From positions 868,001 to 932,000 of the forward strand of contig NZ_CP150918.1 of the NCBI RefSeq assembly GCF_039908635.1: a stretch of DNA of 64,000 nucleotides, in the 5' to 3' direction. The translations under genes were made by a program, and so were the position numbers. Source of the stretch: Pseudomonas purpurea (GTDB lineage Bacteria; Pseudomonadota; Gammaproteobacteria; Pseudomonadales; Pseudomonadaceae). Below, piece by piece: positions 1 to 64,000 of the stretch. Within the stretch, counting starts at the first letter, position 1. Each line of letters begins with the position of its first letter. Under the pieces are notes generated by a model that saw only the letters and a program-made list of their open reading frames with translations, ran no database searches and had not been told where the DNA came from.

Positions 1-89
1 TCTACACTCAGACCAAGACCGTCACCAGCCGCTGGTTCGACGATGACAGCGTCAATGACGGTGTGAACACCACCATCAATTTGCGTTAA
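1..89 (+). CDS. mmsA: C-terminal end of methylmalonate-semialdehyde dehydrogenase (partial)
   Basis: Only the last 28 codons are present, in the frame starting at base 3, ending YTQTKTVTSRWFDDD...INLR and TAA at 87-89. This tail resembles the C-terminus of CoA-acylating methylmalonate-semialdehyde dehydrogenase, which turns methylmalonate semialdehyde into propionyl-CoA in valine degradation. The following gene, 10 bp away, is mmsB, its usual partner, which supports the call. The rest of the gene lies outside the window. Confidence 0.75.
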   Translation, partial: YTQTKTVTSRWFDDDSVNDGVNTTINLR

Positions 90-99
90 GGAGCCGACC

Positions 100-987
100 A
101 TGAAAATTGCTTTTATCGGTCTCGGTAACATGGGCGCGCCGATGGCGCGCAACCTGATCAAGGCCGGCCATTCGTTGAACCTGGTCGACCTGAACAAAAC
201 CGTACTCGCCGAGCTGGCGCAACTGGGCGGCACCATCAGCGCCTCTGCGCGTGAAGCGGCCCAAGGCGCGGAACTGGTGATCACCATGCTGCCCGCCGCT
301 GTCCATGTGCGCAGCGTCTGGTTGGCTGAAGACGGCGTGCTGGCCGGGATCGCCAAGGGCATTCCGGCCGTGGATTGCAGCACCATCGACCCGCAGACCG
401 CTCGCGAAGTCGCGGCGGCGGCGGCCAAACAGGGCGTGACCATGGCCGATGCGCCAGTGTCCGGCGGCACTGGTGGCGCGGCGGCCGGGACTTTGACCTT
501 CATGGTCGGCGCCACGCCTGAACTGTTCGCCACCCTGCAACCGGTGCTGGCACAAATGGGCCGCAACATCGTGCATTGCGGTGATGTCGGCACCGGGCAA
601 ATCGCCAAGATTTGCAACAACCTGCTGCTGGGCATTTCGATGGTCGGCGTCAGCGAGGCCATGGCCTTGGGCGATGCGCTGGGTATCGACACTCAGGTGC
701 TGGCGGGGATCATCAACAGTTCGACCGGGCGTTGCTGGAGTTCGGAGATGTACAACCCGTGGCCGGGCATCGTCGAAACGGCGCCGGCTTCACGCGGTTA
801 CACCGGCGGCTTTGGCGCCGAGCTGATGCTCAAGGATCTGGGGCTGGCCACTGAAGCGGCGCGTTCGGCACACCAACCGGTGGTGCTCGGCGCGGTGGCT
901 CAGCAGCTGTATCAGGCGATGAGCCTGCGCGGCGAAGGTGGCAAGGATTTCTCGGCGATCATCAACAGCTATCGCAAACCCCAATAG
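100..987 (+). CDS. mmsB: 3-hydroxyisobutyrate dehydrogenase
   Basis: This 295-residue cytosolic enzyme oxidises 3-hydroxyisobutyrate to methylmalonate semialdehyde with NAD in valine catabolism. The N-terminus shows the Rossmann motif GLGNMG (residues 7-12), the family substrate motif DAPVSGGTGGA near 127, and the helix GQIAKICNN near 167, which contains the catalytic lysine of the beta-hydroxyacid dehydrogenase family. The length is normal for the family. The ATG follows GGAG at a good distance, and the gene directly follows the mmsA end, so the two probably form one operon. Confidence 0.93.
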   Translation: MKIAFIGLGNMGAPMARNLIKAGHSLNLVDLNKTVLAELAQLGGTISASAREAAQGAELVITMLPAAVHVRSVWLAEDGVLAGIAKGIPAVDCSTIDPQTAREVAAAAAKQGVTMADAPVSGGTGGAAAGTLTFMVGATPELFATLQPVLAQMGRNIVHCGDVGTGQIAKICNNLLLGISMVGVSEAMALGDALGIDTQVLAGIINSSTGRCWSSEMYNPWPGIVETAPASRGYTGGFGAELMLKDLGLATEAARSAHQPVVLGAVAQQLYQAMSLRGEGGKDFSAIINSYRKPQ

Positions 988-1018
988 GGGTTTTGGGTCT
1001 GGCGGTGAATGAGCTTTC

Positions 1019-1140
1019 TGTGGCGAGGGAGCTTGCTCCCGCTGGAGTGCGCAGCACTCCCTGCATTCTTTCAGTCCACACCGCGTGGGCCGGTTTTGCG
1101 ACTGCTTCGCAGGCGAGCGGGAGCAAGCTCCCTCGCCACA
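1019..1140. repeat. REP pair (REPIN-like inverted repeat)
   Basis: Two copies of a REP unit face each other: GTGGCGAGGGAGCTTGCTCC at about 1020-1042 and its reverse complement at about 1117-1139, with 74 bp between. Each unit also contains its own small palindrome. This is the common fluorescent-pseudomonad REP form, usually mobilised in trans by a RAYT transposase. No such transposase gene is visible in the window. Confidence 0.85.
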
Positions 1141-1175
1141 AAGCGCCCTGCGCTACAGATGTTTTTGAATGTTTT

Positions 1176-1210
1176 CCGAGAGACTACGTCGGGTAGTCTC
1201 TCGGTTTTTT
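1176..1210 (+). terminator. Rho-independent terminator
   Basis: A perfect 12-bp stem (CCGAGAGACTAC / GTAGTCTCTCGG, loop GTCGG) is followed by six T. It ends rightward transcription from mmsB and separates it from the convergent cupin gene. The other strand lacks a T run. Confidence 0.85.
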
Positions 1211-1213
1211 GTT

Positions 1214-1558
1214 TCAGGCGAACACGAAATATTTGCGCACCGTCTCGACCACTTCCCAGGTGCCTTTCATCCCCGGCTCAACCACGAAAATATCACCGGC
1301 GCGCAGATGGATCGGTTCCATGCCGTCCGGGGTGATGACGCAATAGCCTTCCTGGAAATGGCAGTACTCCCACTTCACGTAATCCACTCGCCACTTGCCC
1401 GGCGTGCAGATCCAGGTACCCATGATCTTGCTGCCATCTTCGCTGGTGTAGGCGTTGAGGTTGACGGTGTGTGGGTCGCCTTCCAGCTTTTCCCATTTGC
1501 AGGCGTCGAGCAGCGGCAACGGGTGGGTATCGCGAAGGACGGTAATGGGTCTGGACAT
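1214..1558 (-). CDS. Cupin domain protein (DUF861-like)
   Basis: A small single-domain cupin of 114 residues. Reading from the inner ATG at 1558 (MSRPITVL) gives a good GGAG ribosome site; the longer reading frame adds 12 residues without support. The barrel strands include TWICTPGKWRVDYVKWEYC, GYCVITPDGMEPI and the second cupin box RAGDIFVVEPGMKGTWEV, with the tail matching the cupin_3/DUF861 family, which is often found beside amine or ureide catabolism genes. The substrate cannot be told from sequence. The gene is convergent with mmsB. Confidence 0.75.
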   Translation of the reverse strand: MSRPITVLRDTHPLPLLDACKWEKLEGDPHTVNLNAYTSEDGSKIMGTWICTPGKWRVDYVKWEYCHFQEGYCVITPDGMEPIHLRAGDIFVVEPGMKGTWEVVETVRKYFVFA

Positions 1559-1662
1559 GCTGACTCCGTGCGGTAGGGAGAACTGAAGTCGCACCCTATA
1601 GCGCCCGGCAACGGGTCAGTTGTCTGTGCTCGACATCGAGCTGTCCAGAAACGCGCTCATGT

Positions 1663-2034
1663 TCAAATATGTTCAAGCGGACAGTCGGTTTGCGCCTGAG
1701 TGAGGCTGCTTTCGAAATCCGCCAATTGCTGGTGCTGGCGAGTCAGCGCCGCGATGGTGTTCTGGAGTTCCTGTTTCTTCTCGGCAATCGCCTGGCGCGC
1801 CAGGTCCCACGGCAGGGCCTGACCGCGATGCTTGTGAAATATCGCCTGCATGTCCTTGAGCTTGAAACCCAGTTGCTGGGCGCATTTGATGAAGCTCAGC
1901 AACTCGATGCTCTGTTGATCATAGATGCGGTAGTTGCCCTGGCGTTGCGCCGGCGGCAACAGCCCGATGGCTTCGTAGTGGCGGATGCTCTTGATGGTCG
2001 TGCCTGACAGCTGCGCGGCTTTGCCGATGTACAT
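1663..2034 (-). CDS. MerR-family transcriptional regulator
   Basis: A 123-residue regulator with an N-terminal MerR helix-turn-helix (YIGKAAQLSGTTIKSIRHYE) followed by the wing GNYRIYDQQ and a C-terminal coiled coil (about residues 75-115). It has no cysteine cluster typical of metal sensors, although a Cys occurs near the C-terminus. The start at 2034 has an AAAGGG site; an upstream in-frame start lacks one. It lies immediately downstream of a flavodoxin-fold oxidoreductase and probably controls it. Confidence 0.82.
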   Translation of the reverse strand: MYIGKAAQLSGTTIKSIRHYEAIGLLPPAQRQGNYRIYDQQSIELLSFIKCAQQLGFKLKDMQAIFHKHRGQALPWDLARQAIAEKKQELQNTIAALTRQHQQLADFESSLTQAQTDCPLEHI

Positions 2035-2087
2035 GAAAAATCCCTTTGCCGAATGTCCCTGATGACGTCGGCGATTATCCGCGAGAC

Positions 2088-2663
2088 TCAACGCCCGGCG
2101 ATAGCCTGCGCTTGCAGCAGCCAGGTTTCCCGCTGGCTTGCCGTTGAGTTGAGAATCGGGCCGAAGGTCAGGGTTTTCTTTGGCGTGATGCCGCAGAGCG
2201 CCAGCGTGGTTTTACGCATCTGGTGCACCCCGGGCATGCGATAGACCCAGCGGTAATACCAGGGCGGCGTGTCCATCGTCACCAGCAGATCGGCGGTGCG
2301 CCCGCGCAGCAGTTTTTCCGGGAAGGCCTTGCCCGGACGGTATTTGAAGGCGAAACCGGGCAGTAGCACGCGATCCAGAAAACCCTTGAGCAACGCCGGA
2401 ATCGCGCCCCACCAGATCGGGTAGACGAAGGTCAGATGCTCGGCCCAGGTGATGTCCGCCTGTGCCTGTATCAGGTCAGCTTCCAGCGGCTGAATCTGTT
2501 GGTAACCCTCACGCAGGATCGGGTCGAAATCCAGTGCGCCCAGGCGCAACTCCCGCACGTCATGCCCGGCGTTTTTCGCGGCCAGCACATAGCGTTCGGT
2601 CAGCGCGCCGCAGAAGCTGTGGCTGGAGGGATGGCCGAGAATCACCAGAATGCGTTTGCCCAT
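2088..2663 (-). CDS. NAD(P)H-dependent oxidoreductase, flavodoxin_2 fold
   Basis: This 191-residue protein belongs to the KefF/NQO1-like quinone reductase family. The N-terminus RILVILGHPSSHSFC is the FMN phosphate-binding loop, and FVYPIWWGAIPALLKGFLDR is the family signature around residues 79-98. It probably makes a two-electron reduction of quinones with bound FMN in the cytosol. The start ATG is preceded by AAGGAGCG. The MerR gene follows about 50 bp downstream on the same strand, suggesting an electrophile-responsive pair. Confidence 0.85.
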   Translation of the reverse strand: MGKRILVILGHPSSHSFCGALTERYVLAAKNAGHDVRELRLGALDFDPILREGYQQIQPLEADLIQAQADITWAEHLTFVYPIWWGAIPALLKGFLDRVLLPGFAFKYRPGKAFPEKLLRGRTADLLVTMDTPPWYYRWVYRMPGVHQMRKTTLALCGITPKKTLTFGPILNSTASQRETWLLQAQAIAGR

Positions 2664-2756
2664 GTGAGCGCTCCTTGAGGATCAGACCCCAAGGGTAAAG
2701 TCTGCCCCTCAGGGGAGAGTCAAGGCGTGCAGCAACGCGTTGGGGTAAGAGGGCAG

Positions 2757-2778
2757 GGGCAGCATTCCTTTGCTGCCC
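2757..2778 (-). terminator. Hairpin after the TonB-dependent receptor gene
   Basis: A 7-bp inverted repeat (GGGCAGC / GCTGCCC, 8-nt loop) lies about 35 bp beyond the receptor stop codon. It has no T run, so terminator function is only suggested by its position. Confidence 0.4.
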
Positions 2779-2812
2779 GTCGAAGCGATCACGCTCCGGT
2801 TGATCCGATCCC

Positions 2813-5290
2813 TCAGAACTGCGGTTTGTAGGTCACGCTGAACATCACGTTGCGCGGGTCGCCGTAGTAGTTATTGGCGAACAACTGGCTGTAGGCCGGA
2901 ATGAAATAGTTCTTGTCGAATACGTTGTTCAGGTTCACGGCCAGGGTGACTTCATCCGTTGCATCGTAGGCTACCCGCGAGTTCCAGATCGCGAAACCGG
3001 CCTGGGCGAATTTGCGGTCGGAGCTGACGGTGGTGCTCTGGGCATTGACCCCGGCGCCGACGCTGACTTTGTCGAAGTCGCCCGGCAGTCGGTAATCGCT
3101 CCAGACCCGCAGCATGTGCATTGGGGTCGCGGTGTTGAAGACCTTGTCTTTCATTTCGGGGTCTTTGAGGAACGTGGTGGTGTTGTAGGTGTAGCTGCCA
3201 GACAGTTGCAGGCCGGGTGCCACTTCCCCGCTCAATTCGGCTTCGACACCCTGGCTGCGCACCTTGCCCGACGCCAGGGAGCAGTACCAGCCACCGCACG
3301 CTTCATTGCTTTCGATGTCCGTGCTCAAGTCGGAGACCGCCCGATTCTTGTGGATGTAGCGGAACATCGCCAGCGAGGCGTTGAGCCGTCCATCCATCAA
3401 CTCGCCCTTGAGACCCAGCTCGTAGTTCTGTCCCTCGACGGGTGTCAGGCCGGTTTTCCCCTTGGTCAACTGAGTCTGAGGAATGAACACCTCGGCATAG
3501 CTGCCGTAGACCGACCACTGATCGTTGAGCGCATACACCAGACCGGCATAAGGCGTGACCTGGCCACTGCTCTTGACCGAGTTTTTCTCGCCGCCTTCTT
3601 GCAGTTTTCGGGCGACGAAGTTGTCCTGGTCGAACGCGAAGTCGTACCAACTGGTGCGTGCACCGAGAATCAGTGTCAGCGGATCGGTCAGTTTGACCCG
3701 CCATGATCCGTAAATGCCTTTTTGGCGAACGTCATAGGTACTGAGTGCCAGGTTCGCGGTGTCGGCGATGCTGTTGTAAGACTGATTCGGGCGGTGGTGA
3801 TCGATGTCGCTGATATCGACGCCCGGCGAGAACGCCCGAGCGTAGCCGTCGTCGGTGGTGTACTTGGAATAGTTGGCGCCCAGCACCACGTTTTGCTTGA
3901 ACGACAGCGCTTCGAATTCGCCGGTCAGGTAAACGTCCAGCCCACGGTTCTTGCCGTAGAAGTCGGTGGAATAGTCGGAAAAACGCGGCCCCGTGGTCGT
4001 GCCGAGAGGGACGGTGCCGGCGATGAACTGATACGTCGCTTCATTGGACTCGTTCATCGCCATGGCCGAGGCCTTGAGCTTCCAGTCGTCGTTGAAGTGA
4101 TGCTCCAGATCTAGGTAAACGGCGGTCTGGTCATTCTCCGAACGGTTCCAGGTAGCCCCGGTGTACGTCGAGCGCGACAGCGGCAGTGCATTGCTATTGG
4201 CGTATCGCGCAATACCGATGAAGTACGGGCGCCCTTGACTCTTTTTGTTGCTGAAACCGACACCGAGCACCGTGTCTGGCCCCAGGTCGAAGTCCAGCGC
4301 GCCATACACGGTTTGTTCCCAGCCCCATTGGTAGTCAGTGAAGGAGTGACCCTTCTCGTAGTTGACCAACGCGCGACCCCGGATCGTTCCCTCATCGTTC
4401 AACGGGCCGCCGACATCCGCCTGGGACGCGTAGCGATCCCAACTGCCAGCCTTGGCCGTCAAGGTCACGGTGGGTGTGTGCTGAGGACGCTTGCGCACAA
4501 GGTTGATCGCCCCGCCCGGGCTGTTCGCGCCCTGTAGCAGGCCGGCCGCGCCGCGAAGGATTTCCATGCGGTCGTAGATCACCATGTTTTCCGTGATGTA
4601 GCTGCCCAGCGCATAAACGTTACGAGGCACCGGCACGCCATCGTATTGCAGGGCTTCGATGTCAAAACCGCGAGCAAAGATGAACATGCCCGGGCCAGGC
4701 GACTTGACCGAGATCAGGCCGGGTGTGGCTTCCACAGCTTGAGTCAGGGTGTTGATGCCCTGATCGTCCATCCGTTTGCGGGTCAGGACGCTGACCGATT
4801 GCGGGATGTCCTTGAGCTTCTGTTCACCCTTTCCCAGCGTCACCGCGCCGGTTGTGTACGAACCGCTGCCCTCGGTGGTGGTGCCCAACTGCTGGCCGCT
4901 GACGGTGGTCGCGCCCAGCTCCAGTGCGGTGTCCGAAGACTGGCGCTTTTGCAGGGTCACGCTGTCGCTGTCGATGAAGCTGGCGCTCAACCCGGTGCCA
5001 TCGAGCAACCGTGCCAGAGCCTGATCCTTGGAGTAGCTGCCACTCACACCGGGCGAATGCGCGCCTTGGGTGACATCGGCCGACACCAGCACCTGAATCC
5101 GCGTGACCGCCGAAAACGCCACCAACGCCGCATCAAGCGACTGTGCGGGAATCTCGAAGCGATAAACCTGAGCCTGTGCGGCGGGTGCGGCGTGCAGGTA
5201 AACCGGCGCTCCGCTGGCGGCCAGGCCGATGGCCAGCGTCAGGAGAGTCGGCAGGCCCGGCAGGCGCCGCGTGGCAGTCAGATGTCCCAT
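2813..5290 (-). CDS. TonB-dependent siderophore receptor with N-terminal signalling domain
   Basis: An 825-residue outer-membrane receptor of the transducer (FpvA/PupB) type. A signal peptide (about 1-35) precedes an STN/secretin-like signalling domain (about 43-115, YRFEIPAQSLDAALVAFS), then the plug (KLKDIPQSVSVLTRK, the TonB-box side, near 155) and the barrel ending in the expected aromatic ...VTYKPQF. It imports a ferric siderophore by TonB energy and signals iron supply to FecR. The sigma and anti-sigma genes lie directly upstream. The siderophore cannot be read from sequence. Confidence 0.9.
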   Translation of the reverse strand: MGHLTATRRLPGLPTLLTLAIGLAASGAPVYLHAAPAAQAQVYRFEIPAQSLDAALVAFSAVTRIQVLVSADVTQGAHSPGVSGSYSKDQALARLLDGTGLSASFIDSDSVTLQKRQSSDTALELGATTVSGQQLGTTTEGSGSYTTGAVTLGKGEQKLKDIPQSVSVLTRKRMDDQGINTLTQAVEATPGLISVKSPGPGMFIFARGFDIEALQYDGVPVPRNVYALGSYITENMVIYDRMEILRGAAGLLQGANSPGGAINLVRKRPQHTPTVTLTAKAGSWDRYASQADVGGPLNDEGTIRGRALVNYEKGHSFTDYQWGWEQTVYGALDFDLGPDTVLGVGFSNKKSQGRPYFIGIARYANSNALPLSRSTYTGATWNRSENDQTAVYLDLEHHFNDDWKLKASAMAMNESNEATYQFIAGTVPLGTTTGPRFSDYSTDFYGKNRGLDVYLTGEFEALSFKQNVVLGANYSKYTTDDGYARAFSPGVDISDIDHHRPNQSYNSIADTANLALSTYDVRQKGIYGSWRVKLTDPLTLILGARTSWYDFAFDQDNFVARKLQEGGEKNSVKSSGQVTPYAGLVYALNDQWSVYGSYAEVFIPQTQLTKGKTGLTPVEGQNYELGLKGELMDGRLNASLAMFRYIHKNRAVSDLSTDIESNEACGGWYCSLASGKVRSQGVEAELSGEVAPGLQLSGSYTYNTTTFLKDPEMKDKVFNTATPMHMLRVWSDYRLPGDFDKVSVGAGVNAQSTTVSSDRKFAQAGFAIWNSRVAYDATDEVTLAVNLNNVFDKNYFIPAYSQLFANNYYGDPRNVMFSVTYKPQF

Positions 5291-5442
5291 GAGTGTTTCC
5301 CCAGTGATCGAAGTCGATGGTCAGGCGCGGCACTACTAGAGAGTGCTTATTGTTTGCGCCTCAGTGATCAAGGACGACGTTGCCGGGGAAAACCCTGAAA
5401 GTATTTGAGAATTATTTGCAGAAAGGCTGTGGAGGAGAGCAT

Positions 5443-6435
5443 TCAGCCCTCACGCAACACCCGCAAGTAAGGGGTGTAGTGATCGGCCCGCAGGTTGAGG
5501 GTGTAGACCAGCGCCTTGAGTACGGCATCGGGTTTGTCGATTTCGAACACCCCAGACACTCGCCGCTCGCGCAACCCGTCGCCCAGCACGACAATCCGGC
5601 CGGGCCAGTAGCGGTTCAATTCGTCGACCACTTCTGCCAGCGGTTGCTGGCGAAACACCAGTTGGCGCTGGCGCCAGGCAAACCCGGCGGCGGGGTCAAA
5701 GCCGTGCACCGTGGTCAGTTGCCGGTCCTGATACTCGACCGCACGCCCTGGCTCCAGAGAGACCGGTTCACCCGTGCCGGCACTGACCTCGACTTTGCCC
5801 TGAGCAACCTGCACCCGCGTCTGCTCGCTGCGCCGGGCGACGCTGAATTGCGTGCCGACCACCTTCACCCAGCCGTCGCCGGATTGCACAAGAAATGGCC
5901 GAGCGGCATCTTTCGTCACCTCGAACCAGGCCTCGCCACGCAACAGGCGAACCTGACGTTCACCCGCGCTGAGGCGCACCTGCACGGCGCTGTCGGTATT
6001 GAGTTGCAGCTGCGAGCCGTCGGCCAGTTCGACTCGTCGGGTCTCGCCGGTGCCAGTCGCGTAGTCGGCACGCAAGCGGTCGAGCCACGGCGTTTGCAGC
6101 GCCACCAGCCCCACCATCAAAAACACCGTCGCGGCGCAGGCCCACGGTGTCCATTGCGAGCGCAGCGGGTTTTTCCAGCGTGCACGCTCGGCCTCCCGGT
6201 GCTGGCGCGCCGGTTCGCGTAAACCGCCGAGCAATGCCTGGACCTCTTGCCAGGCGTGGTCCTGCGCTTGGCCCTGCGCCAGCCAGGTAGCGAAGGCGTC
6301 CAGTTCGGCGGCCGTGACGTCGTCGGCCTGGAGGCGGAAGTACCAGCCCGAGGCTTCGGCAAACAGGTCATCGGCGGGCACCGATGCAGCGGATTCGGTC
6401 ATCAGGGGTTCCACAGCAGCAAGGTCGCGGCTCAT
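5443..6435 (-). CDS. FecR-family anti-sigma regulator
   Basis: This 330-residue inner-membrane protein relays the receptor signal to the ECF sigma factor. The N-terminal DUF4880 part holds the motif WYFRLQADDVTAAELDAF, followed by one membrane helix near residue 100 (ACAATVFLMVGLVAL) and a periplasmic FecR domain (RRVELADGSQLQLNTDS). The start ATG at 6435 overlaps the sigma stop codon as ATGA, which decides the start over an upstream alternative. The order sigma-FecR-receptor is standard. Confidence 0.9.
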   Translation of the reverse strand: MSRDLAAVEPLMTESAASVPADDLFAEASGWYFRLQADDVTAAELDAFATWLAQGQAQDHAWQEVQALLGGLREPARQHREAERARWKNPLRSQWTPWACAATVFLMVGLVALQTPWLDRLRADYATGTGETRRVELADGSQLQLNTDSAVQVRLSAGERQVRLLRGEAWFEVTKDAARPFLVQSGDGWVKVVGTQFSVARRSEQTRVQVAQGKVEVSAGTGEPVSLEPGRAVEYQDRQLTTVHGFDPAAGFAWRQRQLVFRQQPLAEVVDELNRYWPGRIVVLGDGLRERRVSGVFEIDKPDAVLKALVYTLNLRADHYTPYLRVLREG

Positions 6436-6965
6436 GGGCGCGAGCCTTTGGCATCGTTGGCCAACCGAGCCTGGATGTAAGCCCGGCAATCGATCAGCGC
6501 ACGGCGCAATTGGTATTCGACACTACGCGGGCTGATCGTCAGGCGCTCGGCGATCTCCCGGTAGGAGCATTCGTCGACATGATAGAGCAGGAAGATCTGC
6601 CGGGTCGCTTCGGGCAACGCGCCAATAGCGTCGTGCATCAGCGTTTCGTCCTGATAAGCCGCCAATTGATCCACCGCTGAAGGGGTGCTGCACGGCAGCT
6701 CATCGCTGGGCTCACCGGCCTCCATGCGCTCACGGCGAATGGCTTGGCGCTGATGGTCGCGTACCAGGTTGCTGGCGATGGTGAAGAGAAAGGCGGGCAA
6801 GTTGTCGATCTTTTCCCCGGAGTCCAGCCGAGCCAGGCGCAGGAAGGATTCCTGGGTCAGGTCGGCCGCCACTTGCGCGCTGCCGGTGCGGCGGGTGACA
6901 AAGGCTTCCAGCGCTTTCTTCTGTTCGGTGAACAGGCGAGCGATCTGCGTATTCCAGGAGGGCAC
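6432..6965 (-). CDS. ECF sigma factor, FecI family
   Basis: A 177-residue sigma factor that directs RNA polymerase to the receptor promoter when its siderophore is bound. Region 2 is visible as AADLTQESFLRLARL and FLFTIASNLVRDHQR, and region 4 as YREIAERLTISPRSVEYQLRRA. It overlaps fecR by four bases. Upstream, at about 7014-7040, lies a Fur-box-like sequence, consistent with iron repression. Confidence 0.92.
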   Translation of the reverse strand: MPSWNTQIARLFTEQKKALEAFVTRRTGSAQVAADLTQESFLRLARLDSGEKIDNLPAFLFTIASNLVRDHQRQAIRRERMEAGEPSDELPCSTPSAVDQLAAYQDETLMHDAIGALPEATRQIFLLYHVDECSYREIAERLTISPRSVEYQLRRALIDCRAYIQARLANDAKGSRP

Positions 6966-7013
6966 AGCACTACCTTGATCGGGGGGCGTTCAGGAGCGCG
7001 CACGCTAGCAGAG

Positions 7014-7040
7014 GATGCGAGTGATTCGCAATTGATATCT
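7014..7040 (-). promoter_or_regulatory. Fur-box-like operator upstream of the sigma gene
   Basis: The stretch GCGAGTGATTCGCAATTGAT (from 7017) has the degenerate GAT/ATC symmetry of Pseudomonas Fur sites and sits 50-75 bp before the sigma factor start, where Fur control of fecI homologues is usual. The match is by eye only. Confidence 0.45.
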
Positions 7041-7151
7041 GTTTTTTGCAGGGGTCAGGCTATGGATCGTTCACTCGCAGGCATGAGCAAAGGCGTGATT
7101 GGCCTGGGGCTGCCGACGGTGGCCATGGGCTTGCTCGACGGCACCTGTTGA

Positions 7152-7466
7152 TCAGCGGCTAGCCGAGGACGGGCTGAGCATGTTGATGCGACGGATGTCG
7201 AAATCACGCTCCAGGTACTCCATGCGGTTGTCGAAGAACTGCTGCATGTGCGGCAAATTCGAATGTACATCCAGATGCGCCCGGGACTGCCAGATCTCGT
7301 AAAAGATAAACAGCGTCGGGTCCTGCTGGTCGCGCAACATGTGGTACTCGATGCAACCGGGCTCGGCGCGGCTCGGTTCCACATAGGCGCGAAACAGCGC
7401 TTCGAAGGCGTCGCTTTGTTCCGGGCGGGTTTTGGCGTGCAGGATAAAACCGTGTTGTTGGTTCAC
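7152..7466 (-). CDS. Antibiotic biosynthesis monooxygenase (ABM) domain protein
   Basis: A 104-residue ferredoxin-like protein of the YgiN/quinol monooxygenase family. Typical segments are GFILHAKTRPEQSDAFEALF, the EPGCIEYHM strand and LFIFYEIWQSRAHLDVHSN, where the family's conserved Tyr/Glu/Trp and His lie. Such enzymes oxidise quinols without metal or cofactor, or degrade small aromatics. A divergent quinone reductase gene starts about 200 bp away, which fits joint quinone handling. Confidence 0.83.
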   Translation of the reverse strand: MNQQHGFILHAKTRPEQSDAFEALFRAYVEPSRAEPGCIEYHMLRDQQDPTLFIFYEIWQSRAHLDVHSNLPHMQQFFDNRMEYLERDFDIRRINMLSPSSASR

Positions 7467-7668
7467 GTAGAACTCCTCAGGTGCGGGGGTTGAAAAATCC
7501 TACGGCAACAATCGCTGAGTGATTCGTGCCTTTTGGTCAAATGTATTTTGCCGGCTTCGGGCTTATTCATGGGGGGCCTCATCGATACTCTGCCGCCATC
7601 ACATTCACACCTTCCCGATCCCGCGACTTATCCACAGCGCGGTGGACCGGACCCTGATGAGGCTCCCC

Positions 7669-8259
7669 ATGAAAAAAGTCCTGTTGCTCAACGGTGGCAA
7701 GCAATTCGCCCACTCCGACGGTCGCTACAACACCACCCTGCACGAAGCGGCACTGAGCGTGCTGGATCGCGGTGGTCTCGATGTCAAAGTCACCCACATC
7801 GACGCGGGTTACGACGTGGCTGAAGAGGTCGCCAAGTTCCTCTGGGCCGACGTGATCATTTATCAGATGCCGGGTTGGTGGATGGGCGCGCCCTGGACCG
7901 TGAAAAAGTACATCGACGAAGTGTTCACCGAAGGTCACGGCAGCCTCTACGCCAGTGACGGCCGGACCCGTTCCGATGCGTCGCAAAAGTACGGCAGCGG
8001 CGGCCTGGTGCACGACAAACAGTACATGCTGTCGCTGACCTGGAACGCCCCGCAGCAAGCCTTCGACGACCCGACCGATTTCTTCGAAGCCAAAGGTGTG
8101 GACGCGGTGTACTTCCCGTTCCACAAGGCCAATACCTTCCTCGGCATGAGCGCACTGCCGACCTTCCTGTGTGTCGACGTGATGAAGCGTCCCAACATTG
8201 AAGCCGACGTTGCACGCTACGAGCAGCACCTCAAGCAGGCATTCAACCTTCCGGCATAA
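7669..8259 (+). CDS. MdaB-like NAD(P)H quinone reductase
   Basis: A 196-residue flavodoxin-fold enzyme of the modulator-of-drug-activity-B family. It shows the FMN loop KKVLLLNGGKQFAHSDG, the signature YQMPGWWMGAPWTVKKYIDEVF near 64-85, and the family segment LVHDKQYMLSLTWNAPQQAF. MdaB reduces quinones by two electrons with NADPH. The start at 7669 has TGAGG six bases upstream; the longer open frame adds an unsupported leader. A LysR regulator follows on the same strand. Confidence 0.87.
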   Translation: MKKVLLLNGGKQFAHSDGRYNTTLHEAALSVLDRGGLDVKVTHIDAGYDVAEEVAKFLWADVIIYQMPGWWMGAPWTVKKYIDEVFTEGHGSLYASDGRTRSDASQKYGSGGLVHDKQYMLSLTWNAPQQAFDDPTDFFEAKGVDAVYFPFHKANTFLGMSALPTFLCVDVMKRPNIEADVARYEQHLKQAFNLPA

Positions 8260-8317
8260 CCTGCGTGATGCCCCGCATCCGGCTACTATCAAACCTGTTT
8301 TGATTGAAGGGGCACAC

Positions 8318-9229
8318 GTGAAAGCCAGATCCGATGAATTGCAGGTTTTTGTCTGCGTAATTGAATGCGGGTCGATTTCCGCGGCGGCCGAACAGGTCGG
8401 GCAAACGCCCTCGGCGGTCAGCCGCACACTGTCGCGGCTGGAGGCCAAGCTCGACACCACGTTGATCAACCGCACTACGCGGCGCATGGACCTGACCGAA
8501 GAGGGCAAGTACTTCTTTGAGCAGGCCAAGCTGATTCTCGATCAGATGGACGAGCTCGAAGAGCGTTTGTCCTCGCGTCACAAAACCCCTTCCGGGCGGT
8601 TGCGGATCAACGCGGCGGCGCCGTTCATGCTGCACGTCATCGTGCCGTACATCGATGAGTTCCGCCGTTTGTACCCAGACATTCAGTTGGAGCTCAACAG
8701 CAACGACTTGAACATTGACCTGCTGGAACAGAGCACCGACATCGCCATCCGTATCGGGGTATTGGCGGATTCGACCTTGCACGCACGCTCCCTGGGGTGC
8801 AGCCCGCTGCACATCCTCGCCAGCCCCGCGTACCTGGAAAAACACGGTACGCCGGCCACCGTCGCCGAGCTGGCTGGGCACACGCTGCTGGGCTTCACCC
8901 AGACCGAAACCCTCAACCATTGGCCGTTGCGTCATGAGCACGGCGACCGCTGGCAGATTCAGCCGGGCATCAGCGCTTCCGGTGGTGAAACCCTGCGGCA
9001 TCTGGCGCTGGAAGGGCAGGGCATTGCGTGCCTGTCGCACTTCATGACCGTCGATGACCTCCAGAGCGGGCGGCTCACGTTGCTGTTGGCAGAGGCCAAC
9101 AGCGGTTATCGCCAACCGATCAACGCGGTGTACTACCGCAACTCCCAATTGGCCTTGCGGATTCAGTGCTTCCTGGACTTCATCCAGGAGAAGTTGGCCG
9201 GTTATGCGACATCGGTGTTTGCTGGCTGA
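8318..9229 (+). CDS. LysR-family transcriptional regulator
   Basis: A 303-residue regulator with N-terminal winged helix-turn-helix (SISAAAEQVGQTPSAVSRTL) and a C-terminal periplasmic-binding-like sensor domain from about residue 92. The best start is GTG at 8318, five bases after AAGGGG; the ATG-started frame would extend back into the end of mdaB. It lies just after the MdaB-like gene, unlike the usual divergent layout, so its target is uncertain. Confidence 0.85.
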   Translation: MKARSDELQVFVCVIECGSISAAAEQVGQTPSAVSRTLSRLEAKLDTTLINRTTRRMDLTEEGKYFFEQAKLILDQMDELEERLSSRHKTPSGRLRINAAAPFMLHVIVPYIDEFRRLYPDIQLELNSNDLNIDLLEQSTDIAIRIGVLADSTLHARSLGCSPLHILASPAYLEKHGTPATVAELAGHTLLGFTQTETLNHWPLRHEHGDRWQIQPGISASGGETLRHLALEGQGIACLSHFMTVDDLQSGRLTLLLAEANSGYRQPINAVYYRNSQLALRIQCFLDFIQEKLAGYATSVFAG

Positions 9230-9367
9230 GATCGTGACCTCTGCGCAAGATTGAATTGGGCAATCCGGATTTTTCAGCGGGGATCAGTCCTCGAAACTCG
9301 TTCCAGCGTACCTCGGTGGTGGAGTGGGTTGGTTACGAGAGGGTGTAAGCGGAGCGCGTCACAAAAT

Positions 9368-9396
9368 GGCTGCCCAAGGGCAGCCGTTTGCGTTTT
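9368..9396 (+). terminator. Rho-independent terminator after the LysR gene
   Basis: An 8-bp perfect stem (GGCTGCCC / GGGCAGCC, loop AA) is followed by a T-rich tail GTTTGCGTTTT. Confidence 0.65.
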
Positions 9397-9467
9397 CGGG
9401 TTTGATCAAACCCCTTGCCAACGCCTATGGTTCGTCCTGCCTCAATAACAAGAAAAGGACGGATCTC

Positions 9468-11135
9468 ATGCGCATTGTGTTGTTCAAGACCTTGGCCCTG
9501 TCGGTGGCGATTGCTGCCAGCGCCTCATCGTTCGCGGCGGTTCTGGAGGGCGGCGCGGTCGCCTCGCCAAACCAGTACGGCGCCGATGTGGCGGCACAGA
9601 TTCTGAAGAAGGGCGGCAACGCCGTCGACGCGGCGGTGGCCACAGCCTTCACGTTGGCGGTGACGTACCCGGAGGCCGGGAACATTGGGGGCGGCGGGTT
9701 CATGACCCTGTTCATCGATGGCAAACCGTACTTCCTCGACTACCGCGAAACCGCGCCCAAAGCCGCGACCCGCGACATGTACCTGAACGACAAAGGCGAA
9801 GTCATCGAGAACCTCAGCCTGGTCGGCGCCCGCGCTGCCGGTGTGCCGGGCACGGTGATGGGCTTGTGGGAAGCCCACAAGAAGTTCGGGAAATTGCCCT
9901 GGAGCGAGCTGCTGACCCCGGCCATCGGTTACGCCAAAAGCGGTTTCAAAGTGGCGGACAAGCAGTATCAGTACCGCGAGGATGCGCTGAAACTGTTTAA
10001 CGGCACGACCAACTTCGGCGACTATTTCGGCAGCATGAAACCCGGTGAAACCTTCCGCCAACCCGAACTGGCCGCGACCCTGGAACGGATCGCCGACAAG
10101 GGCGCGAGCGAGTTCTATGAGGGTAAAACCGCCGATTTGCTGATCGCTCAAATGAAGGCCGACAAAGGCCTGATCAGCAAGGAAGACCTGCACGACTACA
10201 AGGTCAACTGGCGTCAGCCGCTGACGGTCAATTGGCGCGGCAACACGCTGTACACCGCGCCACCGCCGAGCTCCGGCGGCATCGCGCTGGCGCAACTGAT
10301 CGCCATCAAGGAAGACCGCGCCGCCGATTTCAAAGGCGTCGAACTGAACTCGGCGAAGTACATTCACCTGCTCGCCGAAATCGAAAAACGCGTGTTCGCC
10401 GACCGTGCCGATTACCTCGGCGACCCGGCGTTCTCCGACGTGCCGGTCAAACAGCTCACGGATCCCGAGTACCTGAAAAAACGCGCGGCGGAGGTCAACC
10501 CGACCGCCATTTCGCTGACCGAGAAAGTCCGTCCGGGCCTTGAACCGCATCAGACCACGCACTTCTCCATCGTCGACGCCGACGGCAACGCGGTGAGCAA
10601 CACCTACACACTGAATTGGGATTACGGCAGCGGTGTGGTGGTCAAGGGCGCAGGCTTTTTGCTCAACGATGAAATGGACGACTTCAGCTCAAAACCCGGT
10701 GTGGCCAACGCCTTTGGCGTCGTCGGCGGCGACGCCAATGCCATCGCGCCGGGCAAGCGCATGTTGTCGTCGATGAGCCCAAGCCTGGTCACTCGCGACG
10801 GCAAGGTCACGCTGGTGCTGGGCACGCCGGGCGGCTCGCGGATTTTTACCTCGATCTTCCAGGTGCTGAACAATCTGTATGACTTCAACCTGCCGCTGGA
10901 AAAAGCCGTGGCCGCGCAACGCGTCCATCACCAGTTGCTGCCCAAGGACACGATCTACTACGACGCCTACGCGCCACTTACCGGCAAGGTTGCCGATGAG
11001 CTGAAAGCGATGGGCTACACCCTGGAAGATCAGGGCTGGGAGATGGGCGATATCCAGGCGATCCAGGTCACCGGCAAGACCCTGGAAACGGCCTCCGACC
11101 CACGTGGGCGTGGAGTTGGCCAGGTTGTGAAGTAA
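9468..11135 (+). CDS. ggt: Gamma-glutamyltransferase
   Basis: A periplasmic enzyme of 555 residues that cleaves gamma-glutamyl bonds of glutathione and transfers or hydrolyses the glutamyl group. A signal peptide (MRIVLFKTLALSVAIAAS, cleavage near SSFA/A) begins at the ATG at 9468, which has AAAAGGA upstream. The propeptide self-cleavage site is TTHFSIVD, with the nucleophile threonine near residue 363; substrate-binding GGSRIF occurs near 459. The large and small subunit portions are both complete. Confidence 0.95.
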   Translation: MRIVLFKTLALSVAIAASASSFAAVLEGGAVASPNQYGADVAAQILKKGGNAVDAAVATAFTLAVTYPEAGNIGGGGFMTLFIDGKPYFLDYRETAPKAATRDMYLNDKGEVIENLSLVGARAAGVPGTVMGLWEAHKKFGKLPWSELLTPAIGYAKSGFKVADKQYQYREDALKLFNGTTNFGDYFGSMKPGETFRQPELAATLERIADKGASEFYEGKTADLLIAQMKADKGLISKEDLHDYKVNWRQPLTVNWRGNTLYTAPPPSSGGIALAQLIAIKEDRAADFKGVELNSAKYIHLLAEIEKRVFADRADYLGDPAFSDVPVKQLTDPEYLKKRAAEVNPTAISLTEKVRPGLEPHQTTHFSIVDADGNAVSNTYTLNWDYGSGVVVKGAGFLLNDEMDDFSSKPGVANAFGVVGGDANAIAPGKRMLSSMSPSLVTRDGKVTLVLGTPGGSRIFTSIFQVLNNLYDFNLPLEKAVAAQRVHHQLLPKDTIYYDAYAPLTGKVADELKAMGYTLEDQGWEMGDIQAIQVTGKTLETASDPRGRGVGQVVK

Positions 11136-11142
11136 CACAACG

Positions 11143-11180
11143 GATCGCCCCCGCGCGGGCCGTTTTGCGTGGGGGCGATC
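11143..11180. terminator. Inverted repeat between convergent ggt and lprI-like genes
   Basis: A perfect 10-bp inverted repeat (GATCGCCCCC / GGGGGCGATC, 18-nt spacer) lies exactly between two convergent genes, with TTTT inside the loop. It may act as a two-way terminator, but there is no T run outside the stem. Confidence 0.45.
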
Positions 11181-11186
11181 ATCGCG

Positions 11187-11591
11187 TTATGGCTGGGCCA
11201 GGCTTTCGAGTTCCTCGGCCCGGGTCTTGGTCATCTCCAGGGCGCAGGACGACTGGTTGAGCCCGTCGACGGTGCCGCCGGTCAGGTCTATCAGGAATCC
11301 GCACTTGGCATCGCGGTACTTGAGCCACAGCCGTTGAACGTCCTGCAACTGGCCCTTCTTGCCTCCTTCCATCAGTGCCATCGCAGCCTTGTAACCTTTG
11401 TTCAGCCGGCCATCCTGAACGTGCAATTCGGTGCCCAGGCAATCGAGCATGTCGGCGGTGACGCCGCCCGAGGCCGACATGCAGCGGGCGTATGCCGGGC
11501 TGTAGCCGTCATCGGCAGCCTGGGCCAAACCGCACAGGCCAAGCAGCAAAAAGGTGCCCGTCAGCGGGGCCATGAAGCGGGTGGGTTTCAT
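11187..11591 (-). CDS. Secreted DUF1311/LprI-like protein
   Basis: A 134-residue protein with a signal peptide (about 1-25, LLLGLCGLAQA/A) followed by a DUF1311-like region: cysteine pairs (CMSASGG, MLDCLG), LNKGYKAAM and LWLKYRDAKCGF. This matches the lysozyme-inhibitor LprI N-terminal family, small periplasmic helical proteins. Whether it inhibits lysozyme is not known. It is monocistronic. Confidence 0.72.
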   Translation of the reverse strand: MKPTRFMAPLTGTFLLLGLCGLAQAADDGYSPAYARCMSASGGVTADMLDCLGTELHVQDGRLNKGYKAAMALMEGGKKGQLQDVQRLWLKYRDAKCGFLIDLTGGTVDGLNQSSCALEMTKTRAEELESLAQP

Positions 11592-11706
11592 CGGTGATCA
11601 CTCCCTGTCGATACGCAGAAATACCAGGGCGCCATGGTAGCGCTCCTGTCTGCGGGGCGGTCGGGGAAATGTGAGGGAGGAAGCGGGGCGCGACCCCGCT
11701 CGGGGC

Positions 11707-12078
11707 TCAGTCCTGATGGATGATGGGGGTGATGATCCCGCCGCAGCCCTGATAACAGGCCTGGTACTCATCCCCACAGCTGTCGCCGTAGTTGTAGTTC
11801 TGGAAAGGGTAAACGCAGGCCGATCGCTTCTTTTTATCTTTGTTCTGGCTGCAATAGTCGTAGGCCATGCGCTTGGCGTCATACAGGGCCCGCTCATTGC
11901 TGGCCTGCATTTGCGCCATCATCTTGCACTGGCCTCTTTGTGTGTTGCACTCCCTGACGCAGTTCATGCCGGCCTCGGTTTCTGGCGGCGAGTAGGAGTA
12001 GGTGATGCGCGGGCCGCAGCCCTGGAGCGTGAATAAAACCAACAGCGAAAACGACAACACAACGGTTCTGAAGGACAT
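11707..12078 (-). CDS. Cysteine-rich lipoprotein of unknown function
   Basis: A 123-residue protein with a lipoprotein signal (hydrophobic 5-18, lipobox LQGC at 18-21), so probably membrane-anchored. The mature part has eight further cysteines in regularly spaced pairs (CVRECNTQRGQC, CGDEYQACYQGC), suggesting disulfide bonds. I do not recognise a named family. It is followed upstream by a small XRE regulator on the same strand, 12 bp away. Confidence 0.7.
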   Translation of the reverse strand: MSFRTVVLSFSLLVLFTLQGCGPRITYSYSPPETEAGMNCVRECNTQRGQCKMMAQMQASNERALYDAKRMAYDYCSQNKDKKKRSACVYPFQNYNYGDSCGDEYQACYQGCGGIITPIIHQD

Positions 12079-12089
12079 CTACAACCCAT

Positions 12090-12296
12090 TCAATCTTTTG
12101 ACAGCTCCAATAGATCTCCCGGCTCGCAATCGAGTGCGCGACAGATCTTCTCCAGCGTTTCCATCCGGATGCCCTTGACCTTGCCATTTTTCAGTAGCGA
12201 CAAATTCTGCTCGGAGATGCCGATGATCTCGGCCAACTCCTTGGAGCGCATTTTGTGTTTTGCCATCGCAACGTCAAGCCGAATGATAATGCTCAT
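12090..12296 (-). CDS. Small XRE/Cro-type regulator (YozG-like)
   Basis: A 68-residue single-domain helix-turn-helix protein: RSKELAEIIGISEQNLSLLK is the recognition segment and ICRALDCEPGDLLEL the family end. It lies 8 bp after a DUF2975 membrane protein, and this pair (DUF2975 plus YozG-like regulator) recurs in many bacteria. The role is unknown. The possible in-frame starts MSIII and MAKHK are both plausible. Confidence 0.85.
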   Translation of the reverse strand: MSIIIRLDVAMAKHKMRSKELAEIIGISEQNLSLLKNGKVKGIRMETLEKICRALDCEPGDLLELSKD

Positions 12297-12304
12297 TGCA
12301 CAAC

Positions 12305-12883
12305 TCAGATGTAATGACTCTGTTCTTCGCTCAACAGCTTGGCTTCGCGCAGAACCAGGCTGAATGAGGTCAGGAAAATACCCATCACAATCTGGTAGGA
12401 AGCCATTGAGCTGAAACCGACAGAGAAGCTAAAGACACGATCACCCGGCGGGAGATCGATGGAGAGCGCCAGCACCTGCAAGCTGTTCAGGATGGGCTGT
12501 AGAAGTGGCTCCATGATAATCAAAATGCCGATCAGCGAGATACAGCGAATATTGCGCTCCGAGCAGATTTCATTGCGTGACAGGCGCAGGAAAAAGAACC
12601 CGGCGGCGGTCATGCCCACGGCAGCCATCAGCGGCAACACGGCGTCGAGGACCATGATCAGACCGGCGGCGAGCGTCGACTGTTCGAAGCCTTCCTTGAG
12701 CAGCCCCGGCAACAGGTCACTGAAGCCGCTGAAGTAGGCTTCACGGGTCACGTCGCCCCACAGGGTCCAGCTGGAAATGTAGGTGACGATCTCACTGCAG
12801 GCCAAGGCCCAGGCCAGGGCAACGGTCATCAGACTGATCCAGCGCATGCGCTTGCGCAGCCTGAACGTGGTGTGTGCATTCAT
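12305..12883 (-). CDS. DUF2975-family membrane protein
   Basis: A 192-residue inner-membrane protein with four predicted transmembrane helices at about 15-35, 75-100, 115-135 and 155-178 and a short cytosolic N-terminus. The layout and the neighbouring YozG-like regulator match DUF2975. Function unknown; these pairs have been considered membrane-linked signalling or toxin-like modules, which the sequence here cannot decide. Confidence 0.78.
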   Translation of the reverse strand: MNAHTTFRLRKRMRWISLMTVALAWALACSEIVTYISSWTLWGDVTREAYFSGFSDLLPGLLKEGFEQSTLAAGLIMVLDAVLPLMAAVGMTAAGFFFLRLSRNEICSERNIRCISLIGILIIMEPLLQPILNSLQVLALSIDLPPGDRVFSFSVGFSSMASYQIVMGIFLTSFSLVLREAKLLSEEQSHYI

Positions 12884-13084
12884 GAAAAATCCTTTCCTTA
12901 GTCAGACGGGGCGCGGAATTTACATGATTTATTATCGTAAAACATTAACAAATTATAAATTTGTCCTGTGGTCTGGCGTTTATGTCATGTCGGAGTGCCC
13001 GCGGCGATTGATGAAAAAACACTGCGTGGATTTTCATTAATCGCGACAACACCTGCCTGAAAACGACATTCCATACCTCTGCGC

Positions 13085-13139
13085 GAAAATTACTTTCATA
13101 AGATTTGAAAACACATCCTCGAAATGATTTATGAGTTTC
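13085..13139 (+). promoter_or_regulatory. Possible operator sites before the GntP operon
   Basis: The 294-bp AT-rich gap before the transporter holds two GAAA...TTTC inverted pairs, at 13085-13097 and 13121-13139. The second ends 39 bp before the start codon. They could be sites for the RpiR regulator encoded downstream, but the match is short. Nothing else is visible in this gap. Confidence 0.3.
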
Positions 13140-13177
13140 ACAACACATCGACGTGACCCTTTTTCGAGGAGTACCGC

Positions 13178-14527
13178 ATGACACCATCCTTCGGTTATTG
13201 GCTGCTGATCTACGCCGCCATCGCCATCATTGCGCTGATCGTGCTGATAGCCCGTTACCGGCTCAATCCGTTCATCGTCATCACCCTGGTTTCCATTGGC
13301 CTGGCACTGCTCGCGGGGATGCCGCCATCGGGCGTGGTCGGGGCGTACGAGGCGGGTGTCGGCAAGACCTTGGGGCACATCGCGCTAGTGGTGGCGCTGG
13401 GCACGATGCTCGGCAAGATGATGGCCGAGTCCGGTGGCGCGGAGCAGATGGCGCGCACGTTGATCGACCGTTTCGGTGAGAAAAACGCGCACTGGGCGAT
13501 GGTCTGCATTGCGTTTCTGGTGGGGCTGCCGCTGTTCTTCGAAGTCGGCTTCGTGTTGCTGGTGCCGATCGCGTTCACCGTGGCGCGGCGCGTAGGTGTG
13601 TCGATTCTGATGGTCGGTCTGCCAATGGTCGCCGGGCTCTCGGTGGTCCATGCGCTGGTGCCGCCGCACCCGGCCGCGATGCTGGCGGTGCAGGCCTATC
13701 AGGCATCGGTGGGGCAGACGTTGCTCTATGCGATTCTGATCGGCATTCCCACGGCGATCATTGCCGGCCCGCTCTACGCCAAGTTCATCGTGCCGCGCAT
13801 TCAACTGCCGGCGGAGAACCCGCTGGAGCGGCAATTTATCGAGCGCGAACCACGGGACCGCTTGCCGGGTTTTGGTATCACCCTGACGACGATTCTGCTA
13901 CCGGTGGTGTTGATGCTGATCGGCGGTTGGGCCAACCTGATTTCGACACCGGGCAGCGGCTTCAACCAGTTCTTGCTGTTCATTGGTAACTCGGTGATCG
14001 CGCTGTTGCTGGCAACCTTGCTGAGCTTCTGGACCCTGGGCCTGGCGCAGGGTTTCAACCGTGAATCGATCCTCAAATTCACCAACGAATGCCTGGCCCC
14101 GACGGCCAGCATCACCTTGCTGGTCGGTGCGGGTGGCGGGTTGAACCGGATTCTGGTGGACGCCGGGGTCACCGACCAGATCGTTGGCCTGGCTCACGAG
14201 TTCCAGTTGTCGCCGCTGGTCATGGGCTGGTTATTTGCGGCGTTGATGCGGGTGGCCACGGGCTCTGCGACGGTGGCGATGACCACCGCATCCGGGGTGG
14301 TCGCGCCGGTAGCCATCGGTCTGGGGTATCCCCACCCGGAACTGTTAGTGCTGGCGACCGGCGCCGGTTCGGTTATTTTTTCTCATGTGAATGACGGCGG
14401 TTTCTGGCTGATCAAGGAATACTTCAACATGACCGTCACCCAGACCTTCAAGACCTGGACGGTGCTCGAAACCTTGATCTCGCTGGTCGCTTTCGGCCTG
14501 ACCCTCGGCCTGTCCCAATTGCTCTAG
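13178..14527 (+). CDS. GntP-family gluconate/D-amino-acid type proton symporter
   Basis: A 449-residue inner-membrane transporter with about 12-14 hydrophobic helices. Family motifs include GIGLALLAGMPPSGVVGAYE-like N-terminal helices, the loop GLPLFFEVGFVLLVPIAF and the C-terminal GAGSVIFSHVNDGGFW. GntP members carry gluconate, ketogluconate or D-amino acids. The next genes are an RpiR regulator and a D-aminoacylase, so uptake of an N-acyl-D-amino acid or D-amino acid is more likely here than gluconate. Ribosome site CGAGGAG precedes the ATG. Confidence 0.88.
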   Translation: MTPSFGYWLLIYAAIAIIALIVLIARYRLNPFIVITLVSIGLALLAGMPPSGVVGAYEAGVGKTLGHIALVVALGTMLGKMMAESGGAEQMARTLIDRFGEKNAHWAMVCIAFLVGLPLFFEVGFVLLVPIAFTVARRVGVSILMVGLPMVAGLSVVHALVPPHPAAMLAVQAYQASVGQTLLYAILIGIPTAIIAGPLYAKFIVPRIQLPAENPLERQFIEREPRDRLPGFGITLTTILLPVVLMLIGGWANLISTPGSGFNQFLLFIGNSVIALLLATLLSFWTLGLAQGFNRESILKFTNECLAPTASITLLVGAGGGLNRILVDAGVTDQIVGLAHEFQLSPLVMGWLFAALMRVATGSATVAMTTASGVVAPVAIGLGYPHPELLVLATGAGSVIFSHVNDGGFWLIKEYFNMTVTQTFKTWTVLETLISLVAFGLTLGLSQLL

Positions 14528-14543
14528 TCACCAGGTATCGCCC

Positions 14544-15404
14544 ATGGACATCCTCTATCAGATCCGCTCCCGCCAGGATTCCTTCAGCGCCGGCGAAGGG
14601 CGCATCGCCCGGTTGATGCTCGATGACGTCGGTTTCGCCGCCAGCGCCAGCCTCGAAGAACTGGCGCTGCGGGCCGAGGTCAGCAGTGCGACGCTCTCGC
14701 GGTTTGCCCGCAGCGTGGGTTGTCGCGACTTGCGTGACTTGCGCCTGCAACTGGCTCAGGCCAGCGGCGTCGGCAGCCGTTTCCTCGACCCGGCGAACCC
14801 ACCTGAACAGTCAGCGTTTTATGGACAGATCGTCAGTGACATCGAGTCGACCTTGCGCCAGCACCTGTCGGCATTCGACGAGGCGCGTTTCACCGAGGCC
14901 GTGAAGTTGCTGAGCAATGCGCGGATGATTCACGCGTTTGGCATGGGCGGCGGCTCGACGCTGTGCAGCGATGAACTGCAAGTGCGGCTGGTGCGCCTCG
15001 GCTATCCGATTGCCGCCTGCCACGACCCGGTGATGATGCGCGTCACCGCCGCTTCGCTCGGCCCCGAGCATGCGCTGATCGCCTGTTCGCTGACCGGCAT
15101 CACTCCCGAGTTGCTGGAAGCCGTCGAGCTGGCTCGCAGCTACGGCGCGAGCATTGTGGCAATCACCCTGGCCGATTCGCCGCTGGCGGACCTGGCCGAT
15201 GTGCTGCTGCCGCTGCACAGCGTTGAAACCTCATTCATCTACAAACCCACGGCAGCGCGCTACGGCATGCTGCTGGCCATCGACGTGCTCGCCACCGAGC
15301 TGGCGCTGGCCCGGCCTGAAGACAATCAAGAGCGTTTGCGGCGGATCAAACTCGCCCTCGACGACTACCGTGGCGGCGACGATCACCTGCCGCTGGGAGA
15401 CTGA
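14544..15404 (+). CDS. MurR/RpiR-family transcriptional regulator
   Basis: A 286-residue regulator with an N-terminal RpiR helix-turn-helix (SLEELALRAEVSSATLSRFA) and a C-terminal SIS sugar-phosphate-binding domain (IHAFGMGGGSTLCSDEL ... ALIACSLTGITPELLEAV). It lies 16 bp after the transporter and 1 bp before the D-aminoacylase start, so it is embedded in the operon it probably controls. The ligand is unknown. Confidence 0.9.
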   Translation: MDILYQIRSRQDSFSAGEGRIARLMLDDVGFAASASLEELALRAEVSSATLSRFARSVGCRDLRDLRLQLAQASGVGSRFLDPANPPEQSAFYGQIVSDIESTLRQHLSAFDEARFTEAVKLLSNARMIHAFGMGGGSTLCSDELQVRLVRLGYPIAACHDPVMMRVTAASLGPEHALIACSLTGITPELLEAVELARSYGASIVAITLADSPLADLADVLLPLHSVETSFIYKPTAARYGMLLAIDVLATELALARPEDNQERLRRIKLALDDYRGGDDHLPLGD

Positions 15405-15405
15405 C

Positions 15406-16869
15406 ATGCAGTACCACACGCTGATCCGCAACGCCCTGCTCATTGACGGCAGCAACCGCCCCGGTTACCCCGCCGACGTGGCGATCAAGAACGGGCGCAT
15501 CGAGCGCATCGGTGACTTGCATGATGCAAGCGCCGACGAGGAAATCGACGCGGCAGGCAAGGTGCTGGCACCGGGATTCATCGACGTCCACACCCATGAC
15601 GACACGGTGGTGATCCGCCAGCCGCAGATGCTGCCCAAGCTCAGCCAGGGCGTGACCACGGTGATTGTCGGCAACTGCGGGATCAGCGCCTCGCCCGTGA
15701 GTTTGCGCGGCGAGCCGCCCGACCCGATGAACCTGCTTGGCACTTTCGCGGCGTTTGTCTATCCACGCTTTTGCGACTACCGCGCCGCCGTCGAAGCGGC
15801 GAGTCCGACACTGAATGTCGCCGCGCTGGTGGGCCACACGGCGCTGCGCAGCAATCATCTGGATGACCTGTTTCGCAGTGCCACACCCGACGAAATCACT
15901 GCGATGCGCGAGCAGTTGCGCGAGAGTCTGGAGGCCGGCGCGTTGGGCTTGTCCACGGGCCTGGCCTACGCCAGCGCGTTCTCGGCCTCCACCGATGAGG
16001 TGCAGCAACTGGCCGAAGAGCTGACGGCGTTCGGGGCGGTCTACACCACCCATCTGCGCAGCGAATTCGAACCGGTGCTGGAGGCCATGGACGAAGCGTT
16101 TCAGATCGGCCGACATGCACAATCACCGGTGATCATCTCCCACCTCAAATGCGCCGGTGCGGGCAATTGGGGCAGGAGTCCGCAGCTCCTTGAGTCCCTG
16201 GAACGTGCGGCGAAAACCCATCCGGTCGGCTGCGACTGTTATCCCTACGCTGCCAGCTCTTCGACACTGGACCTCAAGCAGGTCACCGATGCGTTTCGCA
16301 TCACCATCACCTGGTCGACTCCGCACCCGGAGGTGGGGGGCCGCGACTTGCTGGACATCGCCGCCGAGTGGGATGTGCCGCTGCTGGAGGCGGCTCGTCG
16401 CCTGCAACCGGCCGGCGCGGTGTATTACGGCATGGACGAGGCGGACGTGCGGCGGATTCTGACGCACCCGTTGTCGATGATCGGCTCCGACGGTCTGCCG
16501 GAAGACCCGTTCCCCCATCCGCGTTTGTGGGGCGCGTTTCCAAGGGTGCTGGGGCACTTCAGTCGCGATCTCGGGTTGTTCCCGTTGCACACCGCCGTGC
16601 ACAAGATGACCGGTCTTTCAGCCGCACGGTTCGGCCTCAAGCAACGTGGCGAAATCCGTGAAGGCCACTGGGCGGACCTGGTGCTGTTCGACCCTGCGCG
16701 CGTGCGCGACGTGGCGGACTTCAACGACCCGCAACGTGCGGCCGAAGGCATCGACGGGGTGTGGGTCAACGGTGTGCGCAGTTATGTCGAGGGGCGGGCG
16801 AACGGGGCGCGGGCCGGGCGGTTTCTGGCGCGTGAAGGCAACTTGAGTTCGGGCTTTGCGTCAGTCTGA
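15406..16869 (+). CDS. N-acyl-D-amino-acid deacylase (D-aminoacylase)
   Basis: A 487-residue amidohydrolase that removes the acyl group from N-acyl-D-amino acids using zinc. The metal-site motif FIDVHTHDD (about 62-70), the GNCGIS signature near 93-98, HLRSE near 219 and the downstream metal-site region GSDGLPEDPFPHP near 360 are all present. The start ATG lies one base after the regulator stop; an open frame reaching further back is inside the regulator and is not used. Together with the GntP transporter it forms a scavenging operon. Confidence 0.9.
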   Translation: MQYHTLIRNALLIDGSNRPGYPADVAIKNGRIERIGDLHDASADEEIDAAGKVLAPGFIDVHTHDDTVVIRQPQMLPKLSQGVTTVIVGNCGISASPVSLRGEPPDPMNLLGTFAAFVYPRFCDYRAAVEAASPTLNVAALVGHTALRSNHLDDLFRSATPDEITAMREQLRESLEAGALGLSTGLAYASAFSASTDEVQQLAEELTAFGAVYTTHLRSEFEPVLEAMDEAFQIGRHAQSPVIISHLKCAGAGNWGRSPQLLESLERAAKTHPVGCDCYPYAASSSTLDLKQVTDAFRITITWSTPHPEVGGRDLLDIAAEWDVPLLEAARRLQPAGAVYYGMDEADVRRILTHPLSMIGSDGLPEDPFPHPRLWGAFPRVLGHFSRDLGLFPLHTAVHKMTGLSAARFGLKQRGEIREGHWADLVLFDPARVRDVADFNDPQRAAEGIDGVWVNGVRSYVEGRANGARAGRFLAREGNLSSGFASV

Positions 16870-17039
16870 AGCGTTGATCTGCGGAGTTCGTCACAGTGGT
16901 GGCATTGTGAGATTAAAGAAACCCTCTGCCGGGCCGAAGCGCTGACAACCCGTGGCGTCGCAGATATGAGCGCAAAGACGTTCTCACTCACGCCACAGAG
17001 CCTATGATGAAGGGCGTCTTTGAGCCTGGGAGCAGCGCA

Positions 17040-17408
17040 ATGAGTTTCGGTAAAGTCACCCCGATCCTGCGGATTTTCGATGAAGCCAAGGCGCTGGAGT
17101 TCTACGTCGACTTCCTCGGTTTTACCCTCGACTGGCAGCACCGTTTCGACGAAAACTTCCCGCTCTACCTGCAAGTGTCACGCGGTGACTGTGTGCTGCA
17201 TTTGTCTGAGCACTACGGCGACGCCACACCGGGTTCGGCGCTGCGCATCGAAACCGATGAGCTGGAAGCCTTCCAGCAGCACTTGCAGGCCAAGGCTTAC
17301 CGCTACGCCCACCCGCAGATCCAGGCCATGCCCTGGGGCAGCCAGGACATGACCCTCAACGACCCGTTCGGGAATCGGTTGGTGTTTACCAGTGCGATCA
17401 GTGCGTGA
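17040..17408 (+). CDS. Glyoxalase/bleomycin-resistance superfamily protein
   Basis: A 122-residue vicinal-oxygen-chelate protein: TPILRIFDEAKALEFYVDFL, LHLSEHYGDATPG and MTLNDPFGNRLVF are the family strands. Small members like this bind bleomycin-type drugs or act as lyases or dioxygenases. It is close in form to the glyoxalase-superfamily proteins annotated as bleomycin-resistance-like. The ATG at 17040 follows GGGAGC; the upstream in-frame ATG lacks a good site. Confidence 0.82.
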   Translation: MSFGKVTPILRIFDEAKALEFYVDFLGFTLDWQHRFDENFPLYLQVSRGDCVLHLSEHYGDATPGSALRIETDELEAFQQHLQAKAYRYAHPQIQAMPWGSQDMTLNDPFGNRLVFTSAISA

Positions 17409-17458
17409 GACCGCCGGGCGGTTGCGCAGTTATCTGGCCGGGACGGTGTGCTAGTCTC

Positions 17459-17478
17459 AATCAATGATTTCATTGATT
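17459..17478 (+). promoter_or_regulatory. Operator palindrome of the FitAB pair
   Basis: A perfect 8-bp inverted repeat (AATCAATG, ATTT, CATTGATT) sits directly between a possible -10 region (TAGTCT, 17452-17457) and the AGGAGG ribosome site of fitA. Toxin-antitoxin repressors of the ribbon-helix-helix class usually bind such sites, so this is the likely autoregulatory operator. Confidence 0.7.
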
Positions 17479-17490
17479 GCAGGAGGCATC

Positions 17491-17736
17491 ATGGCCAGCA
17501 TCACGATTCGAAACCTTGATGACCGTATCAAGGAGCAACTGCGCGTTGCGGCGGCTCACAGTGGCCACTCGATGGAAGAAGAAGCCCGGCTGATATTGGC
17601 CAGGGCCTTGTCGAACGTTGATCGTGCCGGCGGTCTGGGCAGCCGGATCCACAATCGATTCAGGGCCGGTGGCGGGGTTGAGCTTGATTTGCCGTCGCGT
17701 CAGGAGAAAGCCACAGCGGTGGATTTCACCGAATGA
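17491..17736 (+). CDS. fitA: FitA-like ribbon-helix-helix antitoxin
   Basis: An 81-residue antitoxin. The N-terminus MASITIRNLDDRIKEQLRVA is the ribbon-helix-helix DNA-binding domain, and the C-terminal part (about 45-81) would wrap the toxin. The start is set by AGGAGG five bases upstream. Its stop overlaps the toxin start as ATGA, showing translational coupling, and the palindrome before it suggests autoregulation. Confidence 0.87.
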   Translation: MASITIRNLDDRIKEQLRVAAAHSGHSMEEEARLILARALSNVDRAGGLGSRIHNRFRAGGGVELDLPSRQEKATAVDFTE

Positions 17737-18152
17737 TCGTACTGGATACCAACGTGCTTTCTGAGTTCATGCGGGTCGACCCCGCCCCTCAGGTGTTGGC
17801 GTGGGTTGACGCTCAACCGGCGATGGATCTGGCAATCAGCGCGATCACCGTGGCGGAAATTCTTCATGGAATTGCCCGGTTGCCCTTTGGCAAGCGTAAA
17901 CAAAAACTTGAAGCTCATGCCATGGCAATGTTTGAAGAAGACTTTGTCGGAAGGATTCTGCCGTTTGATGCCCACGCGGCTGTCGAGTACGCCGTGTTGG
18001 TCGCGGGCTGCGAGGCCCGCGGTCGGGCTGCATCGATGGCCGATGCGCAGATTGCCGCGATTTGTCGAACTCACGGTGCCCCGATTGCGACGCGCAATGT
18101 CAGGGATTTCGAGTTTCCAGGGGTTGAAGTGATCAATCCCTGGAAAGCCTGA
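17733..18152 (+). CDS. fitB: FitB/VapC-like PIN-domain toxin
   Basis: A 139-residue PIN ribonuclease. The acidic metal residues are visible in MIVLDTNVLSE (Asp5), ITVAEILHG (Glu43), MADAQIAA (Asp103) and the downstream TRNVRDFE motif. Such toxins cut RNA unless bound by the antitoxin. All key residues are intact, so it is probably active. It is coupled to fitA by a four-base overlap. Confidence 0.88.
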   Translation: MIVLDTNVLSEFMRVDPAPQVLAWVDAQPAMDLAISAITVAEILHGIARLPFGKRKQKLEAHAMAMFEEDFVGRILPFDAHAAVEYAVLVAGCEARGRAASMADAQIAAICRTHGAPIATRNVRDFEFPGVEVINPWKA

Positions 18153-18200
18153 GACGGTGATCATTCAACCCGTTGCGGTGGAATGATTGGATGGCGGTTG

Positions 18201-20120
18201 TTACACCCGGAAGTGGCTGACCATCATCTGCAACTGATTGCCCAGGCGTGCCAGTTCAACACTGGACGCGGCGGTTTCGTCGCTGGCGGCGGCGGTCTGT
18301 TCGGACACGTCGCGCACGTTGATGATGCTGCGGCTGATCTCTTCGGCCACGGCGCTTTGCTGCTCGGCGGCGGCGGCGATCTGCTGGTTCATCGACTGGA
18401 TGTTGGACACCGTGCGGGTGATGTTTTCCAGTGAGACACCGGCCTTGCGGGTCAGCATGACGCTGCTGTCGGTCAGGGCGCGGCTGTTGTTCATCACGGT
18501 GGCGACCTGTTGGGTGCCGTTTTGCAGACCGGCCACCAGGCCTTCGATTTCCTCGGTGGATTTCTGCGTGCGCTGAGCCAGGCCACGAACCTCGTCTGCA
18601 ACCACGGCAAACCCGCGACCGGCTTCACCGGCGCGTGCCGCTTCAATGGCGGCGTTGAGGGCCAGCAGGTTGGTCTGTTCGGCCACTGCCTTGATCACGT
18701 CCATGACGCTGCCGATCTTGTCGCTTTCCTGTTGCAGCACGGTCATGGCTTCGGTGGAGCGGGCAACTTCGCTGGCCAGGCGCTCGATCTGGGTGATCGC
18801 TTCGTTGACCACTTTGTCACCTTCACGGGCCTCGCCATCCGCCGCCGCAGCAGCCTGGGAGGCTTCTTCGGCGTTGCGCGCAACTTCCTGCACGGTGGCA
18901 GTCATCTCGTGCATGGCGGTGGCCACTTGATCGGTTTCGATCTTCTGGCTGTTGACGCCGGCGCTGGTTTCTTCGGTCACGGCCGACAGTTCTTCGGCGG
19001 CGCTGGCGATCTGGGTGACGCCGTCGCGAATGCCGCTGATCAGCTCGCGCAGGGTCACGCCCATGCGCGCAATGCCTTGTTGCAACACGCCGAGTTCGTC
19101 GCGGCGAGTGACGCGCACGTCCTGGGTCAGGTCGCCGCCGGCAATGCGTTCGACCACGGCCAGGGTTTCGCGCAGTGGGCGGGTGATCTGCCGGGTGATG
19201 ACCACCGCAGCGATAACGCCGACGAGCAGCGCCAGCAGCGTGCTGATCAGTTGCAGGGTACGCGCCTGGGCGCTTTCAGCGTCGCGGCGATCGATCTGGA
19301 TCTGATACATCTGGTCGCTGCTGGCAACGATGTCGTTACCCTGGACAGTCATTTCCTGACGGGCTTGCAGGGCTTCGCTGTTGGCGGCCTTGTAGGCCAG
19401 CACTGCGCTGCGGTAGTGGGTCAGCGCGCTGCCCAGTTCAGCCAGTGCGTCATGTTGGGTGTCGCCGAAATGGCTGTTGAGTTCTTTCAGGGTGCTGATC
19501 GCCGCGTCTAGTTGGACGATGGCTTTTTGTTCGGACACCGGGTTGGTGTCGAGGGTGTAGCCGCGTACTTCGTAGCGGGCCAGCTGGAATTGTTCCTTGG
19601 CGTTGGTGACGACCTGGAACTGCTCGAAGCGCTGATCGCTCATCGGCATCTGGCGTACGCGGGTGTTGATGTCGTTCATCAGCGTGTTGGCGGCTTCGGC
19701 GTTGTCACCCATGGCCTGGCGCGCGATGTTGCCGGTGCGGTAGGCGCTGCGCATTTTGTTCAGCGACTGCTGATAGGCCGCGCTGCTCGCGCTTTGCTCT
19801 CTGAGCAGCTTGAGGTTTGCCGGGCTGGTGAAGCTCTTCAGCAGGGCTTGCTGTTGTGCAACGAAACCATCGAGGCTGGTTTGCACGGTTTGCGCGACGG
19901 TTTCATCACCGTTGGCCAGCATGTACTGCAAACGGGTGACGCGCAGTTTGGTCAGGCCCGCGTTGAGCTGGGTGATGTCGCTCATCCAGTTGCTGCGGTC
20001 GATCAGCCCGCCCAGGCTGGTCCAGCCGGTCAGGGCCAGGACGCATGTAAGGGCCAGCACCAGGCCGAAACCCAGGCCCAGCTTCAGGTTGACGCTGATG
20101 TTGGCAAACCAGCTATTCAT
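18201..20120 (-). CDS. Methyl-accepting chemotaxis protein
   Basis: A 639-residue inner-membrane chemoreceptor. Helix 1 at about 10-32 and helix 2 near 287-307 enclose a periplasmic helical ligand domain of about 250 residues (HBM-like length). A HAMP domain ([20 protein letters not shown]) and the signalling hairpin [20 protein letters not shown] follow. The start at 20120 is supported by GGAGG; the longer frame has none. The C-terminus ends MVSHFRV, without the pentapeptide tether for CheR. Ligand unknown. Confidence 0.92.
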
Positions 20121-20326
20121 AAAAAATCCTCCAGGAACGTTGTACTGCTTGAACTCGGTTGGCTGGAAGATTGTTATTTTTGGGAGCCAGCAAGGGTGTA
20201 GTAGGGCTGTATCGGCAGCGTTGGCGAGAGCTGAAACGGTTTTTGCCCCGTATTTGCGGGCGATGAGGGTAGGGCGCATGAAACACCTGACCTAGAGCGT
20301 CTGGGGCTCATGGCTTGTTACAAATC
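20121..20326 (+). ncRNA. Possible small RNA upstream of the chemoreceptor gene
   Basis: No protein gene is visible between the chemoreceptor start and the histidine phosphatase, yet a strong rightward terminator ends at 20358. A transcript starting somewhere in 20130-20260 and ending there would be an unannotated small RNA, antisense or upstream of the chemoreceptor leader. Only its terminator is seen; promoter and extent are unknown. Confidence 0.25.
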
Positions 20327-20358
20327 CGCGCATCGGTGAACCGGTGCGCGTTTTTTTT
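20327..20358 (+). terminator. Strong rightward terminator without an obvious upstream gene
   Basis: A stem of 11 bp with one G-T wobble (CGCGCATCGGT / CCGGTGCGCG region) closes on GAA and is followed by eight T. It reads rightward, but the neighbouring chemoreceptor is transcribed leftward away from it. Confidence 0.75.
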
Positions 20359-20539
20359 GGGCGCGATTCACGCTTTTTTTCACATTCATTTCACCGGGCT
20401 CCAACGTGCTCGCCACTAGGGTGTGGACCTTGCTGGGGATGGCTGCTCGTTGCGCCACCGGCAAACAGGTTCGCCAGCGTGGTTGTCATGACGACGCTGT
20501 AGGTTGGGTTCATTCATTTGGCGTTGTCACGGGGGGCAC

Positions 20540-21220
20540 TTGGTCCTGGAATCACTACTTGATCGTGTTGGCGTCAGGCGTCCACTCAGCCTGCGTGGCG
20601 TTGCGAAGTACCGCAAAGGTGTGATTGCACTGCTGCTGGTGCTCGGTGCGGCGGCGCTGGGTTCACTGCTTTTGCGCCCGGCCACGGTGCCGGACCTGGC
20701 GGCGGGCAACGCTTCGGCGCTGGCGCAGATGAAAGCGGATTGGGCCAAGGGCGAAATGATCGTGCTGGTGCGCCACGTCGAGCGTTGCGATCACTCCAGG
20801 GCTGCCTGCCTGAGCGCCGCCGATGGCATTACGGACCGGGCCCGCAGTGTGGCGGTCGGTCTCGGCGCGCAGTTCGAACGGCTGGGATTGGCCAACGCCG
20901 ATCTCTATAACAGCCCGTTGACCCGTGCGGTGCAAACCTCAAGTTATATGTTCAACTCGGCCACCACCGGGCAGGACTGGCTGTTCCACTGCAAGGGCAC
21001 GATGTTGCGCGACGCATTGGCGCACAAGGTGCCGGGCCGCAACCTGGTGCTGGTCACCCACAGTGAGTGCATGGCCGAGCTGGAAAAGCAGCTTAAGGTG
21101 TCAACGGCCACGCTTGGCTACGGTGCCGCGCTGTTTCTGACCACCGACAAGGGCAACGCTCACGCACACCTTTTGGGTTCTCTGGAAGCCACTGACTGGC
21201 GTTCGGTGTTCGCCCGGTAA
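20540..21220 (+). CDS. Histidine phosphatase family protein (Ais/PmrG-like)
   Basis: A 226-residue protein with a membrane anchor (KGVIALLLVLGAAALGSLLL, about 24-43) and a phosphoglycerate-mutase-type phosphatase domain: the phospho-accepting motif LVRHVERC, the SPLTRAVQTS arginine segment and the second histidine in LVLVTHSEC. Related proteins dephosphorylate lipopolysaccharide core heptose. The start is uncertain; TTG at 20540 with GGGGGG upstream is favoured, and no ATG is available. A PAP2 phosphatase follows 29 bp later. Confidence 0.78.
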   Translation: MVLESLLDRVGVRRPLSLRGVAKYRKGVIALLLVLGAAALGSLLLRPATVPDLAAGNASALAQMKADWAKGEMIVLVRHVERCDHSRAACLSAADGITDRARSVAVGLGAQFERLGLANADLYNSPLTRAVQTSSYMFNSATTGQDWLFHCKGTMLRDALAHKVPGRNLVLVTHSECMAELEKQLKVSTATLGYGAALFLTTDKGNAHAHLLGSLEATDWRSVFAR

Positions 21221-21249
21221 TCCCTGAAACTGTTCAAGCAGGACGCACC

Positions 21250-22089
21250 ATGCAGACGTTTGTTCGCCATCGATTTTACTGGCTCAATTTCGGTATCCCG
21301 CTGCTGTGCGCAGCGGTGGTTTTCCTGGCGTTTGACCTGACCAGGATAGATATCGCCTTCAGCAATCTGTTTTATGACCCGGTGAGCCAGACGTTCCCCA
21401 TCGGTAAAATGCAGCTGTTCGAAAAGATCACTCACAAGTGGCCCCGGATCATCCCGAACTGGACCGGGGAGGTGGCGATCATCGGTGCGCTACTGTCGTT
21501 TTTATGGGGCTGTGTGAATGCGCACAAATACCCGAAATTCGCTGCGTTTCTGGAAAAAATCAAACTGGCGCCGGCGCTCAGGTTCACTGCCCGTCATCGT
21601 CGGGACTTCCTGTTCGTGGTGTTCGCGTTCTCCCTGAGCACCGGGGTGATCCATTACCTCAAGAGTCACACCAGCGTGTACTGCCCGGTTGAAACCACCC
21701 AGTACGCCGGGAAAATAGAACACAAGGACTGGTACGAAAACTTCGACCTGTTCAACACCGCCGGTGAGGGCCGTTGCTGGCCGGGCGGCCACGCCTCGGG
21801 TGGTTTCACCATGCTGGCGCTGTACTTCGTTGCCCGTCGTTATCGCTGGCGCCATGCCAAAGCCGTGCTCTATGGCTCGCTGGCGTTGGGGATGATCTAC
21901 GGCACTACGCGGGTGTTTCAGGGCTGGCACTACATGTCCCACACCTTCTGGGCGGGGATCTTCATCTGGCTGACGTGCCTGCTGACGGCGCTGGCATTTT
22001 ATGGTCGGGCGCGACTTGACCAGCCTCTGCGGCAAACAACGGTCGGCGTTGAAGATAGCGCTGGCGGCGCAAGAGTCAGCGCAGGCTGA
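21250..22089 (+). CDS. PAP2-superfamily membrane phosphatase (lipid A phosphatase-like)
   Basis: A 279-residue inner-membrane protein with about six helices and a PAP2 active site facing the periplasm: CWPGGHASGGF (second motif) and TRVFQGWHYMSHTFWA (third motif with catalytic His). Family members remove phosphates from lipid A or undecaprenyl pyrophosphate. Next to an Ais-like phosphatase and near a GT39 transferase, a role in lipopolysaccharide phosphate editing is a fair inference, not proven. Confidence 0.83.
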   Translation: MQTFVRHRFYWLNFGIPLLCAAVVFLAFDLTRIDIAFSNLFYDPVSQTFPIGKMQLFEKITHKWPRIIPNWTGEVAIIGALLSFLWGCVNAHKYPKFAAFLEKIKLAPALRFTARHRRDFLFVVFAFSLSTGVIHYLKSHTSVYCPVETTQYAGKIEHKDWYENFDLFNTAGEGRCWPGGHASGGFTMLALYFVARRYRWRHAKAVLYGSLALGMIYGTTRVFQGWHYMSHTFWAGIFIWLTCLLTALAFYGRARLDQPLRQTTVGVEDSAGGARVSAG

Positions 22090-22100
22090 AAAACATACGG

Positions 22101-22266
22101 CACCTTGGGTTAATGCCGGTCAGTTAGAGCACGAAACACGTGGGAGCGAGCCTGCTCGCGAAGGCGTCGGTACATTCAACATCAATGTTTGCTGATTCAC
22201 CGATTTCGCGAGCAGGCTCGCTCCCACAAGGGTTTCACTTAACTGACTGGCATCAGCACCTTGGGT
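22101..22266. repeat. Nested palindromic REPIN element with terminal direct repeats
   Basis: The inner pair is a REP (GTGGGAGCGAGCCTGCTCGC at 22140, inverse copy at 22206-22227). Outside it are inverted arms TGCCGGTCAGTTA (22114-22126) and TAACTGACTGGCA (22240-22252), and outside those the 10-mer CACCTTGGGT occurs as a direct repeat at 22101-22110 and 22257-22266. The REP type is common in fluorescent pseudomonads; the outer layers are less usual. Confidence 0.8.
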
Positions 22267-22289
22267 GCCGTTTTTGTTGTCTGCGTTGG

Positions 22290-22706
22290 CTACTTCGTCA
22301 GGTAAGGGTCCTGTGATTCGATGAACTGCTCGAAGGCCGGGGAGTTGTAGACCTTCAGGCAGGCATAGGACACCACCTTCTTTTTCGTATGTTTGCTGGC
22401 AGCGGGGGTCTGGTCATAGGCCTCCTGCATGAAGCGCTCGGTGGCCTGGTAGGGGTCGTGGATGATTTCCAGGGTGTCCTGGTTTTGCACGATGTCGTGC
22501 GCGCCCTTGCCCATGAAGTGGTACGCGCCGCTGGCCCGGCCGAGGTCGGTCCTGAGTTCCGATTCTTCCTTGAACGGGGCGGTCAAACAGTTGACCAGCC
22601 CATAGTTCTTCAGCGAAATGCGCGCTTCTTGCACGCTGACCTCCGCCGCCAGTGCGGGGCTCGTGCACAACAACAGCCAAAGCATCCTGGTTCGAACAGT
22701 CATCAT
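22290..22706 (-). CDS. Secreted Tai4-like (type VI amidase immunity) protein
   Basis: A 138-residue protein with a signal peptide (about 1-21, LLLCTSPALA/A). The mature part (SLKNYGLVNCL, SGAYHFMGKGAHD, then a second Cys in SYACLKVYNS) resembles Tai4-type immunity proteins that sit in the periplasm and block type VI amidase effectors. No amidase effector gene lies beside it, so it may be an orphan immunity protein or a relative with another job. Assignment is by motif impression only. Confidence 0.5.
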   Translation of the reverse strand: MMTVRTRMLWLLLCTSPALAAEVSVQEARISLKNYGLVNCLTAPFKEESELRTDLGRASGAYHFMGKGAHDIVQNQDTLEIIHDPYQATERFMQEAYDQTPAASKHTKKKVVSYACLKVYNSPAFEQFIESQDPYLTK

Positions 22707-22754
22707 GCGTCCTGCGCCTCATCGGTTGATGGGGCGCAGGTTAACCGTTCGTGA

Positions 22755-24209
22755 TTACTGCGCCACGAAATAGTACGGCTGGCGTCCGACCTGAATGACT
22801 TTCAGCACTTTGAGCGGCGGTTTGGGCACGATGTCGCCGGCCATGACCGCCACATGAGTGGGTGCCGCCGTCAGGAACTCACTCAGTTGCGCTTCGGTTT
22901 GCAGGTCAATCAGTTGGCTCTGGGTATAGAACACGCTGGCACCGGCCACCCGTTCGTTGGGTTGATACATCGCCACCTGATGCCCCTCGGCTTGCAGCGC
23001 CTGAATGTGCTGGGTCAGCGGCATGAAGGACAACTTGCGATCAGCGTGGGGCGCAGCCCACTGCGCGGCCGCGAGGTAGAGGCAGATCACGAAAGCGATC
23101 ACGCCCGTGGCGATCCCGCGCCGATGACGTGCCAGTTTGCCGAGCCAGGTCGAGGCGTTGACGTGCCCGGACAATCGTTCATACAGCACCGCCGCGTACT
23201 CGGCGGCGAGCACCGCGGCGGCAGGCGTCAGGGACATCAGGTACACCGTGCGCTTGCTGGAGGCCAGGGTCAGCAGGGTGAACTGCGCGAGAATCCAGAT
23301 CGTGAAAAACAACCGGTAAGGGTTACTCGTCAGGCTTTTGCGAAAGTGCCACAGGCCCAGGTAGAGCAGGATGTTCCACGGCAAAAAGGCTTGTGGCAGT
23401 TTGGCCAGGTAGTAATAGAACGGCTCATAGTGCCCGGCAGCGGTGAACGAGCCACTGAAGCGACCGACGCTGTTGGTCAGCAGCACTTCACCGAGCGCCT
23501 GCATGCCGCCACGCTGATACAGCAGAACCAGCCAGATCACCAGCGGCACCAGCCCGAGCAAGGTCAAGAGCCCTGGGCGCAACCAGTCGCCCAAGGAGAA
23601 GCGTTTGTTCAGCAGGCTGTCGGTGAGCAGCCAGACGAAGATCACCACGCCAGGCATTGCCAGCCCGAGCATGCCTTTGCTCAAGGTTGCAATCGCGATG
23701 CCGAGGGCGAATAGCAGGCCGCTGCCCAGGCTCGACCGTTGTTCTTCGCGTTGCCGAATGCCCAGGAAAAACGCCAGCAATGCCATCGTTACCCCGAGGC
23801 TGAGCAAGGCATCTTCGCCAACGCCGCGGCTGTTGCTCCAGTAGCTGGCCATGGTCGCGAGCATGATCGAGGCCACCCAGGCAACGCCTGTTGGCCGGCC
23901 GAACCGGCGCAGCATGGCGTACAGCAGCATGACACTGAACAGCCCGGCAAACGCCGAGGCCAGTCGCACCGCCAGTGGCGTGCCGCCGAACGCACGGATC
24001 GCACCGGCGTCCAGCCAGAGGCTCAGCGGTGGTTTTTCCAGAAACGGCTGACCGAACAAACGGGGCGTCACCCAGTCGTTGTCCAGGTGCATTTGCATGG
24101 CAATACCGGCCACGCGGGCTTCGGTGGAACCTTGCAACTGGTGATTACCCAGGGCGAAGAAAAATAGCAGGCAGGCAAGCAGAAACAGTAACGGGGCGGG
24201 ACGCGACAT
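22755..24209 (-). CDS. GT39/ArnT-like membrane glycosyltransferase
   Basis: A 484-residue inner-membrane protein with about 11-12 helices and the ArnT/PMT family layout. Near the N-terminus are HQLQGSTEARVAGIAMQM (the first periplasmic loop with the acidic residue) and LFGQPFLEKPPLSLW. It would transfer a sugar from a polyprenyl carrier to lipid A or another surface glycan. The C-terminal soluble part is short compared with ArnT, and no arn biosynthesis genes are nearby, so the sugar is unknown. Confidence 0.82.
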   Translation of the reverse strand: MSRPAPLLFLLACLLFFFALGNHQLQGSTEARVAGIAMQMHLDNDWVTPRLFGQPFLEKPPLSLWLDAGAIRAFGGTPLAVRLASAFAGLFSVMLLYAMLRRFGRPTGVAWVASIMLATMASYWSNSRGVGEDALLSLGVTMALLAFFLGIRQREEQRSSLGSGLLFALGIAIATLSKGMLGLAMPGVVIFVWLLTDSLLNKRFSLGDWLRPGLLTLLGLVPLVIWLVLLYQRGGMQALGEVLLTNSVGRFSGSFTAAGHYEPFYYYLAKLPQAFLPWNILLYLGLWHFRKSLTSNPYRLFFTIWILAQFTLLTLASSKRTVYLMSLTPAAAVLAAEYAAVLYERLSGHVNASTWLGKLARHRRGIATGVIAFVICLYLAAAQWAAPHADRKLSFMPLTQHIQALQAEGHQVAMYQPNERVAGASVFYTQSQLIDLQTEAQLSEFLTAAPTHVAVMAGDIVPKPPLKVLKVIQVGRQPYYFVAQ

Positions 24210-24322
24210 AGGCTGTGACTACCAGAGGAGTGGGGCCGTAAGTGAGCCGAAGGGAAAAAAGTATACGGGGTCGATTCTTAACAAATCGTGAATGGAGCGC
24301 ACACAGGGCAATCCGGCCACCA

Positions 24323-24466
24323 TCACATGTCGACGGGATAAGGCTTGCCTGCCAGCAATGACCCATAGTCGAAGTTCGCCCCCCGGGTTTCATAGGCGCC
24401 GGGCTCTGCGTCATAAGAGCCGATCAGTCGTTCACGGTAATGGATCGGTGATATCCAGCGAAACAT
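24323..24466 (-). CDS. Small conserved-looking protein of 47 residues
   Basis: A short open frame starting MFRWISPIHYRERLIGS and ending GKPYPVDM. AAGGAGG lies six bases before the second of two adjacent ATGs (24466), a strong ribosome site that supports translation. The composition is unlike random sequence (aromatic- and charge-balanced, few Ala/Arg). The much longer open frame reaching 24862 in the same frame is not supported. Function unknown. Confidence 0.55.
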   Translation of the reverse strand: MFRWISPIHYRERLIGSYDAEPGAYETRGANFDYGSLLAGKPYPVDM

Positions 24467-24563
24467 CATGAGCCTCCTTGTTTGCAACATGACAGCGCCC
24501 TGACGGCAATCACGTTCAGCTGTGTCCTTGCCTGTCGTTGACGAGCCTGCGATTGGCAACGCC

Positions 24564-25347
24564 TCAGCGTAGCCCGTTTGAAAAATATCGACTGGGCGGC
24601 TCACCCAAAACTCGACGAAACACACAGGTGAAGGCGCTCGGGCTGCTGTAACCCAGGTCCACCGCCACCCGCGTGACCGACTCGCCGTTGCCCAGCCGAA
24701 CCACGGCCGCCAACAGGCAGGGCCTGCTGACGCCACTGCACGAAGCTGATACCGGTTTGCTGGCGAAACAGGCGGGTGAACGAGCGACGGCTCATGTTGA
24801 CGCGAGCGGCCATCTCGTCGAGCCCGGTTTCCAGGGACGGGTTTTCCAGCATCTCCTGGCAAACCTGTACCAGGCGGGGTTCAGTAGCCAGCGGCGCATT
24901 GAGCGAGAGCGGTTTCATGGCGGCGATTTCGTCCAGTAACAACGCCATGAGGTGGCCGTCCCGGTGGTCCAGCGTGTACAGCGCCGGGACGTTCATGGCG
25001 CTGATCAGCAACACGCGAAGCAGGTCCGAGACCTCAAACACCTGGCAGCTGGCAGGCAGGCCGAGCTGCTGCACCGCGGCATCGCGAATGTAGGTGTTGA
25101 GCATGGTCACGGGCCCGCTCATCTGCATTTCGTGGGGTATGCCCGCTGGCACCCAGATCGCCCGTTGCGGCGGCACCACCCAATTGCTTTCCTGAGTAAA
25201 CACGCTGATAACGCCGCTCGCCGCATAGGCAAACTGCCCGCGTTGATGGGTGTGCAGGGCGAAGCGCAGGCCATCGGGGTAATCGTTGGCCGTGATCACG
25301 GCATCGCGTGGGGTGTGTTCGTAAGGATCGATGTCGGTTTGGCGCAT
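24564..25347 (-). pseudogene. AraC-family regulator with a one-base insertion
   Basis: An AraC regulator of about 260 residues: an N-terminal cupin domain (HTHQRGQFAYAASGVISVF) and two helix-turn-helices. The reading frame breaks in the first after TGISFVQWRQQA; one extra G at 24720-24722 (GGG for GG) shifts it. Removing one base restores a normal ending (RLGNGESVTRVAVDLGYSS ... PPSRYF) and a stop at 24564. As given, the product ends in nonsense at 24601. It is divergent from an EamA exporter it may control. It could be a sequencing error rather than a true pseudogene. Confidence 0.8.
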
Positions 25348-25452
25348 GGCCCGAATTGAAGGGTATATGGCCCAGCATTGCAAGCGGGCCAGGCGGGCGT
25401 CGAGCCATAGTGACGCCTTCGCCTTGGGCGCTGCTTGTTGGAAACACCACTC

Positions 25453-26343
25453 ATGCAAAAGAAACACCTGTTGCTGGCCGTGTTGGTCACCATGGTCTGG
25501 GGATTGAATTTCCCGATCACCAAGTTGGGCCTGGCCACCCTCGACCCACTGCTGCTGACCGCGCTGCGGTTCACGCTGGCGGCGTTGCCGTGGGTGTTCT
25601 TCATCCGGCGCCCGCAGGTTGCCGTTTGGTGGCTGGTTGCTTATGGGCTGATCTTTGGCGTGGCGATGTGGGCCTTGATCAACCTTGGCATCGAGCTGGG
25701 CGTTCCCCCCGGCACCGCTGCGCTGTTGATCCAGTTCAGCGCTTTTTTCACCCTGGGCTGGGGTGTCGTGCTGTTTCGCGAGCGTTTGAGCCGGGGGCAA
25801 GGGGTGGGGGTGTTACTCGCGGCGTCGGGGGTGATGCTGATTGTCTGGAGCAGCCCCGGCGAGGCGACAACCCTGGGCTGCATGTTGTTGCTGGTCAGTG
25901 CGTTCAGTTGGAGCGTGGGCAATGTGATCATCAAGCGGTCCGGAGTGCGGGAGGTTTTTGCCTTTGTGGTGTGGGCGAGCCTGTTTCCGCCAATTCCGTT
26001 GTTTTTACTTACGTGGTGGGCCCATGGCTCAGCGCCGTTCACCTCGCTGGTGACGCAACTGGATCGGGTGTCGGTGTTCTCGTTGATGTTTCAGGTCTAT
26101 GGCGCGACGCACTTCTGCTACTGGGGTTGGAACCTGTTACTGCGTGAGTACCCGGTGTCACGGGTGGCGCCGCTGTCGTTACTGATTCCGGTGTTTGGCG
26201 TGCTGGGTTCCATGGCGATCCTCGGGCACCGGGTGGGCATTACCGAAGGGCTGTCGATTGCGCTGATTCTTTCAGCGCTGGCCGCCGGGTTGTTCAAGAA
26301 GACTATTCCCCCAGTGGAGGCAGTACAGGTGCGTACCCCATGA
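25453..26343 (+). CDS. EamA-family drug/metabolite exporter
   Basis: A 296-residue inner-membrane protein with ten helices in two EamA repeats (first ending near 135, second from about 145). Recognisable are VTMVWGLNFPITKLGL, ALRFTLAALPWVFF and the second-repeat VAPLSLLIPVFGVLGSM. It resembles the YedA/RhaT and cysteine-exporter type. The start at 25453 is chosen over an upstream TTG. It is divergently paired with the AraC regulator, with 105 bp between. Confidence 0.87.
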   Translation: MQKKHLLLAVLVTMVWGLNFPITKLGLATLDPLLLTALRFTLAALPWVFFIRRPQVAVWWLVAYGLIFGVAMWALINLGIELGVPPGTAALLIQFSAFFTLGWGVVLFRERLSRGQGVGVLLAASGVMLIVWSSPGEATTLGCMLLLVSAFSWSVGNVIIKRSGVREVFAFVVWASLFPPIPLFLLTWWAHGSAPFTSLVTQLDRVSVFSLMFQVYGATHFCYWGWNLLLREYPVSRVAPLSLLIPVFGVLGSMAILGHRVGITEGLSIALILSALAAGLFKKTIPPVEAVQVRTP

Positions 26344-26717
26344 ACAGGTGCGACGTGTTGCACATCGATAAAAAGACGAGCGCACGCTGTTCAGGGCGCT
26401 TTGCTGTATCGGTTGTGAGGGAAGGGGTATTTCACAGACGAAAAAAAGCCCGCGGGAGGGCGGGCAAACCGTAGTGCTTTGAATGAGCGGGGTGGACTGT
26501 ACACGGCCAGGGGCGGTGTTGCGGTGAAGAAAAGTTCATCCGCGCGGCCCCGGCCACCGCTGTATTCGACTCAACAGCACGACGCGCATCTTCCCCGGAT
26601 TATGCACACCAATGGCTCAGTGGGAACCTACCAGATCTAGTAGTTGACGGGCCTTGCCACAGGTCTAGATTGCAACGGGCAAGAAGGACGCTGTTACCTT
26701 AAATAAGGAGAAGCATC
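26344..26717. other. Non-coding gap with one hairpin
   Basis: No gene is visible in this gap. It holds a hairpin (GCCCGC / GCGGGC, 26448-26465) with seven A on its left, so its T run works for leftward transcription, though no leftward gene lies immediately to the right. The last bases contain the strong AAGGAG site of the next gene. Confidence 0.5.
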
Positions 26718-27101
26718 ATGCTTGACGAAAAAACCAAGGATCCGCGCGAAGGCTTTGCCAAATCGGTGCAGGCTGAACTCCAGGGGTTCACTTACATCGG
26801 CAACGGTAGCTGCTCGGTCAAGGGCAAGGAAGGGGAGCGAGCCGGTAACAACTTTGTGGGCATGCAGGTTCAGCAATACAAGTCCTACAAGCTGGTGGCA
26901 CTGGCAGGTTCAGCGCGCTTTATGGTCCGTTTGGACTACAAGGGTGGCAGCGACAAGAACCTTCACTATGTTGAAGTCAACACCAACGACACCGGTGAAA
27001 CGTTCAACATCCGCTCGGTTTCAATGAGCAATCTCCAGGGGATTTTCCCGGCCGGGGTAAGCTCCGCCAACCTGAATTTTGCGGTGTACGGCAAGCCTTG
27101 A
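26718..27101 (+). CDS. Hypothetical protein of 127 residues
   Basis: A soluble protein without signal peptide or membrane segment, beta-rich by appearance (FTYIGNGSCSVKGKEG, SYKLVALAGSARFMVRLDY, NLHYVEVNTNDTGETFNI, SSANLNFAVYGKP). The ribosome site AAGGAG is eight bases before the ATG, and a terminator follows the stop, so it is probably a real one-gene unit. I recognise no family. Confidence 0.7.
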   Translation: MLDEKTKDPREGFAKSVQAELQGFTYIGNGSCSVKGKEGERAGNNFVGMQVQQYKSYKLVALAGSARFMVRLDYKGGSDKNLHYVEVNTNDTGETFNIRSVSMSNLQGIFPAGVSSANLNFAVYGKP

Positions 27102-27128
27102 TTCAAGGTTACTTCAAGACCGTTGTAT

Positions 27129-27163
27129 AAGCCCCGACGAGTTGGCTGTCTGGGGCTTTTTGT
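27129..27163 (+). terminator. Rho-independent terminator
   Basis: The stem AAGCCCC / GGGGCTT (16-nt loop) is followed by TTTTTG, about 28 bp after the stop of the hypothetical gene. Confidence 0.8.
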
Positions 27164-27188
27164 TGTGTGTCTCGCAGGCCCTGTGCCC

Positions 27189-27470
27189 TTATCGGGCAAT
27201 CTGGCTCACGCTCACTGCCTGCTTGAAATGATGCTCCCAGAGTTTACGCCCAACCCGCCCGAGCGATCCAGTGACGAGCCCACCGTCTGATCGCTGATCA
27301 GCGTCGGTTGCAACCCCGCATCAAACAATGCGAACCCCGCCGTGAGGCAACAGGTTTCGGTCTGAGGGTCGCATACCTGCACCCGCTCCACGTTCAGGCC
27401 TTTCAGATAGCCGAGGGTTTCAGGCGAAGGCGCGTAACCGTGCCAAAGCGCCGCGCCTCTTACGCTTCGG
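27189..27470 (-). pseudogene. Remnant of an isochorismatase-family hydrolase (C-terminal half)
   Basis: Reading leftward, the frame gives ALWHGYAPSPETLGYLKGLN, VCDPQTETCCLTAGFALFDA and LISDQTVGSSLDRSG, the C-terminal half of a cysteine hydrolase with the catalytic-cysteine region. A one-base loss near the end shifts the tail; the other frame supplies KLWEHHFKQAVS, the usual family ending, and a stop at 27189. The N-terminal half is absent: the fragment abuts the stop codon of the preceding 231-residue gene, in the same frame. Clearly a decayed copy. Confidence 0.65.
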
Positions 27471-27472
27471 CG

Positions 27473-28168
27473 TTACACCGTTTCTGCGGGGCCGATCGCC
27501 ACCACGCCTTTGGCCCACAACTGGGAGCTGAACCAGCCCTCCATGCTGGAAACCCCGGACGTGGTTTTGAACAGGGCAGCAATATCAATGGTGCTCGCGA
27601 AGTTGTTCTTGTTCAGATCAAACCGGCCCATGAAATTGCCGCCCCATGCAGCATCGGCCTTCACCAGGTCGATGGAGGCATTCATGTAGCGGCTGGCGGC
27701 CCCCTTGAGCAAACCAGAACCCTTGAGCATCTCGTTGAGGCGTTCGATGTCCGTAGCGTTGAGCGAGCCGCTGGAGTTGAGCAATATCAGCTTGCCTTCG
27801 GCGTCCACCGTGAGCCCGAAATCCTTTTGCGCCAGCACGGGGTCAAGCAAATCCAGTCCCGCCTTGAACTGACTGAAAGCGTTTTTCAGCGAAAGGTAGG
27901 CGCTGTCGTACTGCTCTGCCATCTGTGGGTAGTTGGCCGCTTGGGAGGTACTGCCGATGTACGTCACGTCGGCAACCAGCAGGGTGTCCGTTGTCGCCGG
28001 CGGGGTACTTGGGTGATAGACCGTTGCCGGGGTGGTGGCATTCTTGAAGGCTTGCGCGGTGGTCGCATCGACAGGTTTGGCCGTCAGCGTCCCGCCTGTG
28101 TTGAGCAGTCGGTCTTTGAGTGGAGTTTGCGCCGGGTCGAGCGATAGAACTGAAGCTTTGATTTCCAT
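27473..28168 (-). CDS. Hypothetical protein of 231 residues
   Basis: A soluble protein without signal peptide. It has low-complexity Thr/Pro/Ala sequence near 40-62, a helical segment (YDSAYLSLKNAFSQFKAGLD) and a Gly/Asn-rich motif GRFDLNKNNFAST that could bind calcium but is not a clear EF hand. No family recognised. The gene sits in a stretch of remnants and may itself have been altered at its end, since a hydrolase fragment continues in frame after its stop. Confidence 0.55.
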   Translation of the reverse strand: MEIKASVLSLDPAQTPLKDRLLNTGGTLTAKPVDATTAQAFKNATTPATVYHPSTPPATTDTLLVADVTYIGSTSQAANYPQMAEQYDSAYLSLKNAFSQFKAGLDLLDPVLAQKDFGLTVDAEGKLILLNSSGSLNATDIERLNEMLKGSGLLKGAASRYMNASIDLVKADAAWGGNFMGRFDLNKNNFASTIDIAALFKTTSGVSSMEGWFSSQLWAKGVVAIGPAETV

Positions 28169-28249
28169 ATCGTCATCTCCATGAACACGGGTGGTTTCAG
28201 AAGTTAACGGCGGGAATGGGGGGAACTTGAAGCGTGGAGGGCATCATGG

Positions 28250-28279
28250 AAAATGATATCGGTGTGATATCATTTTTTT
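28250..28279. terminator. Perfect inverted repeat with T run
   Basis: AAAATGATATC / GATATCATTTT with loop GGTGT gives an 11-bp perfect stem followed by three more T. It looks like a terminator for rightward transcription or an operator upstream of the leftward 231-residue gene; no rightward gene ends here. Confidence 0.5.
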
Positions 28280-28294
28280 GAAGTTCGCTGTCCA

Positions 28295-28477
28295 GGGTTC
28301 AAAGAGGGCGCTGGCAAACTGGTGGCCGACACCGCGGAGCGAATGTTCCTGATTGAGCCGGCCCCCGAGGGGCTGCCGAAGACCAGCAAAGGCATGTTGA
28401 ACTGCTCGATTCAGGGCAAGGTCAATCAGGCCATGCTCAAAACCAGCCGGCCGGATCTGGCCAGCACAGTCAAGTAA
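28295..28477 (+). pseudogene. C-terminal gene remnant (about 60 residues)
   Basis: An open stretch without start codon encodes GFKEGAGKLVADTAERMFLI ... KGMLNCSIQGKVNQAML and ends with TAA at 28475. The codon use looks like a real coding tail. No upstream part of the gene is seen; the hairpin at 28250 precedes it. Family not recognised. Confidence 0.45.
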
Positions 28478-28578
28478 GGCTAAGCCCGGAAAAATGGACG
28501 ACATAAGATCGTCCATTTCAATGTCGAATTCATGGGCGTTACTGACAGTGTTTGTTAAGTATTTAATGGGGAGTATGC

Positions 28579-29046
28579 ATGGCGTTTTTTATAGCTTTTA
28601 TTTTGGCGTTGGTCACTAAGCCATTCTTGAATAGTTCGTTGTGCAAGGGCGAGTTCGATTTTTTTAAAACATATGTTGTGTATGGGGTGGGTGGCTCTAT
28701 TGCGATATCGGTGATTGTCTTCTGGGTGTTTGGCGGGTACCAACTATCAACTGAGTCAGGCCGTATTGATGAAGGGCTTCCGATTGTCTTCAGGATCTGG
28801 GCGCTGACAATGGCTGTCTATTTCGCAGGTATTGGGTTGGCGGTGGCGAAAATAAAAGAGAGAACGCGCTCACCTTTGATGAGCCTGTATATATCGCTGC
28901 TCTTGCTGTCTATGGTTGCCCTGGTCGTGGTGTCGATGTTTATAGGTATGATTTATTCTGTTGTGTATGGGGTCACTTTGTTTGTGTTGTACAGGACGGT
29001 CTGGGAAAAACAGTTATTCAAGGGTGAGTTGAAACAAGATAGCTAA
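28579..29046 (+). CDS. Small inner-membrane protein of unknown function
   Basis: A 155-residue protein with four hydrophobic helices at about 2-14, 31-51, 74-91 and 103-140 and little soluble sequence. Base composition is more AT-rich than the neighbouring core, which suggests transfer. GGGGAG lies about 8 bases before the ATG. No family recognised. Confidence 0.62.
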   Translation: MAFFIAFILALVTKPFLNSSLCKGEFDFFKTYVVYGVGGSIAISVIVFWVFGGYQLSTESGRIDEGLPIVFRIWALTMAVYFAGIGLAVAKIKERTRSPLMSLYISLLLLSMVALVVVSMFIGMIYSVVYGVTLFVLYRTVWEKQLFKGELKQDS

Positions 29047-29062
29047 GCCTGTCGCTGTTCGT

Positions 29063-29122
29063 AGACGCTGGGGGCGTCTGGCTCTTGCTGGCGATGGCGT
29101 TCTTAAGGGCGCTATCGCCAGT
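29063..29122. repeat. Hairpin followed by a REP-like palindrome
   Basis: AGACGC / GCGTCT (29063-29079) forms a small hairpin. GCTGGCGATGGCG and CGCTATCGCCAGT (29087-29122) form a REP-like inverted unit of another type than the other two REP pairs. Together they fill the gap between convergent genes. Confidence 0.6.
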
Positions 29123-29182
29123 AAGCCGGGCTCCTGCAAGTGCGATGTTCAGCCGCCTTATGTTCTGACACTCCTGGTCGCA

Positions 29183-30035
29183 TCACGGGGCGTACGGCAA
29201 TTCCCGTTTGTGTGCTGTTTTCGTGTAGACGCTGATGATCAACCTGGCTACCTCCTCAGAGACAGGCTTGCCGAGCAGGAAGTTGTCGATCTCATCGTAG
29301 GTGCATCCATGCGCCAGTTCATCCGGCTTGCCGGGATCAAGCTCTTCCAGGTCTGCCGTTGGCGTCTTGTGCACCAGGTCGGCAGGCGCGCCCAGCGCCA
29401 GTGCGATCTGACGAACCTGGCCCTTCACCAGGGCCGGCCAGTGGGGTCACGTCGCACGCGCCATCGCCGAACTTGGTGAAGAAACCCATGACCGCTTCAG
29501 CCGCATGGTCGGTGCCCACCACCAGGCAGTTATTCAGGTTGGCAATGGTGTACTGAGCCATCATGCGGGCGCGGGCCTTTACGTTGCCCTTCACGAAGTC
29601 CATCTTGCGTTCGTCGCCGGCTGACTGGCCACCCACTGCCCCCATCATGGCGTCAACCGACTGGCCGATGTCGACCGTCAGGATCGCATCGGGCTTGATA
29701 AAACGCAGCGCCAGTTGAGCATCTTCCTCGTCACGCTGGACGTAGAAGGGTAAGCGTACGGCGTAGAACGTGGCGTCATAACCTTCGGCACGCAGCGCCT
29801 CCACTGCGAGCTGGCATAGTTTGCCCGCCGTGGTCGAGTCCACGCCGCCGCTGATGCCCAGCACCAGGCCTTGGGTGTGACTGGCCCGCACGCGATCTTT
29901 GAGGAAGCTGACGCGCGAATCGATTTCACGCGTTGCGCTGATCGTTGCGTCGCTCCACGGACTGACCTTGAGCGCTTCAGCGATACGGGCACGCAGGGTT
30001 GTGGCTGGCGAATCGGTATGTGCTTGAGCATTCAT
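29183..30035 (-). pseudogene. nadE: NAD synthetase with a one-base insertion
   Basis: NH3-dependent NAD synthetase (about 283 residues if intact) amidates deamido-NAD in the last step of NAD synthesis. The pyrophosphate loop GISGGVDSTTAGKL and [12 protein letters not shown] are present. The frame breaks there: one extra G at 29431-29433 makes the product end in nonsense at 29337, while the next frame supplies [21 protein letters not shown] to the stop at 29183. It is last in a pncA-pncB-nadE operon. The break may be a real mutation or a sequencing error. Confidence 0.85.
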
Positions 30036-30045
30036 GGTGTTCCCC

Positions 30046-31251
30046 TTACGCGATGCTGAACGTGGTACGAGCGTATTCTTCGAAGCTCTTGTCCCGGCAG
30101 ACGAGTTTCGTTGGCTCGTCCGAAAACTTCACGACAGGGCGGTCGTTGACCTTCACCAGTTTCATCACGATGCTGAGCGGGGTTACGCCAGCGACGTCGC
30201 AGGAAAGGTTGGTGCCGATGCCGAAGCTGAAGCGGATTCGACCCTGGAGCGCGCGGATGATCTTCAAGCTGATTTTCACATCCAGTGCATCGGAGAAGAC
30301 CAGGCTCTTGGTCATCGGGTCGACGCCCATCTTTTTGTAGTGTGCGATGAATTTTTCGGCCCAGACCAGCGGGTCGCCGGAGTCGTGGCGTACGCCGTCA
30401 AACAGCTTGACGAAGTAGTGATCGAACTCCGAGAGAAACCAGTCGGAGCTTATGCAGTCAGTCAGTGCGATGCCCAACCGGCCACGGTATTCCTTGACCC
30501 AACCCTCAAGCGCCGCGGCCTGGCTTTCATGCAACCTGCCCAATTGCTGGTGAGCCATTAGCCACTGGTGGGACATGGTGCCGATAGCATCAATGTCGAA
30601 TTCACGTGCCATGTGGACGTTGCTGGTGCCGACAAAAACGCCTGGGAAGTCGCGCTTCATCACACCGATCATCTCGAACTGTGCCTTGTAGGACAGGCGC
30701 CGGCGAGTGCCGAAGTCCGCAACGCGCATCAACGCCAATTCATCCTGGGTGGCGTGGGTCGCGAGCCAGTCGAATTTTTCATATAGCCGACTCGTGACAT
30801 CGGTCAACGAGACGTCAGGGTATGTGTGGCGATTGCGGATCTCGCTCACCATGGAAAGAATCGGGATCTCGAACAGGATGCAGTGCAGCCATGGGCCACG
30901 AACCCTGATGGCGAGCTGGCCATCGCAATTGCTGACCGTCACATAGTGCAGGTTGAACTTGAACAGACCGAGGAAGCGAATGAAGTCGGGCTTGATGTAT
31001 TCACGCTTGTCCTGGCGAGCCAGGAAGCGCAACTCGTCTTCTGTGAACGACTTTTCGCTGAGTGCCTCAAGCGCCTTGCGCACTGCGCCGATGTAGGGCG
31101 TCAGATCTTCTTTGGAGCGGACAATCAACTCATATTCAACGTCGACATCCGGGTGCTGATGGAGGATGGGTTGCTGTTGCGTAAAGGAATACAGGTCGTT
31201 ATCCAGCAGCGAAATGACAGGGAGAGAGCCGGGGCTGTATGCGCTTTCCAT
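30046..31251 (-). CDS. pncB: Nicotinate phosphoribosyltransferase
   Basis: A 401-residue cytosolic enzyme making nicotinate mononucleotide from nicotinate, PRPP and ATP. The N-terminal LLDNDLYSFTQQQPILHQHP is the family signature; GTMSHQWLMAHQQL holds the histidine phosphorylated in the reaction; the phosphate-binding end FSFGIGTNLSCDV is present. The start at 31251 lies one base beyond the pncA stop, so the two are coupled; the longer frame would overlap pncA. Confidence 0.93.
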   Translation of the reverse strand: MESAYSPGSLPVISLLDNDLYSFTQQQPILHQHPDVDVEYELIVRSKEDLTPYIGAVRKALEALSEKSFTEDELRFLARQDKREYIKPDFIRFLGLFKFNLHYVTVSNCDGQLAIRVRGPWLHCILFEIPILSMVSEIRNRHTYPDVSLTDVTSRLYEKFDWLATHATQDELALMRVADFGTRRRLSYKAQFEMIGVMKRDFPGVFVGTSNVHMAREFDIDAIGTMSHQWLMAHQQLGRLHESQAAALEGWVKEYRGRLGIALTDCISSDWFLSEFDHYFVKLFDGVRHDSGDPLVWAEKFIAHYKKMGVDPMTKSLVFSDALDVKISLKIIRALQGRIRFSFGIGTNLSCDVAGVTPLSIVMKLVKVNDRPVVKFSDEPTKLVCRDKSFEEYARTTFSIA

Positions 31252-31252
31252 C

Positions 31253-31900
31253 TTAGTTCCCCTCAACGGCAAACAGGGCCAATGCTGCTTCGTTGTCTGC
31301 CAGCACTGCGCCGGCATGCTTCATTTCTTGCAGTGCGGTGTCAGCGGTCTCTTGGCTGATCGCCCGGCAGGCCGGTAGATAAACCGCCACCTTGAACCCC
31401 GCGCCGATCAGTTGCAGCACGGTCGATTTCACGCAGTAGTCGAGGGCCAGGCCTCCTACGAGGACCTTCTCGATACCTCTCGACCGAAGAACTTCGATAG
31501 CGCCGGTGGTCATGATGTCGTCGTGAAACAGAGCGCCGTACGGGTGCAAATCCACCTCGAGGCCTTTGTACACGATGAATCCGTATTCACTGACTTTTGG
31601 CAGGCCGGGAAGAAGCTCGAACCCCGGGGTGCCCGGAACGCAGTGAGACACCCAGGTCAGGTCGGCATGCACAAGTCCTGTCGCAACTCCCATTTCGGCG
31701 TGAGAGCCGACGACCCATTTTGCATTCGGGCTATGGGCATCCTTGCTGGCCACTCGAAAACCGGCGAGCGATGCCATGAAGTTCAGATCAGGAACGATTT
31801 CATCTCCACCAATGACAGGGAGCTCATCTGGGCACAGAGGGGTAAAACCGCACTGTGCATCTACATCGAAGCTGGCAATCTTGGATTTTGGAAAGCTCAT
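31253..31900 (-). CDS. pncA: Nicotinamidase
   Basis: A 215-residue isochorismatase-fold enzyme that deaminates nicotinamide to nicotinate. The catalytic aspartate is in SFDVDAQCGFTP, the lysine region in WVVGSHAEMG/FIVYKGLE, and the cysteine in GLALDYCVKSTVLQL near 155. CVPGTPG is the family loop. First gene of the leftward NAD salvage operon, divergent from nadD2, as in the P. aeruginosa PA4916-PA4920 region. Confidence 0.93.
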   Translation of the reverse strand: MSFPKSKIASFDVDAQCGFTPLCPDELPVIGGDEIVPDLNFMASLAGFRVASKDAHSPNAKWVVGSHAEMGVATGLVHADLTWVSHCVPGTPGFELLPGLPKVSEYGFIVYKGLEVDLHPYGALFHDDIMTTGAIEVLRSRGIEKVLVGGLALDYCVKSTVLQLIGAGFKVAVYLPACRAISQETADTALQEMKHAGAVLADNEAALALFAVEGN

Positions 31901-32102
31901 TGCAGGTACCTCCGCTGTCGTCTTGCGGCAGATAGTGCTTCACAAGTATTAAGTTAGTCAACCAGTCTTTGTGAGTTTTCCAGGACTCATCGCACCGATC
32001 TCCATAGGCCTGTACTCATAGTTGTAGGGATTAATTGTTGGATTCCCTTGCTCGTGATCGTGATCAACTCCCCCGGCAGGGCCTAAATCCAATCGCCAGG
32101 GC

Positions 32103-32134
32103 TTGACCAGTATATGCGTTACACGCACTATGTC
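32103..32134 (+). promoter_or_regulatory. Promoter with palindrome in the spacer before nadD2
   Basis: TTGACC at 32103-32108 and ACTATG at 32127-32132 (18-bp spacing) look like a sigma-70 promoter. Between them lies the perfect inverted repeat TGCGT-TAC-ACGCA (32115-32127). A repressor bound here would block the polymerase, and NrtR encoded downstream is the natural candidate. The rest of the 250-bp divergent gap shows only a longer TCACAA...TTGTGA pair at about 31939-31973. Confidence 0.45.
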
Positions 32135-32150
32135 GAAAAGTGAGGGTTGA

Positions 32151-32724
32151 ATGATGACGGTGCAGTTGGCGGTTTATGGAGGTGCATTCAATCCTCCACA
32201 CGCGGGGCATGTTCAGGTGATGGCTTCACTGCTCAGCCAGGCCGCTCATGTTCTGGTGGTGCCTTCGTACGCTCACCCGTTTGGCAAGCAAATGGTCGAT
32301 TTCGACGTGCGGGTTCAGTGGCTGGAGAAGATCGCCGGGGATTTCAAGGAGCCGCGCCTGGTCGTCGATACCTGTGAGCGTGAGTTGTTTGAGCACAAGT
32401 CCCCGATTTTCAGCATCGACTTGCTTCGGTTCATCGCCAGGCGCGCCCGCCTGGATACAAAGGACGTTGCCTTGGTGATGGGCGTGGACAACCAAAAGGT
32501 TTTCCGCACGTTTTATAGGTATCAGGAAATCATGGATGAGTTTTCAGTCATCACCCTGCCCGAGACGATCAGTGTTCACAGCACCATGATCCGAGACGCC
32601 TTGAGGGCTGGCAGAGACATTCCGCGCAATTGGCTGGCGCCGGGGCCTGCGCGTGGCGGACTACCTCGTTTACGCCGATACTGGGCAGATTTCATTGACC
32701 GATCAACAACAGAGGAGTGCATAG
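32151..32724 (+). pseudogene. nadD2: Nicotinate-nucleotide adenylyltransferase with a one-base insertion
   Basis: A nucleotidyltransferase (190 residues if intact) that would make deamido-NAD from nicotinate mononucleotide. The nucleotide-binding motif GGAFNPPHAGH and the ISVHSTMIRDALRAG segment (ISSTxIR type) are intact. After RNWLAPG an extra G at 32642-32645 shifts the frame; the corrected tail (LRVADYLVYADTGQ) stops at 32724, one base before nrtR. As given, the frame instead runs into nrtR and stops at 32837. The loss removes only about the last 25 residues, so partial function is possible. Confidence 0.82.
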
Positions 32725-33438
32725 GTGAGCGAAGAGCGAAGAAGCGCCATCCAGTCCGTCGATGTCGGAATACTTCGATTCAACCGCGAACTCGGTCGGG
32801 CACAGATACTGGTTCACAAGCGTCTCAATCCGGATGAGCCCTATTTCGGGCAATGGGCAATTCCAGGCTTGGTCATCAACGGTGACACTGAGGATCAAAG
32901 TCTGGAGGCTGCCATCGAGCGCCTCATCCACTCTCCTAAAGTGGGTTTCGCGATCAGTCATTGCGAGCAGGTAGTGACGGTGGGTAATGCGGTGCGTGAT
33001 CCAAGGGGCTGGGCCACGACCACGGTCTATATGGCAATGGTCGATGACACCGTAGAGATTGAAGGCGACAAACAGTGGGTCGACCTCGTGTCGGCAAGTG
33101 AAAAGGGATTCCTGTTGGCGTTCGATCACAACGAGCTCGCCGCAAAAATAAGAGCGCGCCTGGCGGGCAAATTCCGGTACACCAGCATCGGGTTCGCCAT
33201 GCTGCCCATGAAGTTCACCATGACTGACGTCATGACCCTCTTCTCGGTGGTGCGAGGCATCAAACCGGGTAAAGGAAAGACCAGCATTATTCAGCGCGTG
33301 AAAAAGATGATCGACGCCAAGCTCATCGCGTTGACAGAAGAAACTGTCCAGCCAGCGATGGGCCGCCCACAAAACCTTTACCTCAAACTCAAGCCGCAAG
33401 TGATATTCGAGTTTGATCGTGCACTGTCAGATGACTAA
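32725..33438 (+). CDS. nrtR: NrtR, Nudix-like repressor of NAD metabolism
   Basis: A 237-residue regulator: an N-terminal Nudix-fold domain (about 10-150, QWAIPGLVINGD) lacking a complete catalytic Nudix box, and a C-terminal winged helix (about 155-232, FTMTDVMTLFSVVRGI). NrtR proteins bind ADP-ribose as a signal and repress NAD synthesis genes. The GTG start follows the corrected nadD2 stop directly, with GAGGAG upstream. Its neighbours are its expected regulon. Confidence 0.9.
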   Translation: MSEERRSAIQSVDVGILRFNRELGRAQILVHKRLNPDEPYFGQWAIPGLVINGDTEDQSLEAAIERLIHSPKVGFAISHCEQVVTVGNAVRDPRGWATTTVYMAMVDDTVEIEGDKQWVDLVSASEKGFLLAFDHNELAAKIRARLAGKFRYTSIGFAMLPMKFTMTDVMTLFSVVRGIKPGKGKTSIIQRVKKMIDAKLIALTEETVQPAMGRPQNLYLKLKPQVIFEFDRALSDD

Positions 33439-33449
33439 GGCTTAAAACT

Positions 33450-33941
33450 ATGGACGCACCGACCAACACGATTCAGACCCTGCTGGAAACCCCATTCTTC
33501 AAGGTGATCAAGCGGGGCAAGTATTACGTCGTAGCCGAGGCTTACGAGGTAAATGCTGCCGTGATCCTCGCAAGGGACACAGAAGGTCGTTACTTGCTGG
33601 TGCAGCATTACCGTGGCGCGGTCGATCAAGACTCGCTGGAGGTGCCTCGAGGGGGGCGCAACCAGGATGAGACGCTGGCGCAAACCGCTAAACGCGAGTT
33701 GCTCGAAGAGACAGGGTACACGTCGCAATCCTGGGTGCTCCTCGGCAAACTGCATACCAATACTTCACTGATTCAAAGTGCGGTCGAGGTCTATTTGGCG
33801 ACCGACGCGGTGCAAGTAACGACGAAAACGGACGGTGAGACGAAAGGCACCCTCGCTTACACCGAGCAGGAGATAAAGGCGCTGATCCGCGCCGGCAAAA
33901 TCACTGATGCGCATACCTTGTCTGCCTGGGCCATGTTGTAG
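33450..33941 (+). CDS. Nudix hydrolase (ADP-ribose pyrophosphatase type)
   Basis: A 163-residue hydrolase with an intact Nudix box (GGRNQDETLAQTAKRELLEE near 68-87) and the VPRGG segment just before it. The fold and size match ADP-ribose diphosphatases, which would recycle the NAD breakdown product that also signals to NrtR. It lies 11 bp after nrtR, so it belongs to the same operon. Substrate is inferred from context. Confidence 0.87.
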   Translation: MDAPTNTIQTLLETPFFKVIKRGKYYVVAEAYEVNAAVILARDTEGRYLLVQHYRGAVDQDSLEVPRGGRNQDETLAQTAKRELLEETGYTSQSWVLLGKLHTNTSLIQSAVEVYLATDAVQVTTKTDGETKGTLAYTEQEIKALIRAGKITDAHTLSAWAML

Positions 33942-34004
33942 TCGGGACCTTGGGGTGGTGAGCTTTTCTGATTTTGCTGCAGCGCGTTGACCACGCTCCA
34001 GCCC

Positions 34005-34874
34005 TTATCCCAGTTCGTGGCCCAGTAGATTAATCAGATGATCCATGGTGGCGCGAACTGCGGGGGAGCGCCGTACGTCGGCATGAACAGACATCCAGAC
34101 ATCCCGGGCTTTCGGTTCGTCATCCAGCTCAATCCTGGCCAGCGCCTTGTCTCTATCCGCGAGAAAGCAGGGCAGGATTGCCACGCCGATGCTTGCTCGT
34201 GCGGCGGCTAGCTGTGTTGCGATATCGCTGCTTTGAAATACAAAGGGGCGTCCATCTGCAAAGTGCTGTATCCAGCGCTGTTGGGGAATCTGATGGAGTT
34301 CTTCCTCAAAGCCAATGAATGACTAGGACAGTGAAGGCTTCAATGCATATGCCGGGCTGGCATAGAGGCCGAGTTTCATTGAGCCAACCTTGCGAACAAT
34401 GCGGCCGGCTGTTTGAGGTCGTACCAATCCGATGGCGACGTCCGCTTCCCCCTTTTCAAGCGAAGCCACATCTGAGGTCGCGCTGAGAATGACCTTGAGG
34501 GCCGGGTAGTGCGAGCGTAAGTGGCCGAGGCTCGGCGCTATCAATGTGCTGGCCAGCATGGGGAGAGCGCTCAGTCTCACGGTTCCTGACAACGGGGCCG
34601 TACCACGTGCATGACGGCCTATCGCATCGGTAATGGCTTCCATCGGCATGGCAATCGCCGCCAGCGCCAAGCCGTCCTCCGTGAGTTGCGATGAGCGCGG
34701 CAGGCGCTCCACCAGTTTCATTCCGAGGGTTGTCTCAAGGGCCGTAATACGCCGGCCCACGGTTGCGTGATCGACGCGTAGCTCTTTCCCCGCAGCAGTG
34801 AATGAGCCGAGGCGGGCAACGACAACAAAATGGTGCAGATCTTGCCAATTCATCATGAGTGCAATTTCGCACAC
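34005..34874 (-). pseudogene. LysR-family regulator interrupted by an in-frame TAG
   Basis: The N-terminal part reads as a normal LysR protein (DLHHFVVVARLGSFTAAGKE; sensor domain from about 90) until TAG at 34323-34325 after YALKPSLS. Reading on in the same frame gives SFIGFEEELHQIPQQRWIQ and continues to a natural end LINLLGHELG and TAA at 34005. So a single base change removed the last third of the sensor domain. It is divergent from a glutathione S-transferase gene, its likely target. Confidence 0.85.
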
Positions 34875-34977
34875 TTGAGTTGCACGAGCACGCGTTTTTC
34901 GGTTGCTTGCGTAGCCCTATAGTCACGGCATGCATCATCAGGCCAATCGCCCTGTGAGCACATATGGGAAGACGATC

Positions 34978-35637
34978 ATGATCTTGTTCTACGCGGCCGG
35001 GGCCAGCTCCCTTGCCCCTCACATTCTCCTGCGCGAAGCCGGTGCCTCCTTTTCGCTTGAGAAAGTCGATTTGATGAGCAAGCAGTGGTCTGGCGGAGAT
35101 TACGACCTGATCAATCCAAAGTCGTACGTGCCGGCCCTGAAAACAGGAGAGGGGGAGATTTTGACCGAGTGTGCCGTCATCTTGCAGTACATCGCGGATC
35201 AGCACTCGGAGCGCAATCTTCTTCCGGCGCAGAATCGCATCGAGCGTTATCGCGCACTGGAATGGCTTGGTTTCATTTCGGCAGAGGTACACAAGAACTT
35301 CATCACGCCCGAGCGTCATGGCGGGGTAAGCGCAAACTTTCTGGCGAAGACGATCGAAGGGCAGAACGCGACGCGGCTCCTGGTTTCGCCACGGTTGGCG
35401 TATGTCGATCATGAGTTGTGCGGGAAAGACTATCTGATGGGGCACGGGTTTTCCGCCCCCGACGCCTACCTGTTCACGATGCTGACGTGGGCCAGGCGAT
35501 TAGAGATCGACCTGTCGGCATGGGACAATTTGCAGGCCTATTTCCAAAGAGTCGGTGCAAGGCCGGCAGTGGCCCTGGCGTTGAAAGTGGAAGGGCCTCC
35601 ACATGCTTTGCGTCCTTCTCAGGGTGTTTCCTCCTAA
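34978..35637 (+). CDS. Glutathione S-transferase
   Basis: A 219-residue cytosolic GST of the beta-like bacterial class. The thioredoxin-fold N-terminus MILFYAAGASSLAPHILLRE carries the candidate catalytic residues; VPALKTGEGEILTECAVI is the cis-Pro and glutathione-binding part; FSAPDAYLFTML is the N-capping box region of the helical domain. The start at 34978 is preferred to an upstream ATG without a ribosome site. Divergent from the broken LysR gene. Confidence 0.9.
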   Translation: MILFYAAGASSLAPHILLREAGASFSLEKVDLMSKQWSGGDYDLINPKSYVPALKTGEGEILTECAVILQYIADQHSERNLLPAQNRIERYRALEWLGFISAEVHKNFITPERHGGVSANFLAKTIEGQNATRLLVSPRLAYVDHELCGKDYLMGHGFSAPDAYLFTMLTWARRLEIDLSAWDNLQAYFQRVGARPAVALALKVEGPPHALRPSQGVSS

Positions 35638-35750
35638 AGGCTATGGCCGTCATGTTCTCGGTGCTCCTTGGCCCTGGGTTCAAGAGTGGACAGGGTGGTA
35701 TCAGCCGGAGGTGGCGAGAGAGTACGGAGTCATTGGGGGATGTTCAGAAA

Positions 35751-35780
35751 CAAGAAAGCCCGCACGGGGCGGGCTTCTTG
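35751..35780. terminator. Two-way hairpin after the GST gene
   Basis: CAAGAA-GCCCGC and GCGGGC-TTCTTG form a long near-perfect stem closing on ACGG. It lies between the GST gene and the leftward integrase stub, and could terminate both. Confidence 0.6.
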
Positions 35781-35792
35781 ATGTGCTTCGGA

Positions 35793-35918
35793 TCATGTGG
35801 GTACATGTCGAAGCGAGTAATTGGTGGGCCCGTCGCCATCCGTGAGGACGTAATCCTTGTCTTTCGGTTTGACCGCCTTGAGCTGGCGGTCGGAGAGGCG
35901 GGTGGTTTGAGCGCACAT
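35793..35918 (-). pseudogene. N-terminal stub of a tyrosine integrase
   Basis: Forty-one codons, starting MCAQTTRLSDRQLKAVKPKD and with DYVLTDGDG, match the first residues of the island integrase at 57078 (MPTNATRLSDRQLKAVKATG). After that the frame reads unrelated sequence to a stop at 35793. The upstream bases (35930-36067) also resemble the island integrase leader. It is therefore the severed start of an earlier element's integrase lying against the left attachment site. Confidence 0.75.
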
Positions 35919-35942
35919 GAAAAGTACTCCATGACACCTTTT

Positions 35943-36201
35943 GGTATTCCCAAGATTAGCGCCGGGTAGCCGGGAATACCATTGGGAATACCAAACCGCC
36001 TGGAACTCAAAAAACCTGGAAAGTCCCCCGCAGCTCTGAAACCCCCGTATTCACTGGATTTCAGGCGCAAAAAAAGACGTCCGTGGACGTCTTTAGATGT
36101 TGAAGTGGTGGGCCGGGGTAATCTGAATTTGCTAAGTAAGATATTGAGTTATAAGGATAATATAATCGTATGTTTTTAATTGGAATACCAAATGGAATAC
36201 C
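35943..36201. repeat. Paired GGAATACC repeats around the left attachment site
   Basis: GGGAATACC occurs at 35972-35980 and 35984-35992 outside the core repeat, and TGGAATACC at 36181-36189 and 36193-36201 inside the island; an inverse copy is at 35943-35950. Each pair has 12-bp spacing. The same arrangement (GGGATACC at 57131 and 57143, inverse at 57102) stands at the right end. These look like integrase arm-type binding sites. Confidence 0.6.
36068..36111. repeat. Left attachment site (attL), 44-bp direct repeat
   Basis: A 44-bp stretch from CAAAAAAAGACGTCC to AAGTGGTGG is identical to 57226-57269 at the ssrA 3' end. It includes the ssrA terminator stem (AAGACGTCC / GGACGTCTT) and the first bases of the tmRNA 3' end; beyond it only GCCGGGG still matches. 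This marks the left border of the island. Confidence 0.88.
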
Positions 36202-36455
36202 TCACCGTATAGTATCCCGGCTGCAGTCAGGCTGTACCCTAGGTGTAAATTTTTTCGCGTCTATGATTACTCAGGGAACTCGAAATCTGTCGGAATAACA
36301 GACAGCAAAAAATCTGAGCTGAAGGTTGCGACAGGAAGGCTGGCCAGTAGTTTGCTGACAGCTAGCATCGATTGTTGTGAAAAAAACTACGTAAGAGTCC
36401 GTCTAGAAAATTCAGGATGATTTACTAGTTATTATGCGGGGCACAGCATAGCATT
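36112..36455. other. AT-rich left arm of the island without genes
   Basis: Apart from the TGGAATACC pair at 36181-36201, I see no gene or strong structure in this stretch. Composition drops sharply in GC compared with the core, as expected just inside an island border. Confidence 0.5.
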
Positions 36456-36677
36456 GTGACAGTGCCTCCGAGAACAGTTTGCTTTTGTGGCTGGCACTGG
36501 CGTCTCGAAGGTAATGGAATTTTATTGGCGGTTACGTTCGACGTGAGAATCCGACTGCACTTGTCAGTTGTCATCGATTTGCGTACGGAGTATGTGCGCG
36601 GCAGAGCTGTTCCATATTTAGAGATAGACTATTTTGGGCTGAATAAGCCCAGAATGTTTGCAGAGGGAAAAAATTGA
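36456..36677 (+). CDS. Doubtful 73-residue open frame coupled to the HNH-like gene
   Basis: The frame starts MTVPPRTVCFCGWHWRLEGN and ends FGLNKPRMFAEGKN. Its stop overlaps the TTG start of the next gene as TTGA, which hints at coupling. There is no clear ribosome site and no family resemblance, so it may not be translated. Confidence 0.3.
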   Translation: MTVPPRTVCFCGWHWRLEGNGILLAVTFDVRIRLHLSVVIDLRTEYVRGRAVPYLEIDYFGLNKPRMFAEGKN

Positions 36678-37450
36678 AAAATGGAATATGTGGGTTATGC
36701 AAAAAACAGGCAGTCCTGAAGAAAAGTCACTTATTACCTAAGTCGGCCTACAAAGTACTTAGAAACTCCGGAGCTAGGATTTCACCACCAACTAAAGTTG
36801 AGATTGATAGGAAGAGATTTGTACAAACAAACCGGCAAATAGTAGCGTATTTTTTATGTGGGAAGTGTGAGCAAGAATTTTCCGCAAAAGGTGAAGACGT
36901 AGTTTCAAAACTTTGGGCGAGAGGGGACAAGTTTCCGCTTTTGGATATTCTTCAGCAGCTTCTCCCTGTAAGTATTCGCGGCGAAAATTATGGATATGCT
37001 AATGAAGATCTGGATTCATTTATTGTCAGATCCTTACATTATTTTGCGGTCAGCGTCGTATGGCGTGCAATAAAATGGCCTGGTGGGGATTATAGCTTTG
37101 GTAATGCGGATGTCCGAATTAGTTACGAGAGCATGAAAAAAATAGAAGAGTATCTGTTGGGGGAATGTATCTGTCTCGAAGGCTCTCTAATATTAATTTC
37201 CGTCAATACTTATAATGGGTTGAATGATATAATAACGGTTCCTTCATGTCACGCTGGAGCTGTGCTTAACTTTTTTGAGTTTTATATTTTGGGTCTGAGG
37301 TTTAGGGTGTTTTTAAATCCTCTTTACTCTAAGTCGGAATTAAGTGTTGTAGAGAATGGATCAAATGTCATGATCGTAACTGCGGATCATGGTAATGACC
37401 CTTTTATAAAAGAAGTAGCCAAATTCTTTTTTATGAATAATCTATACTGA
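36674..37450 (+). CDS. HNH-like zinc-motif protein
   Basis: A 258-residue protein from a TTG start, with GAGGG about nine bases upstream. The N-terminus has a CxxC knuckle (CGLCKKQAVLKKSHLLPKSA, with the His-containing SHLLPK motif) and a second CxxC at FLCGKCEQEFS near 57-67, which together resemble the HNH/treble-clef nuclease type that begins with a zinc knuckle and SH[IL]xPK. The remaining 190 residues are not recognised. It is AT-rich and lies at the island border beside restriction-type genes, so a nuclease role in defence is plausible. Confidence 0.55.
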   Translation: MKNGICGLCKKQAVLKKSHLLPKSAYKVLRNSGARISPPTKVEIDRKRFVQTNRQIVAYFLCGKCEQEFSAKGEDVVSKLWARGDKFPLLDILQQLLPVSIRGENYGYANEDLDSFIVRSLHYFAVSVVWRAIKWPGGDYSFGNADVRISYESMKKIEEYLLGECICLEGSLILISVNTYNGLNDIITVPSCHAGAVLNFFEFYILGLRFRVFLNPLYSKSELSVVENGSNVMIVTADHGNDPFIKEVAKFFFMNNLY

Positions 37451-37606
37451 TCTTTTCGAGCTTTTGTGAAAGTTGTTTAATATATATCATCCTGATTTTT
37501 AGTTTTGCTTTGACTCGGCTGTTAGGTGCATTGTCTGTCTTTAAAGTCCGGCGGTTACGCAGGGCGGGTGAGGCCGGATTGTCTATAGTATGGCCGCAAA
37601 AGATCA
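37451..37606. other. Gap between convergent island genes
   Basis: No gene is seen. The stretch is T-rich after the HNH-like stop codon (near 37490-37510), without a perfect hairpin. Confidence 0.4.
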
Positions 37607-38413
37607 CTAAATTTCACCAAGGTAGTCTGAGTCGAGTTTGTATGTAGAATATTGTTTTGTTTCTATGACGCCTAGTCCGTACTCTATCATTAGTTGTGCT
37701 AAGTGATTTCCATCGATTAACGCTAGGTTTTTCTGTTGTTGTTCTTTTTCCGCAAAGTTGATTGCTGCTTTAGAGAATTTTGATGTGGTTATAAAGGCTC
37801 CTCTAACACCGTTTTTCATCGCGCCAACGAAGTCCCTTATTTGGGAGACCTCGACGGTACGGTTGTATGCGTAGCGTTTGACCTGAACATAAACTCTATC
37901 GAATCCTAATCTGTCCAAGTGAATTTCACCATCAATACCACCATCGGCGCCGGAAGGACTGTGTTTGATTGATCCATTGATCCCGTAGCCCATTTTTAAT
38001 AATAAATCGAGTACTAGAGATTCAAAAACTCTAGGTTGTAAAGTTATTATTTTTCCTAGGAGTTCTTGTTTGGTTTCGGTGATGTGCTTTTCATGAACTT
38101 GCTGGAGGTGTTCTTCCGGGATTTTATCTTTGCTTGTCGTACTAAGAGGAACCAAGGTTTCAATATTTTTGAGTAGGCCATACTTCCCACTCTCTGCTTG
38201 GAAGAAGTATTTGCGTGGCATGGCTGAAGGAAATGCTAACCCTTCACAATGCCTACGTATTTGCTGGCGAACTACTCCCACAGGAGTCTGTGTATTGAAC
38301 CTGTAAAGTTGTTTCTCTTCTATTTTTTCATGTATTTGCTGAGCTGAGAGGTTGCCCTTATTTTGGGTTAGGATATCTATGATTGCCTCGACAATGGTCC
38401 TTGAACGATTCAT
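37607..38413 (-). CDS. Mrr-type restriction endonuclease
   Basis: A 268-residue nuclease. The N-terminus (about 1-85) is a winged-helix HARE-like domain (IVEAIIDILTQNKGNLSAQQ); the C-terminus (about 125-230) is the Mrr catalytic domain with Glu131, Asp161 in GGIDGEI and Gln177-x-Lys179 in VQVKRY, the PD-(D/E)xK set. Mrr-family nucleases often cut modified DNA. It is third in a leftward operon, with its start overlapping the previous stop by four bases. It could restrict DNA by modification state in concert with the dnd genes. Confidence 0.88.
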   Translation of the reverse strand: MNRSRTIVEAIIDILTQNKGNLSAQQIHEKIEEKQLYRFNTQTPVGVVRQQIRRHCEGLAFPSAMPRKYFFQAESGKYGLLKNIETLVPLSTTSKDKIPEEHLQQVHEKHITETKQELLGKIITLQPRVFESLVLDLLLKMGYGINGSIKHSPSGADGGIDGEIHLDRLGFDRVYVQVKRYAYNRTVEVSQIRDFVGAMKNGVRGAFITTSKFSKAAINFAEKEQQQKNLALIDGNHLAQLMIEYGLGVIETKQYSTYKLDSDYLGEI

Positions 38414-39387
38414 GTTGACTCGATTTCAGTGAAGTTTGGAAAGTATCTATAGTTGTCCCATAATGCGTCAATATCTTTGTCTGTAAAAATTTTCTTTGAG
38501 AGTTTTTCTCTGTCAGGCATAGTCTCCATGATGTGTCTGATTTCCTTTATTGTTAAATTCGGCGTTTTTATTTCAAACGGTGAGTCTCCGCTTCTGTGAA
38601 AATATAGTTCGTTGAATCTGCACGCGGAGTGAATTTGGGTGTCGCTTTCTTTATAGAAGGTAAAAGCGATTGTTGCCATTTCGCAACCGTCCGCGTACTT
38701 AAAGAATAATACTTGGTCTATGTTTATTCTGTCTTTGGGCGGTAGTGCAGTGTTTCTAATGGTAATTATTTTTTGCATTTCTTTTTTTAAGCATTCTTTT
38801 AAAAAGATTGCTAGTCGTTTGCTTTGTTTCCAACCTCTCGTATCTATACCTGGCTGAACGTAGGGTTTTCCAACTAAATCTACAAGTTTAGACTCTATGT
38901 CCTCTGATGGGGTATTCTGATTTGAGCTGGAAATTAACGGAGAGCAATTGAAACTGGCGCTATAGATGCTTCCGCTTTCGATTGTTCCAGCGATTATTGC
39001 GGCATCATCAAGCATGTATGGAGAGAATGTGCCGTCATAGTCAAGCCAATAAATTTTCCTTCCTGGCTGGGCGGAAAGTTGAGGTAATACTTCGGTGGAT
39101 CTGCCAAACTTCATTTGAATGGAAGAGTATGGTTTATTGAACTCATATCGCTCAATGTTAGTTGTGTCGGCTTCGATGCTTATTAGGTTTTCTATACCTA
39201 GGTGACGATGGAATAGAGAAAAGTCTACGAAGTATTTTGATCCAAACCCGATATATTGATAGTCCTTAAGAGGCGCATGATGACGGAGGCAGCTAAACAC
39301 ATCTCGCATCATTTTGCGCTCAATGCTTTTAGCTGGTCGAATAGAATAATTTATTTTTCTGCCGCTATTACTCATTTTCGCACTCAT
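38410..39387 (-). CDS. Rossmann methyltransferase-fold protein, TcmP/O-methyltransferase-like
   Basis: A 325-residue protein with the layout of a class I methyltransferase: YIGFGSKYFVDF (motif I place, near 43-54), LISIEAD (acidic end of strand 2), and IYWLDYDGTFSP (motif IV place, near 115). No DNA-methylase DPPY/NPPY motif is present, so base methylation is unlikely. The remaining C-terminal 150 residues are unknown. Such proteins occur in defence islands beside ATPases. It overlaps both neighbours (20 bp and 4 bp), so the three proteins are made together. Confidence 0.6.
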   Translation of the reverse strand: MSAKMSNSGRKINYSIRPAKSIERKMMRDVFSCLRHHAPLKDYQYIGFGSKYFVDFSLFHRHLGIENLISIEADTTNIERYEFNKPYSSIQMKFGRSTEVLPQLSAQPGRKIYWLDYDGTFSPYMLDDAAIIAGTIESGSIYSASFNCSPLISSSNQNTPSEDIESKLVDLVGKPYVQPGIDTRGWKQSKRLAIFLKECLKKEMQKIITIRNTALPPKDRINIDQVLFFKYADGCEMATIAFTFYKESDTQIHSACRFNELYFHRSGDSPFEIKTPNLTIKEIRHIMETMPDREKLSKKIFTDKDIDALWDNYRYFPNFTEIEST

Positions 39388-40657
39388 ACTGGTAATAGTA
39401 GTCGAAAGTTAGCTTGCCAACTTGGGTGGCAGTTTTTACATCGAGAGATTCTTTGGCTTTTTCAAGTCTTTCATTCGAAATGGTGTAAGTAATAGAGGTG
39501 TAGTTTTTATCTGGCTTTGGAGGAATTATTTTTTCAGGGCGTATAAATTTCTCCGAAAGCGGCGCGTCTAAAATTCTGATAGAGTCTGCCGCGGCTATGC
39601 TATTAGCCAGGGGCGTTGATTCTATTAGCTCTTGATCGCAATTGTAGTTTTCCTCAGTACGTTCTCTTAGGAACTTTAAGATCGGCTCCATGCACTGCCC
39701 CATATGGAGTAAGGCATACTTATATACTTGGCTATCCCCATCCACGCCTGTTTTGGTGGTTGTCCAAGGTAGTTTGGAGGCATCTTCACAGGAAAATTCA
39801 ACTAACCCCCTGAAGAAGGCAAAATCAGTATGAAATTTGCTTGCTCCATTTTTTCCCCAGCCAGTCTTTTCTGTTTGGTCTGCCTCTGCAACTAACCGAC
39901 CATTGCATACTATGTACCAACCACTATCATCTTTGTCTCGGTCCGATAGACCACAAGTTATAGTTATATCTACATTTTCATATGTGAATTTTTTCTTTAT
40001 TAGGCTTAATTCTTTTGAGTTTTTTATTGTTATGTCTTTGCTTTTTATTGAGGTTTTGTTGAAAAAAATCTTAAAGCCGTTATTTATTTGCTTGAAGTAA
40101 GCTGCGGAGATTTCCCTCATCAGGTTGTTGAGGTAGGTTTCTTCAGAGAAGTTTTGAATGGTCTCCTCTTTTAGTTTGGTTACTGTTATTCTCGTTTCTC
40201 CATCTTTCAAATCCGGGTTTTCAAGTAAGTTAAAATAAAAGTGCCATTCCTTGATGTTTACCCATTTGTCTACGTCGACGCTTACATTGTATGCAGTTTG
40301 GTTGTGGTTTGACTCAACCTCGAACTTAGTTCCTAGCTTAAATAATGTGCGTTTCATGCCAACTCCAAACTGCCCTACAGAGTTTGGAGTGTCCGGTGCG
40401 TCTTTGGGGCGACCGAAACGAAAGGCGTAACCCTTCGCTTTTTCCAAATCTAAGCCGCCACAATTGTCCTTGATCTGAAAGTGTTCTTTCGTTGCTATGA
40501 TTATTATTTCGGGGTTCTGTAGTTCATTTTGAATGGCCGCATCTATGCTGTTATCAATTAAGTCAAGGATTGCTCGGTCTGTTGCAATGTCACGGGTCAG
40601 CATGTTAATGAAAAATTCTTTGGTAGGGTCTGCCTTTATTATGTTTTTATCTATCAT
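39368..40657 (-). CDS. GHKL-type ATPase (MutL/Hsp90/MORC-like)
   Basis: A 429-residue protein with a complete GHKL nucleotide site: N-box LDLIDNSIDAAIQ near 28-40, G1 motif IKDNCGGLD near 58 and the lid motif GQFGVGMKRT near 90. The C-terminal half shows no known domain. ATP-driven dimer clamping is usual in this fold. It heads the leftward operon with a methyltransferase-fold protein and an Mrr nuclease, suggesting a three-part restriction complex. The start at 40657 gives a standard N-terminus; the open frame extends to 40750. Confidence 0.85.
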   Translation of the reverse strand: MIDKNIIKADPTKEFFINMLTRDIATDRAILDLIDNSIDAAIQNELQNPEIIIIATKEHFQIKDNCGGLDLEKAKGYAFRFGRPKDAPDTPNSVGQFGVGMKRTLFKLGTKFEVESNHNQTAYNVSVDVDKWVNIKEWHFYFNLLENPDLKDGETRITVTKLKEETIQNFSEETYLNNLMREISAAYFKQINNGFKIFFNKTSIKSKDITIKNSKELSLIKKKFTYENVDITITCGLSDRDKDDSGWYIVCNGRLVAEADQTEKTGWGKNGASKFHTDFAFFRGLVEFSCEDASKLPWTTTKTGVDGDSQVYKYALLHMGQCMEPILKFLRERTEENYNCDQELIESTPLANSIAAADSIRILDAPLSEKFIRPEKIIPPKPDKNYTSITYTISNERLEKAKESLDVKTATQVGKLTFDYYYQYECENE

Positions 40658-41578
40658 ATGGGGTTCACTTTGATGAGGTTGTCGGTGGCCGCTGTTTGTT
40701 GCGGTGTGAGTAAGAAAGTTTTGGCTGTGCGAACATAGATATTTTTGCACACAAAATATTAGGTTTGCGCGCGCGTTTATATGTTTTTCTTTTGAGAAAA
40801 ATAAAGTTTTTAGGCAGATTCAATAAATTAATGCAATCCCAACTAACTTCGACACAATTCTGTGAAGTTAATAGTGGGGGGGGCTGATGTGGTGCAATCA
40901 GACTTATGTAGGATGATTGAGATCGTCGACGGTTTTGTCGGTTGCACTGGCCCACAACCATGCCAATCCTGAATACGACCAAGAAAGGTAAGACTGGTGC
41001 GTACCAAAGTTGGGTGATGGTGCGATCGAAGTCCATTTTTTGTCTTCCACGAATCCCTACCTCGTAGAGTATTACCGAAAAACCGTGTAATGGCACGAAG
41101 CTATTGTGCCGTTGGGAAATGCCCGTTCATCGAAAATGCGACGGAATGCCACAGATAGGAGGCGTGCCGGGCAAATGTATGGGCGCTTAGCTCTTATGCA
41201 GGCGGAGGCGAGCTGGTGAGCGATAGGTAGCTAAATCACCTGGCATCGTAGGTAGCGTCGAGTCTCGTCACCTGGACTTGAATTTGCGTTACACACGGAG
41301 AGTGAGCCCTATGGCTACCGGGTAACTGCGGCACCTACGTATTCATACGAAGGCGCTCCCCATTTCGGGCAGGATGGCAGTTAGCTATAGCTAATGTAAT
41401 CAGAGGCATATAGACGCTTTACCTGTGGGCCTGTCGATGCTGTTCACGACAGCATTTCCTGCCCAGGCCGGTCGTCTGAATTACGCTAGCGAGGCTCCGA
41501 ACTGGGCGAGCTAGCTGTACGTCTAGATCACTGCTCTTGTTTGTCTGTGCTGAAGCAAACATGTTAGGCTTCGCAGCC
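40658..41578. other. Divergent control region upstream of dndB with inverted repeats
   Basis: About 0.9 kb without a convincing gene. It holds perfect inverted repeats: CGTAT-TC-ATACG (41338-41349), TTAGCTATAGCTAA (41381-41394) and ATGCTGT-TCACG-ACAGCAT (41437-41455), the last enclosed by GGCCTG...CAGGCC. DndB is a repressor of dnd promoters in other bacteria, so these are candidate operators. A 143-residue open frame on the minus strand (40665-41096) looks non-coding. Confidence 0.5.
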
Positions 41579-42679
41579 ATGACCAGTCCTTTTTCTTACA
41601 CATTTCCTGCGATCCGCGGAGTACAAGCGGGGCGGGAATACTACGTCTCGATGTGCCCGCTTAGGCTTTTGGCGAAGCTATTTGTCTTTGATAATGAGGA
41701 GTTGATGCCGGAGCTGAGAGCGCAGCGGTCAATCAATCGCTCACGTATTCCTGAAATCGCACGATACATCGTCTCCAACTCGGGAAGCTACACGTTCTCT
41801 GCCATTACGGCATCCATCGATGGTGACTTAAGCTTCGCTCCGGTGAGCGAACGCGATACCAATCACTTTCGTATGGGGACGTTGACGGTCGATATGGACG
41901 CCAGATTCATCGTTAATGATGGGCAGCATCGGCGAGCGGCTATCGAGCTAGCTATTGAGGAGCGGCCTGAGCTTGGGGATGAAACCATCGCCGTGGTGTT
42001 TTTTCATGACCGTGGGCTAGAGCGTTGTCAGCAAATGTTCGCCGATCTCAACAGGCACGCCGTCAAGCCTTCAGCGTCGTTGAGTGTACTTTATGATCAC
42101 CGTAACGCGGCAGCTAGTGTGGCTAAGCATCTGGGTCTGACCTCGCGAGTGTTCAGGAACTTGATCGAGTCGGAGCGATCGTCACTGTCCAAGCGTTCCC
42201 GCAAGCTGTTTACCCTAAGTGCGCTTCATTTCTCCATTTTAGAGATGCTCAGCGAGCAAGAGTTGGAAGATTTTTCTGCCGCATCTAAGAAATGCAATGA
42301 GTTTTGGGAGGTTATTGGCGACCAAATCCCAGAATGGATATACGTACGAGAAGGGCGAATGACTGCCGGTGAGGTGCGCCAGGATTTTATCCATTCGCAC
42401 GCAATCGTACTTCAAGCTTTAGGACGTGTTGGGAAATTCATTTACAGGGCTGGAGCAGGGCAGCCTAACCTGAAAAACGTTTTCAGCAACCTGCGTGAGA
42501 TTGATTGGTCTCGATCTAACATTAAGACGTGGGAGGGGCGCGCCATGATTGGCGGACGAATGGCAAAAAACAGCCAAAATATCACGCTCACGTGCAATGA
42601 AATCAAACGCACACTCGGACTTCCTTTAAGCCCTGAAGAGCAAATTATCGAAAGCGCCTTTGCTGCTGCCCGCCAGTAA
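41579..42679 (+). CDS. dndB: DndB, DGQHR-domain regulator of DNA phosphorothioation
   Basis: A 366-residue protein with the family signature FIVNDGQHRRAAIELAI (DGQHR near residues 114-118) and LNRHAVKPSASLSVLYD. DndB binds the dnd promoter and represses it, and limits the amount of phosphorothioate. It is first of dndBCDE, 27 bp before dndC. Two starts (41561, 41579) are possible and neither has a strong ribosome site; the inner one gives the usual N-terminus YTFPAIRGVQAGREYYV. Confidence 0.93.
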   Translation: MTSPFSYTFPAIRGVQAGREYYVSMCPLRLLAKLFVFDNEELMPELRAQRSINRSRIPEIARYIVSNSGSYTFSAITASIDGDLSFAPVSERDTNHFRMGTLTVDMDARFIVNDGQHRRAAIELAIEERPELGDETIAVVFFHDRGLERCQQMFADLNRHAVKPSASLSVLYDHRNAAASVAKHLGLTSRVFRNLIESERSSLSKRSRKLFTLSALHFSILEMLSEQELEDFSAASKKCNEFWEVIGDQIPEWIYVREGRMTAGEVRQDFIHSHAIVLQALGRVGKFIYRAGAGQPNLKNVFSNLREIDWSRSNIKTWEGRAMIGGRMAKNSQNITLTCNEIKRTLGLPLSPEEQIIESAFAAARQ

Positions 42680-42706
42680 GGCTCTACGCTTCACATCGGA
42701 AAAATT

Positions 42707-44197
42707 ATGACCACGCCTCCCGAAACTATCATAGAAGAAATTCAGTCGCTTTACCGCTCTGATTCCATGCCCTGGATCGTAGGTTACAGCGGCGGCAAGG
42801 ACTCAACGGCGTCACTGCAGCTAATATGGAAGGCTGTCGCGTCTCTCCCTGCCGAGCAACGCACCAAAGATATTCATGTCATCAGTACTGATACCTTGGT
42901 CGAGAACCCAGTTATCGCGGCTTGGGTTGACTCATCGCTGCGAAACATGAAAGCCGAAGCGGAGCGGCAGGGGTTGCCAATTCATCCTCACCGGCTTACT
43001 CCCAGCCTTGAGCACCGTTTTTGGGTCAATCTGATAGGCAAAGGGTACCCCGCTCCCCGAAATCGTTTTCGTTGGTGTACTGACCGCTTAAAGATAAGTG
43101 CTTCCACGAAATTTATTCAGGAGTTGTCTGAGGCTAATAACGAGGCAATTTTAGTGCTCGGTCAGCGCCGAGGCGAAAGCCAGGCGCGTGACAAAGTGAT
43201 CGAAAACTACAGTGGAAGTACTCGCGATCGTCTGAGCCGTAATCGTGATCCCAAACTTTCTCGAGTTTGGGTTTATCTTCCTATAGAAACTTGGACTAGC
43301 GATGACGTCTGGATGTACGTCCTCACTGATGAAAATCCCTGGGGCGTCGACAACCAAGATCTGTTCAGCATCTATAAAGGAGCAACTCCTGACGCTGAGT
43401 GCCCGGTAGTGGTCGATAAATCGACACCCAGCTGTGGTGACAGTCGTTTTGGATGCTACGTGTGTACCATGGTGTCGCAGGACAAATCCATGCAGGCAAT
43501 GATTCAGAACGACGATCAAAAGTCCTGGATGAAGCCGATTCTAGACTTCCGCAATAATTATTTAAGTGTGCAGGACTGGGACGTCCGGGATTTCAAACGT
43601 ATGAACGGCCGCGTAAAACTAATGGGTAAGGGGGATACTGCTGAGCTTATACATGGTCCTTACTTGCAGAGTTATCGAGCAAAGCTGTTGGAAGAACTAC
43701 TGCGTACCCAGTGTGCGTTACGGGATGCTAAAGTCCCAGGACATGTTCAAATCGAATTGATCTCCCTTGATGAACTTGATGCCATTCGACGCATCTGGGT
43801 TGAGGAAAAGGGTGAAATTGAGGACTTAGTTCCGGAAATTTATGAGCGCGTTTTCCTTGAGAAATACCCAGGGCGGGTAATGGAGCCTGTTCCTTTGGAA
43901 GCAGAGGACTTGGCGTTATTAAACGAAATCGCTACAGAGCTCGATCCCGAGGCTAGTAACCAGCTTTATCAACTCACTCGCAACCTGCTCGCTGTCCAAT
44001 TTCAATCCATGCAGACCCAAAAACGCTCTCGCCATTTAGACCGTTTGGAAGAAGTTCTCAAGGCCAACGCGTTCCGTACAGAGTTTGATGCTTTAGAATT
44101 CGCTAAAAGCACTCGTGACGAAGATCAGGATGAGGCGAGTACTAACGACGAGCTAGAATTGATTCCTCTAGCAGTAGTAGAAGAGGAAGAGAAGTAA
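42707..44197 (+). CDS. dndC: DndC, phosphorothioation sulfurtransferase-type ATP pyrophosphatase
   Basis: A 496-residue PAPS-reductase-like enzyme. The P-loop GYSGGKDSTASLQ is at about 26-38. Cysteines that hold the 4Fe-4S cluster are visible in RWCTDRLK (near 124) and in the C-terminal CPVVV...PSCGDSRFGCYVC cluster (about 232-253). It activates the DNA backbone and passes sulfur from a cysteine desulfurase. No dndA is present, so the host IscS probably serves. Two bases separate it from dndD. Confidence 0.95.
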   Translation: MTTPPETIIEEIQSLYRSDSMPWIVGYSGGKDSTASLQLIWKAVASLPAEQRTKDIHVISTDTLVENPVIAAWVDSSLRNMKAEAERQGLPIHPHRLTPSLEHRFWVNLIGKGYPAPRNRFRWCTDRLKISASTKFIQELSEANNEAILVLGQRRGESQARDKVIENYSGSTRDRLSRNRDPKLSRVWVYLPIETWTSDDVWMYVLTDENPWGVDNQDLFSIYKGATPDAECPVVVDKSTPSCGDSRFGCYVCTMVSQDKSMQAMIQNDDQKSWMKPILDFRNNYLSVQDWDVRDFKRMNGRVKLMGKGDTAELIHGPYLQSYRAKLLEELLRTQCALRDAKVPGHVQIELISLDELDAIRRIWVEEKGEIEDLVPEIYERVFLEKYPGRVMEPVPLEAEDLALLNEIATELDPEASNQLYQLTRNLLAVQFQSMQTQKRSRHLDRLEEVLKANAFRTEFDALEFAKSTRDEDQDEASTNDELELIPLAVVEEEEK

Positions 44198-44199
44198 GC

Positions 44200-46185
44200 A
44201 TGGCCAAGTTAACAATTAATAGAATTTCTATCGAAAATCTCGGCCCATTCCGTGAGCAGCAAATTTTCGATTTAAGCGTGCAAGCCCTGCACCCTGTGAT
44301 TTTGGTGAAAGCTCTAAATGGCAGCGGTAAGACCACTCTTCTCACTGCCTTGCAGATTGGCTTGTATGGTTACAAGGCCATTAACCAAACTCGGCGCACA
44401 GAATATGACCAGCTAATCACCGGTTTGCAGCGCTCGGACGCCACTGGACCTGCTCGAATAGAAATGCAGCTTGGTATTGAGGTCGGCGACTACACACAGG
44501 TGCTTACCATCCGTCGTGAGTGGTTACCTAAGGAAAAAGGTTATCGTGAGCGTTTTCGAGTCTTCGCTGGACATTTCGAGGACTTAGCACTTGCGGAAGA
44601 TTGGGATGACTTCATCAACGGCATTATGCCGGTGGAGCTAGTTCACCTTTTTCTTTTTGATGGAGAGAAAATCGAGGCCTTGGCCAACCCTGAACGTCTT
44701 CCTGAGCTTTTACGTCGAGCGACGGAGGTTTTCTTAGGGGTGGGTGGCATCGACGCATTAGCTGGAGATTTGAGAGCTCTAGAGCGTCGAACTAATAAAA
44801 AGAATGCTCCTGGAGGGGGGGGCGACGAGCCCCCGGCTGACGACTATGAGCTGCAGCTCAAAGAGTTAAATGGGCAAATCGATATAGTGTCGCAACGTCA
44901 AGCCCATGCTAGGAACGAACTAGACGATGCGCAGCGTAAGTTAGAGGCGTACTCAGTCGAGGCCCAACGTAGTGGCCTCAAAGCTTATCAGCAAGCCGCG
45001 GATTTAGGGGCTCGAGCTAAACTTAGCAAGCAGCAATATGAACATGCGCGAACTGCGTTAGTCGCTGCCTTGGAGGATCCGCTCCTCCCTTTAGCGTGGT
45101 TATCTCCACTTTGGGCTGGCTACAAGGTTCAGTGGCAGAAAGATCGCGATGCTAAGCACGCTAACTTGCTGCTCGAAGAGTTTGCTGATCGTGACAAGCG
45201 AATTTTGGAACTATTGGCCGACAGGGCTCCGAACGCTCAACATGATGTCGCTGAGCTGCTAGCAGCTGACTTGCAGGAGCTGCGAGCGGTCGAGGAACAT
45301 TCGCCAGTGTTTCTGCAAGGGGGTGACCCGGCTGAGTTAGAGCCGGGTCTAGAGCAAGCCAAACAACGTTTGAAAGCTGCGCAGGAAGATGTTTCGGTTA
45401 CTCAACAAATTATGGAGAAAGCTCAACAAGCAGCGGAGCAGATACCTGATGATGAACAAATTGGTTCTGTTTTTCAGGCTATGCAAAGTCTCACTCAAGC
45501 TGTATCAGTCGCTGAATTGAAGTCACAACAGTTAAGTCGCGAACTGGACGATCTAAGGGGCAAACAAGTCCATTTTGAGCAGCGACACAACGCTGCAATG
45601 TCACGAAATCGAGCCGAGCTGAAAGAGGGTGCCTTCCAGCGTATTGCTTTGGAAGCTGCTGATCGTGCGAAAGTAACGCTGAACATCTTTCGAGATCGCC
45701 TATTAGCTTCGAAGGCAAAGTGGCTGTCGGAGATGATAACCGCTGAATTTAAGCAGCTGCTTCGTAAGAGAAACCTGATCTCTCGTGTTTTAGTAGAGCC
45801 GCAGACGTACGCGGTTTCCATCGAAGACGTAAACGGCCATACCTTGCCAATGGAGCGCCTATCAGCAGGCGAGCGGCAAATACTGGCTATTTCAGTACTG
45901 AGCGCGTTAATTCGAGAGCGCAAAGGTCGATTCCCAGTAGTAGTAGATACCCCTTTAGCGCGCCTAGATCGCCAGCATCGAGAAGCTTTAATCCATAACT
46001 TCTTCGCCAAAGTTTCTCATCAAGTGTTAGTGTTATCTACGGATGAAGAGGTGGAAGGTAGTGTGCATAAGGCTTTGGAACAGCATTTGAGTCGAGAGTA
46101 TGAATTGATTTTTGATGATGAGAGTCGTCGAAGTTTAGTTTCGGTAAGAGCTCACCAGGCCCACTTGGTAATGACCAATGATTGA
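44200..46185 (+). CDS. dndD: DndD, SMC-like ATPase of the phosphorothioation complex
   Basis: A 661-residue ABC/SMC-type ATPase. Walker A ALNGSGKTTLLTAL lies near 34-47, a long coiled coil spans about 215-510, and the C-terminal half has the signature LSAGERQILAIS and Walker B FPVVVDTPLARLD. It probably opens or scans DNA for DndC. It overlaps dndE by eight bases, showing one operon. Confidence 0.95.
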   Translation: MAKLTINRISIENLGPFREQQIFDLSVQALHPVILVKALNGSGKTTLLTALQIGLYGYKAINQTRRTEYDQLITGLQRSDATGPARIEMQLGIEVGDYTQVLTIRREWLPKEKGYRERFRVFAGHFEDLALAEDWDDFINGIMPVELVHLFLFDGEKIEALANPERLPELLRRATEVFLGVGGIDALAGDLRALERRTNKKNAPGGGGDEPPADDYELQLKELNGQIDIVSQRQAHARNELDDAQRKLEAYSVEAQRSGLKAYQQAADLGARAKLSKQQYEHARTALVAALEDPLLPLAWLSPLWAGYKVQWQKDRDAKHANLLLEEFADRDKRILELLADRAPNAQHDVAELLAADLQELRAVEEHSPVFLQGGDPAELEPGLEQAKQRLKAAQEDVSVTQQIMEKAQQAAEQIPDDEQIGSVFQAMQSLTQAVSVAELKSQQLSRELDDLRGKQVHFEQRHNAAMSRNRAELKEGAFQRIALEAADRAKVTLNIFRDRLLASKAKWLSEMITAEFKQLLRKRNLISRVLVEPQTYAVSIEDVNGHTLPMERLSAGERQILAISVLSALIRERKGRFPVVVDTPLARLDRQHREALIHNFFAKVSHQVLVLSTDEEVEGSVHKALEQHLSREYELIFDDESRRSLVSVRAHQAHLVMTND

Positions 46186-46549
46186 CCGAATTCGTTTAAC
46201 CGCTGCAGCGAAAATTCAGCTCTCTACGTTGAAGCGTAAGACTGGTATAGAACATTATAATTCTATATGTCGGCATGCACTTTGCCTGTCTTTGGCGGAG
46301 CCATCCGCGCTGCCAGATGAGGAGTTCAATTATAGTGGTGGAGTAGAGATAGATTGGCGAGTCTTTACAGGCGGATTTGACGAGCTATATCTTAATCTGT
46401 TGCTACAGCGCCTTCAGCAAGATGGTAAAGAACCTAGTGTTGAAAACATTAGAAAGCTATGTGTGAGCCATCTGCATCGAGGGCTCTCTTATCTCGCCGG
46501 TAAGAGTGATAGCTATTTAGCGGATACTATCTACCGAACCTTGTGTTAG
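46178..46549 (+). CDS. dndE: DndE, nicked-DNA-binding phosphorothioation subunit
   Basis: A 123-residue protein matching the DndE family: IRLTAAAKIQLSTLKRKTGI, the CRHALCLSLAEPS helix and the C-terminal HRGLSYLAG. DndE forms a positively charged tetramer that binds DNA and joins DndC-DndD. Last gene of the core modification operon. The usual dndFGH restriction genes do not follow. Confidence 0.93.
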   Translation: MIDRIRLTAAAKIQLSTLKRKTGIEHYNSICRHALCLSLAEPSALPDEEFNYSGGVEIDWRVFTGGFDELYLNLLLQRLQQDGKEPSVENIRKLCVSHLHRGLSYLAGKSDSYLADTIYRTLC

Positions 46550-46876
46550 GTCTAAAGCGAGCAGGTTGGTCGGTGGGGTGGGCCTGTACCCTGCGTGACA
46601 GAGTTTTTGGCGAGCCGTTCTGAGTGGTGGAGCGGCGTCCAACACTCAAAGAAGCGTTACACAGCTGCATGAGTACCGATGACGTGTAGGGACGTAAACG
46701 ATTCGCCGACGTAAGGCAAAAAACAGGCTACATTCACTGGTCAACTTTTCAGTTGTAGGGGGGCGGCGCACTGCTGTAAGGCCGTGCGCCTACTGAAGGG
46801 AAGATTTTGCGTCTAGCTTCGACTCATGTGATGAGGCAAGATAGCCCCATTAACGGATTTTAAAGGATAACAGCAT
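46550..46876. other. Intergenic region before the second DGQHR gene
   Basis: No gene is visible in these 327 bp. The stretch separates dndE from the next unit and probably holds its promoter; AAAGGATAAC lies just before the following ATG. The hexamer GACGTAA occurs twice (46693 and 46714). No perfect palindrome was found. Confidence 0.45.
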
Positions 46877-48820
46877 ATGGCTATGCCGCCCGGCCCAAGA
46901 AATATTGACGTTTTTGGCTTGAAGCTGCGTGGCTCATTCGGTCGATTTCAAACCGATTCGAGTCATACGTTGAATTATCTGTCTACTACGCTTCGAATTA
47001 GTCAGCTCGAAAAGCTCAACGTAGCTGCGGATGTATTCAATATTCGCCGTGTAGCATTCGAGGAGCTTATCCAGAGGGATATTGATCATTCTAGAGTTGT
47101 CCGTATAGCTGAAGGCTACTTAAAAATGGGGAGCCAGCGGGCGGTTTTTTTTCCGCCTTTGTTGGTGTGTCTAGCGGTGATGGATAGCGATAACAATCTT
47201 AAACCTAATTATGACTCTGTCATTCAGCAACCGATTTCAGAGGGCACTTTAAGTACGGTTTATGATCGTGATGGTTTCAAGCTCGACTTGTACCAAGCCG
47301 CGCAGGGGCAAGGTGGGCGCGTGATAGATTGGCTTGGAGAGGCTGTAGAGTTTTATGACTACGCGGCGATGCTTGGGGTCAATCCAGACCGTACAAAGTT
47401 GGTAACTTTAGACGGGCAGCATCGGCTTCAAGCGCTTCGGCTGCTAAATAGTAAGCCGGAAACTAAACAGATCGTGGCCAATATTGAGCAACCTGTTTGT
47501 ATAGTCTGGATGCCCTTAGCTACGGCGGAGGGGGATGAGCAAATTGTCAAAGACTTGCGCGATATTTTTGTTACAGTTAACTCAGAACCGCAGCGCGTTA
47601 GCGGACATTTCATCCTGCTGCTTGATGACTCAAGTAATGCAGCCTCTGCGGTGCGTTCCTTAGCGAACCAGTGGAAACATGATATAGAGGACAACGATTG
47701 GAGCCGTCTCCACTTGTTAGAGTGGAATACACGCGAGAATCAAAGTACCGACGCTAGATTGCGACCTTTTTCTATCACCACTGTCTCGATAGTTGCCGGT
47801 ATACTTGAAAATTATTTGTTTGGTGTTCCGCGTCTAGCCGCTGCAATGCTGAAACTCGGAGAGTGTGAGGATAAGCTAGAGGAAATCGATCCTGAATTTG
47901 ATCCGTTGGGGATGCGCGACCAATCTCCAGGGCTGCGTATTGATCCAATAATTCGGGAACAAATTAACTCTCACCTTACTCCTGCGTTAGATGTTCTCTT
48001 GCGTAAGCTGCGCCCATATCAAGAGCTCGAATATCGCTTAGGTAAAGCGTTTGCTAAAGTCAAAAAGCAAACCGATCTTGGGAATCCAGCAAGTGCAAGT
48101 TTGTCTAATTATCTCGCTCGATTTGTTTATAATGAGAGGGAGATGTATGATGAGCTCGCTCAGGGAGCTTGGGCAGTATTCAAGGCTGATAACCAAGTTC
48201 CAGATAAAGATGTTGTGTATATGCGACAAGCCTTTCAGCAAGGTTATATGCGCTTTTGGTTAACTCTGGCTCGTGAGTTAGCTCACCAAGGGGTGGATAA
48301 TGTTCGTATAGTGAACGCCGCAGTAGCGGCTTCTAATGTGTTCGTAGCATCCTCCCAGTTAGACTATTTGAGTGAGCATCAATTATATACTCGCAGGGTT
48401 CTTTGGAAGAACGATAACATCAATTTTGGCGCGCAGTGGGCTAGAGATGCATGGGCTGATATTCAGCTTGCTGCTCTTCTGCGTCAAGACGTGCGCGAAG
48501 CGTTAATAGAACAATTGAAAGCCGACATGGATTTGGAGCAACAGGGGGTTTTCGATCGTCGATTATTGGCTTTGGGTACAGATGCTGCGCTACGTTATTC
48601 CTCAACAATGCTTGATCAAATATCTCGCGATGTTAAGCGCAATTTGGCTGATTTTTTCGGCGAAACCGAAGCTGGTTCTCTCAGAGATTTGAGAAAAAGT
48701 GATCCTGCTGCATTCGAGGAAAGTACTGGCGAGAAGGCTATGGAGAAGTTTAGGGAGGCGTTAACTCGTTTTGCCAATCAGCTCGAACAGGATCCTTCTG
48801 ATCTTTGGCCTGTGGAGTAA
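46877..48820 (+). CDS. Second DGQHR-domain protein (long DndB relative)
   Basis: A 647-residue protein with the DGQHR signature LVTLDGQHRLQALRLLN at about 176-192 and the downstream family segment LRDIFVTVNSEPQRVSGHFI. It is almost twice as long as DndB; the C-terminal 300 residues are helical and unrecognised. Relatives in other islands (DndB, DpdB) act in DNA modification. It is paired with the next gene, which starts four bases after its stop, and lies 327 bp after dndE. It may sense modified DNA or regulate its partner. Confidence 0.8.
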   Translation: MAMPPGPRNIDVFGLKLRGSFGRFQTDSSHTLNYLSTTLRISQLEKLNVAADVFNIRRVAFEELIQRDIDHSRVVRIAEGYLKMGSQRAVFFPPLLVCLAVMDSDNNLKPNYDSVIQQPISEGTLSTVYDRDGFKLDLYQAAQGQGGRVIDWLGEAVEFYDYAAMLGVNPDRTKLVTLDGQHRLQALRLLNSKPETKQIVANIEQPVCIVWMPLATAEGDEQIVKDLRDIFVTVNSEPQRVSGHFILLLDDSSNAASAVRSLANQWKHDIEDNDWSRLHLLEWNTRENQSTDARLRPFSITTVSIVAGILENYLFGVPRLAAAMLKLGECEDKLEEIDPEFDPLGMRDQSPGLRIDPIIREQINSHLTPALDVLLRKLRPYQELEYRLGKAFAKVKKQTDLGNPASASLSNYLARFVYNEREMYDELAQGAWAVFKADNQVPDKDVVYMRQAFQQGYMRFWLTLARELAHQGVDNVRIVNAAVAASNVFVASSQLDYLSEHQLYTRRVLWKNDNINFGAQWARDAWADIQLAALLRQDVREALIEQLKADMDLEQQGVFDRRLLALGTDAALRYSSTMLDQISRDVKRNLADFFGETEAGSLRDLRKSDPAAFEESTGEKAMEKFREALTRFANQLEQDPSDLWPVE

Positions 48821-48824
48821 GCAT

Positions 48825-50024
48825 GTGCTGTGGACAGAAGGAACCTCAGTAGACGGTGCGCGCATCGTTTACGTTAAGCACAGTGATATGGACGACGCCA
48901 GTTTGCACATTAGCTGCGGTAATTGGCCTAACGTAGAGCAGGTTGTAAGAGTGCTTCCTGCAGGTTGTGCGCATGTCGATGTGATAGACGCTCTAGTACG
49001 CCTGCAGTCTATTAAAGACTGTGTCCGGCAGCAAATTGATACGCCCGGGTTTCTTGCTGCAGTTGGTGCGTTGCAAGAATCTGTCCGGGATATAGTGCAG
49101 TCTGCTTGTGAGCTTTTAGTTGGCTTGAGACGTTTCGACATTAATGCGGTATGTACATCTGCTTCACGCCTCGAGTTTTTTTGCGGAATGTCAAATGTTT
49201 TACCTATAAGCTCGCAGCGTCTTCTCATAAAGATTTCGCAGTTTGTATCAGAGTTTGGGCGTACTTCGTTACATGAGTGGAGCTTGCCTGCTTTCTTTAT
49301 TCATGATGATGCGTTGCCTAAATACCGAGTTTGGTGGAAAGAGCCTTCATCTTTGGCTAACTCTTTAGAGCGCTCAAATCAGCGTTTTGCCGCCATTCTA
49401 AATGGTGGAGTACCTTCGAGCCTGCAAAAAGTCAAAGACTGGATTGAAGCAATTAAAGAGGAAGCCAAAGATTTGCATTTAGAGGTGGCTTCTACGCGCA
49501 AGGAGTCTGACGTTTTCAGACAGGCCTCAGCGTTTATGACGGTTTCCTCAGATGTTCATTATGCTAACAAAAATTATGTACTTGCTTTACTGTTCTTGCA
49601 TAGGGCGGCTGAATGGCTGCTTGCGGCTAAATGCGCAGATCAGAACATGCTTGATTTTACCTCCCGGAGTGGGGCTCGAATGGCCAATCCAAATAAGGAT
49701 TGGGTCGGTTTTGATGCTCTGCATTCTGCTCTATCTAATAGTGGATTTTCTATTGGCGGAATCTCAAATGATTTGATTAAGTTGAATTCCTGGAGGAATC
49801 TTTTTGTATATACACATCATATGTCTTGCCCCCGTTCGGTTGATGCTGAAAGCTTGTTTCTAAGAGTCCGGAGTGGGTTGGATAATATCGCTAACAGTAA
49901 ATGGAAGGGCGCAGTAAAGGTGTTGGGCGAACCTTGGCCAGTAGAACTGGAGGATATGCTTGATCCGAATGGGGACCTAAGAAGCTCGTTTACAGTTCAT
50001 TCGGCTTTATCGCTGGCTATATAG
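48825..50024 (+). CDS. Protein with HEPN-like C-terminal domain (putative effector)
   Basis: A 399-residue protein starting at GTG 48825 (GGAG upstream); the open frame to 48771 overlaps the previous gene and is less likely. The C-terminal part has a helix FLHRAAEWLLAAKC near 264-277 and then SWRNLFVYTHHM with Arg324 and His331, an RX6H motif as in HEPN ribonucleases such as Csm6/Csx1. The N-terminal 200 residues are unrecognised. Coupled to the DGQHR gene, it could be an RNA-cutting toxin of a defence unit. No database support was available. Confidence 0.5.
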   Translation: MLWTEGTSVDGARIVYVKHSDMDDASLHISCGNWPNVEQVVRVLPAGCAHVDVIDALVRLQSIKDCVRQQIDTPGFLAAVGALQESVRDIVQSACELLVGLRRFDINAVCTSASRLEFFCGMSNVLPISSQRLLIKISQFVSEFGRTSLHEWSLPAFFIHDDALPKYRVWWKEPSSLANSLERSNQRFAAILNGGVPSSLQKVKDWIEAIKEEAKDLHLEVASTRKESDVFRQASAFMTVSSDVHYANKNYVLALLFLHRAAEWLLAAKCADQNMLDFTSRSGARMANPNKDWVGFDALHSALSNSGFSIGGISNDLIKLNSWRNLFVYTHHMSCPRSVDAESLFLRVRSGLDNIANSKWKGAVKVLGEPWPVELEDMLDPNGDLRSSFTVHSALSLAI

Positions 50025-50215
50025 CTTGTTCGGTTTTTTTTGTAACAGGTCTCGACCGGTTTTTAAGTTTTTTGTTTCTGATAAGCGGGCTTTAGCCTTG
50101 TCAGGTGTCGCATTTAGGTCTGCGATACGATCATCTTAAGTTATGGATTGATTCATCAACCGAAACGCACTGATCGATGGTAGGAAACGATATAATAAAG
50201 AGTTAAAATTCCGGC

Positions 50216-50548
50216 TTATATTGATTTGACCGATACTACTTCTACAAACCTGAATTTTTTTCTGGCTGTTTTCGTAGCGTCTTGCTCGGCAACTAGAAGG
50301 CTCAGTGTATCGGCCTCATGCACAATCTCATGCATCTCTCCTTCGAATTCATTTCCCACGCGCAGAGTGACTTTCAGCCTGGGTGTGAAGCGTCTTGAAA
50401 CTTGTTTTTTCTTCGCTGTCTTTACCGGTTTCGTGAGTATGGGATCCGGGACGGTATTTTGCGCGCGGGAGTCAATCAGCGGTAAAGTGGGTTCGGCTCC
50501 ACCGAACAGCGCCCGCCGCATTTCTTCTTCGGTCAACTCTGTACTCAT
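50216..50548 (-). CDS. Hypothetical island protein of 110 residues
   Basis: A small soluble protein: MSTELTEEEMRRALFGG at the start, a proline/lysine linker, and a C-terminal half (SRRFTPRLKVTLRVGNEFEG ... KKFRFVEVVSVKSI) that looks like a small beta barrel. Similar short proteins are common cargo of Pseudomonas islands, but no function is known to me. It runs opposite to its neighbours. Confidence 0.62.
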   Translation of the reverse strand: MSTELTEEEMRRALFGGAEPTLPLIDSRAQNTVPDPILTKPVKTAKKKQVSRRFTPRLKVTLRVGNEFEGEMHEIVHEADTLSLLVAEQDATKTARKKFRFVEVVSVKSI

Positions 50549-50998
50549 ATCACTTCTCGAGAGGATGTCATGTATAGAGTTATCGATTCTATCAGCGTGA
50601 TCGGATTCAGTAGTGAAAAGATGCTGCGTGGTACCTAACCCGCCAAAGCCCTAGATGCCAATGGGCGTTAGTTTTTTCTCGGCGCTTTCATTCGGATTCT
50701 GCGCTTATTGACACTCATGCTTGTGTTGTCGCGGCTACACATTTACGCTTTGCTCCGTCGCGGTCAATCCCGGGACCGGGTGTCGCAACCTGAATCGAAA
50801 CCAAGGCGCGGTATGTGCCATATCGCACAGTCAGCACTTTAAGTGCTAGCTGCTGCTTTTCTATGGCGCACCGTGCAGGGCAGGCTTTGGCCTGGCCGGG
50901 TTCCTTGGTTTCCGGTTTGCGACCCCTGTACGGTGTGCCACCCATACGTGTCGCAACGGTGGATGGCATTCCTTAATCAAACCAAGGAGATAAGGAAA
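50549..50998 (+). promoter_or_regulatory. Control region with palindromes upstream of a 178-residue gene
   Basis: No gene over about 80 codons is convincing here. It contains the perfect palindrome AGCACTTTAAGTGCT (50833-50847) and a longer inverted pair GCACCGTGCAGGG (50868-50880) with CCCTGTACGGTGTGC (50924-50938). These could form an operator and a leader hairpin for the following genes. Confidence 0.4.
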
Positions 50999-51085
50999 AT
51001 GGCATGTCCCCCTTTTAAGCCCGTGCGCCACCGTGGTCTTCTGTTTCGCACTGCAAATTATCTCGGAGGATTCCGCGATGTTTGA
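50999..51085 (+). CDS. Possible 28-residue leader peptide
   Basis: An ATG with the strong site AAGGAGATAAGGAAA starts MACPPFKPVRHRGLLFRTAN and stops at 51083-51085, just inside the next gene (start 51078). The overlap would couple translation of the two. The peptide is Arg/Pro-rich and unrecognised. Confidence 0.4.
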   Translation: MACPPFKPVRHRGLLFRTANYLGGFRDV

Positions 51086-51614
51086 TCTCTCGCTTCTCAT
51101 CGGCCTCCCCAAACCCAACACCATCGATACTGAATCGCTTAACCCTGAAGATGCCGCGATTAAACTACGCCAAGCTGCCACTCTTCGGCTCAACGGAGCC
51201 CAGAGTGTTCTGCTTCATTGTCCGCAGGACGTTGAGCTGGCTGTAGAGCTGTTGGATGACGCGGCAGTGCTGTTCGACAAGGCGTTCCGATATCTCTCGG
51301 GTATCCCCGCTCAACGTGTCCATCAACAGATTGGTGACTACGTCTCTGTGCCTTCCGCCGAAGGCTGTCCCGGTATCCGAACACCATGGGGCAATGAATT
51401 CCGCCCGATGATTGAGGATGGCGTTCGATGCGCTGAGACTTGGCTCGATGGTTCATCATTACCCCTCTGGTGGGCACTGGCGCAAAACCGAAAGCATCAT
51501 CGCCCAGGTGATCCGCAGGATGCGTTTGAAGCAGGCTTTCTGCTGAGGTTGCAGCAGGTACTGATCATGGGGCGTGAAGCATTCACTTCCCAATCAACCA
51601 GCTTTGATGCCTGA
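51078..51614 (+). CDS. Hypothetical island protein of 178 residues
   Basis: A soluble protein starting MFDLSLLIGLPKPNTIDTES with GGAGG eight bases upstream. The middle is helical (DVELAVELLDDAAVLFDKAF) and the C-terminal part contains DGSSLPLWWALAQNRKHH. Composition is typical of the GC-rich conserved part of Pseudomonas islands. No function recognised. Confidence 0.65.
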   Translation: MFDLSLLIGLPKPNTIDTESLNPEDAAIKLRQAATLRLNGAQSVLLHCPQDVELAVELLDDAAVLFDKAFRYLSGIPAQRVHQQIGDYVSVPSAEGCPGIRTPWGNEFRPMIEDGVRCAETWLDGSSLPLWWALAQNRKHHRPGDPQDAFEAGFLLRLQQVLIMGREAFTSQSTSFDA

Positions 51615-51651
51615 GTCTGTAATTGACGTTTGAGATTTGCTTTTCCCGCCA

Positions 51652-51706
51652 AACCCTCCGATCAAGCGATCTTTGATCGCGCCGATCGGAGGGTTCACTC
51701 GTTTTT
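51652..51706 (+). terminator. Double hairpin terminator
   Basis: The outer arms AACCCTCCGATC and GATCGGAGGGTT enclose an inner hairpin GCGATC-TTT-GATCGC, and a run of six T follows at about 51702. It ends transcription of the 178-residue gene. Confidence 0.7.
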
Positions 51707-51853
51707 TCTCGAGTCGACCTCGGTCTACCCTCCATTTCATATTTTATTAGCGACACATTGTGTTTGCCTTAGTAATTGTCCGGGATCTCTATCGAGCGCA
51801 ACGCAGTTTCAGCGTCAGAGCCGAGCTTGTTGTAAGGCTATCGTTAGAGATGT

Positions 51854-51930
51854 GGCGACAGCGGCGACAGTGGCGACAAGCCGCGCGTAACGTGGCCTGG
51901 GGCGTGGCGACAAAAATGGCGACAGTCGCC
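51854..51930 (+). repeat. Iteron-like GGCGACA array, block 1
   Basis: GGCGACA occurs at 51854, 51863 and 51872 (exact 9-bp period), and again at 51906 and 51918, with an inverse partner GTCGCCAC at 51925. Read on the other strand, order and spacers match the second block near 54139-54220. It lies in a gene-free stretch 0.8 kb before the DUF3987 gene. Confidence 0.7.
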
Positions 51931-51959
51931 ACTTTTTTAGCGCTTTGGCCATGATGCTT

Positions 51960-52677
51960 GACCGCCTTTTCGTGCATGTATAAAAATTGGCGCACAGATC
52001 GCTGTCGTTGACAGCACCTGCCCAGGTAGCCAGAACCTTTAAGGCTACGCCACTTGCGTGGTGGTTTTCCCAAAGTGCGATTAGCATCCGGCGGCTCGCA
52101 CGGTCACTCCCCAGGAGTGATGGGTGCTCACTCGACTTAATCTGCCCATTGCGGCAGACGATGGACCTACCTCGCTGCACTGCAGCAACCTCACCTCTCG
52201 GCACACTTCGCTGCGCCAGACCGCGCCCGTCTCTTTCTTCTGGAAAGAGACGGGCGCTCGTACCACTGTTGCAAGCCATGTCGTACAAGGCATTGCCGCA
52301 ACTCTCCTCGTGACAATCGGCCTGACAACTCCGATTCGTCGCCATCCGCAATGACACAGGCACCGGTGCCGCAGCCTATGGACAGGCTGCACCTGACTGA
52401 CAGTCAGGCATGCCCCTGGTGTCGATGTTGTTGCCTTCTCCCACTCAGGATCTCCAGGTGCCGAACTCGTCAGTCGGCACAGCCTCCACCCGCCCGCACC
52501 TTCGGATGCGTTTAAGGAGGCCAGATTCATGGGTTCATGCCCTTGCTCCCGGTCGTAAGGAGCCGTGCGTTCCGCGTCAGTGAACACCTCACAGGCCGCA
52601 GGGGCCTTGATCCCTGATAACACTCAACAGTCGTGGCGGGACTACGTGAGGACAACTAGCAATTGAGGAGAGGGCCC
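51960..52677 (+). other. Structured non-coding region with serial hairpins
   Basis: No convincing gene. At least six perfect inverted repeats follow each other: GTGCGA/TCGCAC (52075-52101), TCACTCC/GGAGTGA (52104-52120), a 15-bp stem GCGCCCGTCTCTTTC/GAAAGAGACGGGCGC (52223-52257), GGCACCGGTGCC (52359-52370), GCAGCCT/AGGCTGC (52371-52390) and CTGACT/AGTCAG (52393-52407). It could be a replication or transfer origin, or a structured leader RNA of the DUF3987 gene. Confidence 0.5.
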
Positions 52678-54084
52678 ATGCAGCAGTTAGATCCGAAGCT
52701 TGAACTACCACGACCACCTCGACCGCTGATTGAGTCGAATCCCGTGGCCCAGCCTTATCCGGTGCGGGCACTGGGTGGGATTCTTGGGCCTGCGGTGGAG
52801 CGCATGGCCGAGGTTATCGGCGTGCCCCAAGCACTGGCCGCGCAATCGGTGTTGGCCACCTCAGCGCTGGCCACCCAAGGTCATGCGGGCTTACAGCTCG
52901 ACGGGAGAGATTATCCCCTGTCGCTGTACCTGATCACGGTGGCCGCGTCAGGGGATCGTAAAACGGCTGCAGATCGATTTGCATTGCTGCCCGCGCGTCA
53001 ATGGGAGCGTGAGCAGTGGCAGCGCTACCGCGAACAGCTCGCCCGGTACCGTGTCGCGCAGCGACAGGCACTGCGTGTCAACCCTGTCGAACCCGACTCC
53101 ACAGTAAGCATGGCGCTTGAAACGGAGCCCTCTGCACCCAGACTTATCACCACAGATCCAACCATTGAAGCCCTGATTAAGGGGCTCTGTCATGACTTGC
53201 CCAGCATGGGGCTGTTCTGTGATGAGGGCGGACAATTTCTCGGCAGCAGCACCATGAGTCGGGATAACCGTTTGAAAGCGGTTGCGGCCTTGTCGTCACT
53301 CTGGGACGGTAGCCCTATTGATCGTGCTCGTTCGATGGCAGGCGAAAGCCTTCGGGCTTATGACCGACGCTTGAGCCTGCACCTCATGCTGCAACCGTAC
53401 TTGGCCATGCAGTTACTCAGTGACCCGTTGCTGCAGGGGCAAGGCATCCTCGGTCGTTGCTTGATGACCTGGCCCACCAGTCTAGCCGGGCAACGGAGCT
53501 ACCAGGCTGTCGACTTGTCCAAAGACGCCGCCCTGAAGCGATATCACCGCCGCCTTTCGGCCCTGTTTTATCAGCCCTGGTCGCTTTCCGCTGATGGTGC
53601 CTTGCAGCTATCACCGCTTAGCCTCAGCCCGTTAGCCCGCCGTCGCTGGATTGATCTACATGATGCTATCGAAGCTCAGTTGGGTGAGTTTGGCGAGCTG
53701 GCCAGCGTACGGCCCAGCGGATCGAAGGCCGCCGATAACCTGCTGCGCGTCGCCGGCATTCTTGCAGTTGTGGAGGAGAGCAGCGTCGTGGAGGTCGACC
53801 ATATCCAACGGGCCTCCGCTTTAGTCGGCTACTACCTCACCGAGATCCAGCGCCTGACTGAGCAGGAGCCAGTGTGTCGGGTAAAGGAAGAAGCGGACCG
53901 GTTGCTGCGATGGCTACAGGTCAAAGATTGGAAGCGTTTCAGTATTCGTGAATTGAATCGCAACGGTCCCCGCTTTGCCCGTAAGAGCAGTCGTCATACC
54001 GCCAAGCTGTTGGTCGAATTGATTGATCATCAGTGGCTCATCACTGACGGCCACACCTTCGAGGTGCGCCATGTTCAATATTGA
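52678..54084 (+). CDS. DUF3987-family protein (YfjI-like, replication-associated)
   Basis: A 468-residue protein with a P-loop-like segment (LITVAASGDRKTAADRF) in place of a standard Walker A, the LITTDPTIEALIKGL and GLFCDEGGQFLGSS family motifs, and a C-terminal winged-helix-like part (KRFSIRELNRNGPRFARKSS). DUF3987 proteins are common in satellites and islands and are thought to act in replication or stability. GAGGAG precedes the ATG. It lies between the two TGTCGCC repeat blocks. Confidence 0.8.
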   Translation: MQQLDPKLELPRPPRPLIESNPVAQPYPVRALGGILGPAVERMAEVIGVPQALAAQSVLATSALATQGHAGLQLDGRDYPLSLYLITVAASGDRKTAADRFALLPARQWEREQWQRYREQLARYRVAQRQALRVNPVEPDSTVSMALETEPSAPRLITTDPTIEALIKGLCHDLPSMGLFCDEGGQFLGSSTMSRDNRLKAVAALSSLWDGSPIDRARSMAGESLRAYDRRLSLHLMLQPYLAMQLLSDPLLQGQGILGRCLMTWPTSLAGQRSYQAVDLSKDAALKRYHRRLSALFYQPWSLSADGALQLSPLSLSPLARRRWIDLHDAIEAQLGEFGELASVRPSGSKAADNLLRVAGILAVVEESSVVEVDHIQRASALVGYYLTEIQRLTEQEPVCRVKEEADRLLRWLQVKDWKRFSIRELNRNGPRFARKSSRHTAKLLVELIDHQWLITDGHTFEVRHVQY

Positions 54085-54424
54085 TGAAGCGCTACGCAAC
54101 CATCTGGCTCAGCGCCAAAAGGAGCCGAAAGCGCGATTTGTCGCCGCTACTGTCGCCACTTTGTCGCCACGCTCAAAGCCAGGCAGGACAAGGGTTGTCG
54201 CCGCTGTCGCCGGTGTCGCCACCACCCATAAAGCTATCGCCTCTACGACAGCCATTATTCAATGGTTGAAAGAGGAGGGTGCGCATCTTTACGTCACCGA
54301 CAACACGCTGTGTTTTCGCCCGACTGATTGGGCTCAGTTCGCGATTGTAAGTGCGCACTGGCGAGCCCTTTTGCATGATCTCGCGGCAGTCGATCAGGAA
54401 CAGAAAAATGGCTCGGGTCGGTAA
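54071..54424 (+). CDS. Small island protein overlapping iteron-like block 2
   Basis: A 117-residue protein that overlaps the DUF3987 end by 14 bp and the next integrase start by 17 bp. Its middle (ARFVAATVATLSPRSKPGRT, VVAAVAGVATTH) is encoded by the repeated TGTCGCC units, so it is Val/Ala/Thr-rich there. The C-terminal part (IIQWLKEEGAHLYVTDNTLC) looks like a normal folded domain. Function unknown. Confidence 0.65.
   Translation: MFNIDEALRNHLAQRQKEPKARFVAATVATLSPRSKPGRTRVVAAVAGVATTHKAIASTTAIIQWLKEEGAHLYVTDNTLCFRPTDWAQFAIVSAHWRALLHDLAAVDQEQKNGSGR
54139..54220 (-). repeat. Iteron-like TGTCGCC array, block 2 (inverted)
   Basis: TGTCGCC occurs at 54139, 54151, 54162, 54196, 54205 and 54214. 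The order (spaced group, about 28-bp gap, 9-bp-period group, then a CTATCGCC-like end) mirrors block 1 read on the opposite strand, so the two are inverted copies 2.2 kb apart. Confidence 0.7.
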
Positions 54425-55388
54425 GCGAGCCGGGCGCAATTTCGGCTTCGGTCGCCAGCTTAGCTATGCTGGACCGCAAGCACTGAAAGACCTGTTTGGC
54501 GACGGCCATTTTGCTACCGTCAAAGCCCATAGTGATCGCTGGCAGGCGTTCGTGCGTTGGTGTCGATCCGATGAAGGACCGAGGGTCAATGACGCGCGCC
54601 AGATAGACCGCGAGATCCTCATGCGGTACGCCGTCCACGTGCGGGAGCAGGTTGATCAGGGCAACGTCGGCATTGCCACCGCGCAGAACCGACTGTCCAG
54701 CGTGAACCGAACGATGGCCGCGCTGCGCGGTGATCAGTACGTCAAAATCCCGAGTCCGAGTAAGGCGCTGGGCTTGCAGCGCTCAAGCGTGCGTAGTGAG
54801 GCTTCGCAAGGCCAAGACCGTGCGCAGGTCGAGTTGATCGCACGGGCGCTGTCAGATCGTCAGCAATCGAGGGTGAGTGCCATTGTGCTCCTCGCCCGTG
54901 AGACTGGTATGCGGCTGCGCGAAACGATCCTGGCCGATCTGCCCCGACTGCAACGTGAGGTTCGGCAACTGGGCAAGATCAACATCCAGGATGGCACCAA
55001 AGGTGGTCGATCAGGGGCCTCGGCACCGCGCTGGATTACGGTAACGGATCAAGTTCGCGATGCCCTGGATTGGGCCAGCGCGAACTCACCCAATGGCAGC
55101 CGGAATTTGTTGGCGCCCGACGAAAGCTACAAAGACTTTATGCAGGCAGTTGTGCGACCGGCACGGGACATCCTGCATGAGCATGGATTGAAAGGTTTTC
55201 ATGAGCTGCGGGCGGCTTACGCCTGTGAGCGCTATGAGCAACTAGTCGGCTTTCCTGCACCCGTTAATGGTGGTCGTGTTCATCAAGAGGATCGAGCACT
55301 CGATCAGCGAGCCCGTAAGCAGATCAGCCACGAGTTGGGACATAACCGCATCGATGTGGTGAGTGCCTACATCGGAGGTCGGCGATGA
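54408..55388 (+). CDS. Tyrosine recombinase (island integrase-domain protein)
   Basis: A 326-residue recombinase. Catalytic residues are seen in LLARETGMRLRETI (first Arg), GFHELRAAYACERY (HxxR) and ISHELGHNRIDVVSAYIG (His and the Tyr nucleophile). The N-terminal part is a SAM-like core-binding domain. The start at 54408 is used; the open frame reaches further back into the previous gene. It is distinct from the P4-type integrase at the ssrA end and may serve replication resolution or another site. Confidence 0.85.
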   Translation: MARVGKRAGRNFGFGRQLSYAGPQALKDLFGDGHFATVKAHSDRWQAFVRWCRSDEGPRVNDARQIDREILMRYAVHVREQVDQGNVGIATAQNRLSSVNRTMAALRGDQYVKIPSPSKALGLQRSSVRSEASQGQDRAQVELIARALSDRQQSRVSAIVLLARETGMRLRETILADLPRLQREVRQLGKINIQDGTKGGRSGASAPRWITVTDQVRDALDWASANSPNGSRNLLAPDESYKDFMQAVVRPARDILHEHGLKGFHELRAAYACERYEQLVGFPAPVNGGRVHQEDRALDQRARKQISHELGHNRIDVVSAYIGGRR

Positions 55389-55654
55389 CGGCCGAGTTCG
55401 ACATAGCGTTGTTCCTGCGCCCCGTGCTCAAAGGTGCACATGCCACGCAGCAGCGGCACATCAGGCAAGCAGAAAGGATGCACGAGGTGATTCGTGAACG
55501 CTGGGGTTGCGCGACTCCCTGGTCTTGGAGAGAAAAGCACGTGAGATGGTTTCTGGAGCACTATTTGCGATGCTCAGCTCCAGCTACCGTCTACTACTAC
55601 GAGTTAACAGCAGGGTTGATCCGCCGTAGAAAGGCAAAAGTCGTGGTTGCCTGA
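55385..55654 (+). CDS. Small integrase-N-terminal-like protein
   Basis: An 89-residue protein overlapping the recombinase stop as ATGA, so the two are co-translated. The sequence RHIRQAERMHEVIRERWG and KHVRWFLEHYL resembles the core-binding domain of tyrosine recombinases without a catalytic part. It may be an accessory DNA-binding partner. The ending RRRKAKVVVA is basic. Confidence 0.6.
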   Translation: MTAEFDIALFLRPVLKGAHATQQRHIRQAERMHEVIRERWGCATPWSWREKHVRWFLEHYLRCSAPATVYYYELTAGLIRRRKAKVVVA

Positions 55655-55670
55655 TAGATCTTTAAGCATG

Positions 55671-55715
55671 AGCCCCTGAGTATGGGAATGCGGAGCCTTC
55701 CCATACTCAGGGGCT
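55671..55715. terminator. Perfect 18-bp hairpin between convergent genes
   Basis: AGCCCCTGAGTATGGGAA and its exact complement flank a 9-nt loop. It lies between the rightward recombinase unit and the leftward integrase, where a two-way terminator is expected, although no long T run follows on either side. Confidence 0.65.
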
Positions 55716-55820
55716 TGGCTGAAGAAGCGCAGGCATACCAGAGATCTGGCAACTGTCGTCACTCCTTTCGCTCTACTACAGGACACGGATCGTAACCGGT
55801 GGCGCGTACCTTTTGGATGT

Positions 55821-57078
55821 TCAGCGAATCGGTACGACGTTGCGATCTCTGGTTTGATTGATGGCCGATGCCGACAGGCTGCCGGTGGCCGCCTTCTGGA
55901 TATGTTCACTCCACCAGGCCATCATCGGACGCCGGCGTTCGATGTAATCCGCCCGGTTGTAGGCGCTACGAACTTCGTCCTTGTCGACATGCGCCAGCGC
56001 GACCTCGATCAGTTCCGGATCCCAGCCATGCTCATTCAGGATGGTGCTCGCCATCGAGCGCAAGCCGTGGCTGACTAGACGGTCCTGAAAGCCCATGCGC
56101 TTCAACGCCATGTTGGCGGTCTGGCTATTGGCATGGGTGCGGGGATTTCTATCTGAGGGGAACACGTACTCTCTGTTACCGCTGAGTTGCTTGAGCGTCT
56201 CCAGTAACGAAAGTGCCTGATCGGTAAGAGGGATTGTGTGCGGCCGACGCTTTTTCATGCGCTCTGGCGGAATGGTCCAAATGCGCTTGTCGAAGTCGAT
56301 ATCTGCCCATCGTGTGGTAGCTGCTTCGGCAGGGCGGGTCATCGTGTGCAGTTGCCATTCGATCAGGCAGCGGGTCGTGCGCTTGATGCTGGCGTTCGCG
56401 ATTTCCATCATGAGCTCGGGAAGCTCCTCAGGTGGTAGCGCAGCCATGTTCTCTTTCTTGGGTTTCTTGAACACCGCCCGAATTCCATTGAGGGGGTTCG
56501 CGAATATCAGCCCGGAGTTGACCCCGTAGGTCATGATCTCGTTGAGTCGTTGGCTCAATCGTTTCACGGTTTCGAGGCTCCCTTTGGCCTCGATCGGACG
56601 AAGGATCTTGATAACCATCGGAGCAGTGATTTGAGAGAGCGGCGTTGTTTTCATACTTGGGAAAACATGCAGCGTCAGCGATCTCCAAATATCTTCGGCG
56701 TAGGCTTTGGTTACGGAGTCTTTCTTCAGCTCGAACCAGGGCCGTGGCCACCTTCTCGAAAGTGTGTTCAGTCTCAGCAAGTTTGGCTTGCCTTACCTCA
56801 TCACGCTGGGTTTTGGGATCAGTGCCCAAAGCGAGCAGCTCACGTGCCTCTGTGGCTTTCTTCCGGGCGTTGGCTAGCGAGAGGTCAGGGTATGGACCAA
56901 GCGCCATGTTGATACGGCTTCTGGTCAACGGCTCGCGGTAATTGAAATTCCACATCATCGAGCCGCTGGCGCGCACTCGAAGCTGCAAGCCATCGCCGTC
57001 GCTAAGGACGAAGTCTTTACCAGTTGCCTTGACTGCCTTGAGCTGGCGATCGGAGAGGCGGGTTGCGTTAGTAGGCAT
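55821..57078 (-). pseudogene. int: P4-type tyrosine integrase with a one-base insertion
   Basis: The ssrA-site integrase (418 residues if intact). The N-terminal DUF4102 arm-binding domain (MPTNATRLSDRQLKAVKATG) reads from 57078 to EHTFEKVATA; there an extra G at 56739-56741 shifts the frame. The other frame continues WFELKKDSVTKAYAEDIW to the stop at 55821, with catalytic Arg (TMTRPAEAATTRW), HGLRSMAST and the Tyr in RSAYNRADY all intact. It lies beside the right attachment site. If the insertion is real, the island cannot excise on its own. Confidence 0.88.
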
Positions 57079-57101
57079 GGGACTACCTCCAGCACCGTTT
57101 T

Positions 57102-57150
57102 GGTATCCTGAAAATAGCACCAGGTAGCGTGGGATACCACCCGGGATACC
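57102..57150. repeat. GGATACC arm-type repeats at the right end
   Basis: GGGATACC occurs at 57131-57138 and 57143-57150 (12-bp spacing) with an inverse copy GGTATCC at 57102-57108, between the integrase start and the core repeat. The same geometry is found at the left end. Confidence 0.6.
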
Positions 57151-57225
57151 AAAACGCCTGGAACTCAGAGAACCTCCAAAGCCCCAGAAAGCCCTGAAAC
57201 TCCAGTATTCATTGGATTTCAGGTA

Positions 57226-57269
57226 CAAAAAAAGACGTCCGTGGACGTCTTTAGATGTTGAAGTGGTGG
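57226..57269. repeat. Right attachment site (attR), 44-bp direct repeat
   Basis: Identical to 36068-36111. It covers the ssrA terminator and its last six transcribed bases, so the ssrA gene stays whole after insertion. It marks the right border of the island. Confidence 0.9.
57227..57251 (-). terminator. ssrA terminator
   Basis: On the minus strand the stem AGACGTCC-AC-GGACGTCT is followed by seven T, about 13 bp after the tmRNA 3' end. It lies inside the attachment repeat and so is duplicated at the left border. Confidence 0.85.
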
Positions 57270-57657
57270 AGCCGGGGGGATTTGAACCCCCGTCCGCCAG
57301 TACTCCGCTGTCGGTACTACATGCGTAGCCGTGTCTATTAAGTTAACCCTCAGCGACCCGACGGGCAGGGTGCTTTGGGCGAGTTGTGTAAGTTTTAGCC
57401 GCTTCGTCCACAACGTACTGCACGGCGATTCTGTTCTATATGACAATCACTTTGGGTTTACAGACATCCCCTGATGATTGCTGGACCCGAAGGTACCAGG
57501 AGGGAAGGGCTAAGGCTGCTTACGCAGCGAGAGCGTATTCCCCGTAGGTTTCGTCATTGGCAACTATAAGAAGTTGCAACAGTGGATTTACGAGTTCTGT
57601 TACCAACTCGGCATGCACCTAAAGTTTCGCAACCGGCGTCGAATCCTAAACGGCCCC
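57264..57657 (-). ncRNA. ssrA: Transfer-messenger RNA (tmRNA)
   Basis: The gene reads leftward from GGGGCCGTTTAGGATTCGAC (5' end, 57657) to GGCTCCACCA (3' end, 57264), with the T-arm GGGGGTTCAAATCCCCCCGG-type sequence near the end. The tag reading frame (57561-57520) encodes ANDETYGEYALAA and stops with TAA. tmRNA with SmpB frees stalled ribosomes. Its 3' end is the integration site of the island. Confidence 0.95.
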
Positions 57658-57724
57658 GAGCCCACTGCTCTGTGAATCAATTTGAGCAGCAAGCCTGTGC
57701 AGTGTACGCCAACGCAGGGCATAA

Positions 57725-57744
57725 GGCCAACCCGAAGGTTGGCC
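57725..57744 (-). terminator. Hairpin after the small secreted protein gene
   Basis: GGCCAACC-TTCG-GGTTGGCC (minus strand) is an 8-bp stem with a stable TTCG loop, ten bases after the stop codon; only a short TT follows. Confidence 0.6.
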
Positions 57745-57753
57745 GGCTATGGG

Positions 57754-58032
57754 TCAGCCCTGGTTTCCGCTGGAGATTTTCTGGATTCTTTGCAGCGCCT
57801 GGGTTGTTTCATCGACGCACTTCTTGTCGTTGCCTGCTTTTTTGGCGGCTTGCGCACGAGCCTGCATCGTTTTGATGTTGTTTGTGGTGTTCTCGGAGGT
57901 CGCGGGCAGGGTGGCGATCGAGTCTTCGAGCTTTTGCAGGTTCAGGTCACAAAGATCCTTGTCCGCGGCAAACGCCGGGGAGGCCAGCATTGCCGCGGTA
58001 ATGAACAGTCCAGCCAGTGCAGTACGCTTCAT
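57754..58032 (-). CDS. Small secreted protein of 92 residues
   Basis: A signal peptide (MKRTALAGLFITAAMLASPA, cleavage after AFA) precedes a helical mature part with two cysteines (DLCDLN, KKCVDE) that may form a disulfide. The start at 58032 is supported by AAGGAGA; the longer frame adds an unlikely leader. I do not know its function; similar short periplasmic proteins are common in Pseudomonas. Confidence 0.75.
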   Translation of the reverse strand: MKRTALAGLFITAAMLASPAFAADKDLCDLNLQKLEDSIATLPATSENTTNNIKTMQARAQAAKKAGNDKKCVDETTQALQRIQKISSGNQG

Positions 58033-58243
58033 GGGTATCTCCTTGCGCATGATGGCTCGGTGACGCCGGGTCGTGAGGCGGCCGCCGAGGTCGGGTATAA
58101 GCCTCATTCAGCGAGACCTAAGCAAATGACTATAGACGTGCGCAGGAATTCGGTTCTTTTTCGTCGCTGAACGAATCAATCCAAGAGGTGGGGTGCAGGA
58201 ACAGAAAAGGGGCGAATCGCCCCTTTTCAGTGTGGTCCGGTTC

Positions 58244-61050
<2,807 letters not shown>

Positions 61051-61054
<4 letters not shown>

Positions 61055-61722
61055 TGGTCCTCCAGGATCAATACCACCAGGTCTTTCGGGCCGTGGGCAC
61101 CGTACGCCAGGACTTGTTCGATGTCGGCGGTTTTCGACGGGCCGGACACCAGCAGCGCGTTGGTCGGCATGCCTTGGGCCCAGTTGAATTCGCGTTGCAC
61201 CTGATAGAAGTTGTCGCGAATTTCACTGGCCTTGAGCAAGGCAAAATGCACCGGGGGGACGAGGCTCATCAGCCGTGGTTCTTCGCGGGTCGGCCAGATA
61301 ATCAGGCTGCCGGTGGCGGCGATGGCGCCGAGGGTGGTGGTCAGGCTGGCCGGGGTGTCGTTGAACAGCTCGGCTTTCCATTCTTCCACCGGGCGGTCGT
61401 AGGCCTTGAGTGTCGGCAGCGCGGGATTGTTCGCCCAATGCTGAGTGATCCGTTGACCATGAGGCGTGGTCGGTGCGATCAGCAGGCTCGGTAATTGACG
61501 GTCGCGCAACAATTGCGCGAGCAGAGCGGGCCAGTCTTGTTCGCGGCTCAGGTGGATTTCGGTGTGCACTGCTTCCATCAACTTGCGCAGTTGCGGGATG
61601 CGCTGTTCCGGCGTGTAGGTGTAGGGCTCGGTCACCAGCGCTTCATCGAAGTTGTCAGCCACTGGCGTAGTGCCGGTCAGGCTGTTCCGAAGTTTGGCGA
61701 GAATGTTCTGCTTGGCGCTCAT
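61051..61722 (-). CDS. lutC: LutC/LldG-type L-lactate oxidation subunit
   Basis: A 223-residue protein of the LutC/YkgG family (ATGSLIIWPTREEPRLMSLV and the C-terminal ADIEQVLAYGAHGPKDLVV). With LutA and LutB it forms the iron-sulfur L-lactate oxidase complex. Its start shares one base with the lutB stop (TGATG), which fixes the start; the longer frame lies inside lutB. Confidence 0.9.
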
Positions 61723-63176
61723 CAATGGTCTCCCTGTTTGGCCAGATGCTCGCGGGCCATGTCGTGCAGTGAACGAGCGGCGGGTTTCGGCGCGCTGTGA
61801 TTTTGCGTCCATGGGCCGACGTTGCTCGGCGTGAGGGCGCGCAGGCGGGTGGCGAAGAAACCGAACAGCCGATACAGGGTCGGGGAGCTGTTGAGCCTCG
61901 CCCAGGCGTTCCAGATAAATCGCTCTTTGCGCGAGTACTTGCTGCCCTGGCCGCGCATGACTTGATGAGGGCTGTCCGGGGCTTTGACGTTTTCTTCGCG
62001 TAGGCGACGCAGCAGCGCCGGGATCGGAATTTTTACCGGGCAGACTTCACCGCAGGCACCGCACAGCGACGACGCACTTGGGTGATCCGGTACTTTCGCC
62101 AGGCCGACCATGTGCGGGGTGATGATTTTGCCGATGGGGCCAGGGTAAACCTCGCCATAGGCGTGGCCGCCGATGCGCGTGTAAACCGGGCAATGGTTCA
62201 TGCAGGCGCCACAGCGAATGCAGTTAAGGGTCTGGCGCAGTTCACTGTCGGCAAATGCCTGGCTGCGACCGTTGTCCAGCAGCACCAGATGCACTTCTTG
62301 CGGGCCGTCGAGTTCATGTTCCTTGCGCGGGCCGGAGATCATGTTGACGTAAGTGGTGATCGGCTGGCCGAGGGCCGAGCGGGTCAGTAACGATAGCAGC
62401 GGGACGACATCGCGCAGGTTTTCGACGACTTTCTCGATCCCCGTGACGGCGATGTGCACGGGCGGCACGGTGGTCGACATGCGTCCATTGCCTTCGTTTT
62501 CCACCAGCAGCAGGGTGCCGGTTTCGGCCACGGCGAAGTTGACGCCGGAGACGCCGATGTCCGCTTCGAAGAATTTCTGCCGCAAGACTTTGCGACCGAT
62601 CTGAATGAGTTGGTCAACGTCCTTGGTGTATTCCACGCCAAGTTTGTCGTGGAACAAGGACGCGACCTGACCGGCATTCTTGTGGATCGCCGGCATAATG
62701 ATGTGTGAAGGCTTCTCGTGGTCGAGCTGGACAATGAATTCGCCCATGTCCGACTCCAGGCATTCAACACCTTGAGCCGCGAGGACATGGTTCATCTCCA
62801 TCTCTTCGCTGACCATCGATTTGCCCTTGATCACTTGCCGCGCCTCGTGAGCGCGGATGATCGATAAGACGATGCCATTGGCCTCGTCCACCGTTTCCGC
62901 CCAGTGCACTGTCACACCGTTGCGGGTCAGGTTCTGTTCCAGTTGCTCGAGCAACTCGGGCAACCTGGATAACGCGCGGGCACGGACTGCATTGCCCAGG
63001 GCACGTAGGTGTTCTCTTTCATGGGCATCGCTGAAAGACGCTGCCCGCTTTGCCATCAGTGAATCCATCGCACTGCGAAAGTTGTTTCGCAATTGCGTGT
63101 CAGCCAAAGCCTCGTGAGCCCGGGCGCGAAAATCTTCTTCGACGGCAACCGTCGGAATCAGCGTCGGGTTGCTCAT
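61722..63176 (-). CDS. lutB: LutB/LldF-type iron-sulfur lactate oxidation subunit
   Basis: A 484-residue protein with a LutB domain (SMVSEEMEMNHVLAAQGVEC ... AVAETGTLLLVENEGNGR) and two 4Fe-4S motifs, CIRCGACMNHCPVY near 311 and CGACGEVCPVKIP near 363. The C-terminal DUF3390 segment is present. It transfers electrons from L-lactate within LutABC. The ATG at 63176 overlaps the lutA stop by four bases (ATGA); upstream in-frame sequence belongs to lutA. Confidence 0.92.
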   Translation of the reverse strand: MSNPTLIPTVAVEEDFRARAHEALADTQLRNNFRSAMDSLMAKRAASFSDAHEREHLRALGNAVRARALSRLPELLEQLEQNLTRNGVTVHWAETVDEANGIVLSIIRAHEARQVIKGKSMVSEEMEMNHVLAAQGVECLESDMGEFIVQLDHEKPSHIIMPAIHKNAGQVASLFHDKLGVEYTKDVDQLIQIGRKVLRQKFFEADIGVSGVNFAVAETGTLLLVENEGNGRMSTTVPPVHIAVTGIEKVVENLRDVVPLLSLLTRSALGQPITTYVNMISGPRKEHELDGPQEVHLVLLDNGRSQAFADSELRQTLNCIRCGACMNHCPVYTRIGGHAYGEVYPGPIGKIITPHMVGLAKVPDHPSASSLCGACGEVCPVKIPIPALLRRLREENVKAPDSPHQVMRGQGSKYSRKERFIWNAWARLNSSPTLYRLFGFFATRLRALTPSNVGPWTQNHSAPKPAARSLHDMAREHLAKQGDH

Positions 63177-63997
63177 AAAGCACCTCCGGTACGCTGCCAG
63201 AGGAAGCTGGCCAGGTGTTGGCCGCGCAACGCTTCTTTCTGTTTTTCCAGCGAGCCGTTGATGTTCATCAAGCAGCCGCAGTCGGCACTCAGCACCGTGT
63301 GTGCACCGGATTCTTTCAAGGCGCGGGTCTTGTCGGCGACCATCGCTCCGGAAATGTCTGGCATTCGGACGCTGAATGTCCCACCGAAGCCACAGCATTC
63401 GCTTTCGTGGCTGTGGTCGACCCGTTCCACGTTGCTCAGTTGCGACAACAATTCGCGACCGTGCAGGTGGGTGTTCATTTCGCGCCGTGCCGAGCACGAG
63501 GTATGCAGCGCAACTTTCACCGGTGTGCCGCTGTCCTTGAGCTGCACCTTGCAGACGAACAGCAGAAACTCGGCCAGTTCATAGGTCCGCGCCGCTAGGG
63601 CCTGGACCTGTTTCAATGTGTCCGGCTCGTCCTTGAACAAGTCGGCGTAATGTTCGCGCAGCATGCCCGCGCAGGAACCCGACGGCACCACCACCGGATA
63701 ATCGCCGGCAAACAGCGCCAGTTGCGAGCGCGCTACCGTCCGGGCCTGTTCGGTGTAACCCGAGGTGTAGGCCGGTTGTCCGCAGCAGCTTTGCCCTTGC
63801 GGGTACTCCACGCGAATACCTTCGCGTTCGAGCAGGTGAATCGCGTCCATCCCGGCTTCGGGGTAGAACAGATCAACCACGCACGTACCGAACAGGTAGA
63901 CCCGTTGCGGTTTTTCGCTGGGGTACTGACGCGGTTCAGGCAGTGGCGGGGCGACACGGGTCGCGTTCGGCACCGCGTTGTAAAAAAGCTCGCTCAT
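63173..63997 (-). CDS. lutA: LutA/LldE-type Fe-S oxidoreductase subunit
   Basis: A 274-residue protein with two cysteine-rich CCG domains: GQSCCGQPAYTSGY near 69-82 and ESECCGFGGTFSVRMPD near 200-216, plus CGCLMNING. It is the first visible gene of the lutABC-dld operon. The ATG at 63995-63997 is three bases from the window edge, so the start is complete but its promoter and any lactate permease or regulator lie outside. Confidence 0.92.
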   Translation of the reverse strand: MSELFYNAVPNATRVAPPLPEPRQYPSEKPQRVYLFGTCVVDLFYPEAGMDAIHLLEREGIRVEYPQGQSCCGQPAYTSGYTEQARTVARSQLALFAGDYPVVVPSGSCAGMLREHYADLFKDEPDTLKQVQALAARTYELAEFLLFVCKVQLKDSGTPVKVALHTSCSARREMNTHLHGRELLSQLSNVERVDHSHESECCGFGGTFSVRMPDISGAMVADKTRALKESGAHTVLSADCGCLMNINGSLEKQKEALRGQHLASFLWQRTGGAL

Positions 63998-64000
63998 CAG

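Follow-up and report, generated by a model that had tools for sequence, protein, structure and literature searches.

The window (the whole stretch of 64,000 nucleotides from Pseudomonas purpurea that was analyzed) codes for DndB, DndC, DndD and DndE and, facing them on the opposite strand, for a GHKL ATPase, a Methyltransf_35 protein (MT35) and an Mrr-type nuclease. The question is whether these three genes make use of the phosphorothioate (PT) mark. The original prediction left the choice between a PT-linked restriction module and an independent defence system. According to a reading-frame check of the window, all seven ORFs are open at the following coordinates:

37607..38413, minus strand: Mrr-type PD-(D/E)xK nuclease, variable third gene of the operon (Mrr_cat, PF04471, 99.4 bits, cut-off 21)
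38410..39387, minus strand: MT35 (Methyltransf_35, PF20553), core of the GHKL-MT35 dyad (Pfam, 294.9 bits, cut-off 27)
39368..40750, minus strand: GHKL ATPase (HATPase_c_3), the other core gene of the dyad; translation probably begins at the inner ATG 40657 (Pfam, 50.3 bits, cut-off 25)
41537..42679, plus strand: DndB; likely start at 41579 (NCBIfam equivalog TIGR03233, 571.7 bits, cut-off 328)
42707..44197, plus strand: DndC, phosphorothioation sulfurtransferase (NCBIfam equivalog TIGR03183, 676.1 bits, cut-off 290.4)
44200..46185, plus strand: DndD, ABC-type ATPase (NCBIfam equivalog TIGR03185, 659.8 bits, cut-off 245.85)
46178..46549, plus strand: DndE (NCBIfam equivalog TIGR03184, 103.2 bits, cut-off 71.85)

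The dnd genes are intact (41537-46549). All four products exceed the curated cut-offs and are encoded in one operon, which identifies a Dnd phosphorothioation modification module and bears out the claim that the set is complete. The facing operon (40750-37607) consists of overlapping genes (Mrr/MT35 by 4 nt, MT35/GHKL by 20 nt). The divergent gap is ~0.92 kb when counted between the inner ATGs (GHKL 40657, DndB 41579), in agreement with the predicted 0.9 kb. The predicted type of the third gene is likewise confirmed: its product is an Mrr-family restriction endonuclease by its Mrr_cat domain and its DGGIDG...QVK signature. The GC content is about 0.40 in the trio versus about 0.49 in the dnd part, so that the two may have arrived separately.

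The genome (5.93 Mb, one contig) was searched in full for known restriction partners, with positive-control genomes alongside. DndH, which was used to judge the absence of the DndFGH system rather than DndF or DndG singly, was not found, while three control genomes matched, one being the source of the query. The PbeA-type PLD/SF2 helicase was not found either, while the control genomes of loci L030 (the source of the query), L042 and L033 matched. The GmrSD_N/DUF262 domain of DndI and SspE (8 of 14 named controls matched) and C5 DNA methylases (10 of 14) also gave no match in this genome. For dnd_assoc_1 (TIGR03236), neither this genome nor any control matched. By these markers, dndFGH is missing, as had been predicted, and no DndBCDE-FGH, PbeABCD or DndI/SspE system was found elsewhere in the genome.

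Our preferred reading, to which we assign a probability of roughly 0.6, is that GHKL and MT35 form a modification-gated restriction module, which is paired here with phosphorothioation. The dyad would be the restriction (attack) half, and the modification half would be interchangeable. In this locus, the latter would be DndBCDE, which would mark self DNA with phosphorothioates. The GHKL ATPase, judged by its superfamily, may act as an ATP-gated dimeric clamp on DNA, with MT35 as its obligate subunit that may read the site or carry the effector. On meeting DNA without the mark of the partner, the complex would be licensed to block or damage that DNA; by marked DNA it would be released or silenced. 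The adjoining gene (Mrr here; HNH_2, PIN or SIR2 elsewhere) may supply an optional extra effector.

This reading builds on four observations: the two genes are constantly paired, a modification gene is near-constantly close, the chemistry of the partner switches, and DndH, a PbeA-type helicase and DUF262 proteins were not found in this genome. Wherever both genes are present (54 cases: 53 loci and the window), GHKL is located directly 5' of MT35 on the same strand, with a gap of -74 to +5 nt. In loci L050, which begins near a contig edge, and L045, GHKL is absent from the cluster. The conserved unit is thus the dyad. The GHKL-MT35-Mrr trio is not such a unit, and Mrr is no constant member: the Mrr cluster occurs in only 4 of 56 loci (the window, L011, L024, and L042, where it is on the opposite strand), and L106 codes for an Mrr_cat protein near dnd genes where the dyad is absent.

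To count partners, we used the flanking sequence retrieved around 55 chromosomal loci, of which 51 came from genome contigs and 4 from another search. The 51 were found with patterns built from relatives of the query, which biases them towards the Dnd clade. Labels for C5, Vsr, HNH_2, SIR2 and Dnd proteins come from clustering or from phmmer against one representative scanned with Pfam or PADLOC. A C5 methylase is present in 24 of the 55 loci and dndC in 22; they never share a locus (P = 1.5e-8 under independence, which the loci do not satisfy). An N6/N4 methylase, searched only in loci devoid of C5 and dndC and given as a raw count with no random-gene baseline, is present in three (L010, about 6 kb away; L051; L054) and lies about 9 kb off in one more (L024). 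Four loci have Dnd fragments only (L017, L041, L045 and L048). L026, a short contig, is the sole locus where no modification partner was found. Same-strand runs of the dyad with dnd genes are found in L030, L028/L044 and L020. No match at the DNA level was obtained in E. coli genomes.

The predicted PT link is supported in part. dndC is present in the flanks of 22 of the 51 genome-contig loci, far above its background: among 397 other genomes, searched at any position, 12 have it over the cut-off and 28 at E <= 0.001. In some loci the dyad shares runs with dnd genes, and the nearest relatives of the window pair are Dnd-paired. PT specificity, however, is ruled out by the C5, N6/N4 and DISARM partners. 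In an unselected sample (eight genomes drawn regardless of the query), a modification partner is present in all eight, but Dnd in only one, a share that does not significantly exceed the genome background (Fisher P = 0.23). Co-occurrence with dnd above chance thus holds for the genome-contig loci but not for this sample. As a whole, the dyad occurs mostly without dnd genes, but this does not apply to the clade of the window. Nor is the dyad a plain replacement of DndFGH, as DndG/DndH adjoin it in four loci (L014, L015, L039 and L048). PbeA-type helicases occur with it in three (L030, L033 and L042). Because it coexists with these and with DISARM, the dyad can supplement other restriction parts instead of acting as the only one.

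Matching database records include two plasmids and one phage. The dyad is accompanied by a C5 methylase in all nine phage records or contigs (phage PfAC20 and 8/8 viral contigs). In two DISARM loci (L094 and L139), the dyad lies between an MmeI/Eco57I-type methylase, which PADLOC assigns as DrmMI in L139, and DrmA. The trees require at least 8-9 partner switches and place the window in a supported all-Dnd clade. Both were computed with a quick method, leaving out broken or cut MT35 proteins (L044, L048 and L104) and duplicates (L001-L006 and L105); one tree run also left out the duplicates L053 and L099 and, for its GHKL tree, the cut L011 and L017. The latter two were also left out of the GHKL alignment, in which the motifs DLIDNSIDA, DNCGG and GQFGVGMKR are conserved across the family.

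MT35 had been predicted to have a methyltransferase fold without DNA-methylase motifs. The second half stands: the N6/N4 motif IV, [DNS]PP[YFW], is found in 0 of 63 relatives, a loose C5-like PC pattern in one and ENV in three. On this basis, MT35 is not classed as a DNA methyltransferase. For the first half, the putative fold, the sole source is the Pfam family name. Comparison with C5 and N6/N4 profile sets gave no match, in a test so insensitive that N6/N4 versus C5 also failed (2.7%). Against 12 neighbouring families, the MT35 profile reached at best 2.0% probability (a HerA-DndE fusion), in a comparison that is weak on deep fold kinship, although two far branches of MT35 matched at 100%. 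No PDB relatives up to E = 1 and no recognized nuclease motif were found by sequence, and neither GHKL nor MT35 matches any Pbe, Ssp or Dnd model. E72, N84, W114, D116, E282 and P317 are invariant in the alignment (63/63; numbering from the start at 39387, while most A1 relatives begin at the equivalent of the inner ATG 39375). D118 is present in 54/63 and, with D116, is part of a WLDYD motif. It is tempting to speculate that the invariant E72 and D116, together with D118, mark MT35 not as a methyltransferase but as a metal-dependent nuclease of a new kind, or another effector, built on a Rossmann-like fold. On this view, the dyad would be a chemistry-agnostic restriction engine, re-paired with backbone sulfur, 5mC, N6/N4 methylation and DISARM. 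This extended proposal is tentative, and we regard it as possible though doubtful.

The dyad might instead act on the modification side, targeting, completing or altering the mark. MT35 would be a genuine methyltransferase whose substrate is DNA or a partner protein, and restriction would be left to Mrr or to nothing. Pfam describes MT35 as a putative O-methyltransferase, in L020-like loci the dyad comes last in the run dndC-dndD-[DndE+HerA]-GHKL-MT35, and other restriction parts (DndGH, DISARM) coexist with the dyad. We nevertheless consider this unlikely: one dyad with such unrelated marks is hard to fit to a chemical cofactor, motif IV is absent throughout, and the PfAC20 run consists of GHKL, MT35 and then the methylase, with a small hypothetical gene after it. 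The trio could also be a defence system in its own right, of the abortive-infection kind or of type IV (attacking modified DNA, as some Mrr nucleases do), that merely co-travels with modification genes in defence islands. The GC difference would agree with this, as would L024, where the dyad and Mrr are accompanied by an N6/N4 methylase, the nearest modification gene, only at about 9 kb, past iron-transport genes; this methylase is probably unrelated to the dyad. Independence, the second option of the original prediction, fits poorly and is quite improbable, as the closeness to modification genes and the shared runs in nearly every locus, together with the exclusivity of C5 and dndC, exceed what island co-residence would give. 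Moreover, 12 dnd loci that lack the dyad (L106-L117, some of them short) yielded no C5 methylase at E 1e-5.

Repair is the least probable alternative. The dyad would be a MutL/Vsr-like accessory, not a defence system, handling damage at modified bases such as 5mC deamination. GHKL ATPases share a superfamily with MutL, and nine of the 55 chromosomal loci contain a Vsr-type gene (cluster c8), as do three mobile loci (L095, L102 and L103) and L139. We consider this very unlikely, since c8 has no member in the 22 dndC loci and the dyad also occurs in DISARM and N6/N4 loci; moreover, we know of no comparable damage at phosphorothioates. The kinship of GHKL and MutL is argued in PMC2292703.

Restriction by the dyad thus remains our preferred reading, and several known systems resemble it in part. 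GHKL ATPases in restriction-modification (R-M) operons have been known since 2008: the available text of PMC2292703 (Iyer, Abhiman and Aravind) describes MORC/paraMORC ATPases in mobile R-M operons, mostly with cytosine methylases and Vsr nucleases, and proposes that GHKL loops DNA and links recognition with cleavage. Compared by motifs and neighbourhoods only, the dyad loci show GHKL motifs and R-M-like surroundings, some of them with a cytosine methylase or a Vsr-type gene. The available text of that paper, however, gives SFII helicases as the usual partners of MORC/paraMORC and mentions neither Dnd or phosphorothioation nor a methyltransferase-like obligate partner. PbeABCD (PMC6459918), DndI (PMC11662687) and SspE resemble the dyad, as far as the available texts of the two papers go, as separate restriction parts that use the PT mark, but differ in the families noted above. 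The HEF_HK/Response_reg_2 pair combines a GHKL protein with a second gene beside a C5 methylase (available text of PMC8011034), but a Pfam scan shows that the proteins of the window match neither family. The GHKL-Shedu protein VcSduA (available text of PMC12137116) is a GHKL ATPase in phage defence with its GHKL joined to a nuclease domain, while the same scan found no Shedu nuclease domain in the window proteins. MzaB of MZA is also a GHKL ATPase in phage defence; membership in MZA is ruled out (20.5 bits versus a cut-off of 850). Among the literature matches listed (subscription papers and supplements being outside this scope), none describes the dyad or its pairing with Dnd or DISARM, and the search returned no paper for PF20553 or its family name.

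Standing beside quite different marking enzymes in other genomes, the dyad is probably a plug-in half that attacks unmarked DNA and fits several marking systems. If so, one module would serve several unrelated marks and would have to tell modified from unmodified DNA by some general means; no such restriction part is described in the literature text available to us. There are many Dnd modification loci without DndFGH, and the dyad is a candidate user of the PT mark there, though a rare one: in the phylum sample, dndC occurs in 13 genomes, and of these only that of the window has PF20553. Should the chemistry-agnostic engine be real, some "orphan" C5 methylases and some dndBCDE sets lacking dndFGH would be whole systems whose restriction half has gone unrecognized. 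Some "incomplete" R-M calls could become complete; the filamentous-phage methylase of PfAC20, reported as an incomplete system (available text of PMC11878078), is preceded by GHKL and MT35.

According to the available text of PMC10853773 (Rakesh, Aravind and Krishnan 2024), DndBCDE often occurs without DndFGH; 3416 taxa have a modification component and an endonuclease, with DndFGH in 806. Its main text contains none of the terms "GHKL", "MutL", "HATPase" and "Mrr". The paper also describes, beside Dnd genes, a restriction endonuclease fused to HARE-HTH. The Mrr gene of the window may fit this description: the N terminus of its product has a HARE-HTH-like domain that scores just below the cut-off (25.8 versus 25.9 bits; 26.3 in L011, 18.1 in L042).

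The locus bears out the original prediction in its layout: the four dnd modification genes are complete, and an operon of genes with overlapping ends (the trio) diverges from them on the opposite strand, about 0.9 kb away.

37607-38413, minus strand: Mrr nuclease gene
38410-39387, minus strand: MT35 gene (Methyltransf_35, PF20553)
39368-40750, minus strand: GHKL ATPase gene
41537-46549, plus strand: dndB, dndC, dndD and dndE, each over its curated cut-off

The dnd cluster lacks dndA, which is missing from 19 of 31 dnd clusters according to the available part of PMC3519819. MT35 shares 96% identity with a protein from 'Candidatus Pseudomonas colombiensis'. The GC content is about 0.40 in the trio, 0.49 in the dnd part and 0.54-0.65 beyond roughly 35-52 kb, which makes this an AT-rich region. 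The difference between trio and dnd part suggests that they arrived separately.

The source genome (5.93 Mb, one contig) was searched for other users of the phosphorothioate (PT) mark. The predicted lack of dndFGH, with no Pbe set elsewhere, agrees with the searches for DndH and for a PbeA-type helicase: neither occurs in the whole genome, while each was matched in three of three other genomes, one being the source of the query. The GmrSD_N/DUF262 domain was not found genome-wide either (8 of 14 named controls matched), and DndI and SspE are therefore considered absent. There is also no C5 DNA methylase in the whole genome (10 of 14 controls matched). A second partner on either the modification or the restriction side may still be encoded at a distance.

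The GHKL and MT35 genes form a conserved unit (the dyad). An MT35 search pattern from an alignment of 24 sequences gave 51 loci in a genome contig collection, and a profile search of sampled genomes added four (55 in total, 56 with the window). GHKL stands beside MT35 in 53 of the 55, the exceptions being L045 and L050, which starts near a contig edge. In 54 of 54 pairs (53 loci and the window), GHKL lies directly 5' of MT35 on the same strand, with a gap of -74 to +5 nt. The trio had been proposed as one module, of which only the dyad is constant; an Mrr family member occurs in 4 of the 56 loci (window, L011, L024, L042). Other genes directly upstream of the dyad, with families assigned from one scanned member per cluster, are SIR2_2 (L030, L031), PIN_8 (L027) and HNH_2 (L008, L015, L048). 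In L024, a weak BglII-endonuclease-like protein (11965-12537, minus strand, 18.6 bits vs. a cut-off of 26) directly follows dyad and Mrr.

Modification partners were counted in the fetched flanks of the 55 loci. A C5 cytosine methylase is found in 24 and dndC in 22; the overlap is zero (P = 1.5e-8 under independence, uncorrected for kinship). Twelve control dnd loci without the dyad (L106-L117) have no C5 methylase at E 1e-5. N6/N4 methylases, searched only where C5 and dndC were lacking, occur in three loci (L010, L051, L054); in L054, the D12 and N6/N4 methylases in the vicinity of the dyad have a MutH-like nuclease as neighbour (8851-11240). Four loci have Dnd fragments alone, dndA-like or dndG/H (L017, L041, L045, L048), and all of these except L045 are on cut contigs. 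In L024, the nearest N6/N4 methylase is about 9 kb off, past iron-transport genes, and no modification gene was found on the 6.1-kb contig of L026. Elsewhere in their genomes, L017, L026 and L048 have dndC and L024 a C5 methylase; the genomes of L010 (G302), L045 (G754) and L051 (G755) contain neither dndC nor a C5 methylase.

Among the 22 dndC loci, with domains seen on one member per cluster, 11 have DndB- plus DndE-cluster members, seven a DndE-HerA fusion gene and two another small DndE. The fusion of DndE to a HerA/FtsK-type ATPase was seen in L020 (7132-8616, between dndD and the dyad), with cluster relatives in L013, L016, L019, L022, L025 and L038. These loci appear to represent a compact form of Dnd that brings along a translocase-like gene. 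In L018, a second DndB-family protein is encoded between MT35 and dndE.

Co-occurrence of dyad and dnd genes, which the prediction had proposed to check, is well above background in a sample that favours the Dnd clade because its search patterns were built from relatives of the query: dndC is near the dyad in 22 of 51 loci, whereas 13 of the 398 genomes sampled from the phylum pass the dndC cut-off (12 of 397 once the own genome is set aside; Fisher 3e-15) and 28 of 397 have dndC at E <= 0.001 (2e-10). Genomes were also drawn regardless of the query (398 phylum, 369 class, 395 Bacteroidota; the first two sets overlap). Besides the own genome and G754, a chosen centre, eight of these contain PF20553, and all eight have a modification partner within the fetched stretch.

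C5 methylase: 3 of 8 (G094, G201, G345)
N6/N4 methylase: 3 of 8 (adjacent in G1080 and G797, at about 6 kb in G302)
DISARM: 1 of 8 (G923)
Dnd: 1 of 8 (G595; dyad genes broken; dndD, DndE-HerA gene and dndA seen; dndC would fall past the contig end)

One Dnd-paired genome in eight is by itself not above background (P = 0.23), and PF20553 occurs in one of the 13 dndC genomes of the phylum sample, the own genome. Since the same dyad also pairs with C5 and N6/N4 methylases and DISARM, it is not specific to PT, and the proposal of a PT-linked module is supported only in part; the window contains one Dnd-paired member of a broader module.

Trees computed by a quick method (66 MT35 rows, 62 GHKL rows) require at least nine and at least eight changes among four partner classes, respectively; strongly supported branches alone force fewer. 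Partner labels cluster on the trees: for C5 and PT, none of 500 shuffles gave as few changes. Pairing is therefore stable over long spans, with occasional switches. The window's MT35 is in a nine-row all-Dnd clade (SH-aLRT 97) and its GHKL in an eight-row one (support 99). The nearest kin of its dyad are L011, L012 and L013, the latter two with a dndCD-type module. DndG/H stands beside the dyad in L014, L015, L039 and L048; the dyad can thus join DndFGH and need not replace it.

The dyad also occurs on mobile elements. In filamentous phage PfAC20, GHKL and MT35 are directly followed by a C5 methylase, which the phage's authors list as an incomplete system (available part of PMC11878078), and the fetched stretch of each of the eight viral contigs found with the dyad includes a C5 methylase. 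Two further dyads, one on a Microvirga plasmid (L094, 2446-12984) and one in the Bacteroidota genome G923 (L139, 3666-16180), have an MmeI/Eco57I-type methylase (called DrmMI by PADLOC in L139) on one side and DISARM DrmA on the other; they are sisters in both trees.

GHKL-MT35 is a real module, widespread though rare, known in kind and new in partner range. GHKL ATPases (MORC, paraMORC) were described with cytosine methylases and Vsr in 2008 (available part of PMC2292703); such restriction-modification operons likewise join a GHKL ATPase to cytosine methylases. A HARE-HTH REase beside Dnd genes, reported in 2024 (PMC10853773, available part), would fit the window's Mrr gene, whose HARE-HTH score (25.8 bits) falls just short of the cut-off (25.9). 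Literature searches turned up neither the GHKL-MT35 dyad nor a GHKL protein paired with Dnd or placed inside DISARM, and none of PMC10853773, PMC12839542 and PMC12458937 uses the term 'GHKL' in its main text.

The GHKL ATP-site motifs (DLxDNSxD, DNCGG, GxGMKR) are kept in nearly all of 61 relatives. MutL-like GHKL ATPases act on DNA as clamps. Such clamp action is also argued in the available part of PMC2292703. In MT35 (numbered from the start at 39387), E72, N84, W114, D116, E282 and P317 are invariant (63 of 63), and a WLDYD-type motif is present in 58 of 63 relatives. The N6/N4 methylase motif IV was not found in these relatives, and a sequence search gave no PDB relative; the methyltransferase label is Pfam's, and the fold is putative. 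The Mrr signature DGGIDG...QxK is kept.

In the simplest reading (probability about 0.6), GHKL-MT35 supplies the restriction side of a system whose modification partner can be exchanged. The linkage is observed; restriction, the direction of gating and the identity of the effector we infer. The partner enzyme would mark self DNA, and the GHKL-MT35 complex, with ATP, would load on DNA and act where that mark is missing. An optional nuclease such as Mrr may add to this action. The dyad might instead have a role in modification itself, which seems unlikely, or the dyad or trio might be an independent system merely travelling along, which we doubt somewhat more; a repair role is improbable. The variety of marks paired with the dyad argues against all three, as does the fact that C5 and dndC never share a locus.

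Downstream of dndE, a DGQHR-domain protein (46877-48820, plus strand) scores 38.3 bits for TIGR03187, below the cut-off of 58.85, and is a weak DndB match. The overlapping gene (48771-50024, plus strand) codes for a 417-aa protein for which scans against Pfam, NCBIfam and PADLOC gave nothing up to E 0.1; its C-terminal RNLFVYTH presumably resembles an HEPN motif. Convergent with Mrr is a gene (36674-37450, plus strand) whose 258-aa product contains CxxC pairs and the stretch SHLLPKSAY; by eye it looks HNH-like, and all its PADLOC matches are weak. Further downstream, the region 52663-57657 probably marks an island inserted at ssrA.

within 52663-57657: DUF3987 protein
54351-55388: Integrase_1 protein
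55821-57228, minus strand: Arm-DNA-bind_3 integrase, apparently split into two overlapping frames (one scanned)
57264-57657, minus strand: tmRNA gene

At the island edge, 51033-51614 (plus strand) codes for a QslA-like protein of the LasR antiactivator family (PF18226, 39.5 bits vs. 25).
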